Shown here piece after piece: positions 1 to 58,198 of a DNA stretch of 58,198 nt. Numbering within the stretch: position 1 is the stretch's first letter; each line of letters starts with the position of its first letter. Made by a program: the position numbers and the translations under genes. Under the pieces are notes generated by a model. That model made no database searches and was not told the origin of the DNA. It saw nothing but the letters and a program-made list of their open reading frames with translations. This DNA comes from a virus: positions 1 to 58,198 of the IMG/VR virus record IMGVR_UViG_3300020215_000057, one strand, 5' to 3'.

Positions 1-90
1 TGGACCTTTATGCCCGGATCCTCAGGGCCAGGGGGGCTTTATCAATTCGTTGGCAAACGAACCCGCGTAACAGTGGAAGAAATTTTATGA
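1..90 (+). CDS. C-terminal fragment of cluster gene (paralog of 39685-40017)
   Basis: Reading frame 1 is open from the window edge to a TGA at 88-90. The last 26 residues are identical to the C-terminus of the 110-aa protein at 39685-40017. The gene is cut only by the window edge. It overlaps the next gene by the ATGA arrangement, as its paralog does. Function unknown. Confidence 0.8.
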   Translation, partial: WTFMPGSSGPGGLYQFVGKRTRVTVEEIL

Positions 91-121
91 CCGACCTAGA
101 AGATCTATTGAAATCGGCGAG
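8..121. repeat. near-identical direct repeat with 39935-40048
   Basis: This 114-bp stretch matches 39935-40048 with one mismatch (T at 104, G at 40031). It spans the gene junction between the fragment at 1-90 and the gene at 87-359. Outside the stretch the two copies diverge quickly, although the proteins remain clearly related. It marks the start of the two duplicated accessory clusters. Confidence 0.9.
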
Positions 122-359
122 TCCAGAGAAGAAGAGAGAGGTCGTTGATCTTTTGCTTGAGCAATTTACTTTTTGGAATGACCAAAACACTCAGTTGGTG
201 ACCAGCGGAATAGATATGGCGATACTTTACACTTTGCGCGCTCGCGACAATGAGCTCGAAACATACCACGAGCTTAAGGGCACCGTGGGGGATTCGGGCG
301 AACAATTGGCCGATATGAATCATGAGATTCGGAAAATATTGGAGACGTCCGATGAGTGA
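87..359 (+). CDS. small acidic cluster protein, paralog of 40014-40286
   Basis: A 90-aa hydrophilic protein with no domain I recognise. It is closely similar throughout to the 90-aa product at 40014-40286, and the last 39 residues (from RARDNELETYHELKGTVGDS onward) differ at only two positions. The ATG overlaps the upstream stop and the gene overlaps the next one by 8 bp, so it belongs to a tightly packed operon. Conservation of both copies as protein argues that it is a real gene. Confidence 0.75.
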   Translation: MTDLEDLLKSASPEKKREVVDLLLEQFTFWNDQNTQLVTSGIDMAILYTLRARDNELETYHELKGTVGDSGEQLADMNHEIRKILETSDE

Positions 360-555
360 ACACGACATTGCTGTTTTAGTGGATGAGATTAATCGCCTTC
401 GGACTCGCATTTGCGAACTTGAAGATGAAATTAAAAACTCAAACAAATTCGCGCAAGACCAAGAGGATAAAATCGCAGAGCTTCTTGGCGTGATTCAAGA
501 CAATAACATTGAGATTAGCCATCTCAAAACTATCATTATGGAGAAACAAAAATGA
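352..555 (+). CDS. small coiled-coil cluster protein
   Basis: A 67-aa protein, heptad-rich and charged, probably one long coiled coil. The start MSEHDIAVLVDE is chosen because it lies just inside the preceding gene and the same start is conserved in the paralog at 40279. Only the first 25 or so residues match that paralog. The rest of the paralog matches a different gene (653-1180). Function unknown. Confidence 0.7.
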   Translation: MSEHDIAVLVDEINRLRTRICELEDEIKNSNKFAQDQEDKIAELLGVIQDNNIEISHLKTIIMEKQK

Positions 556-656
556 GCGAGCCTAAGTGGAAAAAGCAAATTGATAGACAGGACTTATTAG
601 ATAACTTGGCGGGAGTTTTCTTTTTCACGATCTTAACTTTGGCGGTGATAGCATGA
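552..656 (+). CDS. 34-aa single-TM peptide
   Basis: The ATG overlaps the upstream TGA, and the stop overlaps the next ATG. The N-terminal half is charged; residues 19-34 (GVFFFTILTLAVIA) form a short hydrophobic segment. It sits exactly between two real genes with 4-bp overlaps on both sides, which supports translation. It has no counterpart in cluster 2. It may be a small membrane peptide; function unknown. Confidence 0.5.
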   Translation: MSEPKWKKQIDRQDLLDNLAGVFFFTILTLAVIA

Positions 657-1180
657 CCAAAGAGCTTGAGGAGAAGTGTGAAGCGTTGGCCGCTGAATCG
701 GGTTATGACGATCACCATTCAACCTATCATGGCGAGACAATTCGTGAAAAGGCAGCGTTCCAAGCAGGCTTCCGCGCCGCAGTCGAGACTTTGGCGGGGA
801 TGGCGCCGGGTGAGTTTGATGAGCAGGCTCTAAATGCTTTTATCGGTGATAAGATCACGACAACTGGCGAAGTTCCAACATATGCGGAAGTCGAAAGGTT
901 TTTACACGCAAAATACTCCGCCGCTCTCGGCGCTAGGGACGAACGCATTCGGGAGCTTGAAACCAAGGGCCTACAAGCAGCAGGCTGGGGTTTCGACAAG
1001 GGCATCCAACTTCACGATGCCGAAAGCAAACTCCGCGAGCAATCGGCTCTATTGCGCGAAGCAATCTCGATGATTGAAAAATACCGCATGGGTTTCGCGC
1101 CAGAATACGAGATGTCGATCGCCTTTACAGAGCACGCTACAGCAGCCCTCGGGCCGCAGGCGAAAGAGACGGGGGAGTGA
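653..1180 (+). CDS. hypothetical cluster protein with conserved C-terminal block
   Basis: A 175-aa hydrophilic protein. Residues 1-100 have no match elsewhere in the window. The C-terminal 45 residues (REQSALLREAISMIEKYRMG and onward to TAALG) are nearly identical to the C-terminus of the protein at 40279-40527. It is translationally coupled at both ends. No known domain recognised. Confidence 0.7.
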   Translation: MTKELEEKCEALAAESGYDDHHSTYHGETIREKAAFQAGFRAAVETLAGMAPGEFDEQALNAFIGDKITTTGEVPTYAEVERFLHAKYSAALGARDERIRELETKGLQAAGWGFDKGIQLHDAESKLREQSALLREAISMIEKYRMGFAPEYEMSIAFTEHATAALGPQAKETGE

Positions 1181-1386
1181 TGGCTCTCGTAAAAGCTAAA
1201 CGGATATCGTGTGCGTGTTGCGGAATGGTAGTCGGACAAATTTACGAAGGTGTTTTAGGTGACGGCGGAATATATTTCAATCCGCTAGTTTTCGGCGAGT
1301 ATCAAGGCGATCACATTGTCGATGGCTTTTTCGAGATACTTAAACCAACCCCGCCCTCAGGCGATAGGGGGGATTCTGATGAATAA
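1180..1386 (+). CDS. small zinc-knuckle-like cluster protein
   Basis: A 68-aa protein starting MALVKAKR. The GGGGGAG just upstream is a good ribosome binding site for the ATG at 1180, better placed than for the in-frame GTG at 1177. An early CACC motif could bind metal, but there is no second Cys pair, so zinc binding is uncertain. It overlaps the next gene by 8 bp. Confidence 0.6.
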   Translation: MALVKAKRISCACCGMVVGQIYEGVLGDGGIYFNPLVFGEYQGDHIVDGFFEILKPTPPSGDRGDSDE

Positions 1387-2071
1387 ATATATCAAATGCC
1401 ACGCGTGCGGCTCTACGGAAGACGACTGCGGATGCCCTCCAAAGTATAACAGCCATGGGTATGATCTAAATAAGTTCGTGAAGTTTGAACAACCCCCCGC
1501 GCCGCCTATTCAAGCTGTCGCCGTTGATATGGACGAAATTTCTGCCGAGATATTTCGGCAAACATATGATGAGCCGCCGACCGGCCAGGGTGATATTAAT
1601 GATGCAATTCGTGAAGGCGCCAAGCTGTACGACAAACATTTCGGGATGGACATGGCGATCCCAGGCACAGATCGAACTGTCAAAATGATTTCCAAAGAAT
1701 ACGCCGACCGCCTTGAGGCCGAGCTTAAACTCGCGAATGAAGCGATGTTCGCCCAGGCGGACAGGGCGCGAAAAGGCGAGGCCCGCGTGAAGGAACTAGA
1801 GCAGCAATTGGCGTTTGCCGCTGGCGGAGGATATAACGAGATACCAATACTCAAAGACAAAATCGCCGCGCTTGAAGCTGAAAACGCAAAAGTGCGTGAG
1901 GAAATATACCGTAAAGACAAATGGGTTAATAAGGAAATAGAACGCCTGCGCTCGGCGCTAACGAAGATCGCGAACTCCACTAAGTGGGGCGAAGACACCG
2001 CCATTAAACGCGAAATAACAAGCTTGCAGGCAATTGCCAAAGATGCCCTCGGGCGCGCAACGGAGGAGTGA
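1379..2071 (+). CDS. zinc-knuckle plus coiled-coil cluster protein
   Basis: A 230-aa protein. The N-terminus has a CHACGSTEDDCGC cluster, likely a small zinc knuckle, followed by a Pro-rich linker (QPPAPP), a middle acidic section and a long coiled coil from about residue 110 to the end, closing with ALGRATEE. The 162-aa protein at 40756-41244 shares the linker, the EPPTGQ motif, the coiled-coil blocks and the same last residues, but has a different Cys-rich N-terminus. The start at 1379 follows the upstream gene directly. Function unknown. Confidence 0.7.
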   Translation: MNKYIKCHACGSTEDDCGCPPKYNSHGYDLNKFVKFEQPPAPPIQAVAVDMDEISAEIFRQTYDEPPTGQGDINDAIREGAKLYDKHFGMDMAIPGTDRTVKMISKEYADRLEAELKLANEAMFAQADRARKGEARVKELEQQLAFAAGGGYNEIPILKDKIAALEAENAKVREEIYRKDKWVNKEIERLRSALTKIANSTKWGEDTAIKREITSLQAIAKDALGRATEE

Positions 2072-2326
2072 ATGGAAATTAAATGCCAGGCGAAAGAAAA
2101 GCACGGTAAGAGCGGGTGTCGGCATTGCGGCGGTTACGGCCACATTGTACACGAAGCAAAATGCCAAAACTGTCAGCGCCCTTATTGGACAAAACCCGGT
2201 AGTTTTACTACATACGACGGCAAGATATTTCGCTCGTTTGACGGCCTTTTAATTAGGGTACATTTTGATAGGCCGTGGACGTGTGAAAAGTGTGAGCCCA
2301 TTAGCGAGAAGGATTTTATTTTATGA
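2072..2326 (+). CDS. small zinc-ribbon cluster protein
   Basis: An 84-aa protein with three Cys pairs: CRHC near residue 16, CQNC near residue 31 and CEKC near residue 74. The first two pairs could form one treble-clef or ribbon site, as in DnaJ-like or rubredoxin-like knuckles. It starts one base after the preceding stop and overlaps the next ATG. No named family recognised. Confidence 0.65.
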   Translation: MEIKCQAKEKHGKSGCRHCGGYGHIVHEAKCQNCQRPYWTKPGSFTTYDGKIFRSFDGLLIRVHFDRPWTCEKCEPISEKDFIL

Positions 2327-2481
2327 GCAACTCACAATTTCAAGGGGTGGCGAACCACATACAAAAAACCCGCGAAGAATTAGAGGCGCAAATTAAAGCG
2401 CTAAACGAAAAGATTGAAGCACTTGAAAAACGCTTTAATAATTTCATTAATGCCGAGAAAATAAGGAGGGCCAGAACATGA
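2323..2481 (+). CDS. 52-aa coiled-coil peptide
   Basis: An ATG overlapping the upstream TGA opens a 52-codon frame whose central part (about residues 17-38) is a regular leucine/alanine heptad coiled coil. The stop overlaps the ATG of the next gene. A GGAGG lies at 2464-2468, just before that next start. Short but well framed by its neighbours; function unknown. Confidence 0.55.
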   Translation: MSNSQFQGVANHIQKTREELEAQIKALNEKIEALEKRFNNFINAEKIRRART

Positions 2482-2723
2482 CCCACCCTGAGCGCCCGGC
2501 GAGGGAGAGAAAGTGCAAACACAATCCATCCTGGCCGTACTGTAAAGATCCTCGATACTATTTTCGCTGTGAGTTTTGTGGCGTTGTCATGACGTATGGC
2601 TTGAAGGCCGAGCAATTTAGAGAACATATCGAATCAGCCGAGTGTTGGTGCGAGCCTGAATTAATTGGCGACCATGAAAGCGAAGGTGGCGCCAAACACT
2701 ATCTGCATAGGGAGATCCAATGA
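2478..2723 (+). CDS. Cys/His-rich cluster protein
   Basis: An 81-aa protein with the N-terminal tag MTHPERPARE, followed by C-x-H, C-rich and CEFC motifs and a later CWC, suggesting metal binding. The same tag opens the protein at 41474-41791 in cluster 2, where it is joined to a different body. It is preceded by a strong GGAGG. Function unknown. Confidence 0.65.
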   Translation: MTHPERPARERKCKHNPSWPYCKDPRYYFRCEFCGVVMTYGLKAEQFREHIESAECWCEPELIGDHESEGGAKHYLHREIQ

Positions 2724-3007
2724 GCGGAGCGAAAGAGTTTTGGTTTAATTTCAGGTTTGGCGACAAGGAGTCGGTGTCTCAAGAGGTAACTGTTTGGTGC
2801 ATGAAGAACGGTCAGCATGACTTTCACGCCATCGAACGCGAGCCCGTCATGCGCTTGCTTGAGGAAAGCTTAAGGGCGCTGGAGCGCTCTGGATGCATCT
2901 GCGCTGCGAGCATTGGACATCCATGCGCCACGTCTCACTCGCCAGACTGCAAGCGCAATAGCGCCACGGCGGCCAAACTCAAAGCGTTCTTGGAGGGCGG
3001 GAAATGA
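2720..3007 (+). CDS. hypothetical cluster protein
   Basis: A 95-aa protein. The middle contains EREPVMRLLEESLRALE, which matches the middle of the cluster 2 protein at 41474-41791 (YEPVMRLLEKALEVL). The C-terminal half is Cys-rich (CIC, C, C). It is the last coding gene of the overlapping run before the structured intergenic element. Confidence 0.65.
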   Translation: MSGAKEFWFNFRFGDKESVSQEVTVWCMKNGQHDFHAIEREPVMRLLEESLRALERSGCICAASIGHPCATSHSPDCKRNSATAAKLKAFLEGGK

Positions 3008-3029
3008 AAGTATAAATCAATAAAACTAG

Positions 3030-3181
3030 CGTCGCGCAGGGCCGGGTCGAGTGGGGCTTTGCAAAGCTTAGTTTAGTAAAGTGATGTTTCCCGTTTCGGG
3101 TTGGTATCGGTCGCGATTAAACTCGGCGCCTTGCAGGACGTAGCAAGCTCCGCTGGAGGCCAGCCCGAGCGGGGTTTTTAT
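3030..3181 (+). ncRNA. structured intergenic RNA element A with terminator
   Basis: No convincing frame lies between 3008 and 3237. The segment folds into several local hairpins: a near-palindrome AGCTTTGCAAAGC-type arm at about 3055-3068, CCCGTTTCGGG at 3090-3100, and CTTGC/GCAAG around 3130-3147. It ends in a 7-bp terminator stem at 3148-3174 followed by five T. The last 25 or so bases (CCAGCCCGAGCGGGGTTTTT) recur in element C at 42017-42276, which sits before the paralog of the next gene. Confidence 0.5.
3148..3179 (+). terminator. rho-independent terminator of accessory cluster 1
   Basis: CTCCGCT at 3148-3154 pairs with AGCGGGG at 3168-3174 (seven pairs, one T-G), followed by TTTTT. It closes the cluster 1 transcript. 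Confidence 0.6.
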
Positions 3182-3237
3182 ATAGAGGCGTATATAACTG
3201 CGCGAATATATGCGTTAGTATATAACGGGAGGTAAAC

Positions 3238-3339
3238 ATGGACACATGCTGGTTCTGCAAACGCCCATTGAATGAGTGCGAGTGCCCGAAGGTGGCCAAG
3301 ACGAATTATGCGAAATCTAACGCGCCCAATAAACGCTAA
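3238..3339 (+). CDS. 33-aa zinc-knuckle peptide, conserved in both clusters
   Basis: It starts MDTCWFCKRPLNECEC, with a CxxC and a CxC typical of a minimal metal knuckle. A GGGAGG ribosome binding site lies 6 bp upstream. The first 25 residues are identical to the peptide at 42337-42444, while the last few differ. That protein-level conservation, with several silent base changes, supports a real gene despite the size. Confidence 0.7.
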   Translation: MDTCWFCKRPLNECECPKVAKTNYAKSNAPNKR

Positions 3340-3370
3340 CGGCGGGTCACGAACATGTTAGCATTTCCCG

Positions 3371-3523
3371 ATGGGGAAATATCTTAAGCGATTGTTAGAA
3401 AAGCTGTGCCCGCACGTTTGGCGTCGCGGGGAATGGATTTATCGAGGCCAGGGGATCTATGTTCGTTACGGCCGTTGCCCAATCTGCAAGTCATGGTGCA
3501 AAGATGCTAAACAAGATTATTAG
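3371..3523 (+). CDS. 50-aa basic Cys-containing peptide
   Basis: MGKYLKRLLEKLCPHVWRRG opens a 50-codon frame with a later CPICKSWC motif, a plausible metal knuckle. I see no strong ribosome binding site. It is too short for confident calling, but the residue make-up is protein-like and it fills an otherwise empty gap. Confidence 0.4.
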   Translation: MGKYLKRLLEKLCPHVWRRGEWIYRGQGIYVRYGRCPICKSWCKDAKQDY

Positions 3524-3562
3524 GCGCCTGTTTTACAGGTACAGGTTTTGGAGGGCGGGGCG

Positions 3563-3829
3563 ATGAGTATTTATCTGATTGAAAAAGCATGGTCCGATTC
3601 TATGGAAAATGAAGTTAACGCTGCTTTTGGGTATAAACCGCACGGCTATGTATTTAATGAGGCAGAGGCCCAGCAAATTTGTGAAACCTCGCCCTTTTGC
3701 ACCAAGGAAACCCATGGTTGGGCGGCACCCGAATGGCCACACTACGATGAAAATTTTAAAGTTGTAGGCGTCAAAAGAGAGCGGCTTTATAGATATTCAG
3801 TTATCCCGAAACTGTCGGCGCCAATCTAG
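3563..3829 (+). CDS. hypothetical 88-aa protein
   Basis: The start MSIYLIEKAW is preferred because GGAGGGCGGGG lies immediately upstream. The protein is compact, mixed alpha/beta in composition, with a GYVFNEAEAQQICE segment that resembles a small phage protein often found near terminase genes. No function assigned. It ends convergently before the minus-strand gene at 3852-4094. Confidence 0.6.
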   Translation: MSIYLIEKAWSDSMENEVNAAFGYKPHGYVFNEAEAQQICETSPFCTKETHGWAAPEWPHYDENFKVVGVKRERLYRYSVIPKLSAPI

Positions 3830-3851
3830 CTCGCGCCTTTTGGCACAGCCA

Positions 3852-4094
3852 CTAGCCCGCTTTATCACCCTTTTTAGGCTCGGCCTTTTCAATGGCTAAA
3901 AGAACTAACTCTTTGACCTTTTTACCAAACTTGCGCTTGGTACGTGACTGGGCTGCCATGTAGCGCTCCCACACGTCGGGGTCTACGAAGAACGTAATCC
4001 CCTTTCTTTCACGCCAAGACGGGCCGTCCGTGGCCTCGTCAAAATTAAAGTCGAAATCAAAATCTTCCATGTTTTTCGCGTCAACTCTATTCAT
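3852..4094 (-). CDS. ribbon-helix-helix-like small protein
   Basis: An 80-aa protein. The N-terminus is very acidic (EDFDFDFNFDEAT). From about residue 33 the pattern is a short strand (GITFFVDPDV) then two helices with basic residues (QSRTKRKFGKKVKELVLLAI), which fits a ribbon-helix-helix DNA-binding fold. It is divergent from the gene at 4197, so it may regulate the late operon or itself. An antitoxin is possible, but no toxin is adjacent. Confidence 0.5.
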   Translation of the reverse strand: MNRVDAKNMEDFDFDFNFDEATDGPSWRERKGITFFVDPDVWERYMAAQSRTKRKFGKKVKELVLLAIEKAEPKKGDKAG

Positions 4095-4196
4095 CTCTTT
4101 AAAGTCTAAATGTGAAGTTTTCTAAACACAAGGGCATTACAAACTAATAAAAATGTAAAAGTTCTGTAAACAGAAAACCCGTGTCAGCATTGATTT
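4095..4196. promoter_or_regulatory. divergent regulatory gap before the packaging operon
   Basis: AT-rich, between divergent genes. It contains TGTAAA at 4154-4159 and 4166-4171 (12 bp apart) and the inverted repeat TTCTGTAAACAGAA at 4162-4175. I could not fix a clear -35/-10 pair. Related TTTACA/TGTAAA inverted repeats occur at 8096-8110 and near 29708. Confidence 0.4.
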
Positions 4197-4403
4197 ATGG
4201 ACGACGCTAAAGGGGCTCCAAAGTTCTATGTTGACGAGATCAGGCGCGCCGAGCGAAGGGGCGAAAAGGGCATTACCGCCACGCTTTTTATCCCCGATGA
4301 CAATTACCTTGTGCAGGAAATGGCCGTAAAAGCCTTGGTTCGATCTCAGACCCAAGACATTGGCGAAAATGTGCCGGTCCTTAAAAAGGACGAGGGGACG
4401 TAA
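4197..4403 (+). CDS. small hypothetical protein, first of the late operon
   Basis: A 68-aa charged protein (MDDAKGAPKFYVDEIRRAER) with a possible central strand-helix region. It overlaps the next gene by one base (TAATG). It resembles no family I know. Its position suggests a small regulator or accessory packaging protein. Confidence 0.6.
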   Translation: MDDAKGAPKFYVDEIRRAERRGEKGITATLFIPDDNYLVQEMAVKALVRSQTQDIGENVPVLKKDEGT

Positions 4404-4714
4404 TGGGCCCACAGGCCGAGAGCCCAGAGGGCCGTATGTGGGGCGCTGTTATCATGACGGCCTTTCATGACGCGAAAGTGGTTATGGAAACGGCAAAGAT
4501 TGATATTGATCTTAGGGGTAAAGTTTCCCGCCAAACAAAGAGAGAGTTTCAGGTTTTGCACCGCGAGATTTCACACTCTCATTTTGCCGACATTTGCTCC
4601 TTCATGGGTGTCGCTCACGATAGGTTTTTAAAATCATTTTACAAGGAGATGGAAAAGGCTGGGCTAAAGCTTTCAGACTTTTATTCCATTATTCCGAAAG
4701 CGGGGGCGCTTTGA
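4403..4714 (+). CDS. hypothetical protein upstream of the methyltransferase
   Basis: A 103-aa mainly helical protein. There is one candidate helix-turn-helix-like region (residues 50-90), but I cannot name the family. It is coupled to both neighbours by overlaps. An internal ATG (MTAFHD) is an alternative start. Confidence 0.55.
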   Translation: MGPQAESPEGRMWGAVIMTAFHDAKVVMETAKIDIDLRGKVSRQTKREFQVLHREISHSHFADICSFMGVAHDRFLKSFYKEMEKAGLKLSDFYSIIPKAGAL

Positions 4715-5928
4715 GTTTAGAACATAATGATAAAATCGTGTGGGTTGACGTTAAAAAACTAAAGCCCAATCCAAACAACAGAAACAAGCACCCTGAGAGC
4801 CAAATCGACGAGATTGTAAAACAGATAAAATACCAGGGTTGGCGCCACGCAATTGTTGTAAGCAATCAATCAGGATTTATCGCCGCCGGCCACGGACGCT
4901 TGCTCGCGGCCCGCAAAATGGATCTTAAAAAAGTCCCGGTTGTTTATCAGGATTTCACCGACGCCGAGCAAGAGTATGCCTTTGGTGTGGCGGATAACGC
5001 TATTGCGGCGCGGGCAGAGCTTGATTTGCCGGCCATTAATTTTGATGTCGCTGATTTGGGGCCTGATTTTGATATTTCGCTTTTGGGGATTGAGGATTTC
5101 GTAGTTGAGCCCGCCGACAAATACGCGGACCAAGACGCAGACAGTGTGCCGGAAAATGTTAAAGCGGTCGCGAAACTCGGCGATATATATCAGCTTGGCC
5201 CGCATCGCTTGATGTGCGGGGACTCGACGGACCATGCGACGGTTGAGACGTTGATGGCGGGCGAGAAGGCGGATCTATACCTGACCGATTGCCCCTATGG
5301 GGTGAGCATGGAGGCTCGCGAGAAATCATCATCATCATGGGTGAACAAAGACCGCGTACATTCAAAAATTGAAAACGACGACAGGCCGCTTAGTGAAATG
5401 AAAATATTTTGGACCGAGGTCGCGAGCGCCGCAATCGCAAACTGCACCGACGAGGCCTCGTATTACTGGTTTGCGTGCCAAGGCGGGGATCAGATGATGA
5501 TGATGATGGCTCTCGGCGACGCGGGATGGGCTGTCAAGCACGAATTGATTTGGCTGAAAGATCAAATGTGTTTTGGACGCGCCGACTATCACTATAAACA
5601 CGAACCAATAATTTACGGATGGAAGCGAAAAGGAAAGCACAATTGGTTTTCGGACAGGAAGCAAACCTCAGTTTTAGAATTTGCTCGCCCAAAGAAGTCA
5701 GACCTCCATCCGACAATGAAGCCGGTTGAATTGCTTGAATATCTTCTCGGCAATTCGTCAAAGTCCGGCCACAAGGTTTTAGACACCTTCGGCGGCTCAG
5801 GCTCAACGCTGATCGCCTGCGAAAAAACAAACCGCAAATGCTTCATGATGGAACTAGATCCCCACTACGTTGATGTTATCATTGCGCGCTGGGAGAAGTT
5901 CACAGGGCAAAAGGCTAAAAAGCTGTGA
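4711..5928 (+). CDS. ParB-like domain fused to a DNA methyltransferase
   Basis: A 405-aa protein with a TTG start that overlaps the upstream stop. Residues 8-100 form a ParB/sulfiredoxin-like domain, including the GHGR motif at 60-63. Residues 160-400 are an amino-methyltransferase of the beta order: catalytic DCPY at 193-196 comes before the AdoMet-binding DTFGGSGST at 358-366, and HPTMKPVEL follows at 333. The DPPY proline is Cys here, which the family tolerates. Such fusions are common orphan phage methylases, probably protecting packaged DNA or altering host regulation. No cognate endonuclease is adjacent. Confidence 0.9.
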   Translation: MSLEHNDKIVWVDVKKLKPNPNNRNKHPESQIDEIVKQIKYQGWRHAIVVSNQSGFIAAGHGRLLAARKMDLKKVPVVYQDFTDAEQEYAFGVADNAIAARAELDLPAINFDVADLGPDFDISLLGIEDFVVEPADKYADQDADSVPENVKAVAKLGDIYQLGPHRLMCGDSTDHATVETLMAGEKADLYLTDCPYGVSMEAREKSSSSWVNKDRVHSKIENDDRPLSEMKIFWTEVASAAIANCTDEASYYWFACQGGDQMMMMMALGDAGWAVKHELIWLKDQMCFGRADYHYKHEPIIYGWKRKGKHNWFSDRKQTSVLEFARPKKSDLHPTMKPVELLEYLLGNSSKSGHKVLDTFGGSGSTLIACEKTNRKCFMMELDPHYVDVIIARWEKFTGQKAKKL

Positions 5929-6350
5929 AACCAAACCGAGGCAAACTCCGTCAACAAAAAGCAAAAGCCGCAGGCACGGTGCCGATCTTTGACGATGACA
6001 AGTTTAATGAGATGAAAAAGCTCATGCGGATGAGCCCGACTATTTACGATACGGCAGCGTTTTTCGAGTGCGCAAAAACCACAATAGAGGATGAAATTAA
6101 GCTTAGAACGGGCCTTACGTTTTCTGAGTTTCGGGATCAGTTTATGGTGCATACGCGCATGGGACTAAAGCGAAAGTGCATAGAAAAGGCCATGCAGGGC
6201 GATAACACGATGCTGATTTGGTGCACGAAAAACATTTGCGGCTGGGAGGAGAAACCTCAAGCCGTGGTTGAAATCAATAACACAAACGCCAGCGCCATTA
6301 TTCAAACGGATTTGAAGGAGCGCATTAAACAATTAAAGGGTGAGACATGA
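5925..6350 (+). CDS. terminase small subunit-like DNA-binding protein
   Basis: A 141-aa protein. Residues 36-70 (TIYDTAAFFECAKTTIEDEI) look like a helix-turn-helix of the type found in phage small terminases and related proteins. The stretch EKAMQGDNTMLIWCTKNICG is a hallmark of that family. It should recognise the packaging site and recruit the large subunit. It lies two genes upstream of the large terminase and overlaps the methylase gene by 4 bp. Confidence 0.75.
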   Translation: MKPNRGKLRQQKAKAAGTVPIFDDDKFNEMKKLMRMSPTIYDTAAFFECAKTTIEDEIKLRTGLTFSEFRDQFMVHTRMGLKRKCIEKAMQGDNTMLIWCTKNICGWEEKPQAVVEINNTNASAIIQTDLKERIKQLKGET

Positions 6351-6586
6351 CGCAAGAACAAATTGAAATGGTAGAGGCTTTTTTAAAGACGGCGAACCCT
6401 GAAATTGAAGTTTTGTCTATCAAAACGGAACGCAACACCGACCGTGGGCCTAAGGCCCCAAAGTTTCTCACTGAAATTGTAGTAAAAGATCCCGCCCATA
6501 AAAAACCGTATGTAGTTAAAAAGAACAGCCTCGCTGTTTTCAGAGCAATGAAACAAATCGCACGCAAGCCCCGCGCGGAAACATGA
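6347..6586 (+). CDS. small hypothetical protein between terminase genes
   Basis: A 79-aa basic protein, strand-rich in the second half (FLTEIVVKDPAHKKPYVVKK). It overlaps both neighbours by 4 bp. No family recognised. It may be a packaging accessory by position only. Confidence 0.6.
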   Translation: MTQEQIEMVEAFLKTANPEIEVLSIKTERNTDRGPKAPKFLTEIVVKDPAHKKPYVVKKNSLAVFRAMKQIARKPRAET

Positions 6587-8091
6587 TCTGCTCCTCGCTC
6601 ACCCGCGAACAATCAAACGCGCTTTACTTAGAAGTGCTAGCGGACCAGGACACGGCGGCACTGCGCGACCTATGCCAAAATGATTTGTTCTTTTTACTCA
6701 CCATGGGCTGTAAGCGTAAGGACATTGATAAAGATTGGCTTTACGACAGGTGCCGCGAAGTCGAGGCGAATCCAGACGGGTTTTTAGACCTGTGGGCGAG
6801 AGAACACTATAAAAGCACCGTCATAACTTTTGGCCTTTCAATTCAAAACATTCTAAAAGACCCTGACGTCACAATCGGTATTTTCTCGCACACAAGGCCC
6901 ATCGCTAAGGGTTTCTTAGGCCAAATTAAAACGGAGCTTGAGCAGAACACATTCCTTAAAAAACTATTTCCCGACATTTTATATGAAAACCCTAAGGGCG
7001 AATCGCCAAAATGGAGTTTAGATTCAGGCCTTAGGGTAAAGCGCCTCACAAACCCCAAAGAGGAAACTGTCGAGGCGTGGGGTTTAGTTGACGGCCAGCC
7101 CACATCGAAGCATTTTAAAATCCTGCTTTACGATGACGTTGTGACCCGCGAATCGGTGACTACGCCTGAGCAAATCAAAAAAACGACCGAGGCGACAGAG
7201 CTTTCCTTTAACTTAGGCGCCCAGGGCGGAAAGCGCAGGTTCATTGGCACCCGTTACCACGCAAACGACACGTATCGCACGATCATGGATCGAGGCACTG
7301 CGACCGCGCGGCTTAAGCCCGCCACACATAACGGCAAAATGGACGGCGAGCCCGTGTTCTTTTCTAAAGAATTACTCATGGAAAAGCGCCGCGATATGGG
7401 CCCGTATACTTTTGGCTCACAGATGCTTCAGGACCCGGTCGCTGATAAGGCGATGGGGTTTAAGTCCGATTGGCTGAAATATTATGAGGACCTTGGCCCG
7501 ACCGAAGACTGGAACAAATATTTAATTGTCGATCCGGCCTCAAAGAAAAAGAAAACCTCAGACTATACGGTAATGAAAGTCATTGGGCTTGCGCCAGATG
7601 CTAACTATTATTTGATCGATGCCATTCGCGACAGGCTGAATCTCACCCAAAGAGCCAAGCGCCTGTTTGAACTACACCGCAAGCACCGCCCGCTTGACGT
7701 GGGCTATGAAGAATACGGAATGCAGGCCGATATTGAACACATGCTTTATATGATGGAGCAGGAAAAGTACCGCTTTAATATTACACCGCTTGGCGGGCAG
7801 GTCGCAAAAGAGGACCGTATTAAAACGCTCATTCCGAAGTTTGAACAGCGCCGCATTTATCTCCCAAAGCATTTACACTTTGTCGATTACGAGGGGAAAG
7901 CTCAGGACTATGTTCAAACTTTCGTTGACGATGAATACTTGAATTTCCCCGTCTGTATTCATGACGACATGCTGGACTGCATGGCGCGCATCTTAGACCC
8001 GGCGCTTGACGCTAAATTCCCCGAGCAGAAAAAACCACAGGCCGAGGCCCCACGCCGATACGACGGCAACGGCCAAGGATGGATGGGCTAG
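6583..8091 (+). CDS. terL: phage A terminase large subunit
   Basis: A 502-aa two-domain packaging motor. The N-terminal ATPase has a Walker A-like REHYKST (73-79), of the variant lacking the usual GxxxxGK, and a Walker B LLYDD at 181-185. The C-terminal RNase H-like nuclease has the first Asp in LIVDPAS (317), an acidic GYEEYG region near 383-388, and HDDMLDC near 470. It cleaves concatemeric DNA and drives it into the procapsid through the portal encoded next. Length is usual for the family. Confidence 0.95.
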   Translation: MICSSLTREQSNALYLEVLADQDTAALRDLCQNDLFFLLTMGCKRKDIDKDWLYDRCREVEANPDGFLDLWAREHYKSTVITFGLSIQNILKDPDVTIGIFSHTRPIAKGFLGQIKTELEQNTFLKKLFPDILYENPKGESPKWSLDSGLRVKRLTNPKEETVEAWGLVDGQPTSKHFKILLYDDVVTRESVTTPEQIKKTTEATELSFNLGAQGGKRRFIGTRYHANDTYRTIMDRGTATARLKPATHNGKMDGEPVFFSKELLMEKRRDMGPYTFGSQMLQDPVADKAMGFKSDWLKYYEDLGPTEDWNKYLIVDPASKKKKTSDYTVMKVIGLAPDANYYLIDAIRDRLNLTQRAKRLFELHRKHRPLDVGYEEYGMQADIEHMLYMMEQEKYRFNITPLGGQVAKEDRIKTLIPKFEQRRIYLPKHLHFVDYEGKAQDYVQTFVDDEYLNFPVCIHDDMLDCMARILDPALDAKFPEQKKPQAEAPRRYDGNGQGWMG

Positions 8092-8141
8092 ACCTTTTAC
8101 ATTTTGTAAACTTAGCTTAAACATTTTTACAGCCTCAAAAT
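8092..8141 (+). promoter_or_regulatory. short gap with TTTACA-TTT-TGTAAA inverted repeat
   Basis: This is the only gap inside the packaging-to-head operon. It holds a perfect 6-bp inverted repeat with a 3-bp spacer at 8096-8110 and a second ACATTTTTACA at 8121-8131. It is possibly an operator or a secondary promoter for the portal operon. Confidence 0.35.
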
Positions 8142-10289
8142 TTGGCTGTGGCCCACACAAATTCCGATAATACCGAAAGCTCTCAAGAAGAGAAAGACGA
8201 AACGTCGCACGCCGAAAATCTCATTGAGACGGCAAAGAAGCGATTTCAATTAGCGGTTGATGCTGAAAGCGAAATCAGAACCGCAGCGCTTGAAGATCTT
8301 AGATTTTCCATAGGCGAACAGTGGCCTGAAAACATAAAAGCCGACCGCGAAACTCAGCGCAGACCCACTCTCACCATCAATCGCCTTCCACAATTCATTA
8401 GACAGGTCACAAACGATCAGCGCCAAAACCGCCCATCCATAAAAGTGTCACCCGTTGATAACGGTGCTGATCCCGATAGCGCTAAAGTCCGCCAAGGGCT
8501 AATCCGTCACATTGAATACTCCTCTAATGCCGACGTGGCCTATGACGTGGCCTTTGATGGCGCGGTCCGAAAGGGCCTGGGCTATTTCCGTATCACGACG
8601 GAATACTGCGACCCGCTGAGCTTTGATCAGGACATTAAAATCAAGGCCGTTCCCGATTCGTTTTTAGTTTATCTAGATCCGTTTTCTCAAGAGCCAGACG
8701 GCAGTGACGCCAATTGGGGTTTTGTTTTTGAGGACGTAAACGAGGACGACTACAAAGCGCAGTATCCAGGGACCAAGCTCACAAAAGAAAGCGACTGGTC
8801 CTCTCTTGGCGATACGTCAGGCTGGATCAAGGAAAAGTCCGCCCGAATTGCCGAGTATTTTTACAAAGAATTTAAGTCCGTCAAAATCTTTCAAATGTCT
8901 GACGGCTCAGTCGTTCGCGATGACGACGAGGCTGGAAAGCAAATGGCCGCGGCCAATATGCTTCAAATCAAAAACGAGCGCACCGCCATGCTCCCCGTTG
9001 TCCATTGGGCGAAGATCAATGGCCTTGAGGTTTTAGACGAAAAGGAATGGGCGGGCTCTTATATCCCAATCATTCCGGTCTATGGGGACCGCATCTTCAT
9101 TGACGGTAAAAAGGTCCTTGAGGGCATAGTCCGCCACGCAAAAGATCCGCAAAGAATGCTCAACTACTGGGAAAGCGCGAAAACAGAGACTATCGCTCTT
9201 GCGCCGAAAGCCCCCTGGATTATCGCAGGCTCACAAATCAAGGGCTATGAGAAAATGTGGGAGACGGCGAACACAGAAAACTATTCCGCTCTCATCTATA
9301 ACGCTCAGTCTTTAAATAATACTCCACTCCCACCTCCACAGAGAAATTCATACGAGCCGCCAGTGCAGGCCATGACCATGGCGCTTCGTGAATCAGGCGA
9401 GCACTTGAAAGAAACCACCGGCGTCTACGACGCTGCGATGGGGGCGAAATCAAACGAAACCTCAGGTGTCGCGATTCAGCGCCGAAGCCAGCAGGCTCAG
9501 ACTTCAAACTTCCATTTCGTCGATAACCTTTCGCGCTCTTTAAGACACGCCGGGCGCATAATTTTAGAGCTTATTCCAAAGATCTACGACACCGAACGTG
9601 CCGTTAGAATCATTGGCGAGGACGATAGTGAAGAAATAAAAATAGTAAATCAAATTGTTGATCCTGAAACAAACGGGCCAGGGATCAATCTTTCCTCAGG
9701 CAAATACGACATTATTGTTCAAACAGGCCCAAGCTATGCGACGAAGCGCCAAGAGGCCGCTGAGCACATGCTTGAGTTTATCAAGGTGTTCCCCGCCGCC
9801 GCTCAAGTGGTGGGCGACCTTGTGGCGAAGAACTTAGATTTCCCTGGTGCTGGCGATTTCCAAGAGCGCCTTAAGGCTATGGTGCCGCCTGAGTATATCA
9901 AGGACAAAAAGAAGCCCGAAGTAGATCCAGAAATGCAGGCGCAGCTTCAGCAGATGCAACAAATGGTTGATCAGCTCACTGAACAACTAAACCTAAAAAC
10001 CTCACAAATTGAAACTAAGACTTTAGAGCTTGAATCTAAAGAGCGCATCGAAATGGCGAAACTCCAAGTCGTCGTTGAAACGAAACTCGCCGAGCTTGGC
10101 GCAAAAGAGGGCATGTTCGCCCTTCAGCAAGAGATTGCTCAGATTGAAAATCGTCTGAATCTCTTGAATCAAAATCAACCAATCCAAAATCAAAATCAAG
10201 GCGCGGGACCTTCTGAGCCCATGGCGCCTGAGCAAGTTCAAGAACAACAACCTGCTGGCGGATTCTCGCCTGGCGGAATGGAGTACTAA
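8142..10289 (+). CDS. phage A portal protein (P22 gp1 type)
   Basis: A 715-aa protein forming the dodecameric ring at the packaging vertex. The body (residues 30-560) has features of the P22-like portal family, including the early ERETQRRPTLTINRLPQFIR block and the VTNDQRQNRPSIKV motif. The C-terminal 120 residues are a long Gln/Glu coiled coil with an NQN repeat and a GGFSPGGMEY tail, fitting the helical barrel. The start is TTG at 8142; a GTG two codons later is an alternative. It precedes the scaffold gene with a one-base overlap. Confidence 0.93.
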   Translation: MAVAHTNSDNTESSQEEKDETSHAENLIETAKKRFQLAVDAESEIRTAALEDLRFSIGEQWPENIKADRETQRRPTLTINRLPQFIRQVTNDQRQNRPSIKVSPVDNGADPDSAKVRQGLIRHIEYSSNADVAYDVAFDGAVRKGLGYFRITTEYCDPLSFDQDIKIKAVPDSFLVYLDPFSQEPDGSDANWGFVFEDVNEDDYKAQYPGTKLTKESDWSSLGDTSGWIKEKSARIAEYFYKEFKSVKIFQMSDGSVVRDDDEAGKQMAAANMLQIKNERTAMLPVVHWAKINGLEVLDEKEWAGSYIPIIPVYGDRIFIDGKKVLEGIVRHAKDPQRMLNYWESAKTETIALAPKAPWIIAGSQIKGYEKMWETANTENYSALIYNAQSLNNTPLPPPQRNSYEPPVQAMTMALRESGEHLKETTGVYDAAMGAKSNETSGVAIQRRSQQAQTSNFHFVDNLSRSLRHAGRIILELIPKIYDTERAVRIIGEDDSEEIKIVNQIVDPETNGPGINLSSGKYDIIVQTGPSYATKRQEAAEHMLEFIKVFPAAAQVVGDLVAKNLDFPGAGDFQERLKAMVPPEYIKDKKKPEVDPEMQAQLQQMQQMVDQLTEQLNLKTSQIETKTLELESKERIEMAKLQVVVETKLAELGAKEGMFALQQEIAQIENRLNLLNQNQPIQNQNQGAGPSEPMAPEQVQEQQPAGGFSPGGMEY

Positions 10290-11212
10290 TGCCTATAGAA
10301 GTCGTGTCCACAGAGGCCACACAAACGCAAGCGACGGCGGAGAAGTCTGCTGAAGTCGTAAAAAACACCGAGGCTGAAACGCCAAAAGAAACGCCCGAGC
10401 TTGTTGCGCAAGACGCTATCGAGACGGACGAGGACAATTCGGAAGGTCCTGAAAACGAGGAAGAGGAAAGTGACTCGAAAGAGGCCGCTATTGAAAAGCC
10501 TAAAAAATCAGGCTCTCAAAGGCGCAAGGAAAAGATTGAAAAGCAAAGATTGGAGATTGAGTTTTTGCGCGAGCAATTGCTGAAAACCGCTCCACAAAAA
10601 GCTGATCAATCTGTCCAGGAAAAGCCCGTTCAAAAAGCTGAAGGCAAGCCAGACCCGAACGATCCAAAATACGAGAACTACGAGCAATATCTCGCGGACC
10701 TTGTTGACTGGACGGCGGAGCAGAAGCTCACGGCAAAAGAGCGAAAGGCTAATGAAGAAAAGCTTAAGGCCGAAATTGAAACCAAGACTGAAACCTTTAA
10801 GACCAGATTGAATGAATTTGCCGAAAAGCATGAGGACTATGACGACGTGGCCGAATCGGTCGCTGACGTTAGAATTCCTCTAACTTTATGGAACCACATT
10901 CAAGAGTCTGAAAACGGCATTGAGCTTTGGTATCAATTAGCGAAAACGGATGTTGCTGAATACAAACGTATCTGCAGCCTCCCGCCGTCACAACAAATGA
11001 TTGCGGTCGGAAAGTTCGAAGCCCGCCTAGAGTCTCAAAAATCCACTCCTCAAAAAGAAACGAAAGTTTCAAAAGCACCCGCGCCCATTAGCCCCGTCGG
11101 GGCGAAGTCGTCTGGAAGCGTAAAGAAATCAATTTACGATCCGAACATTTCGCAAGCCGAATTCGAGGCCGTGGTGAGGGAACAGGAAAAGCGTCGCTCG
11201 GCATGGGGCTGA
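10289..11212 (+). CDS. phage A scaffolding protein
   Basis: A 307-aa, very acidic and Lys/Glu-rich protein, low in aromatic residues over its first 110 positions. A central coiled coil (about 135-180) is followed by a more structured region and a basic C-terminus (EKRRSAWG). This composition and its place between portal and coat fit a P22 gp8-type scaffold, which directs coat assembly and exits before packaging. The call rests on context and composition, not on sequence similarity. Confidence 0.8.
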   Translation: MPIEVVSTEATQTQATAEKSAEVVKNTEAETPKETPELVAQDAIETDEDNSEGPENEEEESDSKEAAIEKPKKSGSQRRKEKIEKQRLEIEFLREQLLKTAPQKADQSVQEKPVQKAEGKPDPNDPKYENYEQYLADLVDWTAEQKLTAKERKANEEKLKAEIETKTETFKTRLNEFAEKHEDYDDVAESVADVRIPLTLWNHIQESENGIELWYQLAKTDVAEYKRICSLPPSQQMIAVGKFEARLESQKSTPQKETKVSKAPAPISPVGAKSSGSVKKSIYDPNISQAEFEAVVREQEKRRSAWG

Positions 11213-11268
11213 GCTACATAAATTTAACTTTAACCTTTGCCCCATAACTAGGGGCCAGGAGTTTTAAA

Positions 11269-12510
11269 ATGAGTAATAGTCTTTTAACAAACGACGTCAT
11301 CACGAAACGTTGCATGATGTCTCTTAAAAACGCACTGGTATTGGCCAGAGGCGTAACCCGCGAATACTCTGACGAGTTTTCAAAATCAGGCGCCAAAATC
11401 GGTAACGTATTAAACATCCGTAAGCCTTCACGCTACGAAGTCACCTCAGGCGCTACATTGAACATTCAAGACAGTGTTGATCAATCAGTCGCCCTGACTC
11501 TTGATAAGCACTATCACGTCGGCATGGCTTTCAGCCAAGTTGATCGTACTTTGTCTTTAGATAAATTCACTGAGCGTTACATCGATCCCGCCATGATCGC
11601 GCTTGCTAACAAAATCGATAGCCAATTGGCCATTGATATGTACAAGTCCGTTTTCACGGCTGTCGGCGTTCCAAGCGCCTCCGCTCTTCCTTCCACCCTT
11701 AAGGGCTTCGTGCAAGCAAAAGCCTATATGGAGTTGTTGGGCGCCCCTGTTGGTCAATACAACTCTGTTGTTGACCCGCTTGTGCAAGCCTCAATGGTTG
11801 ATGGATTGAAAGGCCTTTTCCAATCTTCTGAGAAAATCGCTGAGCAGTACGAGCAGGGCCTGATGGGTATCGCTGGCGGATGTAAATTCTCATCTTCTGC
11901 GAACGTTCCAAAGCACACCGCTGGTGCGGTTGCTGGAACTCCCGCGATCAAGACCACAATCAGCACTCAAGGCGCGACCACAATCGACGCCGACGGTATC
12001 ACTGGCTCCATCACTAACTGCTACAAAGCAGGCGATGTGATTCAGATTGCTGGCGTTTACGCTGTTAACCCGCAAACTCGCCAGTCCACTGGCTTCTTAA
12101 AACAGTTTGTTGTAACCGCCGACACCAATTCTTCTTCAAACGAAATCGCATCTCTTCCGATCAGCCCCGCTATCTACTCCACTGGTCAATACCAGAACGT
12201 AGACGCTCTGCCGGTTGATGGCGCTGCGATCACTTTGTTCGGTGCTGCGAACACCTATGCTAGCGTCGTTGCCCCACAGAACCTGGTTTACCATAAATCA
12301 GCTTTCGCTATGGGTGTTGCTGACCTTGAGCTTCCTGGTGGAAACGCAAAAGCCACTCGCGCCACAGACAAAGACGCAGGTCTTTCTCTGTTGATGACCG
12401 AGCAGTTCGACATCGTTAACTACCGCACAATTCATCGTATCGATTTCTTGGGCGGATGGAAGTGCGTGTATCCGGAGCTTGCCGCTCGTGTAGTCGGACA
12501 GCCTGCTTAA
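11269..12510 (+). CDS. phage A major coat protein (P22 gp5 type)
   Basis: A 413-aa protein close in length to the P22 coat (430 aa) and with matching family features: NSLLTNDVITKRCMMSLKN at the N-terminus, GNVLNIRKPSRY, the EQYEQGLMGIAGG stretch and a Gly/Thr-rich inserted domain near residues 220-310. It should form the icosahedral shell. The codon choice is more biased (many CTC/GTT/GCT codons) than in neighbours, as expected for a highly expressed gene. It is preceded by GGAG and followed by a terminator. Confidence 0.93.
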   Translation: MSNSLLTNDVITKRCMMSLKNALVLARGVTREYSDEFSKSGAKIGNVLNIRKPSRYEVTSGATLNIQDSVDQSVALTLDKHYHVGMAFSQVDRTLSLDKFTERYIDPAMIALANKIDSQLAIDMYKSVFTAVGVPSASALPSTLKGFVQAKAYMELLGAPVGQYNSVVDPLVQASMVDGLKGLFQSSEKIAEQYEQGLMGIAGGCKFSSSANVPKHTAGAVAGTPAIKTTISTQGATTIDADGITGSITNCYKAGDVIQIAGVYAVNPQTRQSTGFLKQFVVTADTNSSSNEIASLPISPAIYSTGQYQNVDALPVDGAAITLFGAANTYASVVAPQNLVYHKSAFAMGVADLELPGGNAKATRATDKDAGLSLLMTEQFDIVNYRTIHRIDFLGGWKCVYPELAARVVGQPA

Positions 12511-12524
12511 TAAAAACCCGCATG

Positions 12525-12557
12525 AGGGCCAGCGCATAGGGTGCTGGCTCTTTTTTG
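12525..12557 (+). terminator. rho-independent terminator after the coat gene
   Basis: AGGGCCAGC at 12525-12533 pairs with GCTGGCTCT at 12543-12551 (nine pairs, one G-T) around a 9-nt loop, followed by a T run. It probably tunes coat versus downstream tail expression, since the next gene follows in the same direction. Confidence 0.85.
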
Positions 12558-12582
12558 TTTAAAACTTTTAAGGAGAAATTAA

Positions 12583-12912
12583 ATGAACACAGCTACTGAT
12601 TCTTTAGAAACAAACACGCCAAAGACAGGCGGCGGAATGGCCGTGGGCCAATCTTCCTCTGATTTGGTTGGCTTTTGGGGCGCGACTCCTGTCGATCAGC
12701 CCGCATCTCTCACGGCACAGCTCACCACTATTACGCACACTGAGCCCGGTACTCCGGATTATGCAATTCAAGGCATTACCAACTCATCGCCCTTTGGCTT
12801 TGTGTCGGCCGATGAAGGTAACTCGGTCTTGAAGGTTATTAAGAACCTGCAAACCCGTTTGGCCGAAGTTGAAGCCCGCCTTGAAGAGGCTGGCCTGATT
12901 GCCGCGAACTAA
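12583..12912 (+). CDS. capsid decoration or head-fibre-like protein
   Basis: A 109-aa protein with an AAGGAG ribosome binding site. The N-terminus is Thr/Gly-rich. The middle has VGFWGATPVDQPASLTAQLT, a pattern seen in small head-associated proteins encoded next to podovirus coats. The C-terminus (from ITNSSPFGFV) is a short trimer-like coiled coil (LQTRLAEVEARLEEAG). It probably sits on the capsid surface. Identity is based on motif and position. Confidence 0.65.
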   Translation: MNTATDSLETNTPKTGGGMAVGQSSSDLVGFWGATPVDQPASLTAQLTTITHTEPGTPDYAIQGITNSSPFGFVSADEGNSVLKVIKNLQTRLAEVEARLEEAGLIAAN

Positions 12913-12942
12913 GTCCATCTCCACATAGGGACGTGTGGACGG

Positions 12943-13006
12943 CAGGGGCCCTGGGGTGACGTTTTTATTAACGGTTGCCCCGATTGGCAGCGCCCGAGGG
13001 CCCCTG
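12943..13006. repeat. 10-bp perfect inverted repeat in a short gap
   Basis: CAGGGGCCCT at 12943-12952 is mirrored by AGGGCCCCTG at 12997-13006, with 44 nt between. A smaller TCCACA/TGTGGA hairpin lies just upstream. The right arm is followed by AATTTTT, so the element may act as a terminator or an RNA processing site between two structural genes. Confidence 0.5.
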
Positions 13007-13028
13007 AATTTTTACGAGAAAGGTTTTT

Positions 13029-13247
13029 ATGCACGTGTTTCCAAAATGGTTTTATCACCCTGAAAAAATTGACGGCCTCATTGTCCACTCGCAAGCACAG
13101 TTGGATGGCCTTGGTGAGGGCTGGGTGCATTCGACCGCTGACTTTCCTCCAAAAGAGGAGCCCGCAGACACTTATCAAGAGCACATGGAAAAGTGGGAAT
13201 CAAAAGAAGAAAAGAAAAAGCCCTCAAAAAAAGGGAAACATAAATAA
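13029..13247 (+). CDS. small structural-region protein
   Basis: A 72-aa protein with a first half containing FPKWFYHPEKIDGLIVHSQA and a strongly basic Lys-rich tail. Short proteins of the form W-Y-H-P-x-x followed by a charged tail are common next to head genes in phages. It overlaps the next start by one base. Exact role unknown. Confidence 0.6.
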   Translation: MHVFPKWFYHPEKIDGLIVHSQAQLDGLGEGWVHSTADFPPKEEPADTYQEHMEKWESKEEKKKPSKKGKHK

Positions 13248-13951
13248 TGGGCACCGCCAGGGATCGCATCACTAGAATGATGAGACTCATCGGTGCTATC
13301 GCCCAGGGGCAAACCCCCTCAGCACCTGAAATCGCTGACGGCATTACCGCAATGAACGGCATGTTCGGCCAGTGGTCAGCTGACGGCTTTGTTATCCCAA
13401 ACGCTGTCAGAGAAGAGTTTTCCCTGGTCTCGGGGACCGCAAGCTACACCATGGGGCCATCGGCGACCTTTAACACTTCTCGCCCCACAAACATCGTTAG
13501 AGCGACAATTGAAATTCAAGACGCTAACCCCTATGAGACCGCACCAGTCGATATTATTACCGTTGAAGATTACGCCGATATTTCAAATAAAGCGACCGCA
13601 GGTACGCCGACAAAACTCTATGTTGAGCACACGGCCACACAAATCACGCTTTATCTTTGGCCCGTGCCTGATGCTGCGAACAAAATTGCTCTTTATTCGG
13701 AAAAGCCCTTAACCCTGATCACCGACGCCTCAGACAATGTGACGCTCCCACCAGGGTATGACGACCTTATCGACTTCAATGGCGCTGTTCGTTTAGCGCC
13801 TGAATACGGAAAAGCGGTATCGGCGGAAGTCGCAAGCATCGCTCAATCGACACTTGAAACCATACAGAGAAAGAATTTAAAGCCCCAAACCCTAAGCGTC
13901 GACGCGGCTCTTTTGGGTGGGAAAAGATACAACATTTACACAGGACCTTGA
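13247..13951 (+). CDS. head-to-tail adaptor, P22 gp4 type
   Basis: A 234-aa protein. The early segment (ITRMMRLIGAIAQGQTPSAP followed by a MNGMFGQWSADGFVIPN block) is characteristic of the tail accessory factor gp4 family, which binds the portal after packaging and keeps the DNA in the head. The middle is strand-rich. It stands directly before the gp10-type gene, as in P22-like phages. Confidence 0.85.
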   Translation: MGTARDRITRMMRLIGAIAQGQTPSAPEIADGITAMNGMFGQWSADGFVIPNAVREEFSLVSGTASYTMGPSATFNTSRPTNIVRATIEIQDANPYETAPVDIITVEDYADISNKATAGTPTKLYVEHTATQITLYLWPVPDAANKIALYSEKPLTLITDASDNVTLPPGYDDLIDFNGAVRLAPEYGKAVSAEVASIAQSTLETIQRKNLKPQTLSVDAALLGGKRYNIYTGP

Positions 13952-13952
13952 T

Positions 13953-15401
13953 TTGCGCTTTGAGGGGTTCGTTGGCCAAAGTTATGTAGCAAACTCTGTC
14001 AATTTGAATTGTCAGCGCACAATGAATTTGTACCCAGAGACCGACGAATCAGGATACGGCAAAGAGCGCACGGTTATGTCCCTTATCCGCGTGTCAGGCT
14101 ATAGACTTTTAAATGGCGCAGGCTCCGGCCCCCAGCGGGGGATGTTCGTAACTGCAAGTGGGCGTGCGTTTACAGTTTCCGGCACAACACTTTATGAGAT
14201 TACTGATGTTGACGTGCCAGTTAGTCGCGGCATTTTAAGCACCTCCACAGGTCAAGTGAGCATTGAGGAAAACGGCGTTCATCTTCTCATGGTGGACGGG
14301 ACGGCTGGCTACACGTTTGAGCTTTCTACAAATACATTCGCCACGATCACCGATGAGGATTTCCCGAACGGCGCAAAGCGCGTGAGTTTCATTGACGGGT
14401 ATTTCATCGTTGACGTCCCCGGCACGGGACGCTTTCAGCACTCAGACTTAAATGCCGTCACTTGGGACGCGCTTGATGACGGCGAAGGTGAGTCAAATCC
14501 TGATTATTTGGTCGGGCACGTATCATTCAACCAGGGCGTTTGGCTATTTAGCGCGAAAACGACTGAGGTGTTTTTTAACTCTGGCGAATCGAGCAACACT
14601 TTTCAAAGAGTCTCGGGCGCCGTGATCGACATGGGCTGTGCGGCGGCGTTTAGCATTCAGGTCATAGCCGAAACCGTGTGCTGGCTTGGGCAAAACAAAA
14701 AGGGCTTTGGCGGCGTATACGCGGCTCAAGGCTATCAGCCACAAAAGATTTCAACAACCGCTGTCGATATTGCAATTCAATCTTACGGCGATGTAAGTGA
14801 CGCTACCTCCTGGTCCTATCAGATGGACGGGCACAGTTTCTATGTTCTAAACTTTCCGACCGCTGACAAAACTTGGGTGTTTGATCTTTCAACGCGAATG
14901 TGGCACGAGCGCGGGTATTTCAATAACGGCGAATTTTCTAGAGACAGAATCGATTGCCATATCTTTTTTAACAACATGCACATTGTGGGCGATTCTGAAT
15001 CAAGCGCTCTTTATAAGATCGATAAAAACTATCACTATCAAGACATCTCGGGCGCGAATGAAATCAGGTGGGAGCGCACAGTACCCCATGTGACCTCGGG
15101 CCTTACGAATGTGTTCCATAATTCGCTTGAAATAGATATGCACGTTGGCGTTGGCCTTGACGGCGCGATTACGACTCAAGGTTATGACCCGCAAGTAATA
15201 CTTCAGTTTTCAGACGACGATGGGCGCACTTGGTCTAGCGAAATCCCGGCCTCCATGGGGAAGTTGGGCGAAACACAAACGAGAGTAAAATTCAACCGCC
15301 TGGGCCGATCAAGAAAGCGCGTTTATAGGCTCTCGGGCTCTGAACCCGTAAAGACAATAATCCTGGGCGCTGAAATAGAGTTAGAAAAGGGGGCTAGCTA
15401 A
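13953..15401 (+). CDS. tail hub / packaged DNA stabilisation protein, P22 gp10 type
   Basis: A 482-aa beta-rich protein. The N-terminal YVANSVNLNCQRTMNLYPE is the family hallmark. I prefer the TTG at 13953, just after the gp4 stop and with CAGGA nearby, over the upstream GTG at 13917, which would overlap gp4 by 35 bp and adds residues unlike the family start. The protein plugs the portal-gp4 channel and links it to the tail. The body shows repeated propeller-like strands. Confidence 0.85.
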   Translation: MRFEGFVGQSYVANSVNLNCQRTMNLYPETDESGYGKERTVMSLIRVSGYRLLNGAGSGPQRGMFVTASGRAFTVSGTTLYEITDVDVPVSRGILSTSTGQVSIEENGVHLLMVDGTAGYTFELSTNTFATITDEDFPNGAKRVSFIDGYFIVDVPGTGRFQHSDLNAVTWDALDDGEGESNPDYLVGHVSFNQGVWLFSAKTTEVFFNSGESSNTFQRVSGAVIDMGCAAAFSIQVIAETVCWLGQNKKGFGGVYAAQGYQPQKISTTAVDIAIQSYGDVSDATSWSYQMDGHSFYVLNFPTADKTWVFDLSTRMWHERGYFNNGEFSRDRIDCHIFFNNMHIVGDSESSALYKIDKNYHYQDISGANEIRWERTVPHVTSGLTNVFHNSLEIDMHVGVGLDGAITTQGYDPQVILQFSDDDGRTWSSEIPASMGKLGETQTRVKFNRLGRSRKRVYRLSGSEPVKTIILGAEIELEKGAS

Positions 15402-16366
15402 TGGCTGGTGAGAACGTACTCCCCCCAATTCCCTATGCCACGCCTGTGGTGGACGCAAACGGCAGGGTCACCCACGCATGGAAAAGCTTTCTCCACGAGC
15501 TTTACCGTAGAGCCGGCGGCGCCGTTGCCCTTGATAACCTAACCCTTGAAGAATTAATCGACGGTGTTTTTGATAACCTCGCCATCACGACAAATACAAT
15601 TTCCTCTACAAATACAAATGGCGATATCATTTTCGACCCTAACGGCACGGGGAAAGTTAAGTTCTCTGATGCCACAGCTTCCCGCTTAGCGCTCTTTGAT
15701 TCTGATAAGGGCTTAGTTTCATCAACTATCACGGAAACCGTGGCCGGGTATTTAGACCCAACAAGCTCCGTTCAGACGCAGCTAAACACAAAAGTCACCA
15801 ACCCCATGACCACCGGGGGCGATACGATTTACGGCGGCGCTTCGGGTGTGCCGACACGTCTGGCGAATGGAACAGTAAAATATGTTTACGAGTCAGGCGG
15901 CGGGACCGCTGCACCCGTATGGGCTAACAACACTTCGTTTACGGCCACAAGAGCCACTTCAAACCAAACGGGTATTAACCCAAACGATTCGGCCGTCAAA
16001 GTTGCTTTCAACTCCGCTAGCATCGATACGGATACGGACTTCGACACTACAAACAACCGCTACACGGTTTCGGTCGCAGGACACTATCTTTTTAACGCCT
16101 CAGTTTCAGTAGCGGGGACGAACGTTCTTGCGAACAGGTATGGCCTTTGGCTCTTCAAGAACGGCGCCTTTACTTCTTATCTGGGGGGCTATCTCTGGCC
16201 CACGGCAGGCACTGGATTTACTATTGGCGGCCCAAGCGCCATTGTTTCCGCCGCAGCGAATGATTATTTCGAAGTATTTCTCTACGGCACGGGCAACAAC
16301 TCAGCCTCGACACTAACCGTGCCATCAAACGGCTCCTCACATTTTTCAGGGTTTAGGGTGCGCTGA
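15401..16366 (+). CDS. tail fibre-like protein with C1q-like jelly-roll tip
   Basis: A 321-aa protein. The N-terminus (about 1-50, THAWKSFLHELYRR) resembles short tail-attachment segments. A Thr/Asn-rich shaft follows. Residues 200-321 have the alternating pattern of a C1q-type jelly roll (RYTVSVAGHYLFNASV, later HFSGFRVR), a trimeric fold used for receptor binding. Probably part of the tail or a head-proximal fibre. Confidence 0.65.
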   Translation: MAGENVLPPIPYATPVVDANGRVTHAWKSFLHELYRRAGGAVALDNLTLEELIDGVFDNLAITTNTISSTNTNGDIIFDPNGTGKVKFSDATASRLALFDSDKGLVSSTITETVAGYLDPTSSVQTQLNTKVTNPMTTGGDTIYGGASGVPTRLANGTVKYVYESGGGTAAPVWANNTSFTATRATSNQTGINPNDSAVKVAFNSASIDTDTDFDTTNNRYTVSVAGHYLFNASVSVAGTNVLANRYGLWLFKNGAFTSYLGGYLWPTAGTGFTIGGPSAIVSAAANDYFEVFLYGTGNNSASTLTVPSNGSSHFSGFRVR

Positions 16367-16836
16367 TGAATCAAATCATGTGTCCCATAATTTTAAGAGA
16401 GAAAATCCAAAAGCTAGAGGATGAAATCCTTCAAAGCCCGAACGCGCTTGATCCGAAAAGCCTAAAGACCGTTCATTATTTGGCAAAAGGGCTTTACGCC
16501 CGCGAGCTAACTATCCCTAAAAACTACATGCTGACGGGAATGGTTCATAAGTGCGAGCACATAAATATTATTTCTAAGGGTCGCATTTTAGTTCTCACCG
16601 AGGACGGGCCCAAAGAGATTGTTGCGCCATGCACTTTGATTTCAAAGCCCGGCATAAAGCGCGTGGGCTTGGCGCTTGAGGAAACCGTTTGGACGACAAT
16701 TCACGCTAATGTCACAGATGAAACGGAAATTGAAAAACTAGAGCAGGAGTTAGTCGTCGATACATACGAGGACTACGAGAAATATTTATTAGGCAAAGAG
16801 CCACAGGAGGGCGAATGTCTTTTGTCAAGGCCGTAA
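16366..16836 (+). CDS. cupin-like tail-region protein
   Basis: A 156-aa protein. The central part (GMVHKCEHINIISKGRILVL followed by a KEIVAPCTLISKPGIKRVG stretch) looks like a small double-stranded beta-helix, with His 62 and later residues where metal ligands could lie. Similar proteins accompany ejection genes in other podoviruses. No catalytic role can be claimed. It overlaps the next gene by 22 bp. Confidence 0.55.
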   Translation: MNQIMCPIILREKIQKLEDEILQSPNALDPKSLKTVHYLAKGLYARELTIPKNYMLTGMVHKCEHINIISKGRILVLTEDGPKEIVAPCTLISKPGIKRVGLALEETVWTTIHANVTDETEIEKLEQELVVDTYEDYEKYLLGKEPQEGECLLSRP

Positions 16837-17918
16837 CCACGGTCGTACAGGCCGATCAGAGCAAAAAACAGGGTAAGCGTATGGAAAACGCTGCCAACTA
16901 TTCAAACCTAACCCAATCCCAGCAGTATCAACAACAGCGCGATGACCTTGAGCCGTGGCGCCAGGCCGGCGGGAATGCGCTCGGAGATTTGATGGCGGGC
17001 TTCGGACACAAGGCCCCGGAATTGGGGGAAAATTACGGCCTCAACGACCAAGAAATTCAGCTCGCAAATAATTACAAAATGCTTTTAGAAAAATCACCCG
17101 CCGCGAACGACAAAAATAGTTATTTCGCAAAAACCTGGGGCGCTGAGCTTGAAAAGCTCACTAAAAAGAGTGAGGAGGCGAAGCGCCTTGCCACACCAAC
17201 AACAACGACTGAAGAAAACTATTTCAATAAAGATTTCTCCATGGCCGATTTTGAAAAAGATCCAGGCTATGCGTTTCGCTTAGCCGAGGGCCAGAAAGCT
17301 CTAGAAAGATCCGCCGCCGCCCGTGGTGGACGAAACTCCGGCGGCACGATGAAGGCCCTTCAAGCTCACGGCCAGGGCATGGCAAGTGAAGAATACGCAA
17401 ACGCCTTCAATCGCTATAATGCTAATCGCGACTCTCGATATAACCGCCTTGCGAACCTAGCGGGAATGGGACAGGTCGCAACTCAACAGGTCGGCCAAGC
17501 CGGTCAAAACTACGCCAATCAGTATTCAAACAACCTGATGGGCGGCGCGAACGCTCGGGCGGCGGGAAGCATCGCCGGCACAAACGCATTTACAAACTTC
17601 GCAAAGGAAACAGAAGAGAACGCGGCAAAGGCGGCTGGGTTTGTGTACTGTGACGAGCGCCTAAAGGAGAACATTTCTGACGTTTCGCCAGAAGATTTCG
17701 CGGAGCTAGCTGAGGCGATCAAGCCAAAAATGTTCACGTATAAAAACGGTGAGCATGGCGTTGGTCAGTTTGTCGGGCCGATGGCTCAGGACATTGAACA
17801 CACGAAACTCGGGAAAACTCTCGTTTATGAAAATTCACAGGGCCAGAAAGTCCTCGATCAAGAAAAAGTCTTGATGCTTCTCTTGGCGCAACTTGGGAGC
17901 AAAAAATCATGCCACTAG
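16815..17918 (+). CDS. DNA ejection protein with C-terminal S74-like chaperone domain
   Basis: A 367-aa protein. The first 240 residues are helical, Gln/Asn/Ala-rich, and include DFEKDPGYAFRLAEGQKALE, a motif of virion pilot proteins. From residue 276 it reads YCDERLKENI, matching the start of the S74 intramolecular chaperone domain, in which the cleaved protein normally has Ser where this one has Cys. A conserved YKNG and QDIE segment follow. It should be carried in the capsid and leave with the DNA. Confidence 0.7.
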   Translation: MSFVKAVTTVVQADQSKKQGKRMENAANYSNLTQSQQYQQQRDDLEPWRQAGGNALGDLMAGFGHKAPELGENYGLNDQEIQLANNYKMLLEKSPAANDKNSYFAKTWGAELEKLTKKSEEAKRLATPTTTTEENYFNKDFSMADFEKDPGYAFRLAEGQKALERSAAARGGRNSGGTMKALQAHGQGMASEEYANAFNRYNANRDSRYNRLANLAGMGQVATQQVGQAGQNYANQYSNNLMGGANARAAGSIAGTNAFTNFAKETEENAAKAAGFVYCDERLKENISDVSPEDFAELAEAIKPKMFTYKNGEHGVGQFVGPMAQDIEHTKLGKTLVYENSQGQKVLDQEKVLMLLLAQLGSKKSCH

Positions 17919-18967
17919 ATCCAAGCATTTTATTTCGGCTCGACACCAAGGGTCCAGACCTTGGCGGCGCACTTCAGCAGGGAATGTCTATGAGAAAGTC
18001 TATGGACGACTCTCAAAGACAGAAAGTAGTTCAGGGGCGTGAGGACGATGCTCACCTTAAAGAAAAAGCAAAACAGATTATTTGGTCCATCAAAGATCAA
18101 CCATCCTATGAGGCCGCAAAGAGTGAACTTGCGAAGATCGGCGCGCCGGGTCTTGATCAGTGGGGACCAGAGTATAACCCCGAAGTAGTAAAGCTTAAGC
18201 AATATGCGTCTTTGACGCCAGAGCAGCAAGTGCAAAAACAGCAATTTGATGCCGAGCTAGTTTCTCGCGAAAAAGACAGAGAGGCTTCACGCAACCAGGC
18301 CTATGCGCTGGCGAAAATTGCCGCAGGCGCCCGAGCTGATGAAAAAGAAGAAAAAAGGACGGAGAAAAAAGAGCGCCAGATAGAAACCGACATGGCGAAA
18401 CTTTCAAAAGACGTTGAGGGCACGCAAGGCATGATGAGCGCCCTTGACGAGACTGAGGCGGTTTTAGGCGGCCCGCTTGAGAGCTTCAGCGTGAAAAATG
18501 GCGGTCTATATAAAGGCGGGAAAGCCGTCGATTTGCCTGGCGTTTCAATTCCCGGCATCGGGCGCGTGAGCGCTCACAGCGATCAGGCCCGAAGACTAAA
18601 CGACACCGCGAAAACTGTTTTCAACGCCACGTTGAAAGACCGCTCCGGCGGGGCCGTTACCGATAACGAGTTAGACAGATTAAGAACTGAATTCAGTGAA
18701 GGCAAGTTTAACACCGAGCCCGAATTGATTGATGCGCTTCAAAGATACAAGCGCCGAGCTGCTGTTGTGCTTAAGAATCGTGAGGCTGGGTACACGCCTG
18801 AAGTTGTGAATCGTTATACCGATCAGGGCGGACGTACTTCGAAAACGATAAAGAGCGCTGATGCCGGCGGCAAGACCATAGCTAAAAAACAATACTCCAA
18901 GTCAGCAAATAAAACCAAAGTAATTTACTCCGACGGGACCGAGGAAATCTTAGATGGCCAACGATAA
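17909..18967 (+). CDS. internal virion / ejection-type protein 2
   Basis: A 352-aa protein, overwhelmingly helical, rich in Lys/Glu with a long coiled coil (about residues 95-180). It carries the segment LNDTAKTVFNATLKDRSGGA, seen in ejection-type proteins of other podoviruses. It overlaps both neighbours and lies between two other large helical virion proteins, as ejection genes do in P22-type phages. Confidence 0.65.
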   Translation: MPLDPSILFRLDTKGPDLGGALQQGMSMRKSMDDSQRQKVVQGREDDAHLKEKAKQIIWSIKDQPSYEAAKSELAKIGAPGLDQWGPEYNPEVVKLKQYASLTPEQQVQKQQFDAELVSREKDREASRNQAYALAKIAAGARADEKEEKRTEKKERQIETDMAKLSKDVEGTQGMMSALDETEAVLGGPLESFSVKNGGLYKGGKAVDLPGVSIPGIGRVSAHSDQARRLNDTAKTVFNATLKDRSGGAVTDNELDRLRTEFSEGKFNTEPELIDALQRYKRRAAVVLKNREAGYTPEVVNRYTDQGGRTSKTIKSADAGGKTIAKKQYSKSANKTKVIYSDGTEEILDGQR

Positions 18968-20753
18968 GATTACCGACTGGGAAGATGTCCCGGTCGAAAA
19001 TAAGATTGACGACTGGGAGGATGTTCCGCTTGAGGCGCCGCAGGCTCCTGAGGGAAATCCCGTAACTCAGGCTGTAGCCAATTTCACTCAAGGCGCTGCC
19101 GCGAATTTGTCCGATGAATTTGCTGGCATTATGGAGGCCGGCGGTCGCCTCGTTGGGCTCAAAGATGTTGGTGTAAGCGACAGATCAAAGGACATAAATT
19201 TACCAAGCCTTGCTGAGGGCGGACCGACTCTTGATTGGGAAACATTACGAGACGCTTATCGTGCGGCCCGCGATAAAGAGCGCAGCGCACTTAAACAAGA
19301 CGCAAAAGAACGCCCAGCATTGGCCGCAACATCGCAGGTTGCTGGGGCTATTGTTTCTCCCGCCAACAAAATCGCAAAAGGCGCTTCAGCACTTAAACAA
19401 GGCGCGGCTCTTGGCGCAACATACGGATTCGGAGCGAGTGAAGATACAGGCGCTGGTCTTGTTTATGATACCGCCGCCGGCGCAGCAATGGGCGGCGCGA
19501 TTGGAAAGGGTGCCGAAAAGCTCGCGCCTGTTTTTAAAAAGGGCGCAGATAAGATTGCAGAAAAAACAAGGGCGGGGGCCGAATGGGTTTCCGCAAGAGC
19601 GCAGGGTCTTGAGCGAGCGACCGCAAGGAAGATGGAAGAAACAAGCAAAGGCAGTGTCCGCGCTGTCGGGCGTCAGGGGCTTGATGACCCCAAGATGCTT
19701 TCTCTCCGCTCAAACACTGACGACATGATCGCGCAGAACGAAAAAATTAAAAAAGCCGCCATGGATTCTAGGGCCGCAGCTTACGACAAAATCGACGATG
19801 CTGGCGCCAGCCAATTCAATCCCGTCGAAGCCGCTGACGAGGCCGCAAACAAAGTTTTAGCTGGGAAGAATTTTGATCATGACGACGCAAAAGAGACCTT
19901 TAATTTATTAGATCCCCATCTTCAAAACATTTTCTCTCGCGGAAAAGAAAATATTCCCATGAAAGAGGCCCAAAAGCTTGTCGAAAAACTCGGCGAAAAG
20001 GCCAACTTTGATACGACCCGAAGCAAAGAGGCCAACAAAATTGCAAAGGCCGTTTATAATTCTGTTCGCAAATCTGTTAACGATGCCGCCGAAAAAGGTG
20101 CCGACGTGATTGGTGTTTCCGGCCTGAAGGAAACAATCGAAGCGGCGAACAAAACCTATTCCACAGGGATGAAAGCAACGAAACTCCTTGCAAACAAAAA
20201 GGCCCGCGAAGATGGAAACAAATTCTTTGGCCTCACCGACACTATAATTGGCGGCACGGGGCTTGGCTATGCTTACGGTACCGGCGACTGGCAAACGGGA
20301 GCGACGGTTCTCGCGGGTAAAAAGGTTTTAGAAAAATACGGCGCTAAGGTCATTGCTCGCGGCCTCGACCGCGTTGCGAAGTCTCTTTCTAAAGATTCAA
20401 AAATGGCAGCTGTAATTCAAAAGAATCCCGCCGTTGTTCAAGCTATCGCGCTGGGCCTTTCGGGAACACCGCCCCCGATGTCAAAAGCCGCTGGCAAGGA
20501 TGCGCCGAAAGACGGCGGGGAGTTTGTCGCCGAAATCAAAGGCCCCAACAAATGGTCTGTTGACGGCTATGCGAAGCTTTACGAGCACGACAAATCAGGC
20601 GCGTTTAAAGATCCAGCCCAAGTCGAAAAGCTTTTCTCCGAGCCAAAAGCAAAACAGCTTCTAGTGCAGGCCTCGGGGCTTAAGCCAGGCTCTAAGGCCA
20701 TGGATGACATTTATAAAAAACTACAATCTCAAATGAAGGGCAAGGAGCAATAA
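18954..20753 (+). CDS. internal virion / ejection-type protein 3
   Basis: A 599-aa protein. The N-terminus contains a duplicated tag (ITDWEDVPVENKIDDWEDVP). Residues 140-200 are a Gly/Ala-rich hydrophobic region (GAALGATYGFGASEDTGAGL and AAGAAMGGAIGKG) able to insert in membranes, flanked by amphipathic helices. That fits a protein that forms a DNA conduit through the cell envelope during infection. It is the largest of three consecutive ejection-type genes. Confidence 0.65.
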   Translation: MANDKITDWEDVPVENKIDDWEDVPLEAPQAPEGNPVTQAVANFTQGAAANLSDEFAGIMEAGGRLVGLKDVGVSDRSKDINLPSLAEGGPTLDWETLRDAYRAARDKERSALKQDAKERPALAATSQVAGAIVSPANKIAKGASALKQGAALGATYGFGASEDTGAGLVYDTAAGAAMGGAIGKGAEKLAPVFKKGADKIAEKTRAGAEWVSARAQGLERATARKMEETSKGSVRAVGRQGLDDPKMLSLRSNTDDMIAQNEKIKKAAMDSRAAAYDKIDDAGASQFNPVEAADEAANKVLAGKNFDHDDAKETFNLLDPHLQNIFSRGKENIPMKEAQKLVEKLGEKANFDTTRSKEANKIAKAVYNSVRKSVNDAAEKGADVIGVSGLKETIEAANKTYSTGMKATKLLANKKAREDGNKFFGLTDTIIGGTGLGYAYGTGDWQTGATVLAGKKVLEKYGAKVIARGLDRVAKSLSKDSKMAAVIQKNPAVVQAIALGLSGTPPPMSKAAGKDAPKDGGEFVAEIKGPNKWSVDGYAKLYEHDKSGAFKDPAQVEKLFSEPKAKQLLVQASGLKPGSKAMDDIYKKLQSQMKGKEQ

Positions 20754-21880
20754 TGGCAATCGCACTTTATTCGCCAAAGATAAAATTCACAGACGCTAAC
20801 GGAAACCCCTTAGCTGGCGGAAAGCTCTACAGCTATGAAGCCGGAACCTCGACTCCGCTTGCCACGTACACAGACGCTGGGGGCGGAACACCTAACGCTA
20901 ACCCCGTTATTCTAGATGCAAACGGTGAGGCTAACGTGTGGCTTGCTGACGATACCTATAAATTTGTTCTACAAAACTCGGCAAGTGTCGTGCAGTGGAC
21001 GGTTGACAATTATTCCATCTTTAACGAGGGTGGAATTCCTGCGGCACGAATCGCCACAGACGCTGTCACCACGGCAAAGATTTTAGACTCAAACGTCACG
21101 ACCGCAAAGATTGCGGACTCTAACGTCACCCGCGCGAAGCTAGCCTCTGGCGCACGTGCCAAGGGGAGTGTTACCGCGTCTAAAACCTCGGCATACACCG
21201 CGACCTCTAGTGACGATGTTATCCCGTGCGATGCCACGAGCGCAGGCTTTACCGTAACTCTTCCTGCCGCTGCGTCTAGCACTGGCATGGAGGTGGTGAT
21301 CGTAAAAACCGACGCGAGCACAAACCTCGTCACTATTGACGGAAACGGCTCTGAAACAATCGGCGGAGCCACAACAACGGCTCTTGCCACGCGATACGAA
21401 TCTATAAAAATTGTCTGCGACGGCTCCAATTGGCAAATCGTTTCTCGCGCCATTCCCATCACAAGAACAAGCTTCACGCCCACCGGGACATTTATCGCAA
21501 ATACCACCTACACAGGTTTTTGGCGCCGAAGCGGTGCGAACATGATTGTAGACGTGCACTTGGCTTTTGCAGGCGCCCCCACATCAACGTCTCTCGTTGT
21601 TAACATGCCGACCGGCTACACAATTCAGAATGGTGGTTTTCCATCTGTATTGGCGAACGGAACACCCGTCGGACAAGGCGTGTATGTCGATAGCGGCACG
21701 GCAAACTACCCCCTTGATGTTCGCTATGCAAGCTCAAGCACCGTCGGTGTTTTCATGTGGGGCGCAAGCGGTACCTGGGCCAACTCATCGGCTCTCACCG
21801 AAACAGCGCCCGCGACAATCGCAAGCGGGGATTCGATTCACTTAACGTTTAGCGTGCCGATTACGAATTGGAATAACTAA
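20753..21880 (+). CDS. tail fibre or tailspike with podovirus N-terminal attachment domain
   Basis: A 375-aa protein. Residues 1-90 are a classic fibre attachment module (KIKFTDANGNPLAGGKLYSY, then a TYTDAGGGTPNANPVILDA block). A short repeat follows (ATDAVTTAKILDSNVTTAKI), typical of fibre shafts. The C-terminal 230 residues are Thr/Ser/Gly-rich beta structure, probably the receptor-binding part. I see no enzymatic tailspike motif. It overlaps the upstream stop (TAATG). Confidence 0.85.
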   Translation: MAIALYSPKIKFTDANGNPLAGGKLYSYEAGTSTPLATYTDAGGGTPNANPVILDANGEANVWLADDTYKFVLQNSASVVQWTVDNYSIFNEGGIPAARIATDAVTTAKILDSNVTTAKIADSNVTRAKLASGARAKGSVTASKTSAYTATSSDDVIPCDATSAGFTVTLPAAASSTGMEVVIVKTDASTNLVTIDGNGSETIGGATTTALATRYESIKIVCDGSNWQIVSRAIPITRTSFTPTGTFIANTTYTGFWRRSGANMIVDVHLAFAGAPTSTSLVVNMPTGYTIQNGGFPSVLANGTPVGQGVYVDSGTANYPLDVRYASSSTVGVFMWGASGTWANSSALTETAPATIASGDSIHLTFSVPITNWNN

Positions 21881-21910
21881 CTTTAGGGCCAAGGACGGCC
21901 AGGGGGAAAA

Positions 21911-22246
21911 ATGGAATTTTTAGACGTCGAATACTTTAAGAACATTTTAAGCCCTGAGTCCTTTGACAGGCTCAAAGAGTCGCTGATCATTGTCGCCGTG
22001 GTTTGGTTTGCCATGAAGGGCAAAGTCAAGGCTCTCACCGAGGGCATTTCAAAACAGGTCAACGAGTTTCAACAACACCTAGACAAAATCGAACAAGCCA
22101 TTCTTATGATGGCGGCAAACGTAAAAGAATTAAAAGAGTCTCTAGAGAGCTTAGAGAAAAACCACTCTCAGCGCATTGATGCGCTTGAGGATGGGCTTAC
22201 GCAATTAAAAACCAAGGTTTCAGACCTTGAAAAACCAAAGGAGTAG
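21911..22246 (+). CDS. membrane-anchored coiled-coil protein of the lysis region
   Basis: A 111-aa protein with one hydrophobic segment (residues 24-36, SLIIVAVVWFAMK) and then a long coiled coil to the end. This is the topology of i-spanins and of some phage membrane regulators. It stands at the head of the lysis block. The spanin reading is inference only. Confidence 0.55.
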   Translation: MEFLDVEYFKNILSPESFDRLKESLIIVAVVWFAMKGKVKALTEGISKQVNEFQQHLDKIEQAILMMAANVKELKESLESLEKNHSQRIDALEDGLTQLKTKVSDLEKPKE

Positions 22247-22250
22247 GTAA

Positions 22251-22499
22251 ATGAGCAAAACAATATATGAAAAGGAAATCGGGAGTGATGGCGCGAAAGC
22301 AGGCCTCTATGTCGACGGGCAAAACCTGTCTTTGCATGTGAGCTATCCATTGGCCAAGGTTGTTGAGCCCGCCACAAAGGCTGTCGATTCACTAATCGAT
22401 AAACTCGAAAAACTCATTCCTGGCGACTGGGACAAGCCCATGCTTGAGAAGGTCAAAGAGGAATACAAAGAAGAGCTTGTAAAGCTTTTGGCTGAATAA
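22251..22499 (+). CDS. small lysis-region protein
   Basis: An 82-aa soluble, charged protein (start after AAGGAG). It has a helical C-terminus (DKPMLEKVKEEYKEELVKLL). It always travels with the next gene in my recollection of related podoviruses, but I cannot name a function. Confidence 0.55.
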   Translation: MSKTIYEKEIGSDGAKAGLYVDGQNLSLHVSYPLAKVVEPATKAVDSLIDKLEKLIPGDWDKPMLEKVKEEYKEELVKLLAE

Positions 22500-22502
22500 T
22501 CC

Positions 22503-22868
22503 ATGGGCTTATCTGGAAAGTACGACTTTAAGGGGATCAAACAGGCGGGCGCAGCAGGACTGCGCCTTGCCCTGGCGGCCTCGCCGTACACCGCGTGGCT
22601 TTTAAAGCTCAGCTCATTTCTTGATTTCGTCCTGGAGTTTTTCGCCAACTGGCTCGCCAACAACGGCCTGGTTTTACTAAACGTGGGCGCCAATTACGTC
22701 AACGGGGAACTCGATCAAAAGCAAATGGACTCGGCGATGGACGAGGCAATCTCAGAAATCAAAAACAAGGGCGGGAAAGACAAATTAACCGCGCAACAAA
22801 AAAAGGAAATCGACGATGAGGTTATTAAAGCCGCTCGTAAATTTTTGGTTATTGCTCGCCCTAAGTAA
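22503..22868 (+). CDS. putative holin-like membrane protein
   Basis: A 121-aa protein. Residues 16-65 contain two hydrophobic stretches (LRLALAASPYTAWLLKLSSF and LANNGLVLLNVGANYV), followed by a charged tail. Position before a lipoprotein and an endolysin suggests a holin-type or lysis-timing role. The soluble tail is long for a holin, so this remains tentative. Confidence 0.5.
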   Translation: MGLSGKYDFKGIKQAGAAGLRLALAASPYTAWLLKLSSFLDFVLEFFANWLANNGLVLLNVGANYVNGELDQKQMDSAMDEAISEIKNKGGKDKLTAQQKKEIDDEVIKAARKFLVIARPK

Positions 22869-23160
22869 TTGCGCCTCGTTTCAGGCGTCAGACTGGCAAG
22901 CATCGATCACGCTCCCCGCAAGTGAGGACTGCATGAGCTTTCACGTAATGAGCGGGAAAGAGGTGCGATTGCCTGCGGACAGTCCTGAGTGCATTGAGAA
23001 AAAACTAAAGTCTGTTTGGCTTGATTATGAAAGTTACAAAATGCTCAGGCGCGACATTCAGAACAACTGTCAGTTTGCTCAGTGCAAACAAATAACCGGC
23101 GCCTTTGACGGCTTGTTTTTAACTATCGATAACGCTCTTAAAAAAATACCTATCCAATAA
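22816..23160 (+). CDS. spanin-like outer-membrane lipoprotein
   Basis: A 114-aa protein that starts inside the preceding gene in another frame and overlaps it by 53 bp, the arrangement typical of Rz/Rz1-type pairs. The signal peptide has LLLALSNCAS, a lipobox-like site (Asn at -1 is unusual). The mature part carries five Cys and is not Pro-rich, so it differs from classic o-spanins. It precedes the endolysin gene. Confidence 0.55.
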   Translation: MRLLKPLVNFWLLLALSNCASFQASDWQASITLPASEDCMSFHVMSGKEVRLPADSPECIEKKLKSVWLDYESYKMLRRDIQNNCQFAQCKQITGAFDGLFLTIDNALKKIPIQ

Positions 23161-23172
23161 GGAAATAAACAA

Positions 23173-23757
23173 ATGAGAAAACTAGAAAAGAAAATGATCG
23201 ACTACTTAGATAAAAAACTAGCCGGAAACGGCCTTGCTCAAGAAATGATAGCGACAAAAGATGCTCGCGGCCTTTTCATTCTCGCAGCACAGGCCTGCGT
23301 CGGCATCAGAGAGTCTGGTGGAAACAACAAGGGCCCCATGGTCGCGCTTATTCAAGACACCGTTGACGGGCCCGATTCGTGGGCATGGTGCATGAGTTTC
23401 GTGATGACCTGTCTTGCATACGCTGAATTAAAAACCGGGATCAAATCGCCAATAGTTTCGGGCGAGCACTGCATGACCGTGTGGAATAAAACTCCGAAAT
23501 CTCAGAGAGTAAAAATCCGCCCCCTTCCTGGCGCGATAGCTATATGGAACTACCCCCCAGGACAGTCGGGCCACACCGGCATTCTTCACGAGTACGAAAA
23601 CAAGCCAGGCAAGATGCGCCTTTTCGAGGGTAACACCGAATCAGGTCTCACCAAGGACGGCGTTATTCAAAACGACGGCGGCGGTGTCTATCACACCGAG
23701 CGCTCAACCAAGGGTTCTTCGAAAATGAAACTAGTTGGATTTTTAAAACCGTTCTGA
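23173..23757 (+). CDS. endolysin, CHAP-type peptidoglycan hydrolase
   Basis: A 194-aa single-domain enzyme. Catalytic Cys 73 lies in SWAWCMSF, His 134 in SGHTGIL, and FEGNTE (151-156) supplies the third polar residue. CHAP enzymes cut amide or peptide bonds in peptidoglycan. There is no signal peptide, so release depends on a holin. A good AAGGAAA lies upstream. An HNH gene follows directly. Confidence 0.85.
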   Translation: MRKLEKKMIDYLDKKLAGNGLAQEMIATKDARGLFILAAQACVGIRESGGNNKGPMVALIQDTVDGPDSWAWCMSFVMTCLAYAELKTGIKSPIVSGEHCMTVWNKTPKSQRVKIRPLPGAIAIWNYPPGQSGHTGILHEYENKPGKMRLFEGNTESGLTKDGVIQNDGGGVYHTERSTKGSSKMKLVGFLKPF

Positions 23758-23808
23758 TTGTACGCCAATGGCATCGCTGGCCGGAGTATTTTTAAACCTA
23801 GGAAACAA

Positions 23809-24324
23809 ATGAACGCAAGGAAGCGAACAGACATTACAGGAAAACGATACGGCATGCTTGCTGTAATTGAGCGGGCCGGGACTGTTCGCGGTCGATCCCG
23901 TTGGCTTGTTCGCTGCGACTGTGGCACGGAGCTTGTTCTTAGTCGCGTAAGATTTGCCAATGCAGGTAAATCCAGCTGCGGATGTCGGGCGCTTGCCGCC
24001 AACACTGTGAGCGAAGTTTGGCGGCGCTACAAAAGGCAGGCTGCGGAAAGAGGTTTTGAGTTCAATCTCTCAAAAGAACAGGTTGAGCAAATAATTTTCC
24101 GAAACTGCTCTTATTGTCTTTGCCCACCAATGAATCGGCATGAGCCCGCAGCCAAGCCGTACAATGGGATTGACCGGGTTGATTCATCTCTCGGTTATGA
24201 AATGGAGAACGTTACACCATGTTGTGCTCAATGCAATCGCGCAAAAAGTAACTATGCGCTCGCTGATTTTTTTAAGTGGGTGGACGCTGTCCACTCTCAC
24301 TCAGTAAGGGACAGAGATAGTTAA
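23809..24324 (+). CDS. HNH homing-type endonuclease
   Basis: A 171-aa protein. I choose the ATG at 23809 (preceded by AGGAAA) over an upstream TTG. Residues 8-65 form a small zinc-containing module with CDCG and SCGC. The HNH core follows: CSYC, then NGIDRVDSSLGYEMENVTPC and CAQCNRAKSNY. Such genes are free-standing mobile endonucleases in phages. It sits between the endolysin and a peptidoglycan-binding protein, interrupting the lysis block. Confidence 0.85.
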   Translation: MNARKRTDITGKRYGMLAVIERAGTVRGRSRWLVRCDCGTELVLSRVRFANAGKSSCGCRALAANTVSEVWRRYKRQAAERGFEFNLSKEQVEQIIFRNCSYCLCPPMNRHEPAAKPYNGIDRVDSSLGYEMENVTPCCAQCNRAKSNYALADFFKWVDAVHSHSVRDRDS

Positions 24325-24348
24325 TACATTTTTATGAGGAGAAAAGAA

Positions 24349-24657
24349 ATGTTCGACGCAGCGGAAATTCAAATCATAGGCTTGTGCGCGATTATCGGCG
24401 TGCTCGCCATAGGCCACGCCTATCAAGGTGCAAGTTACCTGTGGCGCAAAATCTATAACCCCGTCGTTTCACTCGATCAAAACCAATGGCTCGCGGTGCA
24501 GACCGCCCTTCGCGCTAAAGAAATCGGTCCCGCCGTTATGGACGGCATCCCTGGCCCCCACACGAGAGAGGCCCTTTCAGACTTTCAAAAACTTGTTGGC
24601 GAGAAACCCACAGGCGAATCAAGGCTTAGAACATTACAAAAACTAGGAGTGAAATAA
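24349..24657 (+). CDS. membrane-anchored peptidoglycan-binding protein
   Basis: A 102-aa protein. The start at 24349 is chosen for the AGGAG 8 bp upstream (an earlier in-frame ATG at 24334 has none). Residues 6-26 (EIQIIGLCAIIGVLAIGHAY) form a TM anchor. Residues 45-100 match PG_binding_1 (VMDGIPGPHTREALSDFQKL). It probably acts with the endolysin or during DNA entry. Confidence 0.7.
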   Translation: MFDAAEIQIIGLCAIIGVLAIGHAYQGASYLWRKIYNPVVSLDQNQWLAVQTALRAKEIGPAVMDGIPGPHTREALSDFQKLVGEKPTGESRLRTLQKLGVK

Positions 24658-24998
24658 TGAGTATCACAGACGTAAAAATGGGGCCGGCACTCGCGGCGAC
24701 AGGATCAACCGACGCCGTGCTTATGAGCGGACAGCCGTTCTCGGTGCAAGCTTTTGGCACAACTACGGCGGGGGCAGGCACTGCAACGGTTATCGTTGAA
24801 GGGTCAAACCACGCAAGCCCCTCTCTTGATGGGCATTGGGTGACGCTTGCCACACTATCGCTTTCCTTTACCACGGCGGTTGGGAGCGATGCTGGGGGCT
24901 CAGTACTTCCGTACTTAAATGTACGCGCTAGAGTTTCGGCAATTTCTGGCACGGGCGCGTCCATTAGTTTTCAAATGGCAAAAGGCAAGAGCGCATAA
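24657..24998 (+). CDS. small beta-rich structural protein
   Basis: A 113-aa Thr/Ala/Gly-rich protein with a beta pattern and no Cys. It precedes a fibre-like gene exactly as the similar protein at 44570-44980 precedes a fibre in phage B, so it may be a fibre-associated protein. No domain recognised. Confidence 0.55.
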   Translation: MSITDVKMGPALAATGSTDAVLMSGQPFSVQAFGTTTAGAGTATVIVEGSNHASPSLDGHWVTLATLSLSFTTAVGSDAGGSVLPYLNVRARVSAISGTGASISFQMAKGKSA

Positions 24999-25835
24999 AT
25001 GGCAACACATGCTGCGGCCTCGGGGCTTGCGGTCCCCGCATCAGTCACCGTCGAAGATGCCGTCACGAACGGCTCAACGAATGCGATTACGTCAAATGCC
25101 GTATATGACCAAGTACAAACATTATTGAGTGGGATTGCGGACAAACAGGATATCTTTGATGCGCTTACCGATATGGGGCGGAGTACGTTCCGGCACTGGG
25201 ATTTTGAGCACGATGACCGTGACACATTGACCGCATTTTCAAATGCTGGCGGCGGGTCGGGACAGGCCGTGTCTCAAGCTTCCACGGGTGTAAACTCGAC
25301 CGAAAACGCCATTGGAGTGATGGACTGTATCACGGGGACGGGGACAACCGCTCGCGCCGGTCTAATTTCTTCGGGTAATCTTCGCATTGGAAGCCATCGC
25401 TTAATTTTCGCAGCGCGGGTCGCCCTTAGCGCGGTATCCGACGGCACCAACACATACACCGCCTATATTGGTTTCATCGACAATACCGGGTCTGGCGACA
25501 TGACTGATGGGATTTATTATCGCTACACCCACAGCGTAAACTCAGGCAAGTGGGAGGCGGTAACCGCCGCGGCGACAGTACGCGACCCAGAAGACACTGG
25601 CGTTTCGCCTGTGGGCACAGTTAATGATGTGTTTTTGGTTGATGTAAACGAGGCCGGGACGGAAGCGAAATACTACATTAACGGGAACCTGGTTCACACT
25701 CAAACTACGGGCTTACCTGGGACGGGCGACCTTTTTGTCTATGGCGTAAAAATCGAAAAATCAGCAGGCGGCACATCGAGAACTTTGTCTTGGGATGAGG
25801 GCCTTTTTATAGCAACGCGCTCAAGCGCTAGATAG
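24999..25835 (+). CDS. fibre-like protein, lectin-type C-terminal domain
   Basis: A 278-aa protein. The N-terminal motif (VTNGSTNAITSNAVYDQ) is a repeat-like fibre module also found in the phage B fibre at 44980-45984. Residues 65-278 look like a concanavalin-like sandwich (strand-rich, with YTAYIGFID and FLVDVNEAGTEAKYYINGN). It is a probable receptor-binding or accessory fibre protein. Confidence 0.65.
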   Translation: MATHAAASGLAVPASVTVEDAVTNGSTNAITSNAVYDQVQTLLSGIADKQDIFDALTDMGRSTFRHWDFEHDDRDTLTAFSNAGGGSGQAVSQASTGVNSTENAIGVMDCITGTGTTARAGLISSGNLRIGSHRLIFAARVALSAVSDGTNTYTAYIGFIDNTGSGDMTDGIYYRYTHSVNSGKWEAVTAAATVRDPEDTGVSPVGTVNDVFLVDVNEAGTEAKYYINGNLVHTQTTGLPGTGDLFVYGVKIEKSAGGTSRTLSWDEGLFIATRSSAR

Positions 25836-25845
25836 GAAATATTTT

Positions 25846-26244
25846 ATGAAATCACTTTTTACTTCATTACTCATTCTTCTAAGCTTTGGCGCTCAGGCCG
25901 CAACACAAGGCAAGGCAAGCGGAGTGCCCCAGGGCTTTTTAGATTTAGGAAGTGCTAGAACCTTCGTTGATTCAGACACAACACCTGATGTTTCCGGTTG
26001 GTCACACTTTAACACCAACACGACAGGCGTCACTATTACCGATTTCGACGGCGCAGGCATCAAGGCCGGGCAGGTCATTGTCGTGGTCTCTAAAGGGACC
26101 ATTGTTTACGACGTTACAAGTTCTGGGCTCATTTGCGGGTCTACAAACATCACGACCCAAGACGGGCACGTCACAACATGGTTTTACGACGGCACCGATT
26201 GGCGCTGTATTGCTCGAATGGATTTAGACGACGATATGAATTAG
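25846..26244 (+). CDS. secreted or virion-associated small protein
   Basis: A 132-aa protein with a clear Sec signal (MKSLFTSLLILLSFGAQAAT, cleavage after AQA). The mature part is beta-rich, with a pattern like pectate-lyase-type fibre tips (GVTITDFDGAGIKAGQVIVV) but too short for a full repeat. A signal peptide on a fibre-region protein is unusual and suggests export in the lysogen or during lysis. Confidence 0.6.
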   Translation: MKSLFTSLLILLSFGAQAATQGKASGVPQGFLDLGSARTFVDSDTTPDVSGWSHFNTNTTGVTITDFDGAGIKAGQVIVVVSKGTIVYDVTSSGLICGSTNITTQDGHVTTWFYDGTDWRCIARMDLDDDMN

Positions 26245-26290
26245 TAAAAGTTTGGCGTGATGTTTTGTCCACGGCGACAGGGAGGTCCGA

Positions 26291-27001
26291 GTGGGAACGA
26301 AAAACGCAAGAGTGCTTGTCATTGGGGATTTGCATTTTCCCTTTTGCCACGTCGACACGCTCAAATTCTTAGCCGCCATCAAAAAGAAATATAAGCCGGA
26401 CCGAGTGATTTCTATTGGCGACGAGATTGATGGCCACGCATGGAGTTTCCACGACCCAGACCCGGACCTGCATTCACCAGGCGATGAGCTTGGGAAAGCC
26501 AAGTGGTGGATACATCAGCTTCATAAAATCTTTCCCCGCATGGATATTCTAGAGTCAAACCATGGCTCTTTGTTTTATAGAAAGCAGAAAAAGGCGGGTC
26601 TCCCTCGCGGAGTAATGAAATCCTATAACGAAATTTACGGCGTTGGCCTGAATTGGAAATGGCACAAGAGCCTCACGATACTCTTATCAAGCGGCGCCCC
26701 TTGCTATTTTCATCACGGGAAATCTGCTGACGTTATTAAGACCTCTCAGTCAATGGGCATGAGCACGGTACAGGGGCACTATCACGAAAAGTTTGGGGTG
26801 CAGTACTGGGCGAATTCACTGGGCCTTTACTTCGCGGCACAGACCGGGTGCCTAGTTGACGACGACGCGCTGGCGTTTGAGTACAACAAATTAAATCTTA
26901 AGCGGCCTCTAATCGGATCGCTTTTCATTCAGGACGGCTTAGCGTTTTCAATACCTATGGTTTTAGATAAGCGCGGGCGATGGAATAAGAAGATAGTATG
27001 A
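26291..27001 (+). CDS. calcineurin-like metallophosphoesterase (phage A copy)
   Basis: A 236-aa protein with a GTG start after GGGAGG. It has the two-metal motifs GDLH (12-15), GDEID (43-47), the SNHGS variant of GNHD (about 90), FHHG, and QGHYH. These enzymes hydrolyse phosphomono- or diesters. The substrate is unknown. The product is closely similar to the phage B protein at 42487-43194, also GTG-started. Confidence 0.9.
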   Translation: MGTKNARVLVIGDLHFPFCHVDTLKFLAAIKKKYKPDRVISIGDEIDGHAWSFHDPDPDLHSPGDELGKAKWWIHQLHKIFPRMDILESNHGSLFYRKQKKAGLPRGVMKSYNEIYGVGLNWKWHKSLTILLSSGAPCYFHHGKSADVIKTSQSMGMSTVQGHYHEKFGVQYWANSLGLYFAAQTGCLVDDDALAFEYNKLNLKRPLIGSLFIQDGLAFSIPMVLDKRGRWNKKIV

Positions 27002-27276
27002 CCGACATCAAAGAATACCCTCTAGTAATAATCGAATGGATGGACGCGCAAAGTGACAGCGATTGGACAGACATGGAAAAGGTCGGCTGTGAGCTTGCCA
27101 CAATTCAAACCGTGGGCTTTATCGTAAGCGAAACACGCCAGGGCCTTGCCGTGGCATCAAGCCTTGATACCACAAATGGCGCGGCCTCTATGGTCATGGT
27201 TATCCCTAAAAAATGGTGTGTGAAGATCACGCCGCTTGGGAGTGTTGAGCCTGTCGTGAATGAGACTATGAATTAG
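26998..27276 (+). CDS. conserved small phage protein
   Basis: A 92-aa protein beginning MTDIKEYPLVIIEWMDAQSD. It overlaps the metallophosphoesterase by 4 bp. The pattern of a small beta-sheet protein with a WMDAQSDSDW segment recurs in phages next to tail or lysis genes, without known function. It overlaps the convergent RHH gene by 4 bp. Confidence 0.6.
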   Translation: MTDIKEYPLVIIEWMDAQSDSDWTDMEKVGCELATIQTVGFIVSETRQGLAVASSLDTTNGAASMVMVIPKKWCVKITPLGSVEPVVNETMN

Positions 27277-27515
27277 GCGCGCTTTTTCTCAAGCTTTGCG
27301 ACCCGCTCCTCAATATCGGGAATTTGCAGCGCCTTGGCCAAATTGATTTGCATGAGCGTCTGATAACCAATGCCCAGCTCGGCCGCCCGTCTGCGATACT
27401 CATTTACAATGTTTTCCGCAACCAACATGTTTACGCGCTCTTTCACACTCTCCGGGCGGAAGTCAGCCTCACTTAAAATACTTTCTTTCATTCTATTGAT
27501 CTTTTTGGATTTCAT
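27273..27515 (-). CDS. RHH-type (BrnA/CopG-like) antitoxin candidate
   Basis: An 80-aa protein. The segment RRRAAELGIGYQTLMQINLA is typical of the second helix-turn region of BrnA- and CopG-like antitoxins, followed by a coiled tail. It overlaps the upstream DUF4160-type gene by 23 bp in the same direction, an arrangement typical of toxin-antitoxin modules. The partner is not a BrnT, so the pairing is unusual. Confidence 0.65.
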   Translation of the reverse strand: MKSKKINRMKESILSEADFRPESVKERVNMLVAENIVNEYRRRAAELGIGYQTLMQINLAKALQIPDIEERVAKLEKKRA

Positions 27516-27744
27516 TCCACTTCTCCTGTATTTTTTGCTTTCTGTCTTTAATAAAATTCACAACCATTTTCTCTAGGCTCGCCGAAAGCTGTTTGTCGGA
27601 AACATGCTCAACCGACAAATCTGCGAGATAAACCTTAAACTCAACATCTTCGGCTCTGACGATAACGTGAACATGTGCCGGAGCGTGATCATTCGTCTGG
27701 ATCACTAGTCTGATTTTATTGTTTATCGTGTAGATCGTCGGCAT
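27493..27744 (-). CDS. DUF4160-family protein, probable toxin partner
   Basis: An 83-aa protein. The start MPTIYTINNKIRLVIQTND is chosen, with PAHVHVIVRAEDVEFKVYL following, as in the DUF4160 family. Two upstream in-frame starts (27750 and 27762) exist. DUF4160 proteins are usually paired with a DUF2442 protein and often listed as toxin-antitoxin-like; here the partner is RHH-type. A promoter-like TTGACG-18-TATATT lies directly before the start. Confidence 0.65.
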   Translation of the reverse strand: MPTIYTINNKIRLVIQTNDHAPAHVHVIVRAEDVEFKVYLADLSVEHVSDKQLSASLEKMVVNFIKDRKQKIQEKWNEIQKDQ

Positions 27745-27846
27745 ACACATAATATACACATTTTATGCATATCGCGTCAAGCAAATAATGATATCAAAAT
27801 CTCGAAAAGTGATATCACGTCCCAGGGTGATCTAATGTCACCTGGG
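27745..27846 (-). promoter_or_regulatory. promoter and operators of the DUF4160/RHH pair
   Basis: On the minus strand TTGACG (27780-27775) and TATATT (27756-27751) are 18 bp apart, so transcription would begin almost at the start codon. Upstream lie two copies of the palindrome TGATATCA (27789-27796 and 27810-27817) with centres 21 bp apart, about two helical turns. A further inverted repeat CCCAGGGTGA/TCACCTGGG spans 27821-27846. Confidence 0.55.
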
Positions 27847-27876
27847 CGGGAAAGTGTCTAAAATTGAGACGGTTTT

Positions 27877-28257
27877 TTAATGATACAGAACACAGCCGCC
27901 GCTATCGCAAAGTTCCATGTTTGTGCCCTGGGCCTCATAGCTGCCAGATGAATTTATGCTAGCGCATCCTGGATCGCCGGCGCCGCCCGAAGTGTAACCA
28001 CAGGACGACAATACATAGTTTCCCGCCGCCTCAGTCCCGATAACATCAACCGTGCAATCGCAGCGCTCACCGCCAGTAAATATAAACGTCATTGCCCCGC
28101 CCGTAACGGGAAGCGTGAAGGCCGAGGCGTCAAAAGAAAAACTGTTTGTGGCGTTTGTCCAGAGTGCGGTTATTCCTTTGTTGCCAGGGGCATCGTCGCC
28201 GTCAGAGCCGCAAGCCGTTATCAAAAAAAAGGCGGAAAACAATATTAGTCTTTTCAT
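27877..28257 (-). CDS. small Cys-rich lipoprotein
   Basis: A 126-aa protein with a signal peptide and lipobox (FLITACGS), then a Gly/Ser/Asp linker (GSDGDDAPGN). The mature part has about eight further Cys in a beta-rich Gly/Ser sequence. It is probably an outer-membrane lipoprotein expressed in the lysogen. It lies in a minus-strand group with another lipoprotein behind the repressor. Surface exclusion is a possible role but is not shown by the sequence. Confidence 0.65.
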   Translation of the reverse strand: MKRLILFSAFFLITACGSDGDDAPGNKGITALWTNATNSFSFDASAFTLPVTGGAMTFIFTGGERCDCTVDVIGTEAAGNYVLSSCGYTSGGAGDPGCASINSSGSYEAQGTNMELCDSGGCVLYH

Positions 28258-28273
28258 TGCTGACTCCTGTTGA

Positions 28274-28684
28274 TTAGGGCACTTCGCCCTTTTCTCTTAG
28301 ATCCTGAAGAACCACTTGTGCATTCATGGCGCCATGGCCGGGCTCGGTCTTAAACATCGTCATTTCAGCTTCAAGCTGTGGAATAACGACTTGCTTTGAA
28401 AACCCCATGTTCCGATAGGCCATTGCGGTCGTGCGCGTGCCTGACGTATCCCGGATATTTTCAATAGCGAAAAAAGAATACCCGTTTTTCACGGTTAGAC
28501 TCGCGGCTCGGCGCCGAAGCTCTTGAGTTGCTTCGGGCATCGTTTCGCCGGGATCGCCATCATAACTAAGAATAAATTTGTTTTCTCCGACTCGCGAAGC
28601 CTTCACTGGGTCAGGCAACACATAATGCTTGGGCGGACTCGCACACCCCGCCAATAGAGATAAAACCAGTATATATTTTTTCAT
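28274..28684 (-). CDS. lipoprotein with CC0125-like domain
   Basis: A 136-aa protein with lipobox LLAGCASP. The mature region (SRVGENKFILSYDGDPGETM, later RRRAASLTVKNGYSFFAI) follows the pattern of small bacterial outer-membrane lipoproteins that begin with a conserved G-D-P-T-like strand (CC0125-type). It is 16 bp upstream of the second lipoprotein in the same direction. A cell-envelope protein brought by the prophage. Confidence 0.65.
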   Translation of the reverse strand: MKKYILVLSLLAGCASPPKHYVLPDPVKASRVGENKFILSYDGDPGETMPEATQELRRRAASLTVKNGYSFFAIENIRDTSGTRTTAMAYRNMGFSKQVVIPQLEAEMTMFKTEPGHGAMNAQVVLQDLREKGEVP

Positions 28685-28870
28685 GCCCAGCTCATCGGGC
28701 GCTCAACCAATTAACTTTAGAGAATTAACAATCTTAACAAATGTAATCTTTATCATTATGCCGCGCTAAGCTTGTGAAAAGTCTTGAATATACATAAATA
28801 AAAAATGTTTGTAGAAATCTACACAAGGTTACTTTGAGTAAATCGTTGGCGCGGGAAATGTGAGGGGCGT

Positions 28871-28996
28871 GTGAAGAAAAAGAGTCGGGGGTTGAGGCAG
28901 AGGCGTAACAAGAAAAAGCAAGCGTTAAAGGATATGAAAACTATTCTAACGGCGCTTGAGCGGCTTATTGTTTTTATCGCGGGGGCCGGGTCCTAG
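28871..28996 (+). CDS. possible 41-aa highly basic peptide
   Basis: A GTG frame encodes KKKSRGLRQRRNKKKQALKD and a hydrophobic end (LIVFIAGAGS). GAGGGG lies just upstream. It overlaps the 3' end of the repressor gene in the opposite direction. Its composition is odd and its support weak; it could be chance. It lies in the otherwise gene-free 28685-28945 stretch, where I see no other feature. Confidence 0.25.
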   Translation: MKKKSRGLRQRRNKKKQALKDMKTILTALERLIVFIAGAGS

Positions 28997-29308
28997 GGGC
29001 TGGCCATTCAGCTGGGCTTCAAGGGCCTTCACTTGGTCCATTAATAGACGATTCATGATTTTAAGGTTTTCGACCTCGGCATCGTCATTACTGTCGAAGA
29101 ATGAGTCTCCGACCTTAAGGACTTTTTTTATTTCTGGATAGTTTTCGTCATCAATGCCATTCACCCCGGTTTCCCAGAGGGCGACGGCGTTTCGCGAGAC
29201 ACCAATGGCTTCGGCGAACTTTGCTTGCGAGCGAAATCCCATTTCGATGCGCCGGGATTTAAGCTTTTTACCCATCTCAATATTAAATAGTTCGCGATAT
29301 TTTGCCAT
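28946..29308 (-). CDS. XRE-family repressor of phage A
   Basis: A 120-aa protein. Residues 10-65 are an HTH_3 domain (SQAKFAEAIGVSRNAVALWE). The C-terminal part is a coiled coil (VENLKIMNRLLMDQVKALEA), probably for dimerisation. There is no LexA-like protease domain, so induction would not use self-cleavage. It is divergent from the Cro-like gene across a region with three TGTACA sites, the expected layout of a lysogeny switch. Confidence 0.8.
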   Translation of the reverse strand: MAKYRELFNIEMGKKLKSRRIEMGFRSQAKFAEAIGVSRNAVALWETGVNGIDDENYPEIKKVLKVGDSFFDSNDDAEVENLKIMNRLLMDQVKALEAQLNGQPLGPGPRDKNNKPLKRR

Positions 29309-29403
29309 TCATATCCAGCTTAAATCATTGGCGAATGTACAAAAATACCCCTATTGGTTTACAATAGTTGACATTTGTACACCGTATGATGTACATTACT
29401 CAA
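29309..29403. promoter_or_regulatory. lysogeny switch operator region with TGTACA sites
   Basis: Palindromic TGTACA occurs at 29336-29341, 29376-29381 and 29390-29395. TTGACA (29368-29373) and TACATT (29392-29397), 18 bp apart, form a rightward promoter that overlaps the last two sites, so a bound repressor would block it. Transcription would begin near 29404, leaving almost no leader. Confidence 0.65.
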
Positions 29404-29634
29404 ATGAACAGCGAACAAAGACAACTAAGGGCGCTTATAAAGGAATGGGTCCAGATGGTCGGAGAAGACTCTGTGGACGATTTTCTCAAGTCGAAAAACG
29501 TCAGAATGACGATTCGATACAAAATAGTGCGCGGCCAATACACGCCTTCGGCAAGAGACGGGATGATAAAATCGACTCTTATCGAGGGCCTTCGGTCGGT
29601 CGGACTATTGCCCGCAACGGGTGAAGCAAGCTGA
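29404..29634 (+). CDS. Cro-like helix-turn-helix protein
   Basis: A 76-aa protein in the start I choose (MNSEQRQLRALIK); in-frame starts at 29368 and 29386 lie inside the promoter. VDDFLKSKNVRMTIRYKIVR has the spacing of a helix-turn-helix. Position opposite the repressor and the overlapping operators make it the Cro-equivalent or first early regulator. Confidence 0.6.
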   Translation: MNSEQRQLRALIKEWVQMVGEDSVDDFLKSKNVRMTIRYKIVRGQYTPSARDGMIKSTLIEGLRSVGLLPATGEAS

Positions 29635-29756
29635 ACTAGGTTTTGAAAGAACAATTGAACAGCCTTACCCCAAAAAATGCGCGCGCGTGTTTTTCGGGCC
29701 GGGGTTTGTAAAGATTTTACGAGGATTGTATGAATGTGACGGTTGAGAGAGGAAAT

Positions 29757-30230
29757 TTAAGGAAGAAAGCTATTAGATCTGTCGATAGCCTCTTGCCCCT
29801 TACGCATGGTCTCTTTAATCGACTTCAACGTTTGGTCGTAGTCGCCGCCATTTTCTTTGGGCTTTGGCTGTCCTATGAATTCGTATTTCATCAACTCGTC
29901 GCGGGTGAAGCCGCTAATTTCGCCGCAAACATTGCAGGTAAATTCATAGGGATAGGTCACGTAAAACACCTTGTTGCCTTTCCCATCCTCATGGCGTTTG
30001 GAGAGGAAAATGTTGGTAGAACCACACAAGAGACATTTGAGATAATTCAATTTCTTCTGATTGTTATCGGCTTTTTGCTCGGGGTCCTTACTACGATTGT
30101 TTATGAATATTTTAAATATTGCCGCCGTAACCGCGCTACTGAGCGCCATTGCGACAAGGGTAGGCCATAGCATGTGCGGATTATTTTTTATGAAGACGTA
30201 TGTTTTTTCAATGTATTCAATAAAGTCCAT
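29757..30230 (-). CDS. membrane-anchored zinc-ribbon protein
   Basis: A 157-aa protein. Residues 20-43 (LWPTLVAMALSSAVTAAIFK) form a TM helix, and residues 67-103 contain CLLC and CNVC, a zinc ribbon facing the cytoplasm or periplasm. A frame on the other strand is of similar length but has no such motif, so I prefer this one. A single reverse gene inside a forward early region suggests a lysogenic cargo gene. Confidence 0.55.
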   Translation of the reverse strand: MDFIEYIEKTYVFIKNNPHMLWPTLVAMALSSAVTAAIFKIFINNRSKDPEQKADNNQKKLNYLKCLLCGSTNIFLSKRHEDGKGNKVFYVTYPYEFTCNVCGEISGFTRDELMKYEFIGQPKPKENGGDYDQTLKSIKETMRKGQEAIDRSNSFLP

Positions 30231-30323
30231 AACGGAAATTATCCTTTCGTTGTGGTTAGGCTCCGGGGCGACTGATTCTCTCCCCGAAGCCGCTTTCTAT
30301 CCCGCCACAAGTGAGGTGTCAAA

Positions 30324-30560
30324 GTGAGGAAATACTTTTTAGGTGACCGAGCTGTCTCGGTTGACGATGTTGATTTTCAGTTTGAAGAGGGCGCCTATGT
30401 CCGAGCCGCCACATTCGAGGACGACAACAGTCCTCTATCGGATGAGCAGATGGCCGAGGTTGAGGCGACCTATCAGCAAGAATTATATGAGGACGCTTAC
30501 TCGCACATGGCTTCTCGCGCTTATGACGACGCTAAAGACCGATGGAAGTATGGAGAATAA
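30324..30560 (+). CDS. small acidic early protein
   Basis: A 78-aa protein with GTG start and GAGGTG nearby. Strongly acidic, with aromatic residues at the end (EDAYSHMASRAYDDAKDRWK). Acidity of this sort is common in DNA-mimic or inhibitor proteins of phages, but nothing specific supports that. Immediately followed by the next gene. Confidence 0.5.
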   Translation: MRKYFLGDRAVSVDDVDFQFEEGAYVRAATFEDDNSPLSDEQMAEVEATYQQELYEDAYSHMASRAYDDAKDRWKYGE

Positions 30561-30561
30561 G

Positions 30562-30732
30562 ATGGCACAGCCAAGCCCGCGCTGCAAGATTTGTGGCGCA
30601 ACACTTTGTGAGTGTAAAGAAATCGCTGCGAAAGTTGAGCGCCAGCTTATGGAACAATATCTTATCGATGCTTTTTTATACGGCTACATAGATCCATTCA
30701 CTTTGCTTGAAAAGTGGCGAGCGCTTAAGTGA
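30562..30732 (+). CDS. 56-aa zinc-knuckle early protein
   Basis: The ATG at 30562 follows the upstream stop by one base. The N-terminus has CKICGATLCEC, a metal knuckle similar in layout to the 33-35-aa cluster peptides at 3238 and 42337. A helical tail follows. Its stop overlaps a GTG that opens a TM micro-protein. Confidence 0.55.
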   Translation: MAQPSPRCKICGATLCECKEIAAKVERQLMEQYLIDAFLYGYIDPFTLLEKWRALK

Positions 30733-30812
30733 TAGCGCTTTGGTTTTTAGTTATTTTAGTTTGTATTGGAGTGGGGGTTTACATGAAGGGAAATAAAAAT
30801 GAGCGATTTTAG
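30729..30812 (+). CDS. 27-aa single-TM micro-protein
   Basis: A GTG overlapping the upstream TGA opens a 27-codon frame: a pure TM helix (ALWFLVILVCIGVGVYM) with a charged tail. It overlaps the start of the recombinase-like gene by 14 bp. Too short for homology, but the composition is far from random and it fills the gap with coupled starts. Confidence 0.4.
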   Translation: MIALWFLVILVCIGVGVYMKGNKNERF

Positions 30813-31710
30813 AATAGAGTTTGGTCAGAAATATAAGGGCCAGCTATTAAAAGACATCCCCAGAAAAGACGCCGAAAGCTACATCGCGTGGCTTGAGAAA
30901 TCAAAGGCAAGCCCCAAGGGCCTAAGTCCCGCGCAGGAGATTCAACTTGGCCAACTAAAAACAGCGTTTGCAAAGCTTTATGCAAACGGCACGGCCCCAA
31001 AGAATTTCGACAAGGCCGTGGAACAAATTAAAAACCTGTCAACAGGCCGACCCGCAGCGCAGGCGCTTTCAAACCAAATGGTTCACGTAACCGCCAAGGG
31101 AACATATCTGCCGCTTCTAAAACTCAAGGGCAAAGACTATCTAGAGGTCAAGTATCGCCTTGTGTGGTTTAGAGAAGATCACCCGAATTGGTCCATCAGC
31201 ACAGAGCTTGTCGCGGTGACGGATAAGTCTTGTACAGCCAAAGCCACGGTGAGCGATGAGACGGGACGGGTGATTGCCACATCTCATAAGTCTGAAACCT
31301 ATGCAGGCTTCGCGGACTTCATAGAGAAAGCCGAGACAGGCGCCATAGGCCGCGCCCTTGCTCTCATAGGATACGGCACTCAGTTTTGTGCTGATGAATT
31401 AGACGAGGGGGAGCGCATTGTCGATAGCCCCGCTAAGCCTGTCGGGAAAAAATACGATCCCTATAACGGTGCTGATAAATCAAGGATGCCTTCAGAGCCG
31501 CCAGAGAGAAAGCCTCACGGGTTTACTGGTATCATTATGTCCGTTGAGACTCACTATGATGACAAGGTCACTCAAGAACTATTAAAGAAAAACAACTTCA
31601 GGTGGGACGCTGAGGTAAAACGCTGGGTCCATCCGTTTGATGAGGGCTTAGCCGAGCGCCTTGGCGTTCAATATGAAATCATTGAAAGCCCTGCGGGGAT
31701 TCAGCGATGA
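30799..31710 (+). CDS. putative recombination protein with N-terminal DUF3820-like module
   Basis: A 303-aa protein. Residues 8-35 (GQKYKGQLLKDIPRKDAESY) resemble the short DUF3820-type module found on phage nucleases. The central part (residues 95-205), ending ETGAIGRALALIGYGTQF, resembles a family of phage single-strand annealing or ssDNA-handling proteins. The C-terminal 65 residues include FRWDAEVKRWVHPF, a small substrate-binding-like tail. I infer a role in recombination; the exact class needs a profile search. Confidence 0.6.
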   Translation: MSDFRIEFGQKYKGQLLKDIPRKDAESYIAWLEKSKASPKGLSPAQEIQLGQLKTAFAKLYANGTAPKNFDKAVEQIKNLSTGRPAAQALSNQMVHVTAKGTYLPLLKLKGKDYLEVKYRLVWFREDHPNWSISTELVAVTDKSCTAKATVSDETGRVIATSHKSETYAGFADFIEKAETGAIGRALALIGYGTQFCADELDEGERIVDSPAKPVGKKYDPYNGADKSRMPSEPPERKPHGFTGIIMSVETHYDDKVTQELLKKNNFRWDAEVKRWVHPFDEGLAERLGVQYEIIESPAGIQR

Positions 31711-31967
31711 CCAAAGCCGAAATCAAAGCCGAACTCCAAAAGCTCATCATGGGCATGCACCAAGGGAACAAGGACGCAAGGCTCAACGCCTACGCCGAGC
31801 GTGTGCATGGGCTGGTGGAGGCGCTGACAAGCGTAAACGAAACGCCCGCGAGCGACTCGGTTAGAACTATAAATCATGAGAATGCGTGGACTCTCTGGGC
31901 GAGAAACAGGGTGCGAGAGGCCCTCGCCAAGTTCAGGGGCGCGAAGGGCGGTCAGAATGAAAACTAA
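31707..31967 (+). CDS. small helical early protein
   Basis: An 86-aa charged, helical protein coupled to the recombinase-like gene by a 4-bp overlap. It contains ENAWTLWARNRVREALAKFR near the end. No family recognised. Confidence 0.55.
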   Translation: MTKAEIKAELQKLIMGMHQGNKDARLNAYAERVHGLVEALTSVNETPASDSVRTINHENAWTLWARNRVREALAKFRGAKGGQNEN

Positions 31968-32217
31968 TGCGAATGATGCCATTGATACTTTTATGATTGG
32001 CGCCGACCACGCCGGGAATGATCTTGACCTAAAAATCGGCCTCACCAAGCGAGAGTATTTCGCTGCGATGGCGATGCAGGGGTTAATTGCGTCTTGTGCG
32101 AACAGTTATCCCAGCAGAAAAGAAACCGGCAAACGAGCTGTAGAGTTTGCAGACGCCCTAATCGCCGCCCTCAACGCGCCCGCAGCGGCTGAGGCCTCGG
32201 CGAAGGGGGATGAATGA
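31957..32217 (+). CDS. small early protein
   Basis: An 86-aa protein. The start at 31957 is preferred because it overlaps the upstream stop. The segment LTKREYFAAMAMQGLIASCA is typical of a small phage protein family found in early regions (LTKREYFAAMAMQGL...), usually of unknown function. Confidence 0.6.
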   Translation: MKTNANDAIDTFMIGADHAGNDLDLKIGLTKREYFAAMAMQGLIASCANSYPSRKETGKRAVEFADALIAALNAPAAAEASAKGDE

Positions 32218-32606
32218 ACTTGTCTGTACTAAATTCTTATCGTGAAGTTTCCGGACCTTGGCGTACCAAGCCAGATGATAGATTTGGTAGATTCTTGATC
32301 ACCAACCCTTATCAAATAAATTTGTCACTTAGGGTTGTCTGCTCACCCCTCGATGGCCTTGAAGAGTGGGAGCATGTATCTGTTTCAACGGCAAAACGAA
32401 CGCCAACATGGGAAGAGATGTGTTTTGTAAAAGATTTATTTTGGACGAATGATGAGGTTGTTTTTCAGCTTCATCCCAAGAAAAGCGAATACATTAACAA
32501 CCACGCGCATTGTCTCCATCTGTGGAGAAATACAAAGGCGGAAGTCCCGCAGCCACCTTCTGCGCTGGTTGGGATTAAGGGGCTGACAGGGCTGGAAAAG
32601 ATATGA
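32214..32606 (+). CDS. hypothetical early protein
   Basis: A 130-aa protein. It contains TPTWEEMCFVKDLFWTNDEV followed shortly by an FQLHP segment, a pattern that occurs in a widespread phage and bacterial family (DUF7694-like) of unknown function. It overlaps both neighbours, including the TM peptide downstream. Confidence 0.6.
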   Translation: MNLSVLNSYREVSGPWRTKPDDRFGRFLITNPYQINLSLRVVCSPLDGLEEWEHVSVSTAKRTPTWEEMCFVKDLFWTNDEVVFQLHPKKSEYINNHAHCLHLWRNTKAEVPQPPSALVGIKGLTGLEKI

Positions 32607-32671
32607 CCCGCGAGGCGGCCGTGAGCATCGGGCTTATCGTGTTCGTCGCGGCGGTGCTGGTGTTTTGGTGA
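32603..32671 (+). CDS. 22-aa TM micro-protein
   Basis: ATGA overlap with the upstream gene opens a 22-codon frame that is one hydrophobic helix (VSIGLIVFVAAVLVFW). It is the last coding element before the structured RNA at 32682. Support is only composition and coupling. Confidence 0.35.
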   Translation: MTREAAVSIGLIVFVAAVLVFW

Positions 32672-32681
32672 TCGTTTGAAT

Positions 32682-32870
32682 ATTAGGACTTGTTAGCATC
32701 AGGTCCTAATGTTGAGGCGAATCGGCGTGGTAGCATTGTGGCCAGAACATGTTCTGCGTATCACCACATGGAGACACGCCTGATGGAGTAAGGCTGGCTG
32801 AAATAGCTGATCATCTTCGGGTGAGAAAAAGCCAGAGCCGGAGTCGCGCCCGGCATCGCCTCAGCTTTTT
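32682..32870 (+). ncRNA. structured intergenic RNA element B
   Basis: There is no good frame in this 220-bp gap. ATTAGGAC/GTCCTAAT (32682-32689 and 32703-32710) forms a hairpin. Then a 10-bp long-range stem GTTGAGGCGA/TCGCCTCAGC (32711-32720 and 32856-32865) encloses smaller hairpins: GGCGTG/CACGCC, a CAGAA/TTCTG stem, TCATC-TTCG-GGTGA with a UUCG tetraloop, and GCCGG/CCGGC. A T run follows the closing stem. It shares blocks (GTGGTAGC, TGGAGACACGC, AGCCAGAG, AGTCGCG) with element C at 42017. Confidence 0.65.
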
Positions 32871-32893
32871 ATTGAACGTATTGGAGGGGTTTT

Positions 32894-33100
32894 ATGGCAG
32901 CTAAGAAATTAAAACAAGTTGAGCATCAGTACTTGACGATGAAAGAGGTCATGGAAAAGACTCGCTATTCAAGGCGCTCCATCGAGAGGTTTATAAAAGA
33001 CGGCGAGTTAAGGTCCGTTCGCATTCGGCGCAAGCGCTTAATTGCGGCGGATTCTTTCGCTGAATTCATTAACGCAAGCACCGTAGACGGAAAGTTTTAA
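32894..33100 (+). CDS. excisionase-like HTH protein
   Basis: A 68-aa protein with a winged-HTH of the MerR/excisionase kind (YLTMKEVMEKTRYSRRSIER followed by IKDGELRSVRIRRKRLI). GGAGGGG lies upstream. It directly precedes the integrase gene, so it is probably the recombination directionality factor; a simple helix-turn-helix regulator is the alternative. Confidence 0.75.
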   Translation: MAAKKLKQVEHQYLTMKEVMEKTRYSRRSIERFIKDGELRSVRIRRKRLIAADSFAEFINASTVDGKF

Positions 33101-33106
33101 TAATCT

Positions 33107-34195
33107 ATGTCAAAAAAGTTTCGACGCTCCATTCGCATCAAGGGCGAGCCAGTAAAGAGCCCCCTGTTTCTCACGAAACGAGAGGCCGATGCGTGGTATA
33201 ACCAAAAATACTCTGAGCGTGCGGCGATGCGTGGCGGGATCTTTTATCATGTGGGCGCGGGCCCACAGCTAAGGGAATATTTTTATTTAACCTGGCTCCC
33301 GAAAAGAAAGCGGAACTATCCTGAATCAACGTGGGCATCAGATGTTCAGCGCTTTGAAAAATATATCCAAAGAATCCTTGGCGGTAAAAAGGTTTCAAAG
33401 ATCAACACGCTAGAGGTCAAGGCATGTCTCGCTGATGTGGTTGATAAGCACGGCGCCGACCCAAAGACGCGGGATCGGGTGCGCTCGCTTTTATCAAAGG
33501 TTTTCAAAGACGCAATGAACGAGGCCGTCCCGCTCACACAAGCGAATCCGGTTGCCGGCATTCAGTTCGACGGTCGCCGTCGCGGCAAAAAAACACCTAA
33601 GCACCTTAAGGCCGAAAGCGAGGCGAAGAGGCTTTTGTGGGCGGCAAAGAAAGATGTCTCGCCGGCCGCACTCCCTATTATTGCAATCCTCATGATGGCA
33701 GCCCTAAGGAAATCCGAAATGCTTCCGCTCTTGATTGAAGATGTGGACTTTAAGCGCCACGCGATAAGCGTGAACAAGCGGTACACTCAGGTTTCAAAGA
33801 AGATTGAGCGCGGCACCAAGTCCGGGGATCTCGAGGGGCGAGAGGTGCCAATGTCTGACGAGCTTGAGCGGATATTGAAAGAATATTTAGCTCGTCGCCC
33901 GAACACAAAGCCCACAGACTTTTTACTTCCCAGCCCCGAAGGCGGACACTACAAGCCTCGAGGGATAAACACTCTTGTTAAAAGGGTCTGTGAGGCCGTG
34001 GGGCTCGACGTTCCACCACACGGGCTTCGTCACTCGCATGGCAGGCTTTTCATCGCAAGCGGAGGCAATAAAAAGGTTTTACAGGCCAACCTTGGGCACG
34101 CCTCAAGCGCAACCACTGACCTCTATGCGGACCTGGCCGGCGTTGATAGGTCCGCGCATCGAAACCTTCTAAATCTCGAGACTGACGATGAGTAA
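33107..34195 (+). CDS. int: phage A tyrosine integrase
   Basis: A 362-aa protein. The arm- and core-binding domains occupy residues 1-160. The catalytic domain has R201 (AALRKSE), K238, H306-x-x-R309 (HGLRH), H331 (LGHASS) and the nucleophile Y340 (DLYADL), all present. It should join attP to a chromosomal tRNA gene. The attP with a tRNA-Leu 3' half lies 127 bp downstream, so the target is visible. Confidence 0.95.
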   Translation: MSKKFRRSIRIKGEPVKSPLFLTKREADAWYNQKYSERAAMRGGIFYHVGAGPQLREYFYLTWLPKRKRNYPESTWASDVQRFEKYIQRILGGKKVSKINTLEVKACLADVVDKHGADPKTRDRVRSLLSKVFKDAMNEAVPLTQANPVAGIQFDGRRRGKKTPKHLKAESEAKRLLWAAKKDVSPAALPIIAILMMAALRKSEMLPLLIEDVDFKRHAISVNKRYTQVSKKIERGTKSGDLEGREVPMSDELERILKEYLARRPNTKPTDFLLPSPEGGHYKPRGINTLVKRVCEAVGLDVPPHGLRHSHGRLFIASGGNKKVLQANLGHASSATTDLYADLAGVDRSAHRNLLNLETDDE

Positions 34196-34321
34196 AAAGA
34201 GTGGGATCAAATCGGCATCACTTTATGTTAATTCTTGTCGTATTACGCCATTATGCACAGCAACCATGCATACGCAGATCACCAGTAGCTCAGCAGATTT
34301 CCGTGAAACAATTCAACCACT

Positions 34322-34386
34322 TGGTGCCCCGAGCCAGACTCGAACTGGCACGCCCGTTTTACCGAAGCCCAGGATTTTAAGTCCTG
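34322..34386 (-). other. attP core: 3' half of tRNA-Leu(UAA)
   Basis: On the minus strand this 65-nt stretch reads as a tRNA from the anticodon stem to the CCA end: stem CAGGA/TCCTG around loop CTTAAAA (anticodon UAA), a long variable loop, T arm GCCAG-TTCGAGT-CTGGC, acceptor strand TCGGGGC, A, CCA. The 5' half is absent; the adjoining 34387-34554 is AT-rich, with no gene found. Integration would replace the 3' end of the host gene with this copy. Both flanks carry phage genes, so this is attP, not a prophage edge. Confidence 0.85.
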
Positions 34387-34554
34387 TACACACTAAAGAT
34401 AAATATCTAAAAACATTATATCTTATTAAAAATCAGGGTTGCGTCAGCGCTCATTTCGGCATCATTTTGTGTCGTATCTCGGCGGCTTTTGGCGCGGATT
34501 ACATCAAAGAAAACAATTCAAATTCAACAACTAGAAAACATCTCGGGGGAGATC

Positions 34555-34626
34555 ATGGATTTTATAGACTCGCTATTTTATGAGGCCTTGGGGCGCGCCG
34601 TGGGGGCTCAAAGTGAAATGGTTTAA
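34555..34626 (+). CDS. 23-aa leader-like peptide
   Basis: CGGGGGAGATC precedes an ATG opening a 23-codon frame (MDFIDSLFYEALGRAVGAQS) that overlaps the replication gene's GTG start by 14 bp. It may be a coupling leader. The weak downstream start (GTG) makes translational coupling plausible. Confidence 0.35.
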   Translation: MDFIDSLFYEALGRAVGAQSEMV

Positions 34627-35350
34627 ACACTTCACTGACATGCATGAGGGCCGGTCGATCAACGACCTTTTAGACCAGCTTGGACACACCGGGCTATGTT
34701 TCTTTTTGTTGCAAGAAATGTGCGCCCGGAAACTCGAAAAACCGGAGGATGGGGAGCTAACAGAGGCGGACTGTTTGTTCCACTTTCATCCGAGAATTGT
34801 CCGGCAAAAGCTCCGCATTTCCCCGGCAAACCTCCGGCATTTGCTGGACGTTTGCGCCGCAAATGGTCTGCTTTCGTATAATCTCACGGAAAACTCAGTT
34901 GAAATTTCTATGCCTATCCTGCTGAATTTATTAGATCGGGACTCAAAAAAAGCGCGGCATACGCGCGCAAGTGACGCGGAAAAACAGCGCCTAGATAAAG
35001 ATAAAGAAAAGAATAATAAGCCAAAAAAAAATGATCCAGTCTTTTTGGCCAGTATTGAGAAAGTTTACGCATCAGAATATCCAAGGAAGGAAGGACTGGC
35101 GCGTGGTTTAAAATTATTGGCCAAAGAAATTAAAAACGAAAAAGACGCTGAAAATTTTTGCAAAGCGATTTCAAACTACGCGAAAAAAGTCGCCGCCGAA
35201 AAGACCGAGAAAAAGTACATCAAGCAGTTCTCGACGTTCTGCGGCGGAGACTGGCAGGACTACGTGGAATGGCAACACGAAGCTAGCGCCGCGAAAAGCT
35301 CCTCCTACGCCGAAGCCATGAAGCGCTTGAACCTGGGCGGTGGCCAATGA
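34613..35350 (+). CDS. phage replication initiator-like protein
   Basis: A 245-aa protein. The GTG start gives MKWFKHFTDMHEGRSINDLL, the usual opening of phage replication proteins of the DnaD/GP18-like winged-helix type. A basic Lys-rich linker (about 110-135) separates a second helical domain. It probably melts or marks the origin and recruits the helicase encoded two genes later. No recognisable origin iterons are seen inside it. Confidence 0.7.
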   Translation: MKWFKHFTDMHEGRSINDLLDQLGHTGLCFFLLQEMCARKLEKPEDGELTEADCLFHFHPRIVRQKLRISPANLRHLLDVCAANGLLSYNLTENSVEISMPILLNLLDRDSKKARHTRASDAEKQRLDKDKEKNNKPKKNDPVFLASIEKVYASEYPRKEGLARGLKLLAKEIKNEKDAENFCKAISNYAKKVAAEKTEKKYIKQFSTFCGGDWQDYVEWQHEASAAKSSSYAEAMKRLNLGGGQ

Positions 35351-36246
35351 GCTTTATTGAAAACCGCCTTTTGTTTGCGCTCAAGGATAACAAGAAGGAG
35401 TTCGAGCCCCCGCGCCTTATCCGCTCCGTTGACGAGGCTTTTGAGCTGAACGAAAAAAAGTGGGGCATTTTCCTAACCGTGAACCAGTTCGAGGGAGAGC
35501 GTCGCACTTATGACACGTGCTCAAAGATATTGGCGTGGGCTGTGGACATCGACCCCGAAGAAAACGAAACGAAAGACGACCTCATGGCGCGAGTGCTTAG
35601 GGGGCCAAAGCCCACGTCGGTGGTTGATAGTGGGCGCGGGCTTCACGTGTACTTCGACGCGGACAAGAGTGCGACAAAAGAAAATTACCGCGAAATCCTC
35701 CCGCGCATGATTGAGTTTTATAGCGCGGACACAAAGGCCAAAGATCCGGCGCGGCTTTTGAGGGTGCCCGGCTTTCTGCACTGGAAGGACCCAGCGAACC
35801 CCAGGCCCGTGAAGCTTTTGAGCGATTATTATTTCACGACTCAGAAATATTCCGAAAAAGACATGCTCGCCCTTTTCCCGGCGACGGAAGAAAAGAAGAG
35901 CGAGCTCAAAGAACGCACGGCACTTAAACGGGCGCTTGAGTTTCAAAAAGACTCTGGCCTCTTTGAGCGCATTTACAGCATGGATTGCCTTGATGGGCTT
36001 GAGCGCTTGTCTGGCTCAGCTGCGGTCGGCGGCGACAGCTTTACTTTTAAGCGCACAGCAAGCGGCAATTACAACATCGTCGTTAACGGCGAGGGGACGT
36101 CGTGCTGGATTGATAATCACAAACGTATTGGGAGCGGAGATGGCGGGGGACCAACTTTGTGGCAATGGGTAAACTGGTATCACCGCAGCCATAAGAAAAC
36201 TTATCAGCATTTTAAGGAAATTTTCCCAGAGGTTTTTAAAAAATGA
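35347..36246 (+). CDS. archaeo-eukaryotic-type primase (PrimPol-like)
   Basis: A 299-aa protein. The catalytic motifs of the AEP superfamily are visible: VDID (66-69) for metal binding, SGRGLHVYF (95-103) with His 100, and RLLRVPG (136-142), with D133. The C-terminal 90 residues look like a small PriCT or zinc-free accessory region. It is a separate primase next to a separate helicase, not the usual fused form. It would synthesise primers for phage replication. Confidence 0.75.
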   Translation: MSFIENRLLFALKDNKKEFEPPRLIRSVDEAFELNEKKWGIFLTVNQFEGERRTYDTCSKILAWAVDIDPEENETKDDLMARVLRGPKPTSVVDSGRGLHVYFDADKSATKENYREILPRMIEFYSADTKAKDPARLLRVPGFLHWKDPANPRPVKLLSDYYFTTQKYSEKDMLALFPATEEKKSELKERTALKRALEFQKDSGLFERIYSMDCLDGLERLSGSAAVGGDSFTFKRTASGNYNIVVNGEGTSCWIDNHKRIGSGDGGGPTLWQWVNWYHRSHKKTYQHFKEIFPEVFKK

Positions 36247-37250
36247 GTGGATTTTTAGGGATGAGAAAATTTGGCTCGCTCATCGACGAGCGCACAAAGC
36301 AGCGAGGGAAGAATCAAGAGGACCTGATCCCCTTTGGCGTGAACTATCTCGACGACGCCCTTGAGGGGATATTGAAAAACGACCTGGTGCTTATCACCGC
36401 GCCGAGCGGAGTGGGGAAAACGGAGCTCGTTTCGCAAATTGCCCTAAACGCCGCAAGACGCGGAAAGCGCATTTATTTTTTAGCGCTTGAATCCTACCCA
36501 GGCGAGGTCGAAGAGCGGCTCATCTACAAGGCCGCAGTCCAACGGTTTTATGCAGACCCCCAGCGCGCACCGGGTCTTCCGGACTACCTCAAGTGGGCGC
36601 ACGGGAAACAGGAGTCTTTTTTAAGCAAGTACTACCCCGAGGCTGAAAAAGAAATCAGGGCCTTTAGGGACCTCATCGATATTCGGGACGGAGGAGAGCC
36701 CTTTGGCCTCGAGGATTTTACAAAAGTCTTTGTTCAGGCGGCCAGAGCCGACGGCGCTCAGCTTGTGATCCTCGATCACCTTCACTACATGGACCACGGG
36801 GACGAGGACGATAACCGTGGCTACAAAAAAGCGCTGATGAAAATGCAGGAGCTTATCAAAGACCACGGCGTTCCGGTGATCCTGGTGGCTCACATCAGAA
36901 AGCGGGACCGGAAGGCGAAGGTGGTTGCTCCTGGCATGGAGGACATCCATGGCTCGAGCGATATTTTCAAAATGGTTACGAAAATGATTTCCATCGCAAA
37001 AGCGCCGGCCGAGCACGGGGGAAAGACCCGGTGGCCAACCTATATGCGAACGGCGAAGTGTCGGTATGGGGGCGCGAGAGACCAGTATGTGGGCATTTGT
37101 GTGTTCGACGTGACGACGAATTCCTATGAGACAAGCTATGAGGTCGGGCAATTAAGTTACCTTGAGGACGAGGTGGAAATCCTTGCGCCCACAGAGCGCC
37201 CCCACTGGTACAGAAGCGAGCGCTCACGGGCGCTTGAGAGGGGGGAATAA
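36243..37250 (+). CDS. replicative DNA helicase, RecA-fold (DnaB-like)
   Basis: A 335-aa protein with Walker A APSGVGKT (53-60), Walker B LVILDHLH (about 174-181), and the DnaB-type segment VPVILVAHIRKRD and HGSSDIFKMV. It lacks a DnaB N-terminal domain and begins almost at the ATPase, as in short phage helicases. It overlaps the primase gene by 4 bp, so the two are expressed together. Confidence 0.85.
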   Translation: MSGFLGMRKFGSLIDERTKQRGKNQEDLIPFGVNYLDDALEGILKNDLVLITAPSGVGKTELVSQIALNAARRGKRIYFLALESYPGEVEERLIYKAAVQRFYADPQRAPGLPDYLKWAHGKQESFLSKYYPEAEKEIRAFRDLIDIRDGGEPFGLEDFTKVFVQAARADGAQLVILDHLHYMDHGDEDDNRGYKKALMKMQELIKDHGVPVILVAHIRKRDRKAKVVAPGMEDIHGSSDIFKMVTKMISIAKAPAEHGGKTRWPTYMRTAKCRYGGARDQYVGICVFDVTTNSYETSYEVGQLSYLEDEVEILAPTERPHWYRSERSRALERGE

Positions 37251-37567
37251 TGGGTCAGTATCAAGAGGTAATTCTTTGCCCGCGCTGTCAGACAAGCTCA
37301 AACAAACGGCACCCCGGCGGGGCGGTGTGTGAAAACGGGCATCTTTGGGCCGTAGACTTTGGCGAGGGGCGAATCCTTAAGCGCTTCGTGCGGTCCATAG
37401 CCGGGCCGATTACGGAGTTTGTTATGCCCATCGGAAAATATCGGGGGCAAAAACTCTCAAACGTCCCCGTGGAGTACTTAACCTGGGCCGAAAAGAACTT
37501 TGAGCCCGGCAATCTTAAAACGCGAATCAGGGAATTTTTAATCACTAACGGGGGGATCAAGGAATGA
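37250..37567 (+). CDS. zinc-ribbon plus DUF3820 protein
   Basis: A 105-aa protein. Residues 8-30 contain CPRC and a later Cys/His, a zinc ribbon. Residues 60-100 (MPIGKYRGQKLSNVPVEYLT) are a DUF3820 module, which in other phages is attached to exonucleases. It overlaps the helicase gene by one base. Probably a replication or recombination accessory. Confidence 0.65.
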   Translation: MGQYQEVILCPRCQTSSNKRHPGGAVCENGHLWAVDFGEGRILKRFVRSIAGPITEFVMPIGKYRGQKLSNVPVEYLTWAEKNFEPGNLKTRIREFLITNGGIKE

Positions 37568-37845
37568 CACCAGAAGCATTTTTACGAAAAGGCAAACTCG
37601 CAGCCTGGGCAAAGGCGCCGCCCACCCGCTCGCGCTACGACCAGCAGAACGACCTGCACTTTAACGAAATCCTTTCGATCAGTGGAAGAGTGATCGAACG
37701 CCGAGTGACGCGGCTTAAGGGTGTAGCGGTCGACGACACGCACTATTCGGGCATCATGGTCCAGTCGTTTGGGCGCCTGCATAAGCCAAAGATCAGCAAG
37801 TTCATCAACCACAAGTACATGGGGCGTGAGGAGTGGCCGGCATGA
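37564..37845 (+). CDS. small hypothetical protein in replication block
   Basis: A 93-aa basic protein with no clear domain. It overlaps the previous and the RusA-like gene by 4 bp each. Its role is likely in nucleic acid metabolism by context alone. Confidence 0.55.
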   Translation: MTPEAFLRKGKLAAWAKAPPTRSRYDQQNDLHFNEILSISGRVIERRVTRLKGVAVDDTHYSGIMVQSFGRLHKPKISKFINHKYMGREEWPA

Positions 37846-38264
37846 AACTCTTATTCGAGTGCGAACTACCTGGACGTGTGGGCATCAAGAAAAACTCCAA
37901 GCGACTTGCCCAAGTTAGAGGCAGGCCTATGATGTTCTCTTCAAAACAATATTTGGCGTGGCGGAGGTCGGCGCTAATTCACTTAAAACAAATAAAAACG
38001 CGCCGCCTTTTGACGATCTCCTGCCCACTTATGGCTGAGTATAGCTTTCACTTTAAAGACCGCAGAAGCGAATCTGATGTGTCGAACTGTATTGAGGGTC
38101 CAGCCGATCTTTTGCAAGAGGCCTCTATTATTGAAAACGACAAACAGATTGTGTCGCTTTCGGCGCGCAAGGTTTTTGACGGCACTGAGAAAACGGTAAT
38201 CAAACTTTATGAACTCGCCGCGCTCGATGGCGGGCGCCGGGGTGTAAAAAGGGAGGGCGAGTGA
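37842..38264 (+). CDS. RusA-like Holliday junction resolvase
   Basis: A 140-aa protein. ATG at 37842 is preferred to the GTG at 37833. GIKKNSKRLAQVRGRPMMFS and the later SDVSNCIEGPADLLQEASII with ENDKQIV match the acidic-residue pattern of RusA (DxxN, D, D). It resolves branched DNA before packaging. One metal-binding Asp position is occupied by Glu/Asn (IENDK), close to the family. Confidence 0.8.
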   Translation: MKLLFECELPGRVGIKKNSKRLAQVRGRPMMFSSKQYLAWRRSALIHLKQIKTRRLLTISCPLMAEYSFHFKDRRSESDVSNCIEGPADLLQEASIIENDKQIVSLSARKVFDGTEKTVIKLYELAALDGGRRGVKREGE

Positions 38265-38623
38265 AAACGCCACTTATGAAGCTAAAAAAGCGAGACATTC
38301 AATGGGCCGTTGATCGAAATAAGGAACGCATTCAACTTTATTCTCGGCTAGCGCTGAAGTTTTTAACTGACCCAGAGAAGAAAGAGCGCAAGCTGGCGCA
38401 GTATTGCGTGTGCTGTTTTTATAGGGAATCGACACTGGCGGGCCAGGCGTTCACAGAAAACCAATGTGGCGTCTGTGAAGTTGAAATGCAGTGGTCATCA
38501 ACACATCAAGAGAAGCTTTGTTTGTCGTGCGCCCAGACGCTCGGGCTTTGTCGCGAATGCACATCAACGATTGATCTAAAAGAGCCAAGGAAATTTAAAA
38601 CAGAGGAAATTAGTTTAACATAA
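38261..38623 (+). CDS. Cys-rich zinc protein of the replication block
   Basis: A 120-aa protein with CVCC, CGVC, CLSC and CREC pairs between residues 47 and 105, forming two zinc knuckles. Overlap of 4 bp with the RusA-like gene. It may be a DNA-binding accessory; no family named. Confidence 0.65.
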   Translation: MKTPLMKLKKRDIQWAVDRNKERIQLYSRLALKFLTDPEKKERKLAQYCVCCFYRESTLAGQAFTENQCGVCEVEMQWSSTHQEKLCLSCAQTLGLCRECTSTIDLKEPRKFKTEEISLT

Positions 38624-38664
38624 ACCCGCCGTCCCCCGTGGACTGGCAAACGAAGGAGATGAGG

Positions 38665-39126
38665 ATGGATCGCAACCCGCGAAGAGCGCTAAGACCTGAT
38701 GCGCAGGCTTTCGATGAGGTTCGTTTAATAACAGTGCCTCGATACAAAGAAAGCGAATTGAGCGGAGATGAGTGGCGTATAAGCGTAAAAGCACAGTACT
38801 TAAGAAAGGGCCGCGTGCTCTATGAGGAAAGTATTGCTCATAACATGGAAGGCGCCGCAAGTTATCTAGGCTACAAATACGTGTTGGCTGGCGAGAAGGT
38901 TGGATATTATGGTGGGGAAGAAAATTTCTGTGACCAAGAGGGCTGCTCTCAGCGGGCCACAACAACATATCAACTAAAAAAGAATTACTGCCGGTCTGGA
39001 CATGAGAGCGATCCGTATGGTGTTGAGGTGCGAATGTTTTGCGACAAACACAATCAGCGAGGTAATTGTGGCCTTGAGGATGCAGACAGTAACTATATTA
39101 AATTGGATATTGGAAAAGTTAATTAA
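38665..39126 (+). CDS. hypothetical protein with Cys/His C-terminal site
   Basis: A 153-aa protein. AAGGAG lies 6 bp before the ATG at 38665. The first half is strand-rich. The C-terminal half has CDQEGC, C, H and CDKHN, a possible two-site zinc fold (CxxxxC...CxxH). Followed by an intergenic hairpin. Function unknown. Confidence 0.6.
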   Translation: MDRNPRRALRPDAQAFDEVRLITVPRYKESELSGDEWRISVKAQYLRKGRVLYEESIAHNMEGAASYLGYKYVLAGEKVGYYGGEENFCDQEGCSQRATTTYQLKKNYCRSGHESDPYGVEVRMFCDKHNQRGNCGLEDADSNYIKLDIGKVN

Positions 39127-39130
39127 CCTT

Positions 39131-39175
39131 CCCCGCGCCAGGCAACACACGAGCTAATCCCGCTTGGCGTTGGGG
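39131..39175 (+). promoter_or_regulatory. strong intergenic hairpin
   Basis: CCCCGCGCCAGG (39131-39142) pairs with CTTGGCGTTGGGG (39163-39175), 12 pairs with one bulged T at 39170 and two G-T pairs, loop 20 nt. There is no T run, so it is more likely RNA stability or regulatory structure than a terminator. It separates the replication block from cluster 2. Confidence 0.5.
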
Positions 39176-39195
39176 ATTTACTAGAGAGGATGAGT

Positions 39196-39462
39196 ATGGA
39201 TAAGGAAATTATAACGCTGCTCATAGAAAACGGCGTTGTGATGGCGGCAATCATTGTTGTCGCGATTGTATTTTTAGCGATCTGCCTTGGCATTGGCGTG
39301 GCGTATTTCGCAAAGCGCACAGAGGATGGGTCTTTTGCGCTCGCAAAACACAGCGCGAAACTTCAAGCCAAGCGAAACGAATACCAATTAAACGAAACAC
39401 TTCAGCTAAAGGGCGCTCAATCAATTGAGGTGCCGTGGAAGGATTCAAGTGGCAACTCTTAA
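39196..39462 (+). CDS. small TM protein
   Basis: An 88-aa protein. GAGAGGA places the start at 39196. Residues 14-38 (NGVVMAAIIVVAIVFLAICL) are a single TM helix, followed by a charged tail. It overlaps the next gene. It resembles phage membrane peptides of unknown role. Confidence 0.6.
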   Translation: MDKEIITLLIENGVVMAAIIVVAIVFLAICLGIGVAYFAKRTEDGSFALAKHSAKLQAKRNEYQLNETLQLKGAQSIEVPWKDSSGNS

Positions 39463-39688
39463 ATCCCGCATCAACGCCGCCATCAAGGACTGGCCGGAAG
39501 ATCCGAAGAGCAAGCATAAATTGAACGCTGGCCAGAGGCGCGAGGCTATTAAAATGATTTGCACGAAGATTATTAACGAGGCGCTTTTAGGAATATCGCC
39601 GACGCTGGATCTTATTCAGATGTATGCGAAGGAGTTAAATTACAAGCGCTTTGGGAAGAGCGCCAAGCGCCGGGGGGAAAAGCGATGA
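39449..39688 (+). CDS. small basic protein
   Basis: A 79-aa protein. GGAAGGA precedes the GTG at 39449, so the first eight residues of the longest frame are dropped. Highly basic, helical (EAIKMICTKIINEALLGISP). It may bind nucleic acid. It overlaps the next gene by 4 bp. Confidence 0.55.
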   Translation: MATLKSRINAAIKDWPEDPKSKHKLNAGQRREAIKMICTKIINEALLGISPTLDLIQMYAKELNYKRFGKSAKRRGEKR

Positions 39689-40017
39689 GCGAATATAAGC
39701 AGGGTGATATTGTGAGGTCGTGTGGCGCGAAGATGGTAATCGTTGCCGATCATCCGGTAAACAAAGGTGGGTATTATGGGCTCTATTTACCAAATGATAA
39801 ACTGACGGTTAATCAAAAGCTTTCCGTTCAATTCATTCATCCCGACGATATTGATGGCCCCTGGCGCGAGCCTTTGCGGGCGGAGTTTGAAACCGAATGG
39901 AGTGAAGCGGTTCTTGATAGCGGCGCTAGAATTATTATGCCCGGATCCTCAGGGCCAGGGGGGCTTTATCAATTCGTTGGCAAACGAACCCGCGTAACAG
40001 TGGAAGAAATTTTATGA
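39685..40017 (+). CDS. small cluster 2 protein, full-length copy
   Basis: A 110-aa protein. The C-terminal 26 residues are identical to the fragment at 1-90. Its N-terminus (YKQGDIVRSCGAKMVIVADH) suggests a small beta-barrel like the YodC-like family. It starts cluster 2. Function unknown. Confidence 0.65.
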   Translation: MSEYKQGDIVRSCGAKMVIVADHPVNKGGYYGLYLPNDKLTVNQKLSVQFIHPDDIDGPWREPLRAEFETEWSEAVLDSGARIIMPGSSGPGGLYQFVGKRTRVTVEEIL

Positions 40018-40048
40018 CCGACCTAGAAGAGCTATTGAAATCGGCGAG
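39935..40048. repeat. near-identical direct repeat with 8-121
   Basis: Second copy of the 114-bp repeat (one mismatch). It spans the end of one gene and the start of the next, so the duplication unit includes whole genes. Confidence 0.9.
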
Positions 40049-40286
40049 CAAGGATAAAAAGGGCGAGGCCGCAGCGCTTTTGCTTGAACAGTTTAACTTT
40101 TGGAACAATGAAAACAAAATGCTCATCGGTGGCGACATAGACATGGCCATTCTCTACGCCATGCGTGCGCGCGACAATGAGCTCGAAACCTACCACGAGC
40201 TTAAGGGCACCGTGGGGGACTCGGGCGAACAGCTTCAAGATATGAATCATGAGATTAGAAAGATACTGGAGACGTCCGATGAGTGA
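40014..40286 (+). CDS. small acidic cluster protein, paralog of 87-359
   Basis: A 90-aa protein similar throughout to the product of 87-359. Differences cluster in the first 50 residues; the last 39 match almost fully. Retention of frame and length in both copies implies function. It overlaps the next gene by 8 bp. Confidence 0.75.
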   Translation: MTDLEELLKSASKDKKGEAAALLLEQFNFWNNENKMLIGGDIDMAILYAMRARDNELETYHELKGTVGDSGEQLQDMNHEIRKILETSDE

Positions 40287-40527
40287 GCACGATATTGCTG
40301 TTTTAGTGGATGAGGTTAAGCGCCTTCGGGCTCGCATTTCTGAGCTTGAGGTAGGCATTGATAACGGCTACAAGTGCGCGCAGATAGTCCGCGAGCAAAC
40401 GGCGCTGCTGCGCGAAGCGATTACGATGATTGAAAAATACCGCATGGGGTTTGCGCCAGAGTACGAAATGTCTATCGCCTTTACAGAGCACGTTACCGCC
40501 GCCCTCGGCTCGCGGGATGGTGTGTGA
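40279..40527 (+). CDS. fusion-like cluster protein
   Basis: An 82-aa protein. Residues 1-25 (MSEHDIAVLVDEVKRLRARI) match the start of the 67-aa protein at 352-555. Residues 38-78 (REQTALLREAITMIEKYRMG and on) match the end of the 175-aa protein at 653-1180. In cluster 1 these are two genes with a TM peptide between them; here they form one frame. Confidence 0.75.
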   Translation: MSEHDIAVLVDEVKRLRARISELEVGIDNGYKCAQIVREQTALLREAITMIEKYRMGFAPEYEMSIAFTEHVTAALGSRDGV

Positions 40528-40763
40528 TGTCTAAATTTGGTCAAGGATATATTTGCGCGTGTACAACCCTCGCGCAGTTAGAGGGCGGCACCAACACGAA
40601 TGTTGAAGAGATGCTAGAAGCTGGCGGCTATACGACTATTGGCAAACTTCGAAAGGCTGGAGCCGAGGATTTTGATGTCAAATATTTGAGGGCAGCAATT
40701 AGAAACATAATGCGGCGGCGCTCTTATAAAAAACCAAATCCGACGGGAGGCGCAAGTGACTAG
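40527..40763 (+). CDS. small cluster 2 protein without paralog
   Basis: A 78-aa protein starting MSKFGQGYICACTTLAQLEG. The middle (EAGGYTTIGKLRKAGAEDFD) has a helix-hairpin-like look. It is not found in cluster 1. A GTG one codon upstream is an alternative start. Overlaps both neighbours. Confidence 0.55.
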   Translation: MSKFGQGYICACTTLAQLEGGTNTNVEEMLEAGGYTTIGKLRKAGAEDFDVKYLRAAIRNIMRRRSYKKPNPTGGASD

Positions 40764-41244
40764 ATGTTGTGTCCCTGGTTGTATGAATTTTTATCATGGA
40801 TATCGGCCGAGCGAATTATGTAATGAGCATGGCGGGGGTTATGGCAATGAGCGGGACCAACAACCCCCCGCGCCGCCGATAACGCCGCTCATGGCTGAGG
40901 TGCTAAACGAGATGGCGAACAGTAATGCAGAGCCGCCGACCGGCCAGAGTGAGGCTGTTGCTCGCCCTATTTACGACGAGCTTGTAGCTCGCGCCGACCG
41001 CCTTGAGCTTCGCGTGAAGGAACTGGACCAATACCTTGATGCTCAATGCCGCATAGGAATGGAATATAAAGACAAAATCGCGGCGCTTTCGGACGACAAT
41101 GAAAAGCTGCGTTCCGCCATTGAGCGCGTTGAGGCAAGAGTAAAATTCTGGCTAAGTTTGTCGGCCATGTCCATTTCCTCGCAGGGGTACGCATTTGCGA
41201 AGGACATTAATAAAGCCCTCGGGCGCGCAACGGAGGAGACATGA
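40756..41244 (+). CDS. zinc-knuckle plus coiled-coil cluster protein, paralog of 1379-2071
   Basis: A 162-aa protein with GTG start. The Cys-rich N-terminus (CCVPGCMNFYHGYRPSELCN) differs from that of the 230-aa paralog, but the Pro-rich linker, EPPTGQ, the coiled-coil blocks and the final ALGRATEE are shared. The head has been exchanged while the shaft was kept. Function unknown. Confidence 0.65.
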   Translation: MTRCCVPGCMNFYHGYRPSELCNEHGGGYGNERDQQPPAPPITPLMAEVLNEMANSNAEPPTGQSEAVARPIYDELVARADRLELRVKELDQYLDAQCRIGMEYKDKIAALSDDNEKLRSAIERVEARVKFWLSLSAMSISSQGYAFAKDINKALGRATEET

Positions 41245-41477
41245 AAGTATTTATTTTAAGGTGGACGCTTGGACTGTTTTTTCACTTACTCAATAAAACC
41301 ATGCCGAAATGTCGGTGTTGTAAATATTTTTGTGACCCGGGAATATACCGCTGGGATGGAAATTATTATTGCATGATGTGTGGGGCGGGCGACAAACAGC
41401 CACTTGGCTTTATTAAAAAGCTGTGGCTCACGATAACATTCGAGCATAAGCGCTGGAAATGGACGAGGCTCACATGA
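41241..41477 (+). CDS. small protein with zinc ribbon and hydrophobic N-terminus
   Basis: A 78-aa protein. Residues 1-18 are hydrophobic (MKVFILRWTLGLFFHLLN), then CRCC and CMMC form a zinc ribbon. It lacks a close match in cluster 1. Overlaps both neighbours by 4 bp. Confidence 0.55.
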   Translation: MKVFILRWTLGLFFHLLNKTMPKCRCCKYFCDPGIYRWDGNYYCMMCGAGDKQPLGFIKKLWLTITFEHKRWKWTRLT

Positions 41478-41791
41478 CCACCCCTGAGCGCCCGGCGAGG
41501 GAGTTTTGGATAGATCTTGCAATGGCCCATGGCGACCCCTATGACTTTGTTAGCGAGGGCGAACCTCATGATCATCCGAGCTCAACCAATATCCATGTAA
41601 TAGAATATGAGCCCGTCATGCGCTTGCTTGAGAAGGCGCTGGAGGTATTGGATGATGCAAAGAAAAAGCTCGAGGTTTATTATGATCAGACGAGCGGCGA
41701 ATACGCGGGCGGCCCAGAGAGCAGTAGGTTGATTTCGCAAATCCGCGCCACGGCGGAACGGCTGAGGAAATTTATGGGAGGCCAGAAGTGA
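41474..41791 (+). CDS. fusion-like cluster protein (second case)
   Basis: A 105-aa protein. The first ten residues (MTTPERPARE) match the start of the protein at 2478-2723. The body (FWIDLAMA at the start, YEPVMRLLEKALEVL in the middle) matches the protein at 2720-3007. In cluster 1 these are two adjacent genes, so this one looks like their in-frame joint. Confidence 0.7.
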   Translation: MTTPERPAREFWIDLAMAHGDPYDFVSEGEPHDHPSSTNIHVIEYEPVMRLLEKALEVLDDAKKKLEVYYDQTSGEYAGGPESSRLISQIRATAERLRKFMGGQK

Positions 41792-42018
41792 TTTATCCGA
41801 ACGCGGGCGCCGAAGAATGGGCCGAAAAACACAGTCTTCCTATTGTGGATTATCTTTGTCCGAAGTGTCGGGAAACTTTTAAAACGGATATTCCTTTTAT
41901 CATGAAGGACCTTGTGGGCCTTGAATCTAGAAAACACGAGTGCGGTCCAAACTACATGACAGCGGTAATGAGGCCAAGGAGTACTGAAGATATAAAATGG
42001 TTTGATAAATTAATTTAA
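41788..42018 (+). CDS. small zinc-ribbon protein ending cluster 2
   Basis: A 76-aa protein, GTG start. LCPKCRETF and a later C-G-P form a half or full zinc ribbon. It overlaps the upstream gene by 4 bp. The structured RNA begins in its stop region. Confidence 0.55.
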   Translation: MIYPNAGAEEWAEKHSLPIVDYLCPKCRETFKTDIPFIMKDLVGLESRKHECGPNYMTAVMRPRSTEDIKWFDKLI

Positions 42019-42276
42019 ACCCGCGTCGTCTGCGGCGTGGAAAGCTGTGGTAGCGGATTGATCGGCCAACGTAGCTTGATCATGACTGAAATAGGTTCGC
42101 CACTGGAGACACGCAGAGTTTGGCTATAGCGTGCATGCGAAAGCCATCTTGAACGTTGCAACAAATAGCCGTTCAGCCAGAGTCGCGACTGGCCATGCGG
42201 TGATAGGGTTTTCCCGCAAGGGTTGGTTCTAGAAACGGTGCGACCGGTCCGGAGCCAGCCCGAGCGGGGTTTTTAT
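42017..42276 (+). ncRNA. structured intergenic RNA element C
   Basis: No good frame in 42019-42336. AAACCCGC (42017-42024) can pair with GCGGGGTTT (42264-42272, one bulge), enclosing the element and ending at a T run. Internal blocks GTGGTAGC, GGCCAA, TGGAGACACGC, AGCCAGAG and AGTCGCG match element B at 32682-32870 in the same order, with varied spacers. The last 25 or so bases match the end of element A at 3030-3181. Conserved blocks with changing spacers are typical of a structured RNA. Confidence 0.65.
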
Positions 42277-42300
42277 CCGCCAAGGTGAGAGTGGCGGAAA

Positions 42301-42326
42301 TAGCGTATGTACGCTAAAGTGTACAT
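42301..42326. promoter_or_regulatory. palindrome TAGCGTA-TG-TACGCTA and a TGTACA site
   Basis: A perfect 7-bp inverted repeat at 42301-42316 is followed by TGTACA at 42321-42326, the same hexamer as the phage A switch operators. It lies just before the ATG at 42337. A possible operator for the small zinc-knuckle gene. Confidence 0.4.
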
Positions 42327-42336
42327 GGAGGTTTCG

Positions 42337-42444
42337 ATGGACACATGCTGGTTCTGCAAGCGCCCCTTGAATGAGTGCGAGTGCCCGAAGGTGGCGAAAA
42401 CGAATTATGCGCGAACGCTGTCACACAAAAGAAAACAAGTCTAG
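42337..42444 (+). CDS. 35-aa zinc-knuckle peptide, paralog of 3238-3339
   Basis: The first 25 residues (MDTCWFCKRPLNECECPKVA and on) equal those of the 33-aa peptide at 3238, with silent DNA changes; the tails differ. GGAGG lies upstream. It is the last gene of cluster 2. Directly after it the phage B sequence begins. Confidence 0.7.
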   Translation: MDTCWFCKRPLNECECPKVAKTNYARTLSHKRKQV

Positions 42445-42447
42445 TTC

Positions 42448-42467
42448 TGCTTACTAATTACTTAGCA
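42448..42467. promoter_or_regulatory. phage B 20-bp operator-like site 1
   Basis: TGCTTACTAATTACTTAGCA, near-palindromic. It ends 19 nt before the GTG of the metallophosphoesterase. On the other strand it differs from site 5 at only one base. Confidence 0.7.
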
Positions 42468-42486
42468 GTATGATGAAATTTAGGGA

Positions 42487-43194
42487 GTGAAGAAAAACTC
42501 TCGAGTACTAGTTATTGGCGATCTCCACTTCCCTTTCTGCCACCCCGATACAATGGCATTCCTGAAGGCTATTAAACGTAAGTATAAGCCCGACAGAGTG
42601 ATTCAAATTGGCGATGAGGTAGATGGTCATGCGTGGAGCTTTCACGATCCTGACCCAGATCTGCACTCACCAGGTGATGAATTAGGTAAGGCTAAGGCGT
42701 GGATCGATAAGCTTTATAAGCTATTCCCTGTGATGGATCTCATTGAATCTAATCACGGTTCGCTTTTCTATCGAAAGCAAAAGAAGGCTGGCCTTCCGAA
42801 ACAAATCTTTAAAAGTTATAACGAAATCTACGGCGTTGGCCCAAAGTGGAAATGGCACTATGATCTCACGATCGAGATGTCAAATGGCGCACTCTGCTAC
42901 TTTCATCACGGTAAATCAGCCAGTGTTGTAAAAGCTTCTCAGAGCATGGGAATGTCAATGGTCCAAGGGCACTACCATGAGTCGATGGGCGTCCAGTACT
43001 GGGCAAATAGCTTAGGCCTATACTTCGCAGCACAAACCGGATGCCTTATCGATGACGACGCCTTGGCGTTTGAATATAACGATAACAATCTTAAAAGGCC
43101 CCTAATCGGCTCGCTAATGATTTTAAATGGCGAGGCCCGATCAATCCCTATGGTTCTAAATAAGCGTGGCAGATGGATAGGTAAGCTTGTATGA
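42487..43194 (+). CDS. calcineurin-like metallophosphoesterase (phage B copy)
   Basis: A 235-aa protein, GTG start, aligned without large gaps to the phage A protein at 26291-27001 and clearly the same family member. Motifs GDLH, GDEVD, SNHG, FHHG and QGHYH are kept. The DNA differs at many third positions, so this is an old pair, not a recent copy. It opens a rightward unit behind operator site 1. Confidence 0.9.
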   Translation: MKKNSRVLVIGDLHFPFCHPDTMAFLKAIKRKYKPDRVIQIGDEVDGHAWSFHDPDPDLHSPGDELGKAKAWIDKLYKLFPVMDLIESNHGSLFYRKQKKAGLPKQIFKSYNEIYGVGPKWKWHYDLTIEMSNGALCYFHHGKSASVVKASQSMGMSMVQGHYHESMGVQYWANSLGLYFAAQTGCLIDDDALAFEYNDNNLKRPLIGSLMILNGEARSIPMVLNKRGRWIGKLV

Positions 43195-43550
43195 GCCCAG
43201 TCCATTACTACTCAGAACTCTATGACTTCGACTACTACTTCTTCCTTGGCTGGGAGCAGCAGGCTTTTATCGATTACGTCAAAAAGCACTTTGATCATGA
43301 GAGTGAATACGATGAGGATGCTAAAGGATCCACCGAGTTCAATAAGGACGCAAAGCCTAAGGCCATCTACGTTTGGATAAAACCAGGTCAGTGCATTCCT
43401 GCGGTCCTTGTTCATGAAGTGAAACATGTGGTGAGTGAAACCCATAAGTGGGTGGGCATCAAAGCTTGCCATAAGAATGATGAGGCTGAGGCGTACCTCA
43501 GCGAGCACCTTTACCGCAAAGCTCTGGGTATTGAGCCCGATCGGTCGTGA
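43191..43550 (+). CDS. HExxH metallopeptidase-like phage protein
   Basis: A 119-aa protein. VLVHEVKHVV gives an HExxH zinc site (HEVKH) and a downstream acidic NDEAEAY may supply a third ligand, as in small zincins. The N-terminus (YYSELYDFDYYFFLGWEQQA) is aromatic-rich. Similar proteins lie near tail genes in other phages; the substrate is unknown. It overlaps the previous gene by 4 bp. Confidence 0.65.
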   Translation: MSPVHYYSELYDFDYYFFLGWEQQAFIDYVKKHFDHESEYDEDAKGSTEFNKDAKPKAIYVWIKPGQCIPAVLVHEVKHVVSETHKWVGIKACHKNDEAEAYLSEHLYRKALGIEPDRS

Positions 43551-43553
43551 TCG

Positions 43554-43766
43554 ATGGATTATTCCGACTTTCAAAAGAAATTACTTAAGATCGTAGAGGA
43601 TGAGCTCCTAGATCGCCTCGAAGAGAATGAATCTAAGATCCACTGTGAGGCTGAGATACTAGAGATTGTAGCCGATTTGTATGACGAGGTTATCGCTCTC
43701 TCTGAGGATATCCGGGCTGGCGATGTAGGGCTTGATCGCCCTTCGCAAGGCGATTCAATTCATTAG
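43554..43766 (+). CDS. small acidic helical protein
   Basis: A 70-aa protein, very acidic, mostly helix (LLKIVEDELLDRLEENESKI). It overlaps the convergent gene by 4 bp. No family recognised. Confidence 0.5.
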   Translation: MDYSDFQKKLLKIVEDELLDRLEENESKIHCEAEILEIVADLYDEVIALSEDIRAGDVGLDRPSQGDSIH

Positions 43767-43990
43767 AAGCGCTTATTTTGTTCGCCTGGAATGAGTACAT
43801 GCTCACAGCCGGTGCGGGCTTTGATCTCTTCATCTAACCATTCATCAAGCCATAATCTTATGTTAGCTGCCACATCAACGCCAAGGCCTTTTGCCATGTC
43901 GATCTTTTGCCTGAGGGCTTTGGTTGGTCTGAGGTTATAGGGCTTACCGTTAAGCGCCTCTTTCATGATTGTCTTGTGTTTCTTTCCCAC
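43763..43990 (-). CDS. small DNA-binding-like regulator candidate
   Basis: A 75-aa protein. LRPTKALRQKIDMAKGLGVD followed by ANIRLWLDEWLDEE reads like a ribbon-helix-helix or short helix-turn-helix domain. It is divergent from the RuvC-like gene; operator site 2 lies between them. It may be the factor that binds the repeated sites, but this is inference. Confidence 0.5.
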   Translation of the reverse strand: MGKKHKTIMKEALNGKPYNLRPTKALRQKIDMAKGLGVDVAANIRLWLDEWLDEEIKARTGCEHVLIPGEQNKRF

Positions 43991-44018
43991 TAATCCATCC
44001 TTGATTTATTGGGTTAAT

Positions 44019-44038
44019 TGCTTAGTATATTATAAGCA
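44019..44038. promoter_or_regulatory. phage B 20-bp operator-like site 2
   Basis: TGCTTAGTATATTATAAGCA, near-palindromic, ends 14 nt before the RuvC-like GTG start. It lies between divergent genes. Confidence 0.7.
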
Positions 44039-44052
44039 GACCAAGGAGCGGT

Positions 44053-44556
44053 GTGGTAGTATTAGGAATTGATACTGGTAGCCAAGGTGCTTACGTAGCA
44101 CTTAGCGATCGAGCGAAGATAATCCATAAATTTGTGTTCTCCCATAACGATGAGGGCATCGATTTTAAGGCCTATATCGACGATTTGAAGAGCTTAAAAG
44201 AAACCGCCACCATTGCCTACGTCGAGAGTGTACATGCGATCTACGGGGCTAGTGCTGGCTCTACGTTCACCTTCGGCAGGAACTTTCAGCTTGCTCTCGA
44301 TGGACTGATGGCGGTAGGAATTCCCTTTAAGCTCGTACCTGCGAAGGAGTGGCAGAAGGCTTACTTCGTTGGCGCTGAGAAGGTATTTAAAAAGGGTAGT
44401 GAAACTAAGATTGATACGAAGGCGATGGCTTTAAAGTCAGCGCAAAAGCTTTTTAAGGGTGAGGACTTCATCGCAAAAAGGTCCGTCCATGATGGTTTAG
44501 TCGATGCGACTCTGATCGCACGCTACGGATTGATGAAGGAAAAAACAAAGTCATAG
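44053..44556 (+). CDS. RuvC-like Holliday junction resolvase
   Basis: A 167-aa protein, GTG start with AAGGAG. Retroviral-integrase-fold acidic residues are visible: D7 (GIDTGS), E58 (YVESVH), and H146-D147 with D151 (VHDGLVDA). It should cut four-way junctions in phage DNA. Phage A uses a RusA-type enzyme for the same job, so the two genomes differ here. Confidence 0.85.
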   Translation: MVVLGIDTGSQGAYVALSDRAKIIHKFVFSHNDEGIDFKAYIDDLKSLKETATIAYVESVHAIYGASAGSTFTFGRNFQLALDGLMAVGIPFKLVPAKEWQKAYFVGAEKVFKKGSETKIDTKAMALKSAQKLFKGEDFIAKRSVHDGLVDATLIARYGLMKEKTKS

Positions 44557-44569
44557 GAGGATTTTGATT

Positions 44570-44980
44570 ATGATTAGCCTACAGAACAATGCAGCAGTAA
44601 CACTCGCCACTAACCAAGCCATTGGCGCTGCGTTCGCCGATCTTGGTACGGATCCAATTATCGTCACCGGGAATCTCGATGCGCTTGCGCTCCTAGTGAA
44701 AATCGATAGAAACACTGCGACCGATATTACTTTTCAATTCGTTGGCTCTGATGATGCAGCCTTTACAGATACCTATAAACTCCTAATACAAACACCAAGC
44801 GCCACGAAAGTAAATGTCGAACCTTTGGTGTTTGAGCTCTCAGTCGATGCCGATCAAAACATCCTCCTCCCAGTGTCACTCGATGGCGTTGTTCCTTTCG
44901 GGAAGTGGCAGGTCAAGGCCTCTACTTCTACTGATGCGATAGTTCTGTCAGCTAAAGTCGTCCGCAAACAGGTGTACTAA
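44570..44980 (+). CDS. small beta-rich structural protein
   Basis: A 136-aa protein. ATG at 44570 fits AGGAGG 9 bp upstream better than a TTG at 44564. Ala/Thr/Asp-rich, strand pattern, likely a tail or fibre-associated protein, standing before the fibre gene as 24657-24998 does in phage A. No domain named. Confidence 0.55.
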   Translation: MISLQNNAAVTLATNQAIGAAFADLGTDPIIVTGNLDALALLVKIDRNTATDITFQFVGSDDAAFTDTYKLLIQTPSATKVNVEPLVFELSVDADQNILLPVSLDGVVPFGKWQVKASTSTDAIVLSAKVVRKQVY

Positions 44981-45984
44981 TGTTCACCGCGGGACTTGCT
45001 GGCGTGGTGAGCTCTGGCGGATCTAGTGTTACCGTTGATACATCGATCACGGACGGCTCAACAAACCCAGTCACGAATAATGCAATTCATGATGCTTTGG
45101 CCTTAAAGGCCGATCTTACTATTGACGTTCAGACTTTCTCAGCGAGCGGTACATGGACAAAGCCCGCTGGTAAATTTAATTCAGTCACAGTTTACATGGT
45201 AGGCGGCGGCGGCGGCGGAGGATCTGGTCGCCGAGGTGCTACGGGTACTTATACTGGAGGCGGCGGAGGTGGGGCTGGTGGCTCCTATAACGTCGCAAAA
45301 TTCACATACTCTTCTCTAGATGCTACCGTTGCCGTAACAATCGGTGCCGGTGGCACAGCAGGTGCTGCCCGAACAGCCGATGATACCGATGGCGCCGCTG
45401 GCGGTACAGGGGGCACGACAAGTTTTGGGAATCACTTTCAAGCTTTAGGTGGAGGAGCCGGCACTGGTGGGTCATCAGCCACGGCAGCTAACGGCGGGAC
45501 CACTCAAAGATCTTCAGTCTATGGAGCGCTGATCGCTTCAGCAAGCTCTAGCATTTCAGGCGTCAACGCTGGCGGTAGAAACGGGTCTTCCTCTGGTGGC
45601 GCAGGTGGTTCGATCTCAGGGCCTGGCGCTGGAGGCGGTGGTTCAGGTGGTTCATGTACATCGGCTAATGCGGCAGCAAACGGTGGCCTTGGCGGTACAG
45701 CTTTAACCGATTATCCAGCGATCACTCCAACGGGCGGCGCTGTAGGTACTGGAGGCGGTGCAGGTGGTAATGGTCAAACCTTTACGCCTACAGGAATCTA
45801 CCAGCATATCTTTGGAGCTTCAGGCGCTGGAGGCGGAGCAAGTGCAATAGCTGCGGCTGCTGGCACTGGTGGTAACGGTGCCTTTGGTAGTGGTGCAGGC
45901 GGAGGCGGTGGTAGCCGTAACGGGAATAACTCCGGAGCGGGTGGCGTAGGTGGCGATGGATATTGCTTAGTGGTAACGGAGTAA
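44980..45984 (+). CDS. glycine-rich tail fibre
   Basis: A 334-aa protein. Residues 18-50 carry the module VDTSITDGSTNPVTNNAIHD, shared with the phage A fibre at 24999. Residues 70-334 have many Gly runs (GGGGGG, GGAGTGG), typical of polyglycine-II sandwich tips that bind receptors, as in T2/T4-like adhesins. Its ATG overlaps the upstream TAA. Confidence 0.85.
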   Translation: MFTAGLAGVVSSGGSSVTVDTSITDGSTNPVTNNAIHDALALKADLTIDVQTFSASGTWTKPAGKFNSVTVYMVGGGGGGGSGRRGATGTYTGGGGGGAGGSYNVAKFTYSSLDATVAVTIGAGGTAGAARTADDTDGAAGGTGGTTSFGNHFQALGGGAGTGGSSATAANGGTTQRSSVYGALIASASSSISGVNAGGRNGSSSGGAGGSISGPGAGGGGSGGSCTSANAAANGGLGGTALTDYPAITPTGGAVGTGGGAGGNGQTFTPTGIYQHIFGASGAGGGASAIAAAAGTGGNGAFGSGAGGGGGSRNGNNSGAGGVGGDGYCLVVTE

Positions 45985-45989
45985 TTGAA

Positions 45990-46271
45990 ATGAATAGCGT
46001 TAGAAGATTTGCGATCATCGAAAAGGGCGTAGTAGAGAACATCATCGTATGGGATGAGCGCACGCCCTATCAGTTTCCAGAAGGCAAAAAGGTAGCACCC
46101 CTTGATAGTGAGAACGAACACCTGAAGATTGGCGATAAAATCAATAGCGTTGATGTGGAAATCTTTAAATCAGAAGAGATAAAGCCCATCGAAGTAGTAG
46201 AGGAAACTCCACCGCTACCAGAGAAAAAGCCAAAGCGCCCTTGGTGGAAAGTGCTACTTTTTATCAAGTAG
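45990..46271 (+). CDS. fibre-assembly-like or tail-associated small protein
   Basis: A 93-aa protein starting at 45990 (GTAATTGAA precedes). The opening RFAIIEKGVVENIIVWDERT is the common start of small proteins placed after tail fibre genes, and the Pro/Lys end is flexible. A role in fibre folding or attachment is inferred from position. Confidence 0.65.
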   Translation: MNSVRRFAIIEKGVVENIIVWDERTPYQFPEGKKVAPLDSENEHLKIGDKINSVDVEIFKSEEIKPIEVVEETPPLPEKKPKRPWWKVLLFIK

Positions 46272-46530
46272 CCACGTAGCGATCGAGCTCCGAATATAAA
46301 CACTCCATCAAATACTGGCGCTCCTGGATGTCAGCGACATGGTAGAGCATCTTCATATAATCCACAGGCAGCGTATGCTGACCGAGTTCAATCTGTGCGA
46401 TGAAGGAATTACTCACGCCAATGAGGCCCGCGAGATCACGCTGTGAGAGCCCACGATGCGCTCTAAACCACTTAGAGAAGAACACGATACCCTTAGGCTC
46501 ATTGCTTATTTTTTGTTTCTTAGCTGCCAT
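46264..46530 (-). CDS. XRE-family HTH regulator of phage B
   Basis: An 88-aa protein; I use the internal start MAAKKQKISN. LSQRDLAGLIGVSNSFIAQI is a clear HTH_3. It overlaps the integrase gene by 11 bp in the same leftward operon. It is a candidate for the protein that recognises the 20-bp sites, though its gene is far from most of them. Confidence 0.75.
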   Translation of the reverse strand: MAAKKQKISNEPKGIVFFSKWFRAHRGLSQRDLAGLIGVSNSFIAQIELGQHTLPVDYMKMLYHVADIQERQYLMECLYSELDRYVAT

Positions 46531-47053
46531 AGACCCCCCCAACAAAGAGTTTCTTAAGCTCTTCAACCTTATAAACATACGAGGAATAAACCAAGGTATT
46601 GTTAATATTGCGGTGCCCCAAAGCGAACTGCACGAGCCTGATATCTCGGTGGCGTTTGAATAATTCTATAGCAAAGGTGTGCCTTAGTTTATGGAGAGAC
46701 TTATCGCCAAGCCTGAAGTTCTGCCAGATCTGTCGGAACCTGCGCGTAGAGATTGGAAACAGAAGGTCGTTTGAACCGATACGGTTTTCACCCAAATAGC
46801 TTTTCAGGCGCTTCGCTAGTGAATCAGTCAGTGGTAGCTCTCGACTATCTGAGCCCTTAGCACCCCTAATAAAGATCATTTTGTCAGCCAGGTTTATATC
46901 ACTACCGATGGTTTGACTGATCTCTTCCTGACGAGCGCCAGTGAACAGCAATAGCTCTACAATCAACGCATCACGATCGCGCCTGGTAGAGAGTAGGGTG
47001 GTGAGTTCTTTTAATTCTGAGGCGTTTAAGTGGCTATCCTTATTGAGAGGCAT
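46520..47053 (-). CDS. int: short tyrosine recombinase of phage B
   Basis: A 177-aa protein containing only the catalytic domain: R41 (GARQEE), K66, H121-x-x-R124 (HKLRH), H147 (LGHRN) and Y156 (LVYSSY). No separate N-terminal core-binding domain is seen, a feature of FimB-like or truncated integrases. It could integrate phage B or act on an invertible segment. No attachment site was found nearby. Confidence 0.8.
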   Translation of the reverse strand: MPLNKDSHLNASELKELTTLLSTRRDRDALIVELLLFTGARQEEISQTIGSDINLADKMIFIRGAKGSDSRELPLTDSLAKRLKSYLGENRIGSNDLLFPISTRRFRQIWQNFRLGDKSLHKLRHTFAIELFKRHRDIRLVQFALGHRNINNTLVYSSYVYKVEELKKLFVGGVYGS

Positions 47054-47345
47054 GCTTCACCTCCGCAGTGGAGTAGATTGCTTGACAGATGTCGGACGAG
47101 AGGGCGCTTGAGGTGCCAAGATCCCATGCTAACCGTTTGATAGAGTAAACCTGATCGGGATGAACCTTTTTTCCAATATGCTTTTCAATGGAGGCTAAGG
47201 CTCTTAGGCCTCTCTGAGATTGCACCTCCATCTCGGCTCTCGCTTCGGGTGATAAGGGCTGATCGTCGATGAATATGTAGTGAGCGACCACTAGAAGAAT
47301 AAGAGCGTTTAACGATAGTGATAGATAGAATATTGCTTTTTTCAT
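47040..47345 (-). CDS. small periplasmic or membrane-anchored protein
   Basis: A 101-aa protein. Residues 4-27 (AIFYLSLSLNALILLVVAHY) form an N-terminal anchor, followed by a soluble helical region. AAGGATT precedes the start. It shares the leftward operon with the integrase. Function unknown. Confidence 0.6.
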   Translation of the reverse strand: MKKAIFYLSLSLNALILLVVAHYIFIDDQPLSPEARAEMEVQSQRGLRALASIEKHIGKKVHPDQVYSIKRLAWDLGTSSALSSDICQAIYSTAEVKHASQ

Positions 47346-47354
47346 TGGTATAAT
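47346..47354 (+). promoter_or_regulatory. extended -10 promoter of the embedded rightward gene
   Basis: TGGTATAAT at 47346-47354 is a full extended -10 (TGnTATAAT) that needs no strong -35. It points at the gene at 47375. Confidence 0.5.
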
Positions 47355-47374
47355 CCTTTTATTTGGGGGTTAAC

Positions 47375-47731
47375 GTGGGTACTGAATTTAAAAATGAGCT
47401 TGGTTTCGTCGATCTTCCTAAACAACTCGCCAAAGAGAAGGCCGATGCCGCAAAAGACTGGGCTACACTTCAGAGCCAACAAATGATTCAGCCTGACCCA
47501 GGATTTTGGCAATCTCTCGCTAATGGTGTTAAGAATTTCGCTGCTGAAAAGAAACTTGACTACGCTGAGATGAGAGCCGGTGGCAACGCCAATCCTTTCG
47601 CTGAAGATCCTGAAGAGAACAGACGCTATGACATCGTGGAGCGCATGAGAAAGGCTCGCCAAGCGGAGCAACCCGTTGATCAGGAGCTTAACAGCGAGTG
47701 GCTCAGGCTTCTTCAGCGAGGCGAATACTAG
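47375..47731 (+). CDS. embedded rightward gene, hypothetical
   Basis: A 118-aa soluble protein. GTG at 47375 with GGGGG 6 bp upstream is preferred. The mid part (ANGVKNFAAEKKLDYAEMRA) is helical, and the sequence FAEDPEENRRYDIVERMRKA looks like an exported or tail-associated helix. It lies against the leftward operon, ending in overlap with a small reverse gene, and has its own extended -10. Confidence 0.55.
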   Translation: MGTEFKNELGFVDLPKQLAKEKADAAKDWATLQSQQMIQPDPGFWQSLANGVKNFAAEKKLDYAEMRAGGNANPFAEDPEENRRYDIVERMRKARQAEQPVDQELNSEWLRLLQRGEY

Positions 47732-47856
47732 CCTATCCACGACGCCACTCCAACGATGAGATAATAAATCAGCGCAAATTCTGCGGCGGTATAGCCGATA
47801 AATGCCAGCCATTTTAGCCCAGGATTGCTTTGTATGGATTTGAGAACTTTACTCAT
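47728..47856 (-). CDS. 42-aa membrane peptide
   Basis: MSKVLKSIQSNPGLKWLAFI starts a frame with one or two hydrophobic stretches (LAFIGYTAAEFALIYYLIVG). It overlaps its upstream gene by 8 bp in the leftward operon and the embedded gene by 4 bp. A small membrane peptide of unknown role. Confidence 0.5.
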   Translation of the reverse strand: MSKVLKSIQSNPGLKWLAFIGYTAAEFALIYYLIVGVASWIG

Positions 47857-48103
47857 GTTCGCCTCTGGCTTTGGCGAGCGTCTCTTCGATTCTCAATTGG
47901 AGTTGTGATGACCAAATTTCTGATTGGTCGCCGTCTAAAACCTCTTGGAGCAATTCATATAGGTCTGGTGCAGCTGCAATGAGACGAGCGTTAGCTTTAA
48001 AGTCCTTATTTCCTGTGTTTAACAGTGCCACAGTTAAGGTACCGTCAGGCCCAGCCACGGCAGTCTCTTCGTTTATCCAAGGTCCTGGTGTAAATTTAAG
48101 CAT
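47849..48103 (-). CDS. TPGPW-family small protein 1
   Basis: An 84-aa protein: MLKFTPGPWINEE at the start and ANARLIAAAPDLYELL later, both hallmarks of a widespread phage early family of unknown function. Two further members lie at 48439 and 48726. Confidence 0.75.
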   Translation of the reverse strand: MLKFTPGPWINEETAVAGPDGTLTVALLNTGNKDFKANARLIAAAPDLYELLQEVLDGDQSEIWSSQLQLRIEETLAKARGEHE

Positions 48104-48317
48104 GTTCGCCTCCGCTATCCTTATCGGTTGGTTTGTCTGATAACTTTATACCGCGATTGATGAGCTCCTCACTCGCTAGACACGCCAGTAGCTCATTGAT
48201 CTCATCGCGGGCGCCTTGTTGCGATTGGTTCAGGTAGATCTGATTTAGTTGATCGTCGGTCGCAATTTTAGCGAGGCGTTTGAAACCATCGATGAAGTCC
48301 TGGTACTCGTTACTCAT
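48096..48317 (-). CDS. small helical protein
   Basis: A 73-aa protein with helical pattern (DFIDGFKRLAKIATDDQLNQ). Overlaps both neighbours by a few bases. Function unknown. Confidence 0.55.
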   Translation of the reverse strand: MSNEYQDFIDGFKRLAKIATDDQLNQIYLNQSQQGARDEINELLACLASEELINRGIKLSDKPTDKDSGGEHA

Positions 48318-48442
48318 AGGCCTGCCTCCAATCTAATAAGATCAATTAAGGTCTGCTGCAATAGCCACGTCTCGGCGCTGTATGGGCCCATACGGAGCTC
48401 CATCAGTGCTGCGTGCAGGGCGAAAGTTAGGGGTGAGATCAC
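48314..48442 (-). CDS. 42-aa small protein
   Basis: A GTG start that overlaps the upstream TGA opens a frame MISPLTFALHAALMELRMGP ending near the next ATG (4-bp overlap). Preceded by the usual spacing. Weak but well framed. Confidence 0.4.
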   Translation of the reverse strand: MISPLTFALHAALMELRMGPYSAETWLLQQTLIDLIRLEAGL

Positions 48443-48729
48443 GACTCACCTCGCGCTTTCTTGAGGGCAGTTTCGATATAAACTAATGAACGCGCCAACA
48501 CAGGATCGTCCTGTGATCTCAATTTGGCTTCGATATGAACCTTGCAGACTTCTAGAGCCTCGTAGAGCTCCGGCGCTGCGGATATGAGAGCGGCGTTGGC
48601 CTTTGCTTTGCCCATAAATTGGCCCGTAGTCTCGGCAACAGCCTGAGTATGGCTATCAATTAAAAAGTGACCGTCGGAGAATCTCATAAGGGAAACCTTC
48701 CAAGGCCCATGCGTAAATTTCGGTTTCAT
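48439..48729 (-). CDS. TPGPW-family small protein 2
   Basis: A 96-aa protein. KFTHGPWKVS at the start and ANAALISAAPELYEALEVCK are the two hallmarks. A helical tail follows. Paralog of 47849-48103. Confidence 0.75.
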   Translation of the reverse strand: MKPKFTHGPWKVSLMRFSDGHFLIDSHTQAVAETTGQFMGKAKANAALISAAPELYEALEVCKVHIEAKLRSQDDPVLARSLVYIETALKKARGES

Positions 48730-48905
48730 TTTTCCTCCGGGTTTGCTTTAAGTAAAATTGCCTCGACAGCATGAGATAAATCATCAACGCCACCGATATG
48801 ATCTAAACATCTCTTAAGTAGCTCGAACATTTGATTATTTCTAGGATTATAAATAAGGCCTCGCTTATCAAAGGACCACGGTCCTGGTGTGTGGTTATTT
48901 CCCAT
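48726..48905 (-). CDS. TPGPW-family small protein 3, shortened
   Basis: A 59-aa protein. GGAGG places the start at 48905 (MGNNHTPGPW). It keeps the HTPGPW motif but lacks the ISAAPEL motif of its two paralogs, so it may be a degraded or re-purposed copy. Confidence 0.6.
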   Translation of the reverse strand: MGNNHTPGPWSFDKRGLIYNPRNNQMFELLKRCLDHIGGVDDLSHAVEAILLKANPEEK

Positions 48906-49050
48906 AAAAACCTCCAACGACAAATGTTCGCGCCGACTGATTGAACGGTAACTTTACATAAAATATATCTCCCGATCGCTTGCACATTAGTTCAAGAGTG
49001 TTCGCTAAAGGGAAAATTGCGGTTATTAAGAATAGATGATGCGTACTCAT
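48895..49050 (-). CDS. 51-aa hypothetical
   Basis: ATGA overlap with the upstream gene and GGAGG before the ATG. The frame (MSTHHLFLITAIFPLANTLE) has a hydrophobic start and overlaps the next gene by 11 bp. No match. Confidence 0.45.
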   Translation of the reverse strand: MSTHHLFLITAIFPLANTLELMCKRSGDIFYVKLPFNQSARTFVVGGFYGK

Positions 49051-49442
49051 GGTTTGCCTCCAGATTTGTTTTTAAGGGTTGAAATAGCCTCTGATAAAAG
49101 TTCGAGCTCAATAGCGTGCAAATACGCGCGTCCGTCCTCATCGCATGAGACGACGATACCGCCTAGGGATGCCAAAATTTCACCGCAGTCGTCCTCGACA
49201 TAGGCAAAAAGGACTTCGTATGAGCCGTTCTCGAAGCGTTTAGTCCATGTTTCAGGTGAGTCGATATCGCCGATATAGTTTATCCAGCAATCCTGCTCGT
49301 GCTCGAATTTCACCTCTAGACCGATTTCACGAGCTAGTGCAACGTCGCGTGCCAGTTTCAGCGACTGAAGAGCGTTTTCGCCCACGACATACCAGGCCTG
49401 GTGAGTACGGCATTCTTTATATGTTTTTAGGATAGATTTCAT
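49047..49442 (-). CDS. hypothetical early protein
   Basis: A 131-aa acidic protein. The middle (EHEQDCWINYIGDIDSPETW) suggests a small alpha/beta domain. Overlaps both neighbours by 4 bp. No family recognised. Confidence 0.6.
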   Translation of the reverse strand: MKSILKTYKECRTHQAWYVVGENALQSLKLARDVALAREIGLEVKFEHEQDCWINYIGDIDSPETWTKRFENGSYEVLFAYVEDDCGEILASLGGIVVSCDEDGRAYLHAIELELLSEAISTLKNKSGGKP

Positions 49443-50461
49443 TGGGTACCGCCTACGGCTTTAAGGTTAGTTCTGCGTTTGCCCTTAGAGGATTTAACTG
49501 GTTTCACTGGTAACAATCGATAGACTGAAAAATAGGTCTGAAACTGGCCCGACTCATCGTGTGAGAATATGAAGTTACCATCGGGCTCTTTATCTAAGAG
49601 TTCTGCGAGAATAGCCGTAGGGTCACCAATGCGAACTGGCACGCCAGCATATGAATGCGAACGCCACGAATCGGTCATACCGCCAACGAAACGCTCAATG
49701 AATTCAATTCTGTCGGCCTTTTCTAAGGTCTTGATAGTATCAGGCTCGACGCATTTACTGGGTTCATTAGCCCAATCATCGATGTTACTCACTGAATATT
49801 CAGCGAAACAACCGCAATTGATGCCAACGCCGTCGCGATGGTTATAATGATAGCCGTCGTCGATCGTATCGTAGACTCCGCATTCAGTGCATCTGTTCAC
49901 TGAGTCGTAAAAATAGGTATCGTCGACCTTGTTAGCCTTAAAGAATTTATCAAGTGAATAACCTAAAAGCGGAATGTGGTGGTAAAAATGCCAGCCACTC
50001 ATTATAAGCCAATACTCACCGTTCTCAGCCTCACCACAATCTTCAATACCTAAGCGATAGGCATCGCAACCGTTAATAATTTCGTATAACGAATCCTTAG
50101 CCGCGGTGTTATTAATAGTCTGTCTAGGCGTGAGAGTGTGGCACTCAACGATCTTAACAAAGCCTAGATATTGAGTTACCATCTCACCCTTTTTGTCGCA
50201 GTAGTTACGTTTATAACCCTCGACTTTTTTAGCGAGAATGATAGCCTCTGTTATCTGGATTTCACGCCAGCCGTTTGTTTCCTTAAGATCTTTAGCAATG
50301 CCGTTAGTTCTAAGACCTAACTCTTTTGCGCGCGCCTTGAGCTCTGGGATGCCGGCGCTATCATCGTAAAGGTTTGGCAGGATTTCATAACGTGTCGAAC
50401 TAGTAGAGAATCTAGGGCCATCGGATGCATATATAGAGTGGTATTTAATCATTCGTTTCAT
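49439..50461 (-). CDS. large hypothetical early protein
   Basis: A 340-aa protein, first gene of the leftward operon. It has a Cys-rich mid part (NRCTECGVYDTIDDGYHYN, then CGCFAEY) that may bind zinc, and strong aromatic content. I recognise no enzymatic motif. The first gene after the control region is often a host-takeover protein, but nothing here proves that. Confidence 0.6.
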   Translation of the reverse strand: MKRMIKYHSIYASDGPRFSTSSTRYEILPNLYDDSAGIPELKARAKELGLRTNGIAKDLKETNGWREIQITEAIILAKKVEGYKRNYCDKKGEMVTQYLGFVKIVECHTLTPRQTINNTAAKDSLYEIINGCDAYRLGIEDCGEAENGEYWLIMSGWHFYHHIPLLGYSLDKFFKANKVDDTYFYDSVNRCTECGVYDTIDDGYHYNHRDGVGINCGCFAEYSVSNIDDWANEPSKCVEPDTIKTLEKADRIEFIERFVGGMTDSWRSHSYAGVPVRIGDPTAILAELLDKEPDGNFIFSHDESGQFQTYFSVYRLLPVKPVKSSKGKRRTNLKAVGGTQ

Positions 50462-50556
50462 ATTTATAACTCCTGTTTTGGGCTCGTCCCTTGAGCCGGT
50501 TATACAGATCTATAAAGCACACGGTGTGCCAAAGTTTCAGAGCGTGAAATTTCAAG

Positions 50557-50576
50557 TGCTTAGTACCTGCTTAGCA
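50557..50576. promoter_or_regulatory. phage B 20-bp operator-like site 3
   Basis: TGCTTAGTACCTGCTTAGCA, 95 nt before the leftward operon start. The outer TGCT/AGCA frame is kept and the centre differs. Confidence 0.65.
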
Positions 50577-50692
50577 GATCTTGAGGCGTCGAACTTATTG
50601 ACGCTTGGGTGCGCTAAGGTGAGATTTCAGAGTGGAAATAGCTGAAATCAATAGAGATTTGAGCAATCGTCGAACTTCTGTACGATGTCGCG

Positions 50693-50712
50693 TGATTAGT
50701 CAGTGCTTAGCA
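50693..50712. promoter_or_regulatory. phage B 20-bp operator-like site 4
   Basis: TGATTAGTCAGTGCTTAGCA, one deviation in the left TGCT. It is the least perfect member. Confidence 0.5.
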
Positions 50713-51078
50713 GCGCGTCGTGAATGTAAGCAAAGATGAGAATGATTATCAATTAAGATTTCATTAGGCAATGAAACAATTTGTGTAACAATAAAATGAA
50801 TCGATTGACCCCCTGACCTTATATATAGTTGGAACCTAAGAGCTCCATCGTTGACTACCGCTTATAACCAGAAACGGCAATATTCGACTAATGATTTCAA
50901 TGGGTTAGACCAGCGCCAAAAACGCCTAGATTTGTTGATTTTAGGCTAGAAAACGGCCAGTTTTAGTTGGCTCAAATCGAATAGGGGGGGGTGGGGGTCT
51001 AATTTATATAAATATTTATGTAATTCATCGCCACCCAAAATTTTTAACCAAATTTCACAATATCTTCACATCTGGTCT

Positions 51079-51098
51079 TGCTAAGTAATTACTAAGCA
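51079..51098. promoter_or_regulatory. phage B 20-bp operator-like site 5
   Basis: TGCTAAGTAATTACTAAGCA, ending 15 nt before the first head gene. Its centre AGTAATTACT is a perfect palindrome. Confidence 0.7.
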
Positions 51099-51113
51099 CT
51101 TACGCTTATCCTA

Positions 51114-51779
51114 GTGAATTCCTTAACTCACCAAATCGATCTGACGGCACTGCAATCCCTCGAGCAAGATCAGGTAGCTGACTTCCTGCCCTCGATCATC
51201 CGTGAGCGTGTGAACGCGATCCCCTCTGAAATCTACGATATGCCCTTCGAAGCTCTCGAGCGCAAGCTCTCAGTCGATGGCCATGTGCCTATTGAGCTCT
51301 CACGCGTTCGTATAGCCTTCTGGCTCGAATTTGAGCGAGCAAGCCGCACAGGCATACCCTTCTCTCTCGCCGCCGTCTGTGGAGGCGTTATGGGGCTCTC
51401 AAAGCTTCAGAAGGAAGTCCTAGCGAATTCCTATCGCCTGGCCTACATAATCACGCCACCGCCGTCCTATGCGCTCGTAATGGACGAGTTCCTCCACTAT
51501 GGCCTTCAGCTTCAGCGCGAGATCCTAAACATGCCACATGTAAACCCTAAGAACGGGCGCACTGACACCGCCATGCTTAGCCTCAAGAACAAGATCATCG
51601 AAGGCATCCATAACCGAGTTAAGGGAATGCCGACCTCAAAGAGCGTACATATCCAAAAACAGCTTGGCGAGGGTGAACTTATAAACCCAGCGGGCGATAT
51701 TAAGGAAATCGACGCCAAGATCGCAGAGCTCGAATCAAGCGAGAAGGAAGTGAAGTCCTTACGGCGAGGCGAATCGTGA
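51114..51779 (+). CDS. phage B small terminase-like protein
   Basis: A 221-aa protein with GTG start, 15 nt after operator site 5. Central helices (FWLEFERASRTGIPFSLAAV) and a coiled C-terminus suggest a DNA-binding ring protein. It is the first gene of the head operon, which supports the small-terminase role, but no diagnostic motif is seen. The lipid desaturase gene follows. Confidence 0.5.
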   Translation: MNSLTHQIDLTALQSLEQDQVADFLPSIIRERVNAIPSEIYDMPFEALERKLSVDGHVPIELSRVRIAFWLEFERASRTGIPFSLAAVCGGVMGLSKLQKEVLANSYRLAYIITPPPSYALVMDEFLHYGLQLQREILNMPHVNPKNGRTDTAMLSLKNKIIEGIHNRVKGMPTSKSVHIQKQLGEGELINPAGDIKEIDAKIAELESSEKEVKSLRRGES

Positions 51780-52315
51780 GCGTGATCCTAACCATCCTCT
51801 CCGCATGGCTACTCGCTGACTTTCTCTCAGGCCTATTCCATTGGTACGAAGATCGCCTGCTGATCGAGCCATCGCGATTCAAGCTTATCGAGCAAATAAG
51901 AATCGATAACGAACTTCACCATGTCCAGCCCTACGCGATGACAAGGCTTCCGTGGGTAGACAATATTTACCAATCGGTATATGTAGCTTCTCCAGTTTCT
52001 CTTTGTTTAAGCCTTGCCGGCGCGCCGGTTGTTATCTCTTTGGCGATTCTCTTCCTAGGCTTCGCTAACCTCGTCCATCGCTGGGCGCACATTCATCCAA
52101 AGAAACTTAATCGATTCATTAGATTCATGCAGTCGCTGGGACTTTTTATCTGCTTCGATCATCACAATTCTCACCACTTCTCTGAAGGCACTGGCCGCAT
52201 TACTAAAGAAAACTCAACCTCTCACTACTGCGTTATGACCTGCTGGCTAAATCCGATCTTAGACAGAATTCGATTCTTTAAATTCCTAGAGCTTATATTC
52301 ATGAGGCGTAAATGA
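51776..52315 (+). CDS. Kua/CarF/PEDS1-type lipid desaturase
   Basis: A 179-aa membrane protein with at least three hydrophobic stretches. The family frame is visible end to end: LADFLSGLFHW (13-23), NELHHVQPYAMTR (45-57), NLVHRWAH (98-105), FDHHNSHH (127-134), STSHYCVMTCWLNPILDRI (147-165). About eleven His match the di-metal site layout. In animals (TMEM189) and Myxococcus (CarF) this family puts the vinyl-ether double bond into plasmalogens. It overlaps the small terminase gene by 4 bp and is short for the family but has the whole core. Confidence 0.88.
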   Translation: MSVILTILSAWLLADFLSGLFHWYEDRLLIEPSRFKLIEQIRIDNELHHVQPYAMTRLPWVDNIYQSVYVASPVSLCLSLAGAPVVISLAILFLGFANLVHRWAHIHPKKLNRFIRFMQSLGLFICFDHHNSHHFSEGTGRITKENSTSHYCVMTCWLNPILDRIRFFKFLELIFMRRK

Positions 52316-52461
52316 CCAATCTACAATTCTTCGCAATCATCATGGCTCTAGCTGTGATCGCAGCGAACACTTACGAAAATGACGAAATCATGCAGTTCAC
52401 CTGGCGAGGGATCTCCTGGGCCTCGTGCTTCTGCCTAGCCTACGAGGTTCTAGCTATATGA
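52312..52461 (+). CDS. 49-aa membrane peptide
   Basis: ATGA-type overlap at both ends. MTNLQFFAIIMALAVIAANT gives one TM, and a second weaker one lies near WASCFCLAYEVLA. It directly follows the desaturase, so it may be a partner or just another small membrane peptide. Confidence 0.5.
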   Translation: MTNLQFFAIIMALAVIAANTYENDEIMQFTWRGISWASCFCLAYEVLAI

Positions 52462-52733
52462 CACCAGAAGAAGTAACAAAGCTTGAGAGCTATATTAAAA
52501 CCCTACCCTTCATTTGGCCGATCGCCATGATTGCGATCTATCCGAACAAGATGGGTAATTACTTCTTTCAAAACGCGCCTAAGTTCTTTGTCGATATAAC
52601 GCTCGAGTGCCCTGAGACAAAGAAAACCATGGTTATCCAAAAGAACGCCAAGGACTTGCTACGAAAGATCAACCAACACGAAAAATACAAACACCTCAAG
52701 GATGAAGTGAATGAGACGAAACAAGAGAGTTAG
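52458..52733 (+). CDS. small hypothetical protein
   Basis: A 91-aa protein starting MTPEEVTKLESYIKTLPFIW, overlapping upstream by 4 bp. Its middle (KKTMVIQKNAKDLLRKINQH) is basic. Function unknown. It overlaps the next gene by 23 bp. Confidence 0.55.
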   Translation: MTPEEVTKLESYIKTLPFIWPIAMIAIYPNKMGNYFFQNAPKFFVDITLECPETKKTMVIQKNAKDLLRKINQHEKYKHLKDEVNETKQES

Positions 52734-52956
52734 AAATAAAACTGCCTGCATTGGTTTATTCAGCAAAAAGCGCCAGCTTGAGGCGCTCACTCAGCACATC
52801 AATGAATTGGTGCGTGAGCTCGATCACAGGTTCCAGATGTACGCGAAAGCTAACGTCTCACCGCGCGAGATGCTCTGTCGTTTAGCTTCGCTTCGCCGTG
52901 AGATCGATCAGTCCTTCATTAGAGCCCGAGAGCTTGAGGCGAGCCAAATCCATTGA
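52711..52956 (+). CDS. small basic coiled-coil protein
   Basis: An 81-aa basic protein, helical throughout (QLEALTQHINELVRELDHRF). It precedes and overlaps the large terminase by 4 bp. It may be the true small subunit of the packaging motor, an alternative to the gene at 51114. Confidence 0.55.
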   Translation: MRRNKRVRNKTACIGLFSKKRQLEALTQHINELVRELDHRFQMYAKANVSPREMLCRLASLRREIDQSFIRARELEASQIH

Positions 52957-54470
52957 ATAATTCTAGAGAGTACGCCGCTAAACTTAAAAAGCTTCAGCTC
53001 CTAGAGCAGCGCGAGAAGATGCGCTTTGAACTTCCGCACCTCTATGGCTTTCCATTATACAGTTGGGCTGAGGAGTTCATTTACTCTGATGGCGGTCCAG
53101 GGCGCATGCTCCTGCTCTGTGCTGCGAATCAGGTGTCAAAGAGCAGTACTCTCATCCGAAAGAACATCACACTCGCCACTGATAAAACCCTCTGGCCTAG
53201 GTTCTTCCCACGGCGTGAGCCCATGACCTTCTGGTACGTCTATCCTGACGAGAATAAGATCGAGGAAGAGTTCAGAGATAAGTGGGTGCCTGAGTTCCTA
53301 CCGCGCGGAACGATGAAGGATGACCCTATCTATGGCTGGCGAGAAGTTAGATCCAAGCAAGGCAAGCTTAGTGTGCATTTCAATAGCGGCGTTGTAATCG
53401 CCTTTAAAACCTGGAAGTCAGATCTTCAGTCAGGAACCTTAGACATGGTTTCAGTCGATGAGGAACTGCCAGCGAAGCTATACCCGGAGCTTGCGCTGAG
53501 ACTTTCCAGATACGCCGGGATTTTCGCGATGGTGTTTACAGCGACCTTGAATCAAGATTTCTGGTTTCGTGCGATCGAACAGCGCGGTAAAAAAGATGAG
53601 ACCTTCGTTCATGCGAAGAAGTGGCAAATATCCATGGAGCATGATTGTAAGGTCTATGCTGATGGATCGCCAAGCCCATGGACTGAGGAAGAAGTAAATC
53701 GCGTTAAGAACTCCTGCGGCTCTCAAACAGAGATTGATCGTAGGGTGCATGGCAGATTTGTGACTGAGGTTGGTGTGAAGTACTCAAGCTTCTCTCGTGA
53801 GAAGAACGTCAAACCCGCCTCGCCAACGCCCAAGGGCTGGCACTATTACTCAGGCGTTGATATCGGCTCAGGCGGAAAAAACCATAAGGCTGCGATAAGT
53901 ATCGTGGCGGTGAATCCCTCCTACACCTACGGAAAGCTCGTAAAGTTCTGGAAGGGTGATGAGTCACACGAGACCACCAACGATGACATCTTAGATAAAT
54001 ATAAAGAAATGACCGCCGATATTCCTGTCCTTGACTGTGAACAGTATGATCATCGGGCGCGTGATTTTTTCCTCACTGCGGAGCGAGCTGGCTTTTCATT
54101 TCAGAAGGCTAACAAGGACCACGGCGAGGATATGCTCAATATGCTCTTCAAGAACCAGATGCTGGATATTGAGGAGGGCGAGCTCACGGATGAGCTCGTT
54201 ATTGAGCTATCTACTCTCAGAGTGGATACAGCTAAGACCGTAGCGAAGGACGATGGCATTGATTCCCTCCGTTATGCAGTAAGTAGTGTTGAGTGGGATC
54301 TTTCCCGCATTCAATCAAACACGCTCATCGAGTTTAAAAAGCAGAGTCAAAAGAAAATAGAAACAAGCAATGAATCACATAGAGGCGATCCAACTCTTCA
54401 GCCTGAGCCCAACGAATGGGACTCAGATCAAGAGATCGACGACTGGAACGACCTACAAGGAGGTTTTTAA
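52953..54470 (+). CDS. terL: phage B terminase large subunit
   Basis: A 505-aa protein, TTG start. ATPase domain with Walker A-like AANQVSKSST (57-66) and Walker B MVSVDEE (164-170). Nuclease domain begins SGVDIGSGG (D302), with DCEQYDHRARDF and later DDGIDSLRYAV supplying further acids. It is of the same overall plan as the phage A enzyme but clearly a different branch. It precedes the portal gene. Confidence 0.93.
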   Translation: MNNSREYAAKLKKLQLLEQREKMRFELPHLYGFPLYSWAEEFIYSDGGPGRMLLLCAANQVSKSSTLIRKNITLATDKTLWPRFFPRREPMTFWYVYPDENKIEEEFRDKWVPEFLPRGTMKDDPIYGWREVRSKQGKLSVHFNSGVVIAFKTWKSDLQSGTLDMVSVDEELPAKLYPELALRLSRYAGIFAMVFTATLNQDFWFRAIEQRGKKDETFVHAKKWQISMEHDCKVYADGSPSPWTEEEVNRVKNSCGSQTEIDRRVHGRFVTEVGVKYSSFSREKNVKPASPTPKGWHYYSGVDIGSGGKNHKAAISIVAVNPSYTYGKLVKFWKGDESHETTNDDILDKYKEMTADIPVLDCEQYDHRARDFFLTAERAGFSFQKANKDHGEDMLNMLFKNQMLDIEEGELTDELVIELSTLRVDTAKTVAKDDGIDSLRYAVSSVEWDLSRIQSNTLIEFKKQSQKKIETSNESHRGDPTLQPEPNEWDSDQEIDDWNDLQGGF

Positions 54471-54778
54471 TGTCCACTGAAGCAAATGAAAGCGCAACTC
54501 AAATCGATCCACAGGCTCTGGTCTCTGTGATCGAAGCACTCGCCAAGGCTGGTGCCAGACATTTTAGTTGGGGAAATATGTCGATTGATTTCGTCGAAAA
54601 GCCCGCAACGCAAGAACTTCATATCGATATGGCCGAGCACATGAAGGAACAGAATAACGAATCTGAGTACGAAAAATTAATGAGAACGAGAAAAGAATAT
54701 CTAGAAGCGCAGGACGATGACCTGGTGATCACGGATCCAGAGGCATGGCTAGCGAAGGAGACCTCAGGTGGAAATTAA
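54470..54778 (+). CDS. small protein between terminase and portal
   Basis: A 102-aa acidic protein. AAGGAGG places the start at 54470. The first half (VSVIEALAKAGARHFSWGNM) is a short alpha/beta region, the second acidic helix. Common as a small connector-region gene; no named family. Confidence 0.6.
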   Translation: MSTEANESATQIDPQALVSVIEALAKAGARHFSWGNMSIDFVEKPATQELHIDMAEHMKEQNNESEYEKLMRTRKEYLEAQDDDLVITDPEAWLAKETSGGN

Positions 54779-56939
54779 ACTTAAAGAGCTTACGGAGCTT
54801 AACGAACTCTACGATCGCGCTGATATGACCGATAAGAAGGTCTTTGCTGAAATGAAAAGCAATATCCTTCTCATAAATAACGAGCATTATAAAAAGTATT
54901 CGACAAAGCTCGACGCTACACTGAGAAACGCTGGCGTTAGCAAAGATCGGCGCCTTCGCCTAACTAAGAACCACACGCAGAAGATCACCTCAGACATCAA
55001 GGATATCTTTGTTTCTCAGATGTCAGCCTTTAAGCCCTGCCCTCGTAACGAGAACGAGATGTCAGATTCAAAGGCCGCGGAGCTTGCAAACTCTGTATGG
55101 CAGTGGGGTAGTGAAAAGATCGAGTGGGATGATTTTGTCGATCGTGCGGTGAATAGCTTTGTCGATATTGGCGAGGTTGGCTCTAAGGTATTCTGGGATC
55201 CGAACGCTGGCGACATAAAGGGTTATAATCAAAAAGTAACGGCTGAGGGTTTGCCTCTATTTCAAACGCCAGATGGTCAGATTACAACTCAATCGCAAGA
55301 TCAGATGGGCCTTATCAAGTATGCGCCTTTAGCTGATAAATCAAAGCCTGTTTTTTCAGGGCGCCTTTTGGTTGAGCCGCTTTATTGCTTTAACCTTCTT
55401 CGCGATCCTTCAGCGCAGTTAATGAAGAATTCCCCTGTAGTGATTTATCGCCACATGAAGGATCTTAAGGCTGCAAAACTTTTGGCGAAGGATGAGGAGA
55501 CGAAGAATAAGGTCATCGAGAGTGCGAACCGCACCTATAAAATCTTCGATTCCACGAGCGGCGAGTTCTATGATTCTAAAAATCAAGTAATGATAAGGGA
55601 GTTTTACTATAGGCCATGTCACGAATATCCACGCGGTTATTTCTACATATGCACCGAGGATGCGATCCTCGATCATGGAGAAATACCCTTCGGTGATCTT
55701 GGTGAGATTGCCTTCCCTATTAAGCACACAGGCTACGACATTATTGAAACTAGCCCGCGCTATGCCTCGCCAATCAGACCACTACGCCCACTTCAGGCTG
55801 AGGTGAATCGCACGGCCTCGAGCGAAGCTGAAACACAGATCACTATGGGCCCAGATAAGGTGTTCCTCAAGGTCGGTGGCACGATCACTAAGGGTGCAGA
55901 GATGGCAGGGATGAGGGCCTATCACACCTCAGGGCCCGCGCCAACGGTTGTTCCTGGTCGTTCAGGCCAGCAGTATGTTGGAACTCTAGAGCGTGCGATT
56001 AGTGAAATGTACTTAATCGCAAAGCTCCCGGAGAACGCCAATCCTACGGCGAATGTCACCGATCCTAGAAGTGAGCTTTATAAGTCGGTTCGTCAGAAGG
56101 CTAGATTCTCGCGCCAACTTTCTCGTCTTGAGCGCTATTTCAAGTCCATCGTGAATACCTGGATATTCCTTGCTCAGAAGTATCTCGACGATCAGGAAGT
56201 GATCAAGGCCACTGGTAAGTCTGAGGCTGTGAACATTCCTGAGTTTAAGCAAATCGAATCAAGCGATTTGGCGATTAAGATCGAGCCCGTGAGTGGTGAT
56301 TACAACACCATGTTCGGAAAGTCCTTAGAGATCGAGATGATCGCGCAGTATCTGGGTAAAGATTTGCCAGATGATATGAAGGCCGCTTTAGTGCGAAGCC
56401 TACCGTTCATGAATAAGGAGCCTGTCATTCAGCAATTGATGACCCAGTACGATGCTCCGATGAACATGCTCTTGGCACTGGATCGTGGCGAGGATCATAT
56501 TCCTAATAAGTACTCTGATGAAACCGTAATGCTCAAAGCGCTTTACCTGAGACTTCAAAAAGCGGATTACGATCTTCTGCCGCCTGAGGTTCAGGCTAAG
56601 TACGCTGAAGTGATCACCGCCTATGAAGAGATCGCAGCGATGAAGGCTGAGGAAGCTCTTCGTTTACAGAAGGGTATGATCCCTACGGGCGGAAATCTCG
56701 TCAAGGTCGATTACTACATCATGGATGAAAACGGTAAGCAGATCCGCGGTACCTTCCCTTCTGAGTCGCTTGATTGGTTGAAAGAGACCATAGCAGCGCA
56801 GGGGATGGCACAAGAGCGCCTTGAACAAATGGCAAATTCTCAAGGCCTAGTCGATATCGGAAGCCAAGTTCCATCACTTAATGAACCTAATATGCAGCAA
56901 CAACAAATTCCAATGGAGGGAATGAATGGAAGTTTCTAA
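54768..56939 (+). CDS. phage B portal protein
   Basis: A 723-aa protein, GTG start. The layout (helical N-terminus, LTKNHTQKITSDIKDIFVSQ early, central beta wing, RSGQQYVGTLERAISEMYLI, Gln/Met-rich C-terminus) and position between the terminase and scaffold genes fit a podovirus portal. It is not close to the phage A portal. It forms the DNA channel. Confidence 0.85.
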   Translation: MEIKLKELTELNELYDRADMTDKKVFAEMKSNILLINNEHYKKYSTKLDATLRNAGVSKDRRLRLTKNHTQKITSDIKDIFVSQMSAFKPCPRNENEMSDSKAAELANSVWQWGSEKIEWDDFVDRAVNSFVDIGEVGSKVFWDPNAGDIKGYNQKVTAEGLPLFQTPDGQITTQSQDQMGLIKYAPLADKSKPVFSGRLLVEPLYCFNLLRDPSAQLMKNSPVVIYRHMKDLKAAKLLAKDEETKNKVIESANRTYKIFDSTSGEFYDSKNQVMIREFYYRPCHEYPRGYFYICTEDAILDHGEIPFGDLGEIAFPIKHTGYDIIETSPRYASPIRPLRPLQAEVNRTASSEAETQITMGPDKVFLKVGGTITKGAEMAGMRAYHTSGPAPTVVPGRSGQQYVGTLERAISEMYLIAKLPENANPTANVTDPRSELYKSVRQKARFSRQLSRLERYFKSIVNTWIFLAQKYLDDQEVIKATGKSEAVNIPEFKQIESSDLAIKIEPVSGDYNTMFGKSLEIEMIAQYLGKDLPDDMKAALVRSLPFMNKEPVIQQLMTQYDAPMNMLLALDRGEDHIPNKYSDETVMLKALYLRLQKADYDLLPPEVQAKYAEVITAYEEIAAMKAEEALRLQKGMIPTGGNLVKVDYYIMDENGKQIRGTFPSESLDWLKETIAAQGMAQERLEQMANSQGLVDIGSQVPSLNEPNMQQQQIPMEGMNGSF

Positions 56940-57858
56940 TGAAACCGTAATACCAGTAGACAACGCGAGCGAAGCCCCTGAGGCGACGCTTGAAATAGCT
57001 CAAAGCCAAGCGCCACTTTCTGATGAGGTGGCACCAGCGGTCAAAGCCGAGCCGGCACAGCCCGCCTATACGCCAGATTACACCTATAAGGTCGTAAACG
57101 AGGTTAAGGAGTTCGATCCAAGAATCAAGGGGCTTATTAAGTCTAAGGAAGATGAGCAGTGGGCACGCGACCTTGTAACGAAGGCTGAGGGCCTTGAAGT
57201 AAATAAACGAAATCTCGAGATGACAGCCCGCGAGCGCGATCAACTCAAAGCTGCGTACATGCCGCTTCAAAAGGACGTCACTCAAGTTTTACATATGATT
57301 GACAAAAAAGACTATCCTTCGCTGTTTGCTGTGCTTGGCGTGGATAAGAAGGACATTCTTCAGTGGGCCTATGAGGAAGTCACTGTACAGGAGTTGCCGG
57401 AACACCAAAGAAAGGCATATAATGAGCGAAACGAGCTTTCTCGCAAGCACTACACTCTTGAGCAGCAAAATCAAGAAATGCGCGAACAGCTTCAGCAAAT
57501 TCAGCTCACGCAACGCCAAACTGAGCTCACAAATATTGTAAATTCAGGCGATCACGCTTCGATCGTAAAAGAGTTCGACCAACGAAATGGTCCAAACGCT
57601 TTCTATAACGAGGTTGTTCGCAGAGGAGTAGCTCACGCTACGGCCACGGGAGAGACGAAATCTCCGCAAGATGTGATTAATGAAATTATCACTGTCTATG
57701 GTCTAAAGAGAGAGGCTCCAAAAGCTACGAATATGAGTTCAGGACAGGGCGCTTTACCAGTGATTCCGAACACCGGAAGTAGTGGTGCAGCTCCAGTCAT
57801 GAAAAAAATCAAAACGGTAGAGGAGATGAAGGCATACGCCCAAACCCTCGAAGACTAA
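56926..57858 (+). CDS. phage B scaffold-like protein
   Basis: A 310-aa protein. Acidic N-terminus (residues 1-50), central coiled coil (about 150-210, YTLEQQNQEMREQLQQIQLT), basic/helical end. Composition and position between portal and capsid fit a scaffold. Confidence 0.8.
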   Translation: MEVSNETVIPVDNASEAPEATLEIAQSQAPLSDEVAPAVKAEPAQPAYTPDYTYKVVNEVKEFDPRIKGLIKSKEDEQWARDLVTKAEGLEVNKRNLEMTARERDQLKAAYMPLQKDVTQVLHMIDKKDYPSLFAVLGVDKKDILQWAYEEVTVQELPEHQRKAYNERNELSRKHYTLEQQNQEMREQLQQIQLTQRQTELTNIVNSGDHASIVKEFDQRNGPNAFYNEVVRRGVAHATATGETKSPQDVINEIITVYGLKREAPKATNMSSGQGALPVIPNTGSSGAAPVMKKIKTVEEMKAYAQTLED

Positions 57859-57878
57859 TTTTTTCAATGGAGTGAAAA

Positions 57879-58198
57879 ATGACAGCCTCTTATAATGACA
57901 TGTTAAATGATCATTTACATTATGATCTATTAAAAGAAAAACTCGAAAAGAAGAACTACATCTGGAAAACCCTTGAGCATGACGACGACGTCAGTGGCGA
58001 TATCATCGTCCCTTTCGAATCTTCTCGTGCTTCAAGCGTTAAAGCCGGTGGCGGCCCTACTGCGGTATCTGCCATCTCTAAGCACGCTAACGTGCGCGGT
58101 TCAATTGCGTTCGCAAACCTTCCAAAGCGTTGGGGTTCACTTATCTTCAATTGGGAAGATATTTTAAACCACGATGGTCGCATAAAAGCAAAGAGCTA
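57879..58198 (+). CDS. phage B major capsid protein, N-terminal part
   Basis: The frame from ATG 57879 (after GGAG) is open to the window edge and codes for 106 residues. The segment IIVPFESSRASSVKAGGGPT is typical of a HK97-type coat E-loop region in podoviruses. Position after the scaffold supports the call. The C-terminal part is outside the window. Confidence 0.7.
   Translation, partial: MTASYNDMLNDHLHYDLLKEKLEKKNYIWKTLEHDDDVSGDIIVPFESSRASSVKAGGGPTAVSAISKHANVRGSIAFANLPKRWGSLIFNWEDILNHDGRIKAKS

Follow-up and report, generated by a model that had tools for sequence, protein, structure and literature searches.

Tailed phages carry a real and apparently unreported branch of a known enzyme family, the lipid desaturases of PF10520. 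One of its genes was found in the window (the whole stretch of 58,198 nucleotides that was analysed), where it lies in the packaging operon of a tailed phage that we call phage B. The 179-aa product of this gene (51776..52315, plus strand, GTG start) matches Pfam PF10520 (Lipid_desat) at E=1.8e-25 and 90.5 bits, the gathering cut-off being 26.4 bits, over positions 1-164 of the 175 in the profile. The protein has no match to PF00487, PF10520 is its sole Pfam family at E up to 0.1, and a profile search against PHROG returned nothing. It is thus a real gene and a genuine member of PF10520, and the profile confirms the family frame that a first-pass annotation had read from the letters. The motifs behind that reading are present (A14-D-F-L-S-G-L-F-H22-W; N45-E-L-H48-H49-x-x-P52; N98-x-x-H101-x-W-x-H105; H129-H130-x-x-H133-H134; T-C-W-L-N159), except that the proline follows NELHH after two residues, and not after one as had been written.

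The catalytic positions were compared using the published numbering of mouse PEDS1 (H96, D100, F118, H121, H122, H131, H187, H191, H215, H218 and H219; PMC8960569). The eight essential histidines of that enzyme (H96, 121, 122, 187, 191, 215, 218 and 219) align with H22, 48, 49, 101, 105, 130, 133 and 134 of the window protein, so the metal-binding set named in the earlier reading is complete, and the essential aspartate (D100, four residues after H96) is kept as D26, four residues after H22. Across 54 aligned homologues from phages and bacteria, 14 positions are invariant, including H22, E25, D26, N45, H48, H49, H101, H105, H133, H134, C152 and E172, while H130 is present in at least 90% of the sequences. 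The AlphaFold model built on this alignment (pLDDT 95, pTM 0.89) matches a lipid-desaturase-domain protein of Harvfovirus (A0A3G5A308, E=1.5e-5), which is also encoded by a virus and has a similar predicted fold (TM 0.72), but belongs to a giant virus of eukaryotes and is 20% identical. A search of PDB folds gave no significant match. The nearest related entries, themselves non-significant, are Scs7p hydroxylase domains, and the hydroxylase family FA_hydroxylase (PF04116) is also matched by 35 of the 54 homologues, at best with 1.6e-6. These similarities might point to a membrane di-iron enzyme that acts on lipids by a different chemistry, for instance by hydroxylating fatty acids or lipids, which we consider unlikely: PF10520 is matched by every member (54/54) and far more strongly (best 3.2e-43 vs 1.6e-6), and the characterised enzymes of this family, PEDS1, CarF and FAD4, are desaturases (PMC8960569).

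The first-pass annotation was more specific, and proposed a protein of the CarF/PEDS1 (TMEM189) type that changes the ether lipids of the host. A true CarF/PEDS1 would convert ether lipids of the host into plasmalogens by forming their vinyl ether, and the window protein does share with these enzymes (PF10520, NF045946) the superfamily, the eight histidines and the essential aspartate, as well as a weak similarity to the CarF model. Yet the two residues that mark PEDS1 are missing. Phe118, three positions before HH, corresponds to Asn45, and in the mouse enzyme its replacement by alanine leaves 6% of the activity (PMC8960569). The histidine found only in PEDS1-type proteins (mouse H131, CarF H113, nine positions after the second histidine of HH) corresponds to Leu58. 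By its residues, the window protein belongs to an uncharacterised PF10520 class, here called N-type, whose marker is the asparagine at position 45 (N-x-x-HH), invariant in the 54 N-type homologues; the PEDS1-only histidine is also missing from the other aligned N-type homologues, and present in two sequences, L003 and L150. It has been reported in animals, myxobacteria and Leptospira, and as absent from plants and Alphaproteobacteria, whose homologues fail to complement a carF mutant (PMC9131029).

Scores and phylogeny agree with the residues. The window protein obtains 49.6 bits with the NCBIfam equivalog model of CarF (NF045946), about a tenth of its cut-off of 500. In the tree, L150 (from an acidobacterial genome), L003 (from a huge phage) and L145 fall outside a group of 66 rows (100/95) to which the window protein belongs; L150 and L003 are the sequences with CarF-type positions, and they stand in for authentic CarF, which like FAD4 is not in the tree. 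The evidence for exclusion from CarF/PEDS1 thus consists of residue positions taken from the literature, the NF045946 score and the tree with these substitutes. On these three lines we reject plasmalogen synthesis by the window protein and find a true CarF/PEDS1 very improbable; the ether-lipid chemistry once proposed for it has no support. L003 deserves mention in its own right: this record (LR756511.1, 595 kb, uncultured phage) encodes at 7983-8441 a PF10520 protein that has PEDS1-type residues at both positions and scores 90.5 bits with the CarF model, and is a better candidate than the window gene for a true PEDS1 in a phage.

Other members of the family are more informative on function. 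PEDS1 and CarF produce vinyl ethers, and FAD4 desaturates acyl chains of phosphatidylglycerol (PMC8960569, PMC9131029). Plant FAD4 (PF10520), a trans-3 desaturase, is like the window protein in that it belongs to the superfamily, has the eight histidines and is without the PEDS1-only histidine, but by its published description it usually has an arginine at the H131 position (PMC9131029) where the window protein has Leu58. Alphaproteobacterial homologues of the Bradyrhizobium type have also been published as being without this histidine and unable to replace CarF, and are probably of the same broad class as the window protein, as judged from that description. Because the phage proteins are without the PEDS1 marks, desaturation of acyl lipids is the more plausible function. 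We think it somewhat probable that the window gene encodes a late phage N-type enzyme desaturating the acyl chains of host membrane phospholipids. Such a small integral-membrane di-iron protein, translated along with the other products of the packaging operon, would use O2 and electrons from host donors to introduce a double bond in these chains, by a chemistry resembling that of FAD4 on phosphatidylglycerol rather than the formation of the plasmalogen vinyl ether. Against this reading, the 7 kb of phage B that are present show neither an electron-donor gene nor a gene of lipid metabolism. The altered lipids might adapt the inner membrane to late steps of phage development, for example to membrane-protein insertion or the timing of lysis, or else might adjust the membrane to temperature and stress.

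The position of the gene bears on when it would act. All main genes are oriented rightward from 51114 to the end of the contig. The operon starts with a 221-aa ORF (51114..51779, plus strand) that overlaps the desaturase gene by 4 nt (GTGA), and the latter overlaps by ATGA a 49-aa ORF (52312..52461, plus strand). Two small ORFs follow on the same strand, both below every Pfam and PHROG cut-off: one of 102 aa as listed (52425..52733), for which an alternative ATG at 52458 would give a 4-nt overlap with the 49-aa ORF, and one of 81 aa (52711..52956) that overlaps the start of the large terminase gene by 4 nt. The large terminase subunit (52953..54470, plus strand, 505 aa; phrog_2, E=1.4e-12) thus begins 638 nt 3' of the desaturase gene, with these three small ORFs in between. 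A 120-aa ORF separates it from an SU10-like portal protein of 723 aa (54768..56939, plus strand) identified by weak matches (PF23899 2.2e-5, below the cut-off; phrog_1216 0.0012), and the ORFs beyond the portal are taken for capsid genes by their position. A scan of the locus for promoters and terminators gave about as many sites as in shuffled sequences. Given the 4-nt overlaps on both sides and no such signal above chance, the desaturase gene is a member of the operon, and it is from this membership that we infer expression in the late phase of infection. Its composition (GC 0.461, third-position GC 0.528) resembles that of the phage B genes, such as the terminase (0.485 and 0.547).

Placement among packaging genes, as first annotated, therefore stands with regard to the large terminase and the overlapping neighbours, but not with regard to the small terminase proposed upstream. 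Neither Pfam nor PHROG gives a match for the 221-aa ORF, and its single-sequence model is poor (pLDDT 42), which leaves the latter label an unconfirmed guess. The short second membrane peptide described directly after the desaturase was found again as the 49-aa ORF, which is hydrophobic by reading of the sequence. In another phage of the same clade, L004, a 59-aa hydrophobic ORF (8552-8731) lies directly 3' of the desaturase gene and is comparable to the one in the window; the two are possibly a recurrent partner of the enzyme.

Association with terminases recurs in other phages, a search suggested by the first-pass annotation. Terminases were mapped by phrog_2, phrog_38, phrog_3717 and Pfam in 20 viral contigs, and in six of these, Mu-like phages included, the desaturase gene lies upstream of the large terminase gene, in the same orientation and at most 1 kb away. 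The distance is 638 nt in the window, 454 nt in L004, 10 nt in L078 and 870 nt in L096/L116, where Gp27 lies between the two genes (isolate Sphingopyxis sp. H073); in L023 the genes are adjacent, and in L032 the desaturase gene comes directly after Mu Gp27 and the terminase frame is truncated. Random placement would give 0.43 contigs (P(6 or more)=1.5e-6), or, with clades as the unit, P(3 of 4 clades)=0.002, both being rough values for related and sometimes short contigs. The phrog_2 matches near the gene in L002, L044, L008 and probably L102 were assigned to the ATPase PhoH, and were not counted as terminases; in L002 the desaturase gene is found between PhoH and the portal. In L051 the desaturase and terminase genes are on opposite strands and 1.7 kb apart, in L007 the distance is 9.5 kb, and elsewhere it is large. 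A place next to the terminase is therefore frequent without being general. The Sphingopyxis sp. H073 isolate itself carries a Mu-like prophage (L116:7989-10960) with the PF10520 gene in the packaging operon, where it precedes Gp27 and the terminase.

This variation of the position, including the two different slots that the gene occupies in the same operon of Mu-like phages, is what one might expect of moron-type cargo, active and useful to the lysogen or host, and tolerated upstream of the terminase without a role in virion production. The integrase ORF near phage B (46520-47053), which may thus be temperate, also fits this possibility. However, no promoter or terminator signal above chance sets the desaturase gene apart, and its overlaps place it inside the operon, so that we regard simple cargo as distinctly unlikely. 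More tentatively than the acyl-lipid desaturase reading itself, we suggest that N-type PF10520 enzymes might serve phages specifically, as late desaturases of membrane lipids whose product is yet to be described, and be retained in the packaging operons of unrelated tailed phages because they prepare the inner membrane of the host for assembly or lysis.

N-type genes are far from restricted to the window. A first scan with the window protein alone as query gave 0 matches, and two alignment-based scans of viral contigs gave 85 and 92 confirmed stretches, many of them on overlapping contig sets. The window protein falls in a clade of five phages (100/98; window, L004, L005/L051, L006/L007 and L023), whose members are 39-48% identical to it and share about 9-10 inserted residues that follow HHxxHH; their nearest bacterial homologues are from Acidobacteriota, L115 and L151 (99/90). 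An alphaproteobacterial phage group includes Erythrobacter phage vB_EliS-L02, the Sphingopyxis prophage, L032, L062 and L044, and the other phage sequences form a 32-row group of viral contigs only, plus singles. No plasmid copies were found, and the genes are rare in bacteria, at about 1% of sampled genomes (5/398, 4/149 and 1/148 in three phyla, counts that include the query genome). One bacterial N-type gene (L119) adjoins a fatty acid desaturase gene of PF00487. The unconstrained tree has five changes of host type, and we do not claim separate acquisitions by phages, because the AU test does not reject a single clade of the phage sequences other than L003 (p-AU 0.17). Values of dN/dS of 0.07-0.36 in 12 homologue pairs, all from phage clades other than that of the window, which is too divergent for the estimate, show purifying selection on related phage copies.

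We found no report of an activity for any N-type member, and none joining PF10520 and phages in the open literature, which was incompletely covered. What is known of how phages control the membrane lipids of their hosts comes mainly from cyanophage desaturases (Roitman 2018, cited in PMC11480375). These, and the desaturases of Arctic-brine viruses, which match stearoyl-CoA desaturase (PMC7300359), are phage-borne like the window gene but of another family. N-type PF10520 adds a second family of lipid-modifying enzymes, present in many tailed phages and often in or beside the packaging operon, and the copy in the Sphingopyxis sp. H073 prophage makes it testable which lipid bond is made and what a phage would gain from it late in infection.

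The remainder of the contig shows two unrelated tailed phages placed end to end, a P22-like phage (4403-46271; TerL 6583-8091, portal 8142-10289, ejection protein 16815-17918) and phage B (51114-58198), for which no relatives were found by terminase or portal. Between them lies a minus-strand integrase/HTH module, and GC drops near 46 kb. Its tyrosine recombinase (46520-47053, minus strand, 177 aa) has the catalytic domain PF00589 only, and no N-terminal core-binding domain was seen. The arrangement corresponds to tandem prophages or to an assembly chimera. As the contig could be chimeric near 46 kb, one might suspect that the desaturase gene is an assembly artefact, or an inactive relic, which we find extremely unlikely: it overlaps its neighbours 5 kb inside phage B, and the full catalytic set is kept at 47% identity to the nearest phage relative. 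Early-region segments are repeated at 8-3312 and 39935-42411, in the same order, with 82-94% identity and about 39-40 kb apart. Finally, a fused ParB-like and DNA methyltransferase gene (4711-5928; phrog_498, 5.5e-128) is located just 5' of the terminase of the first phage.
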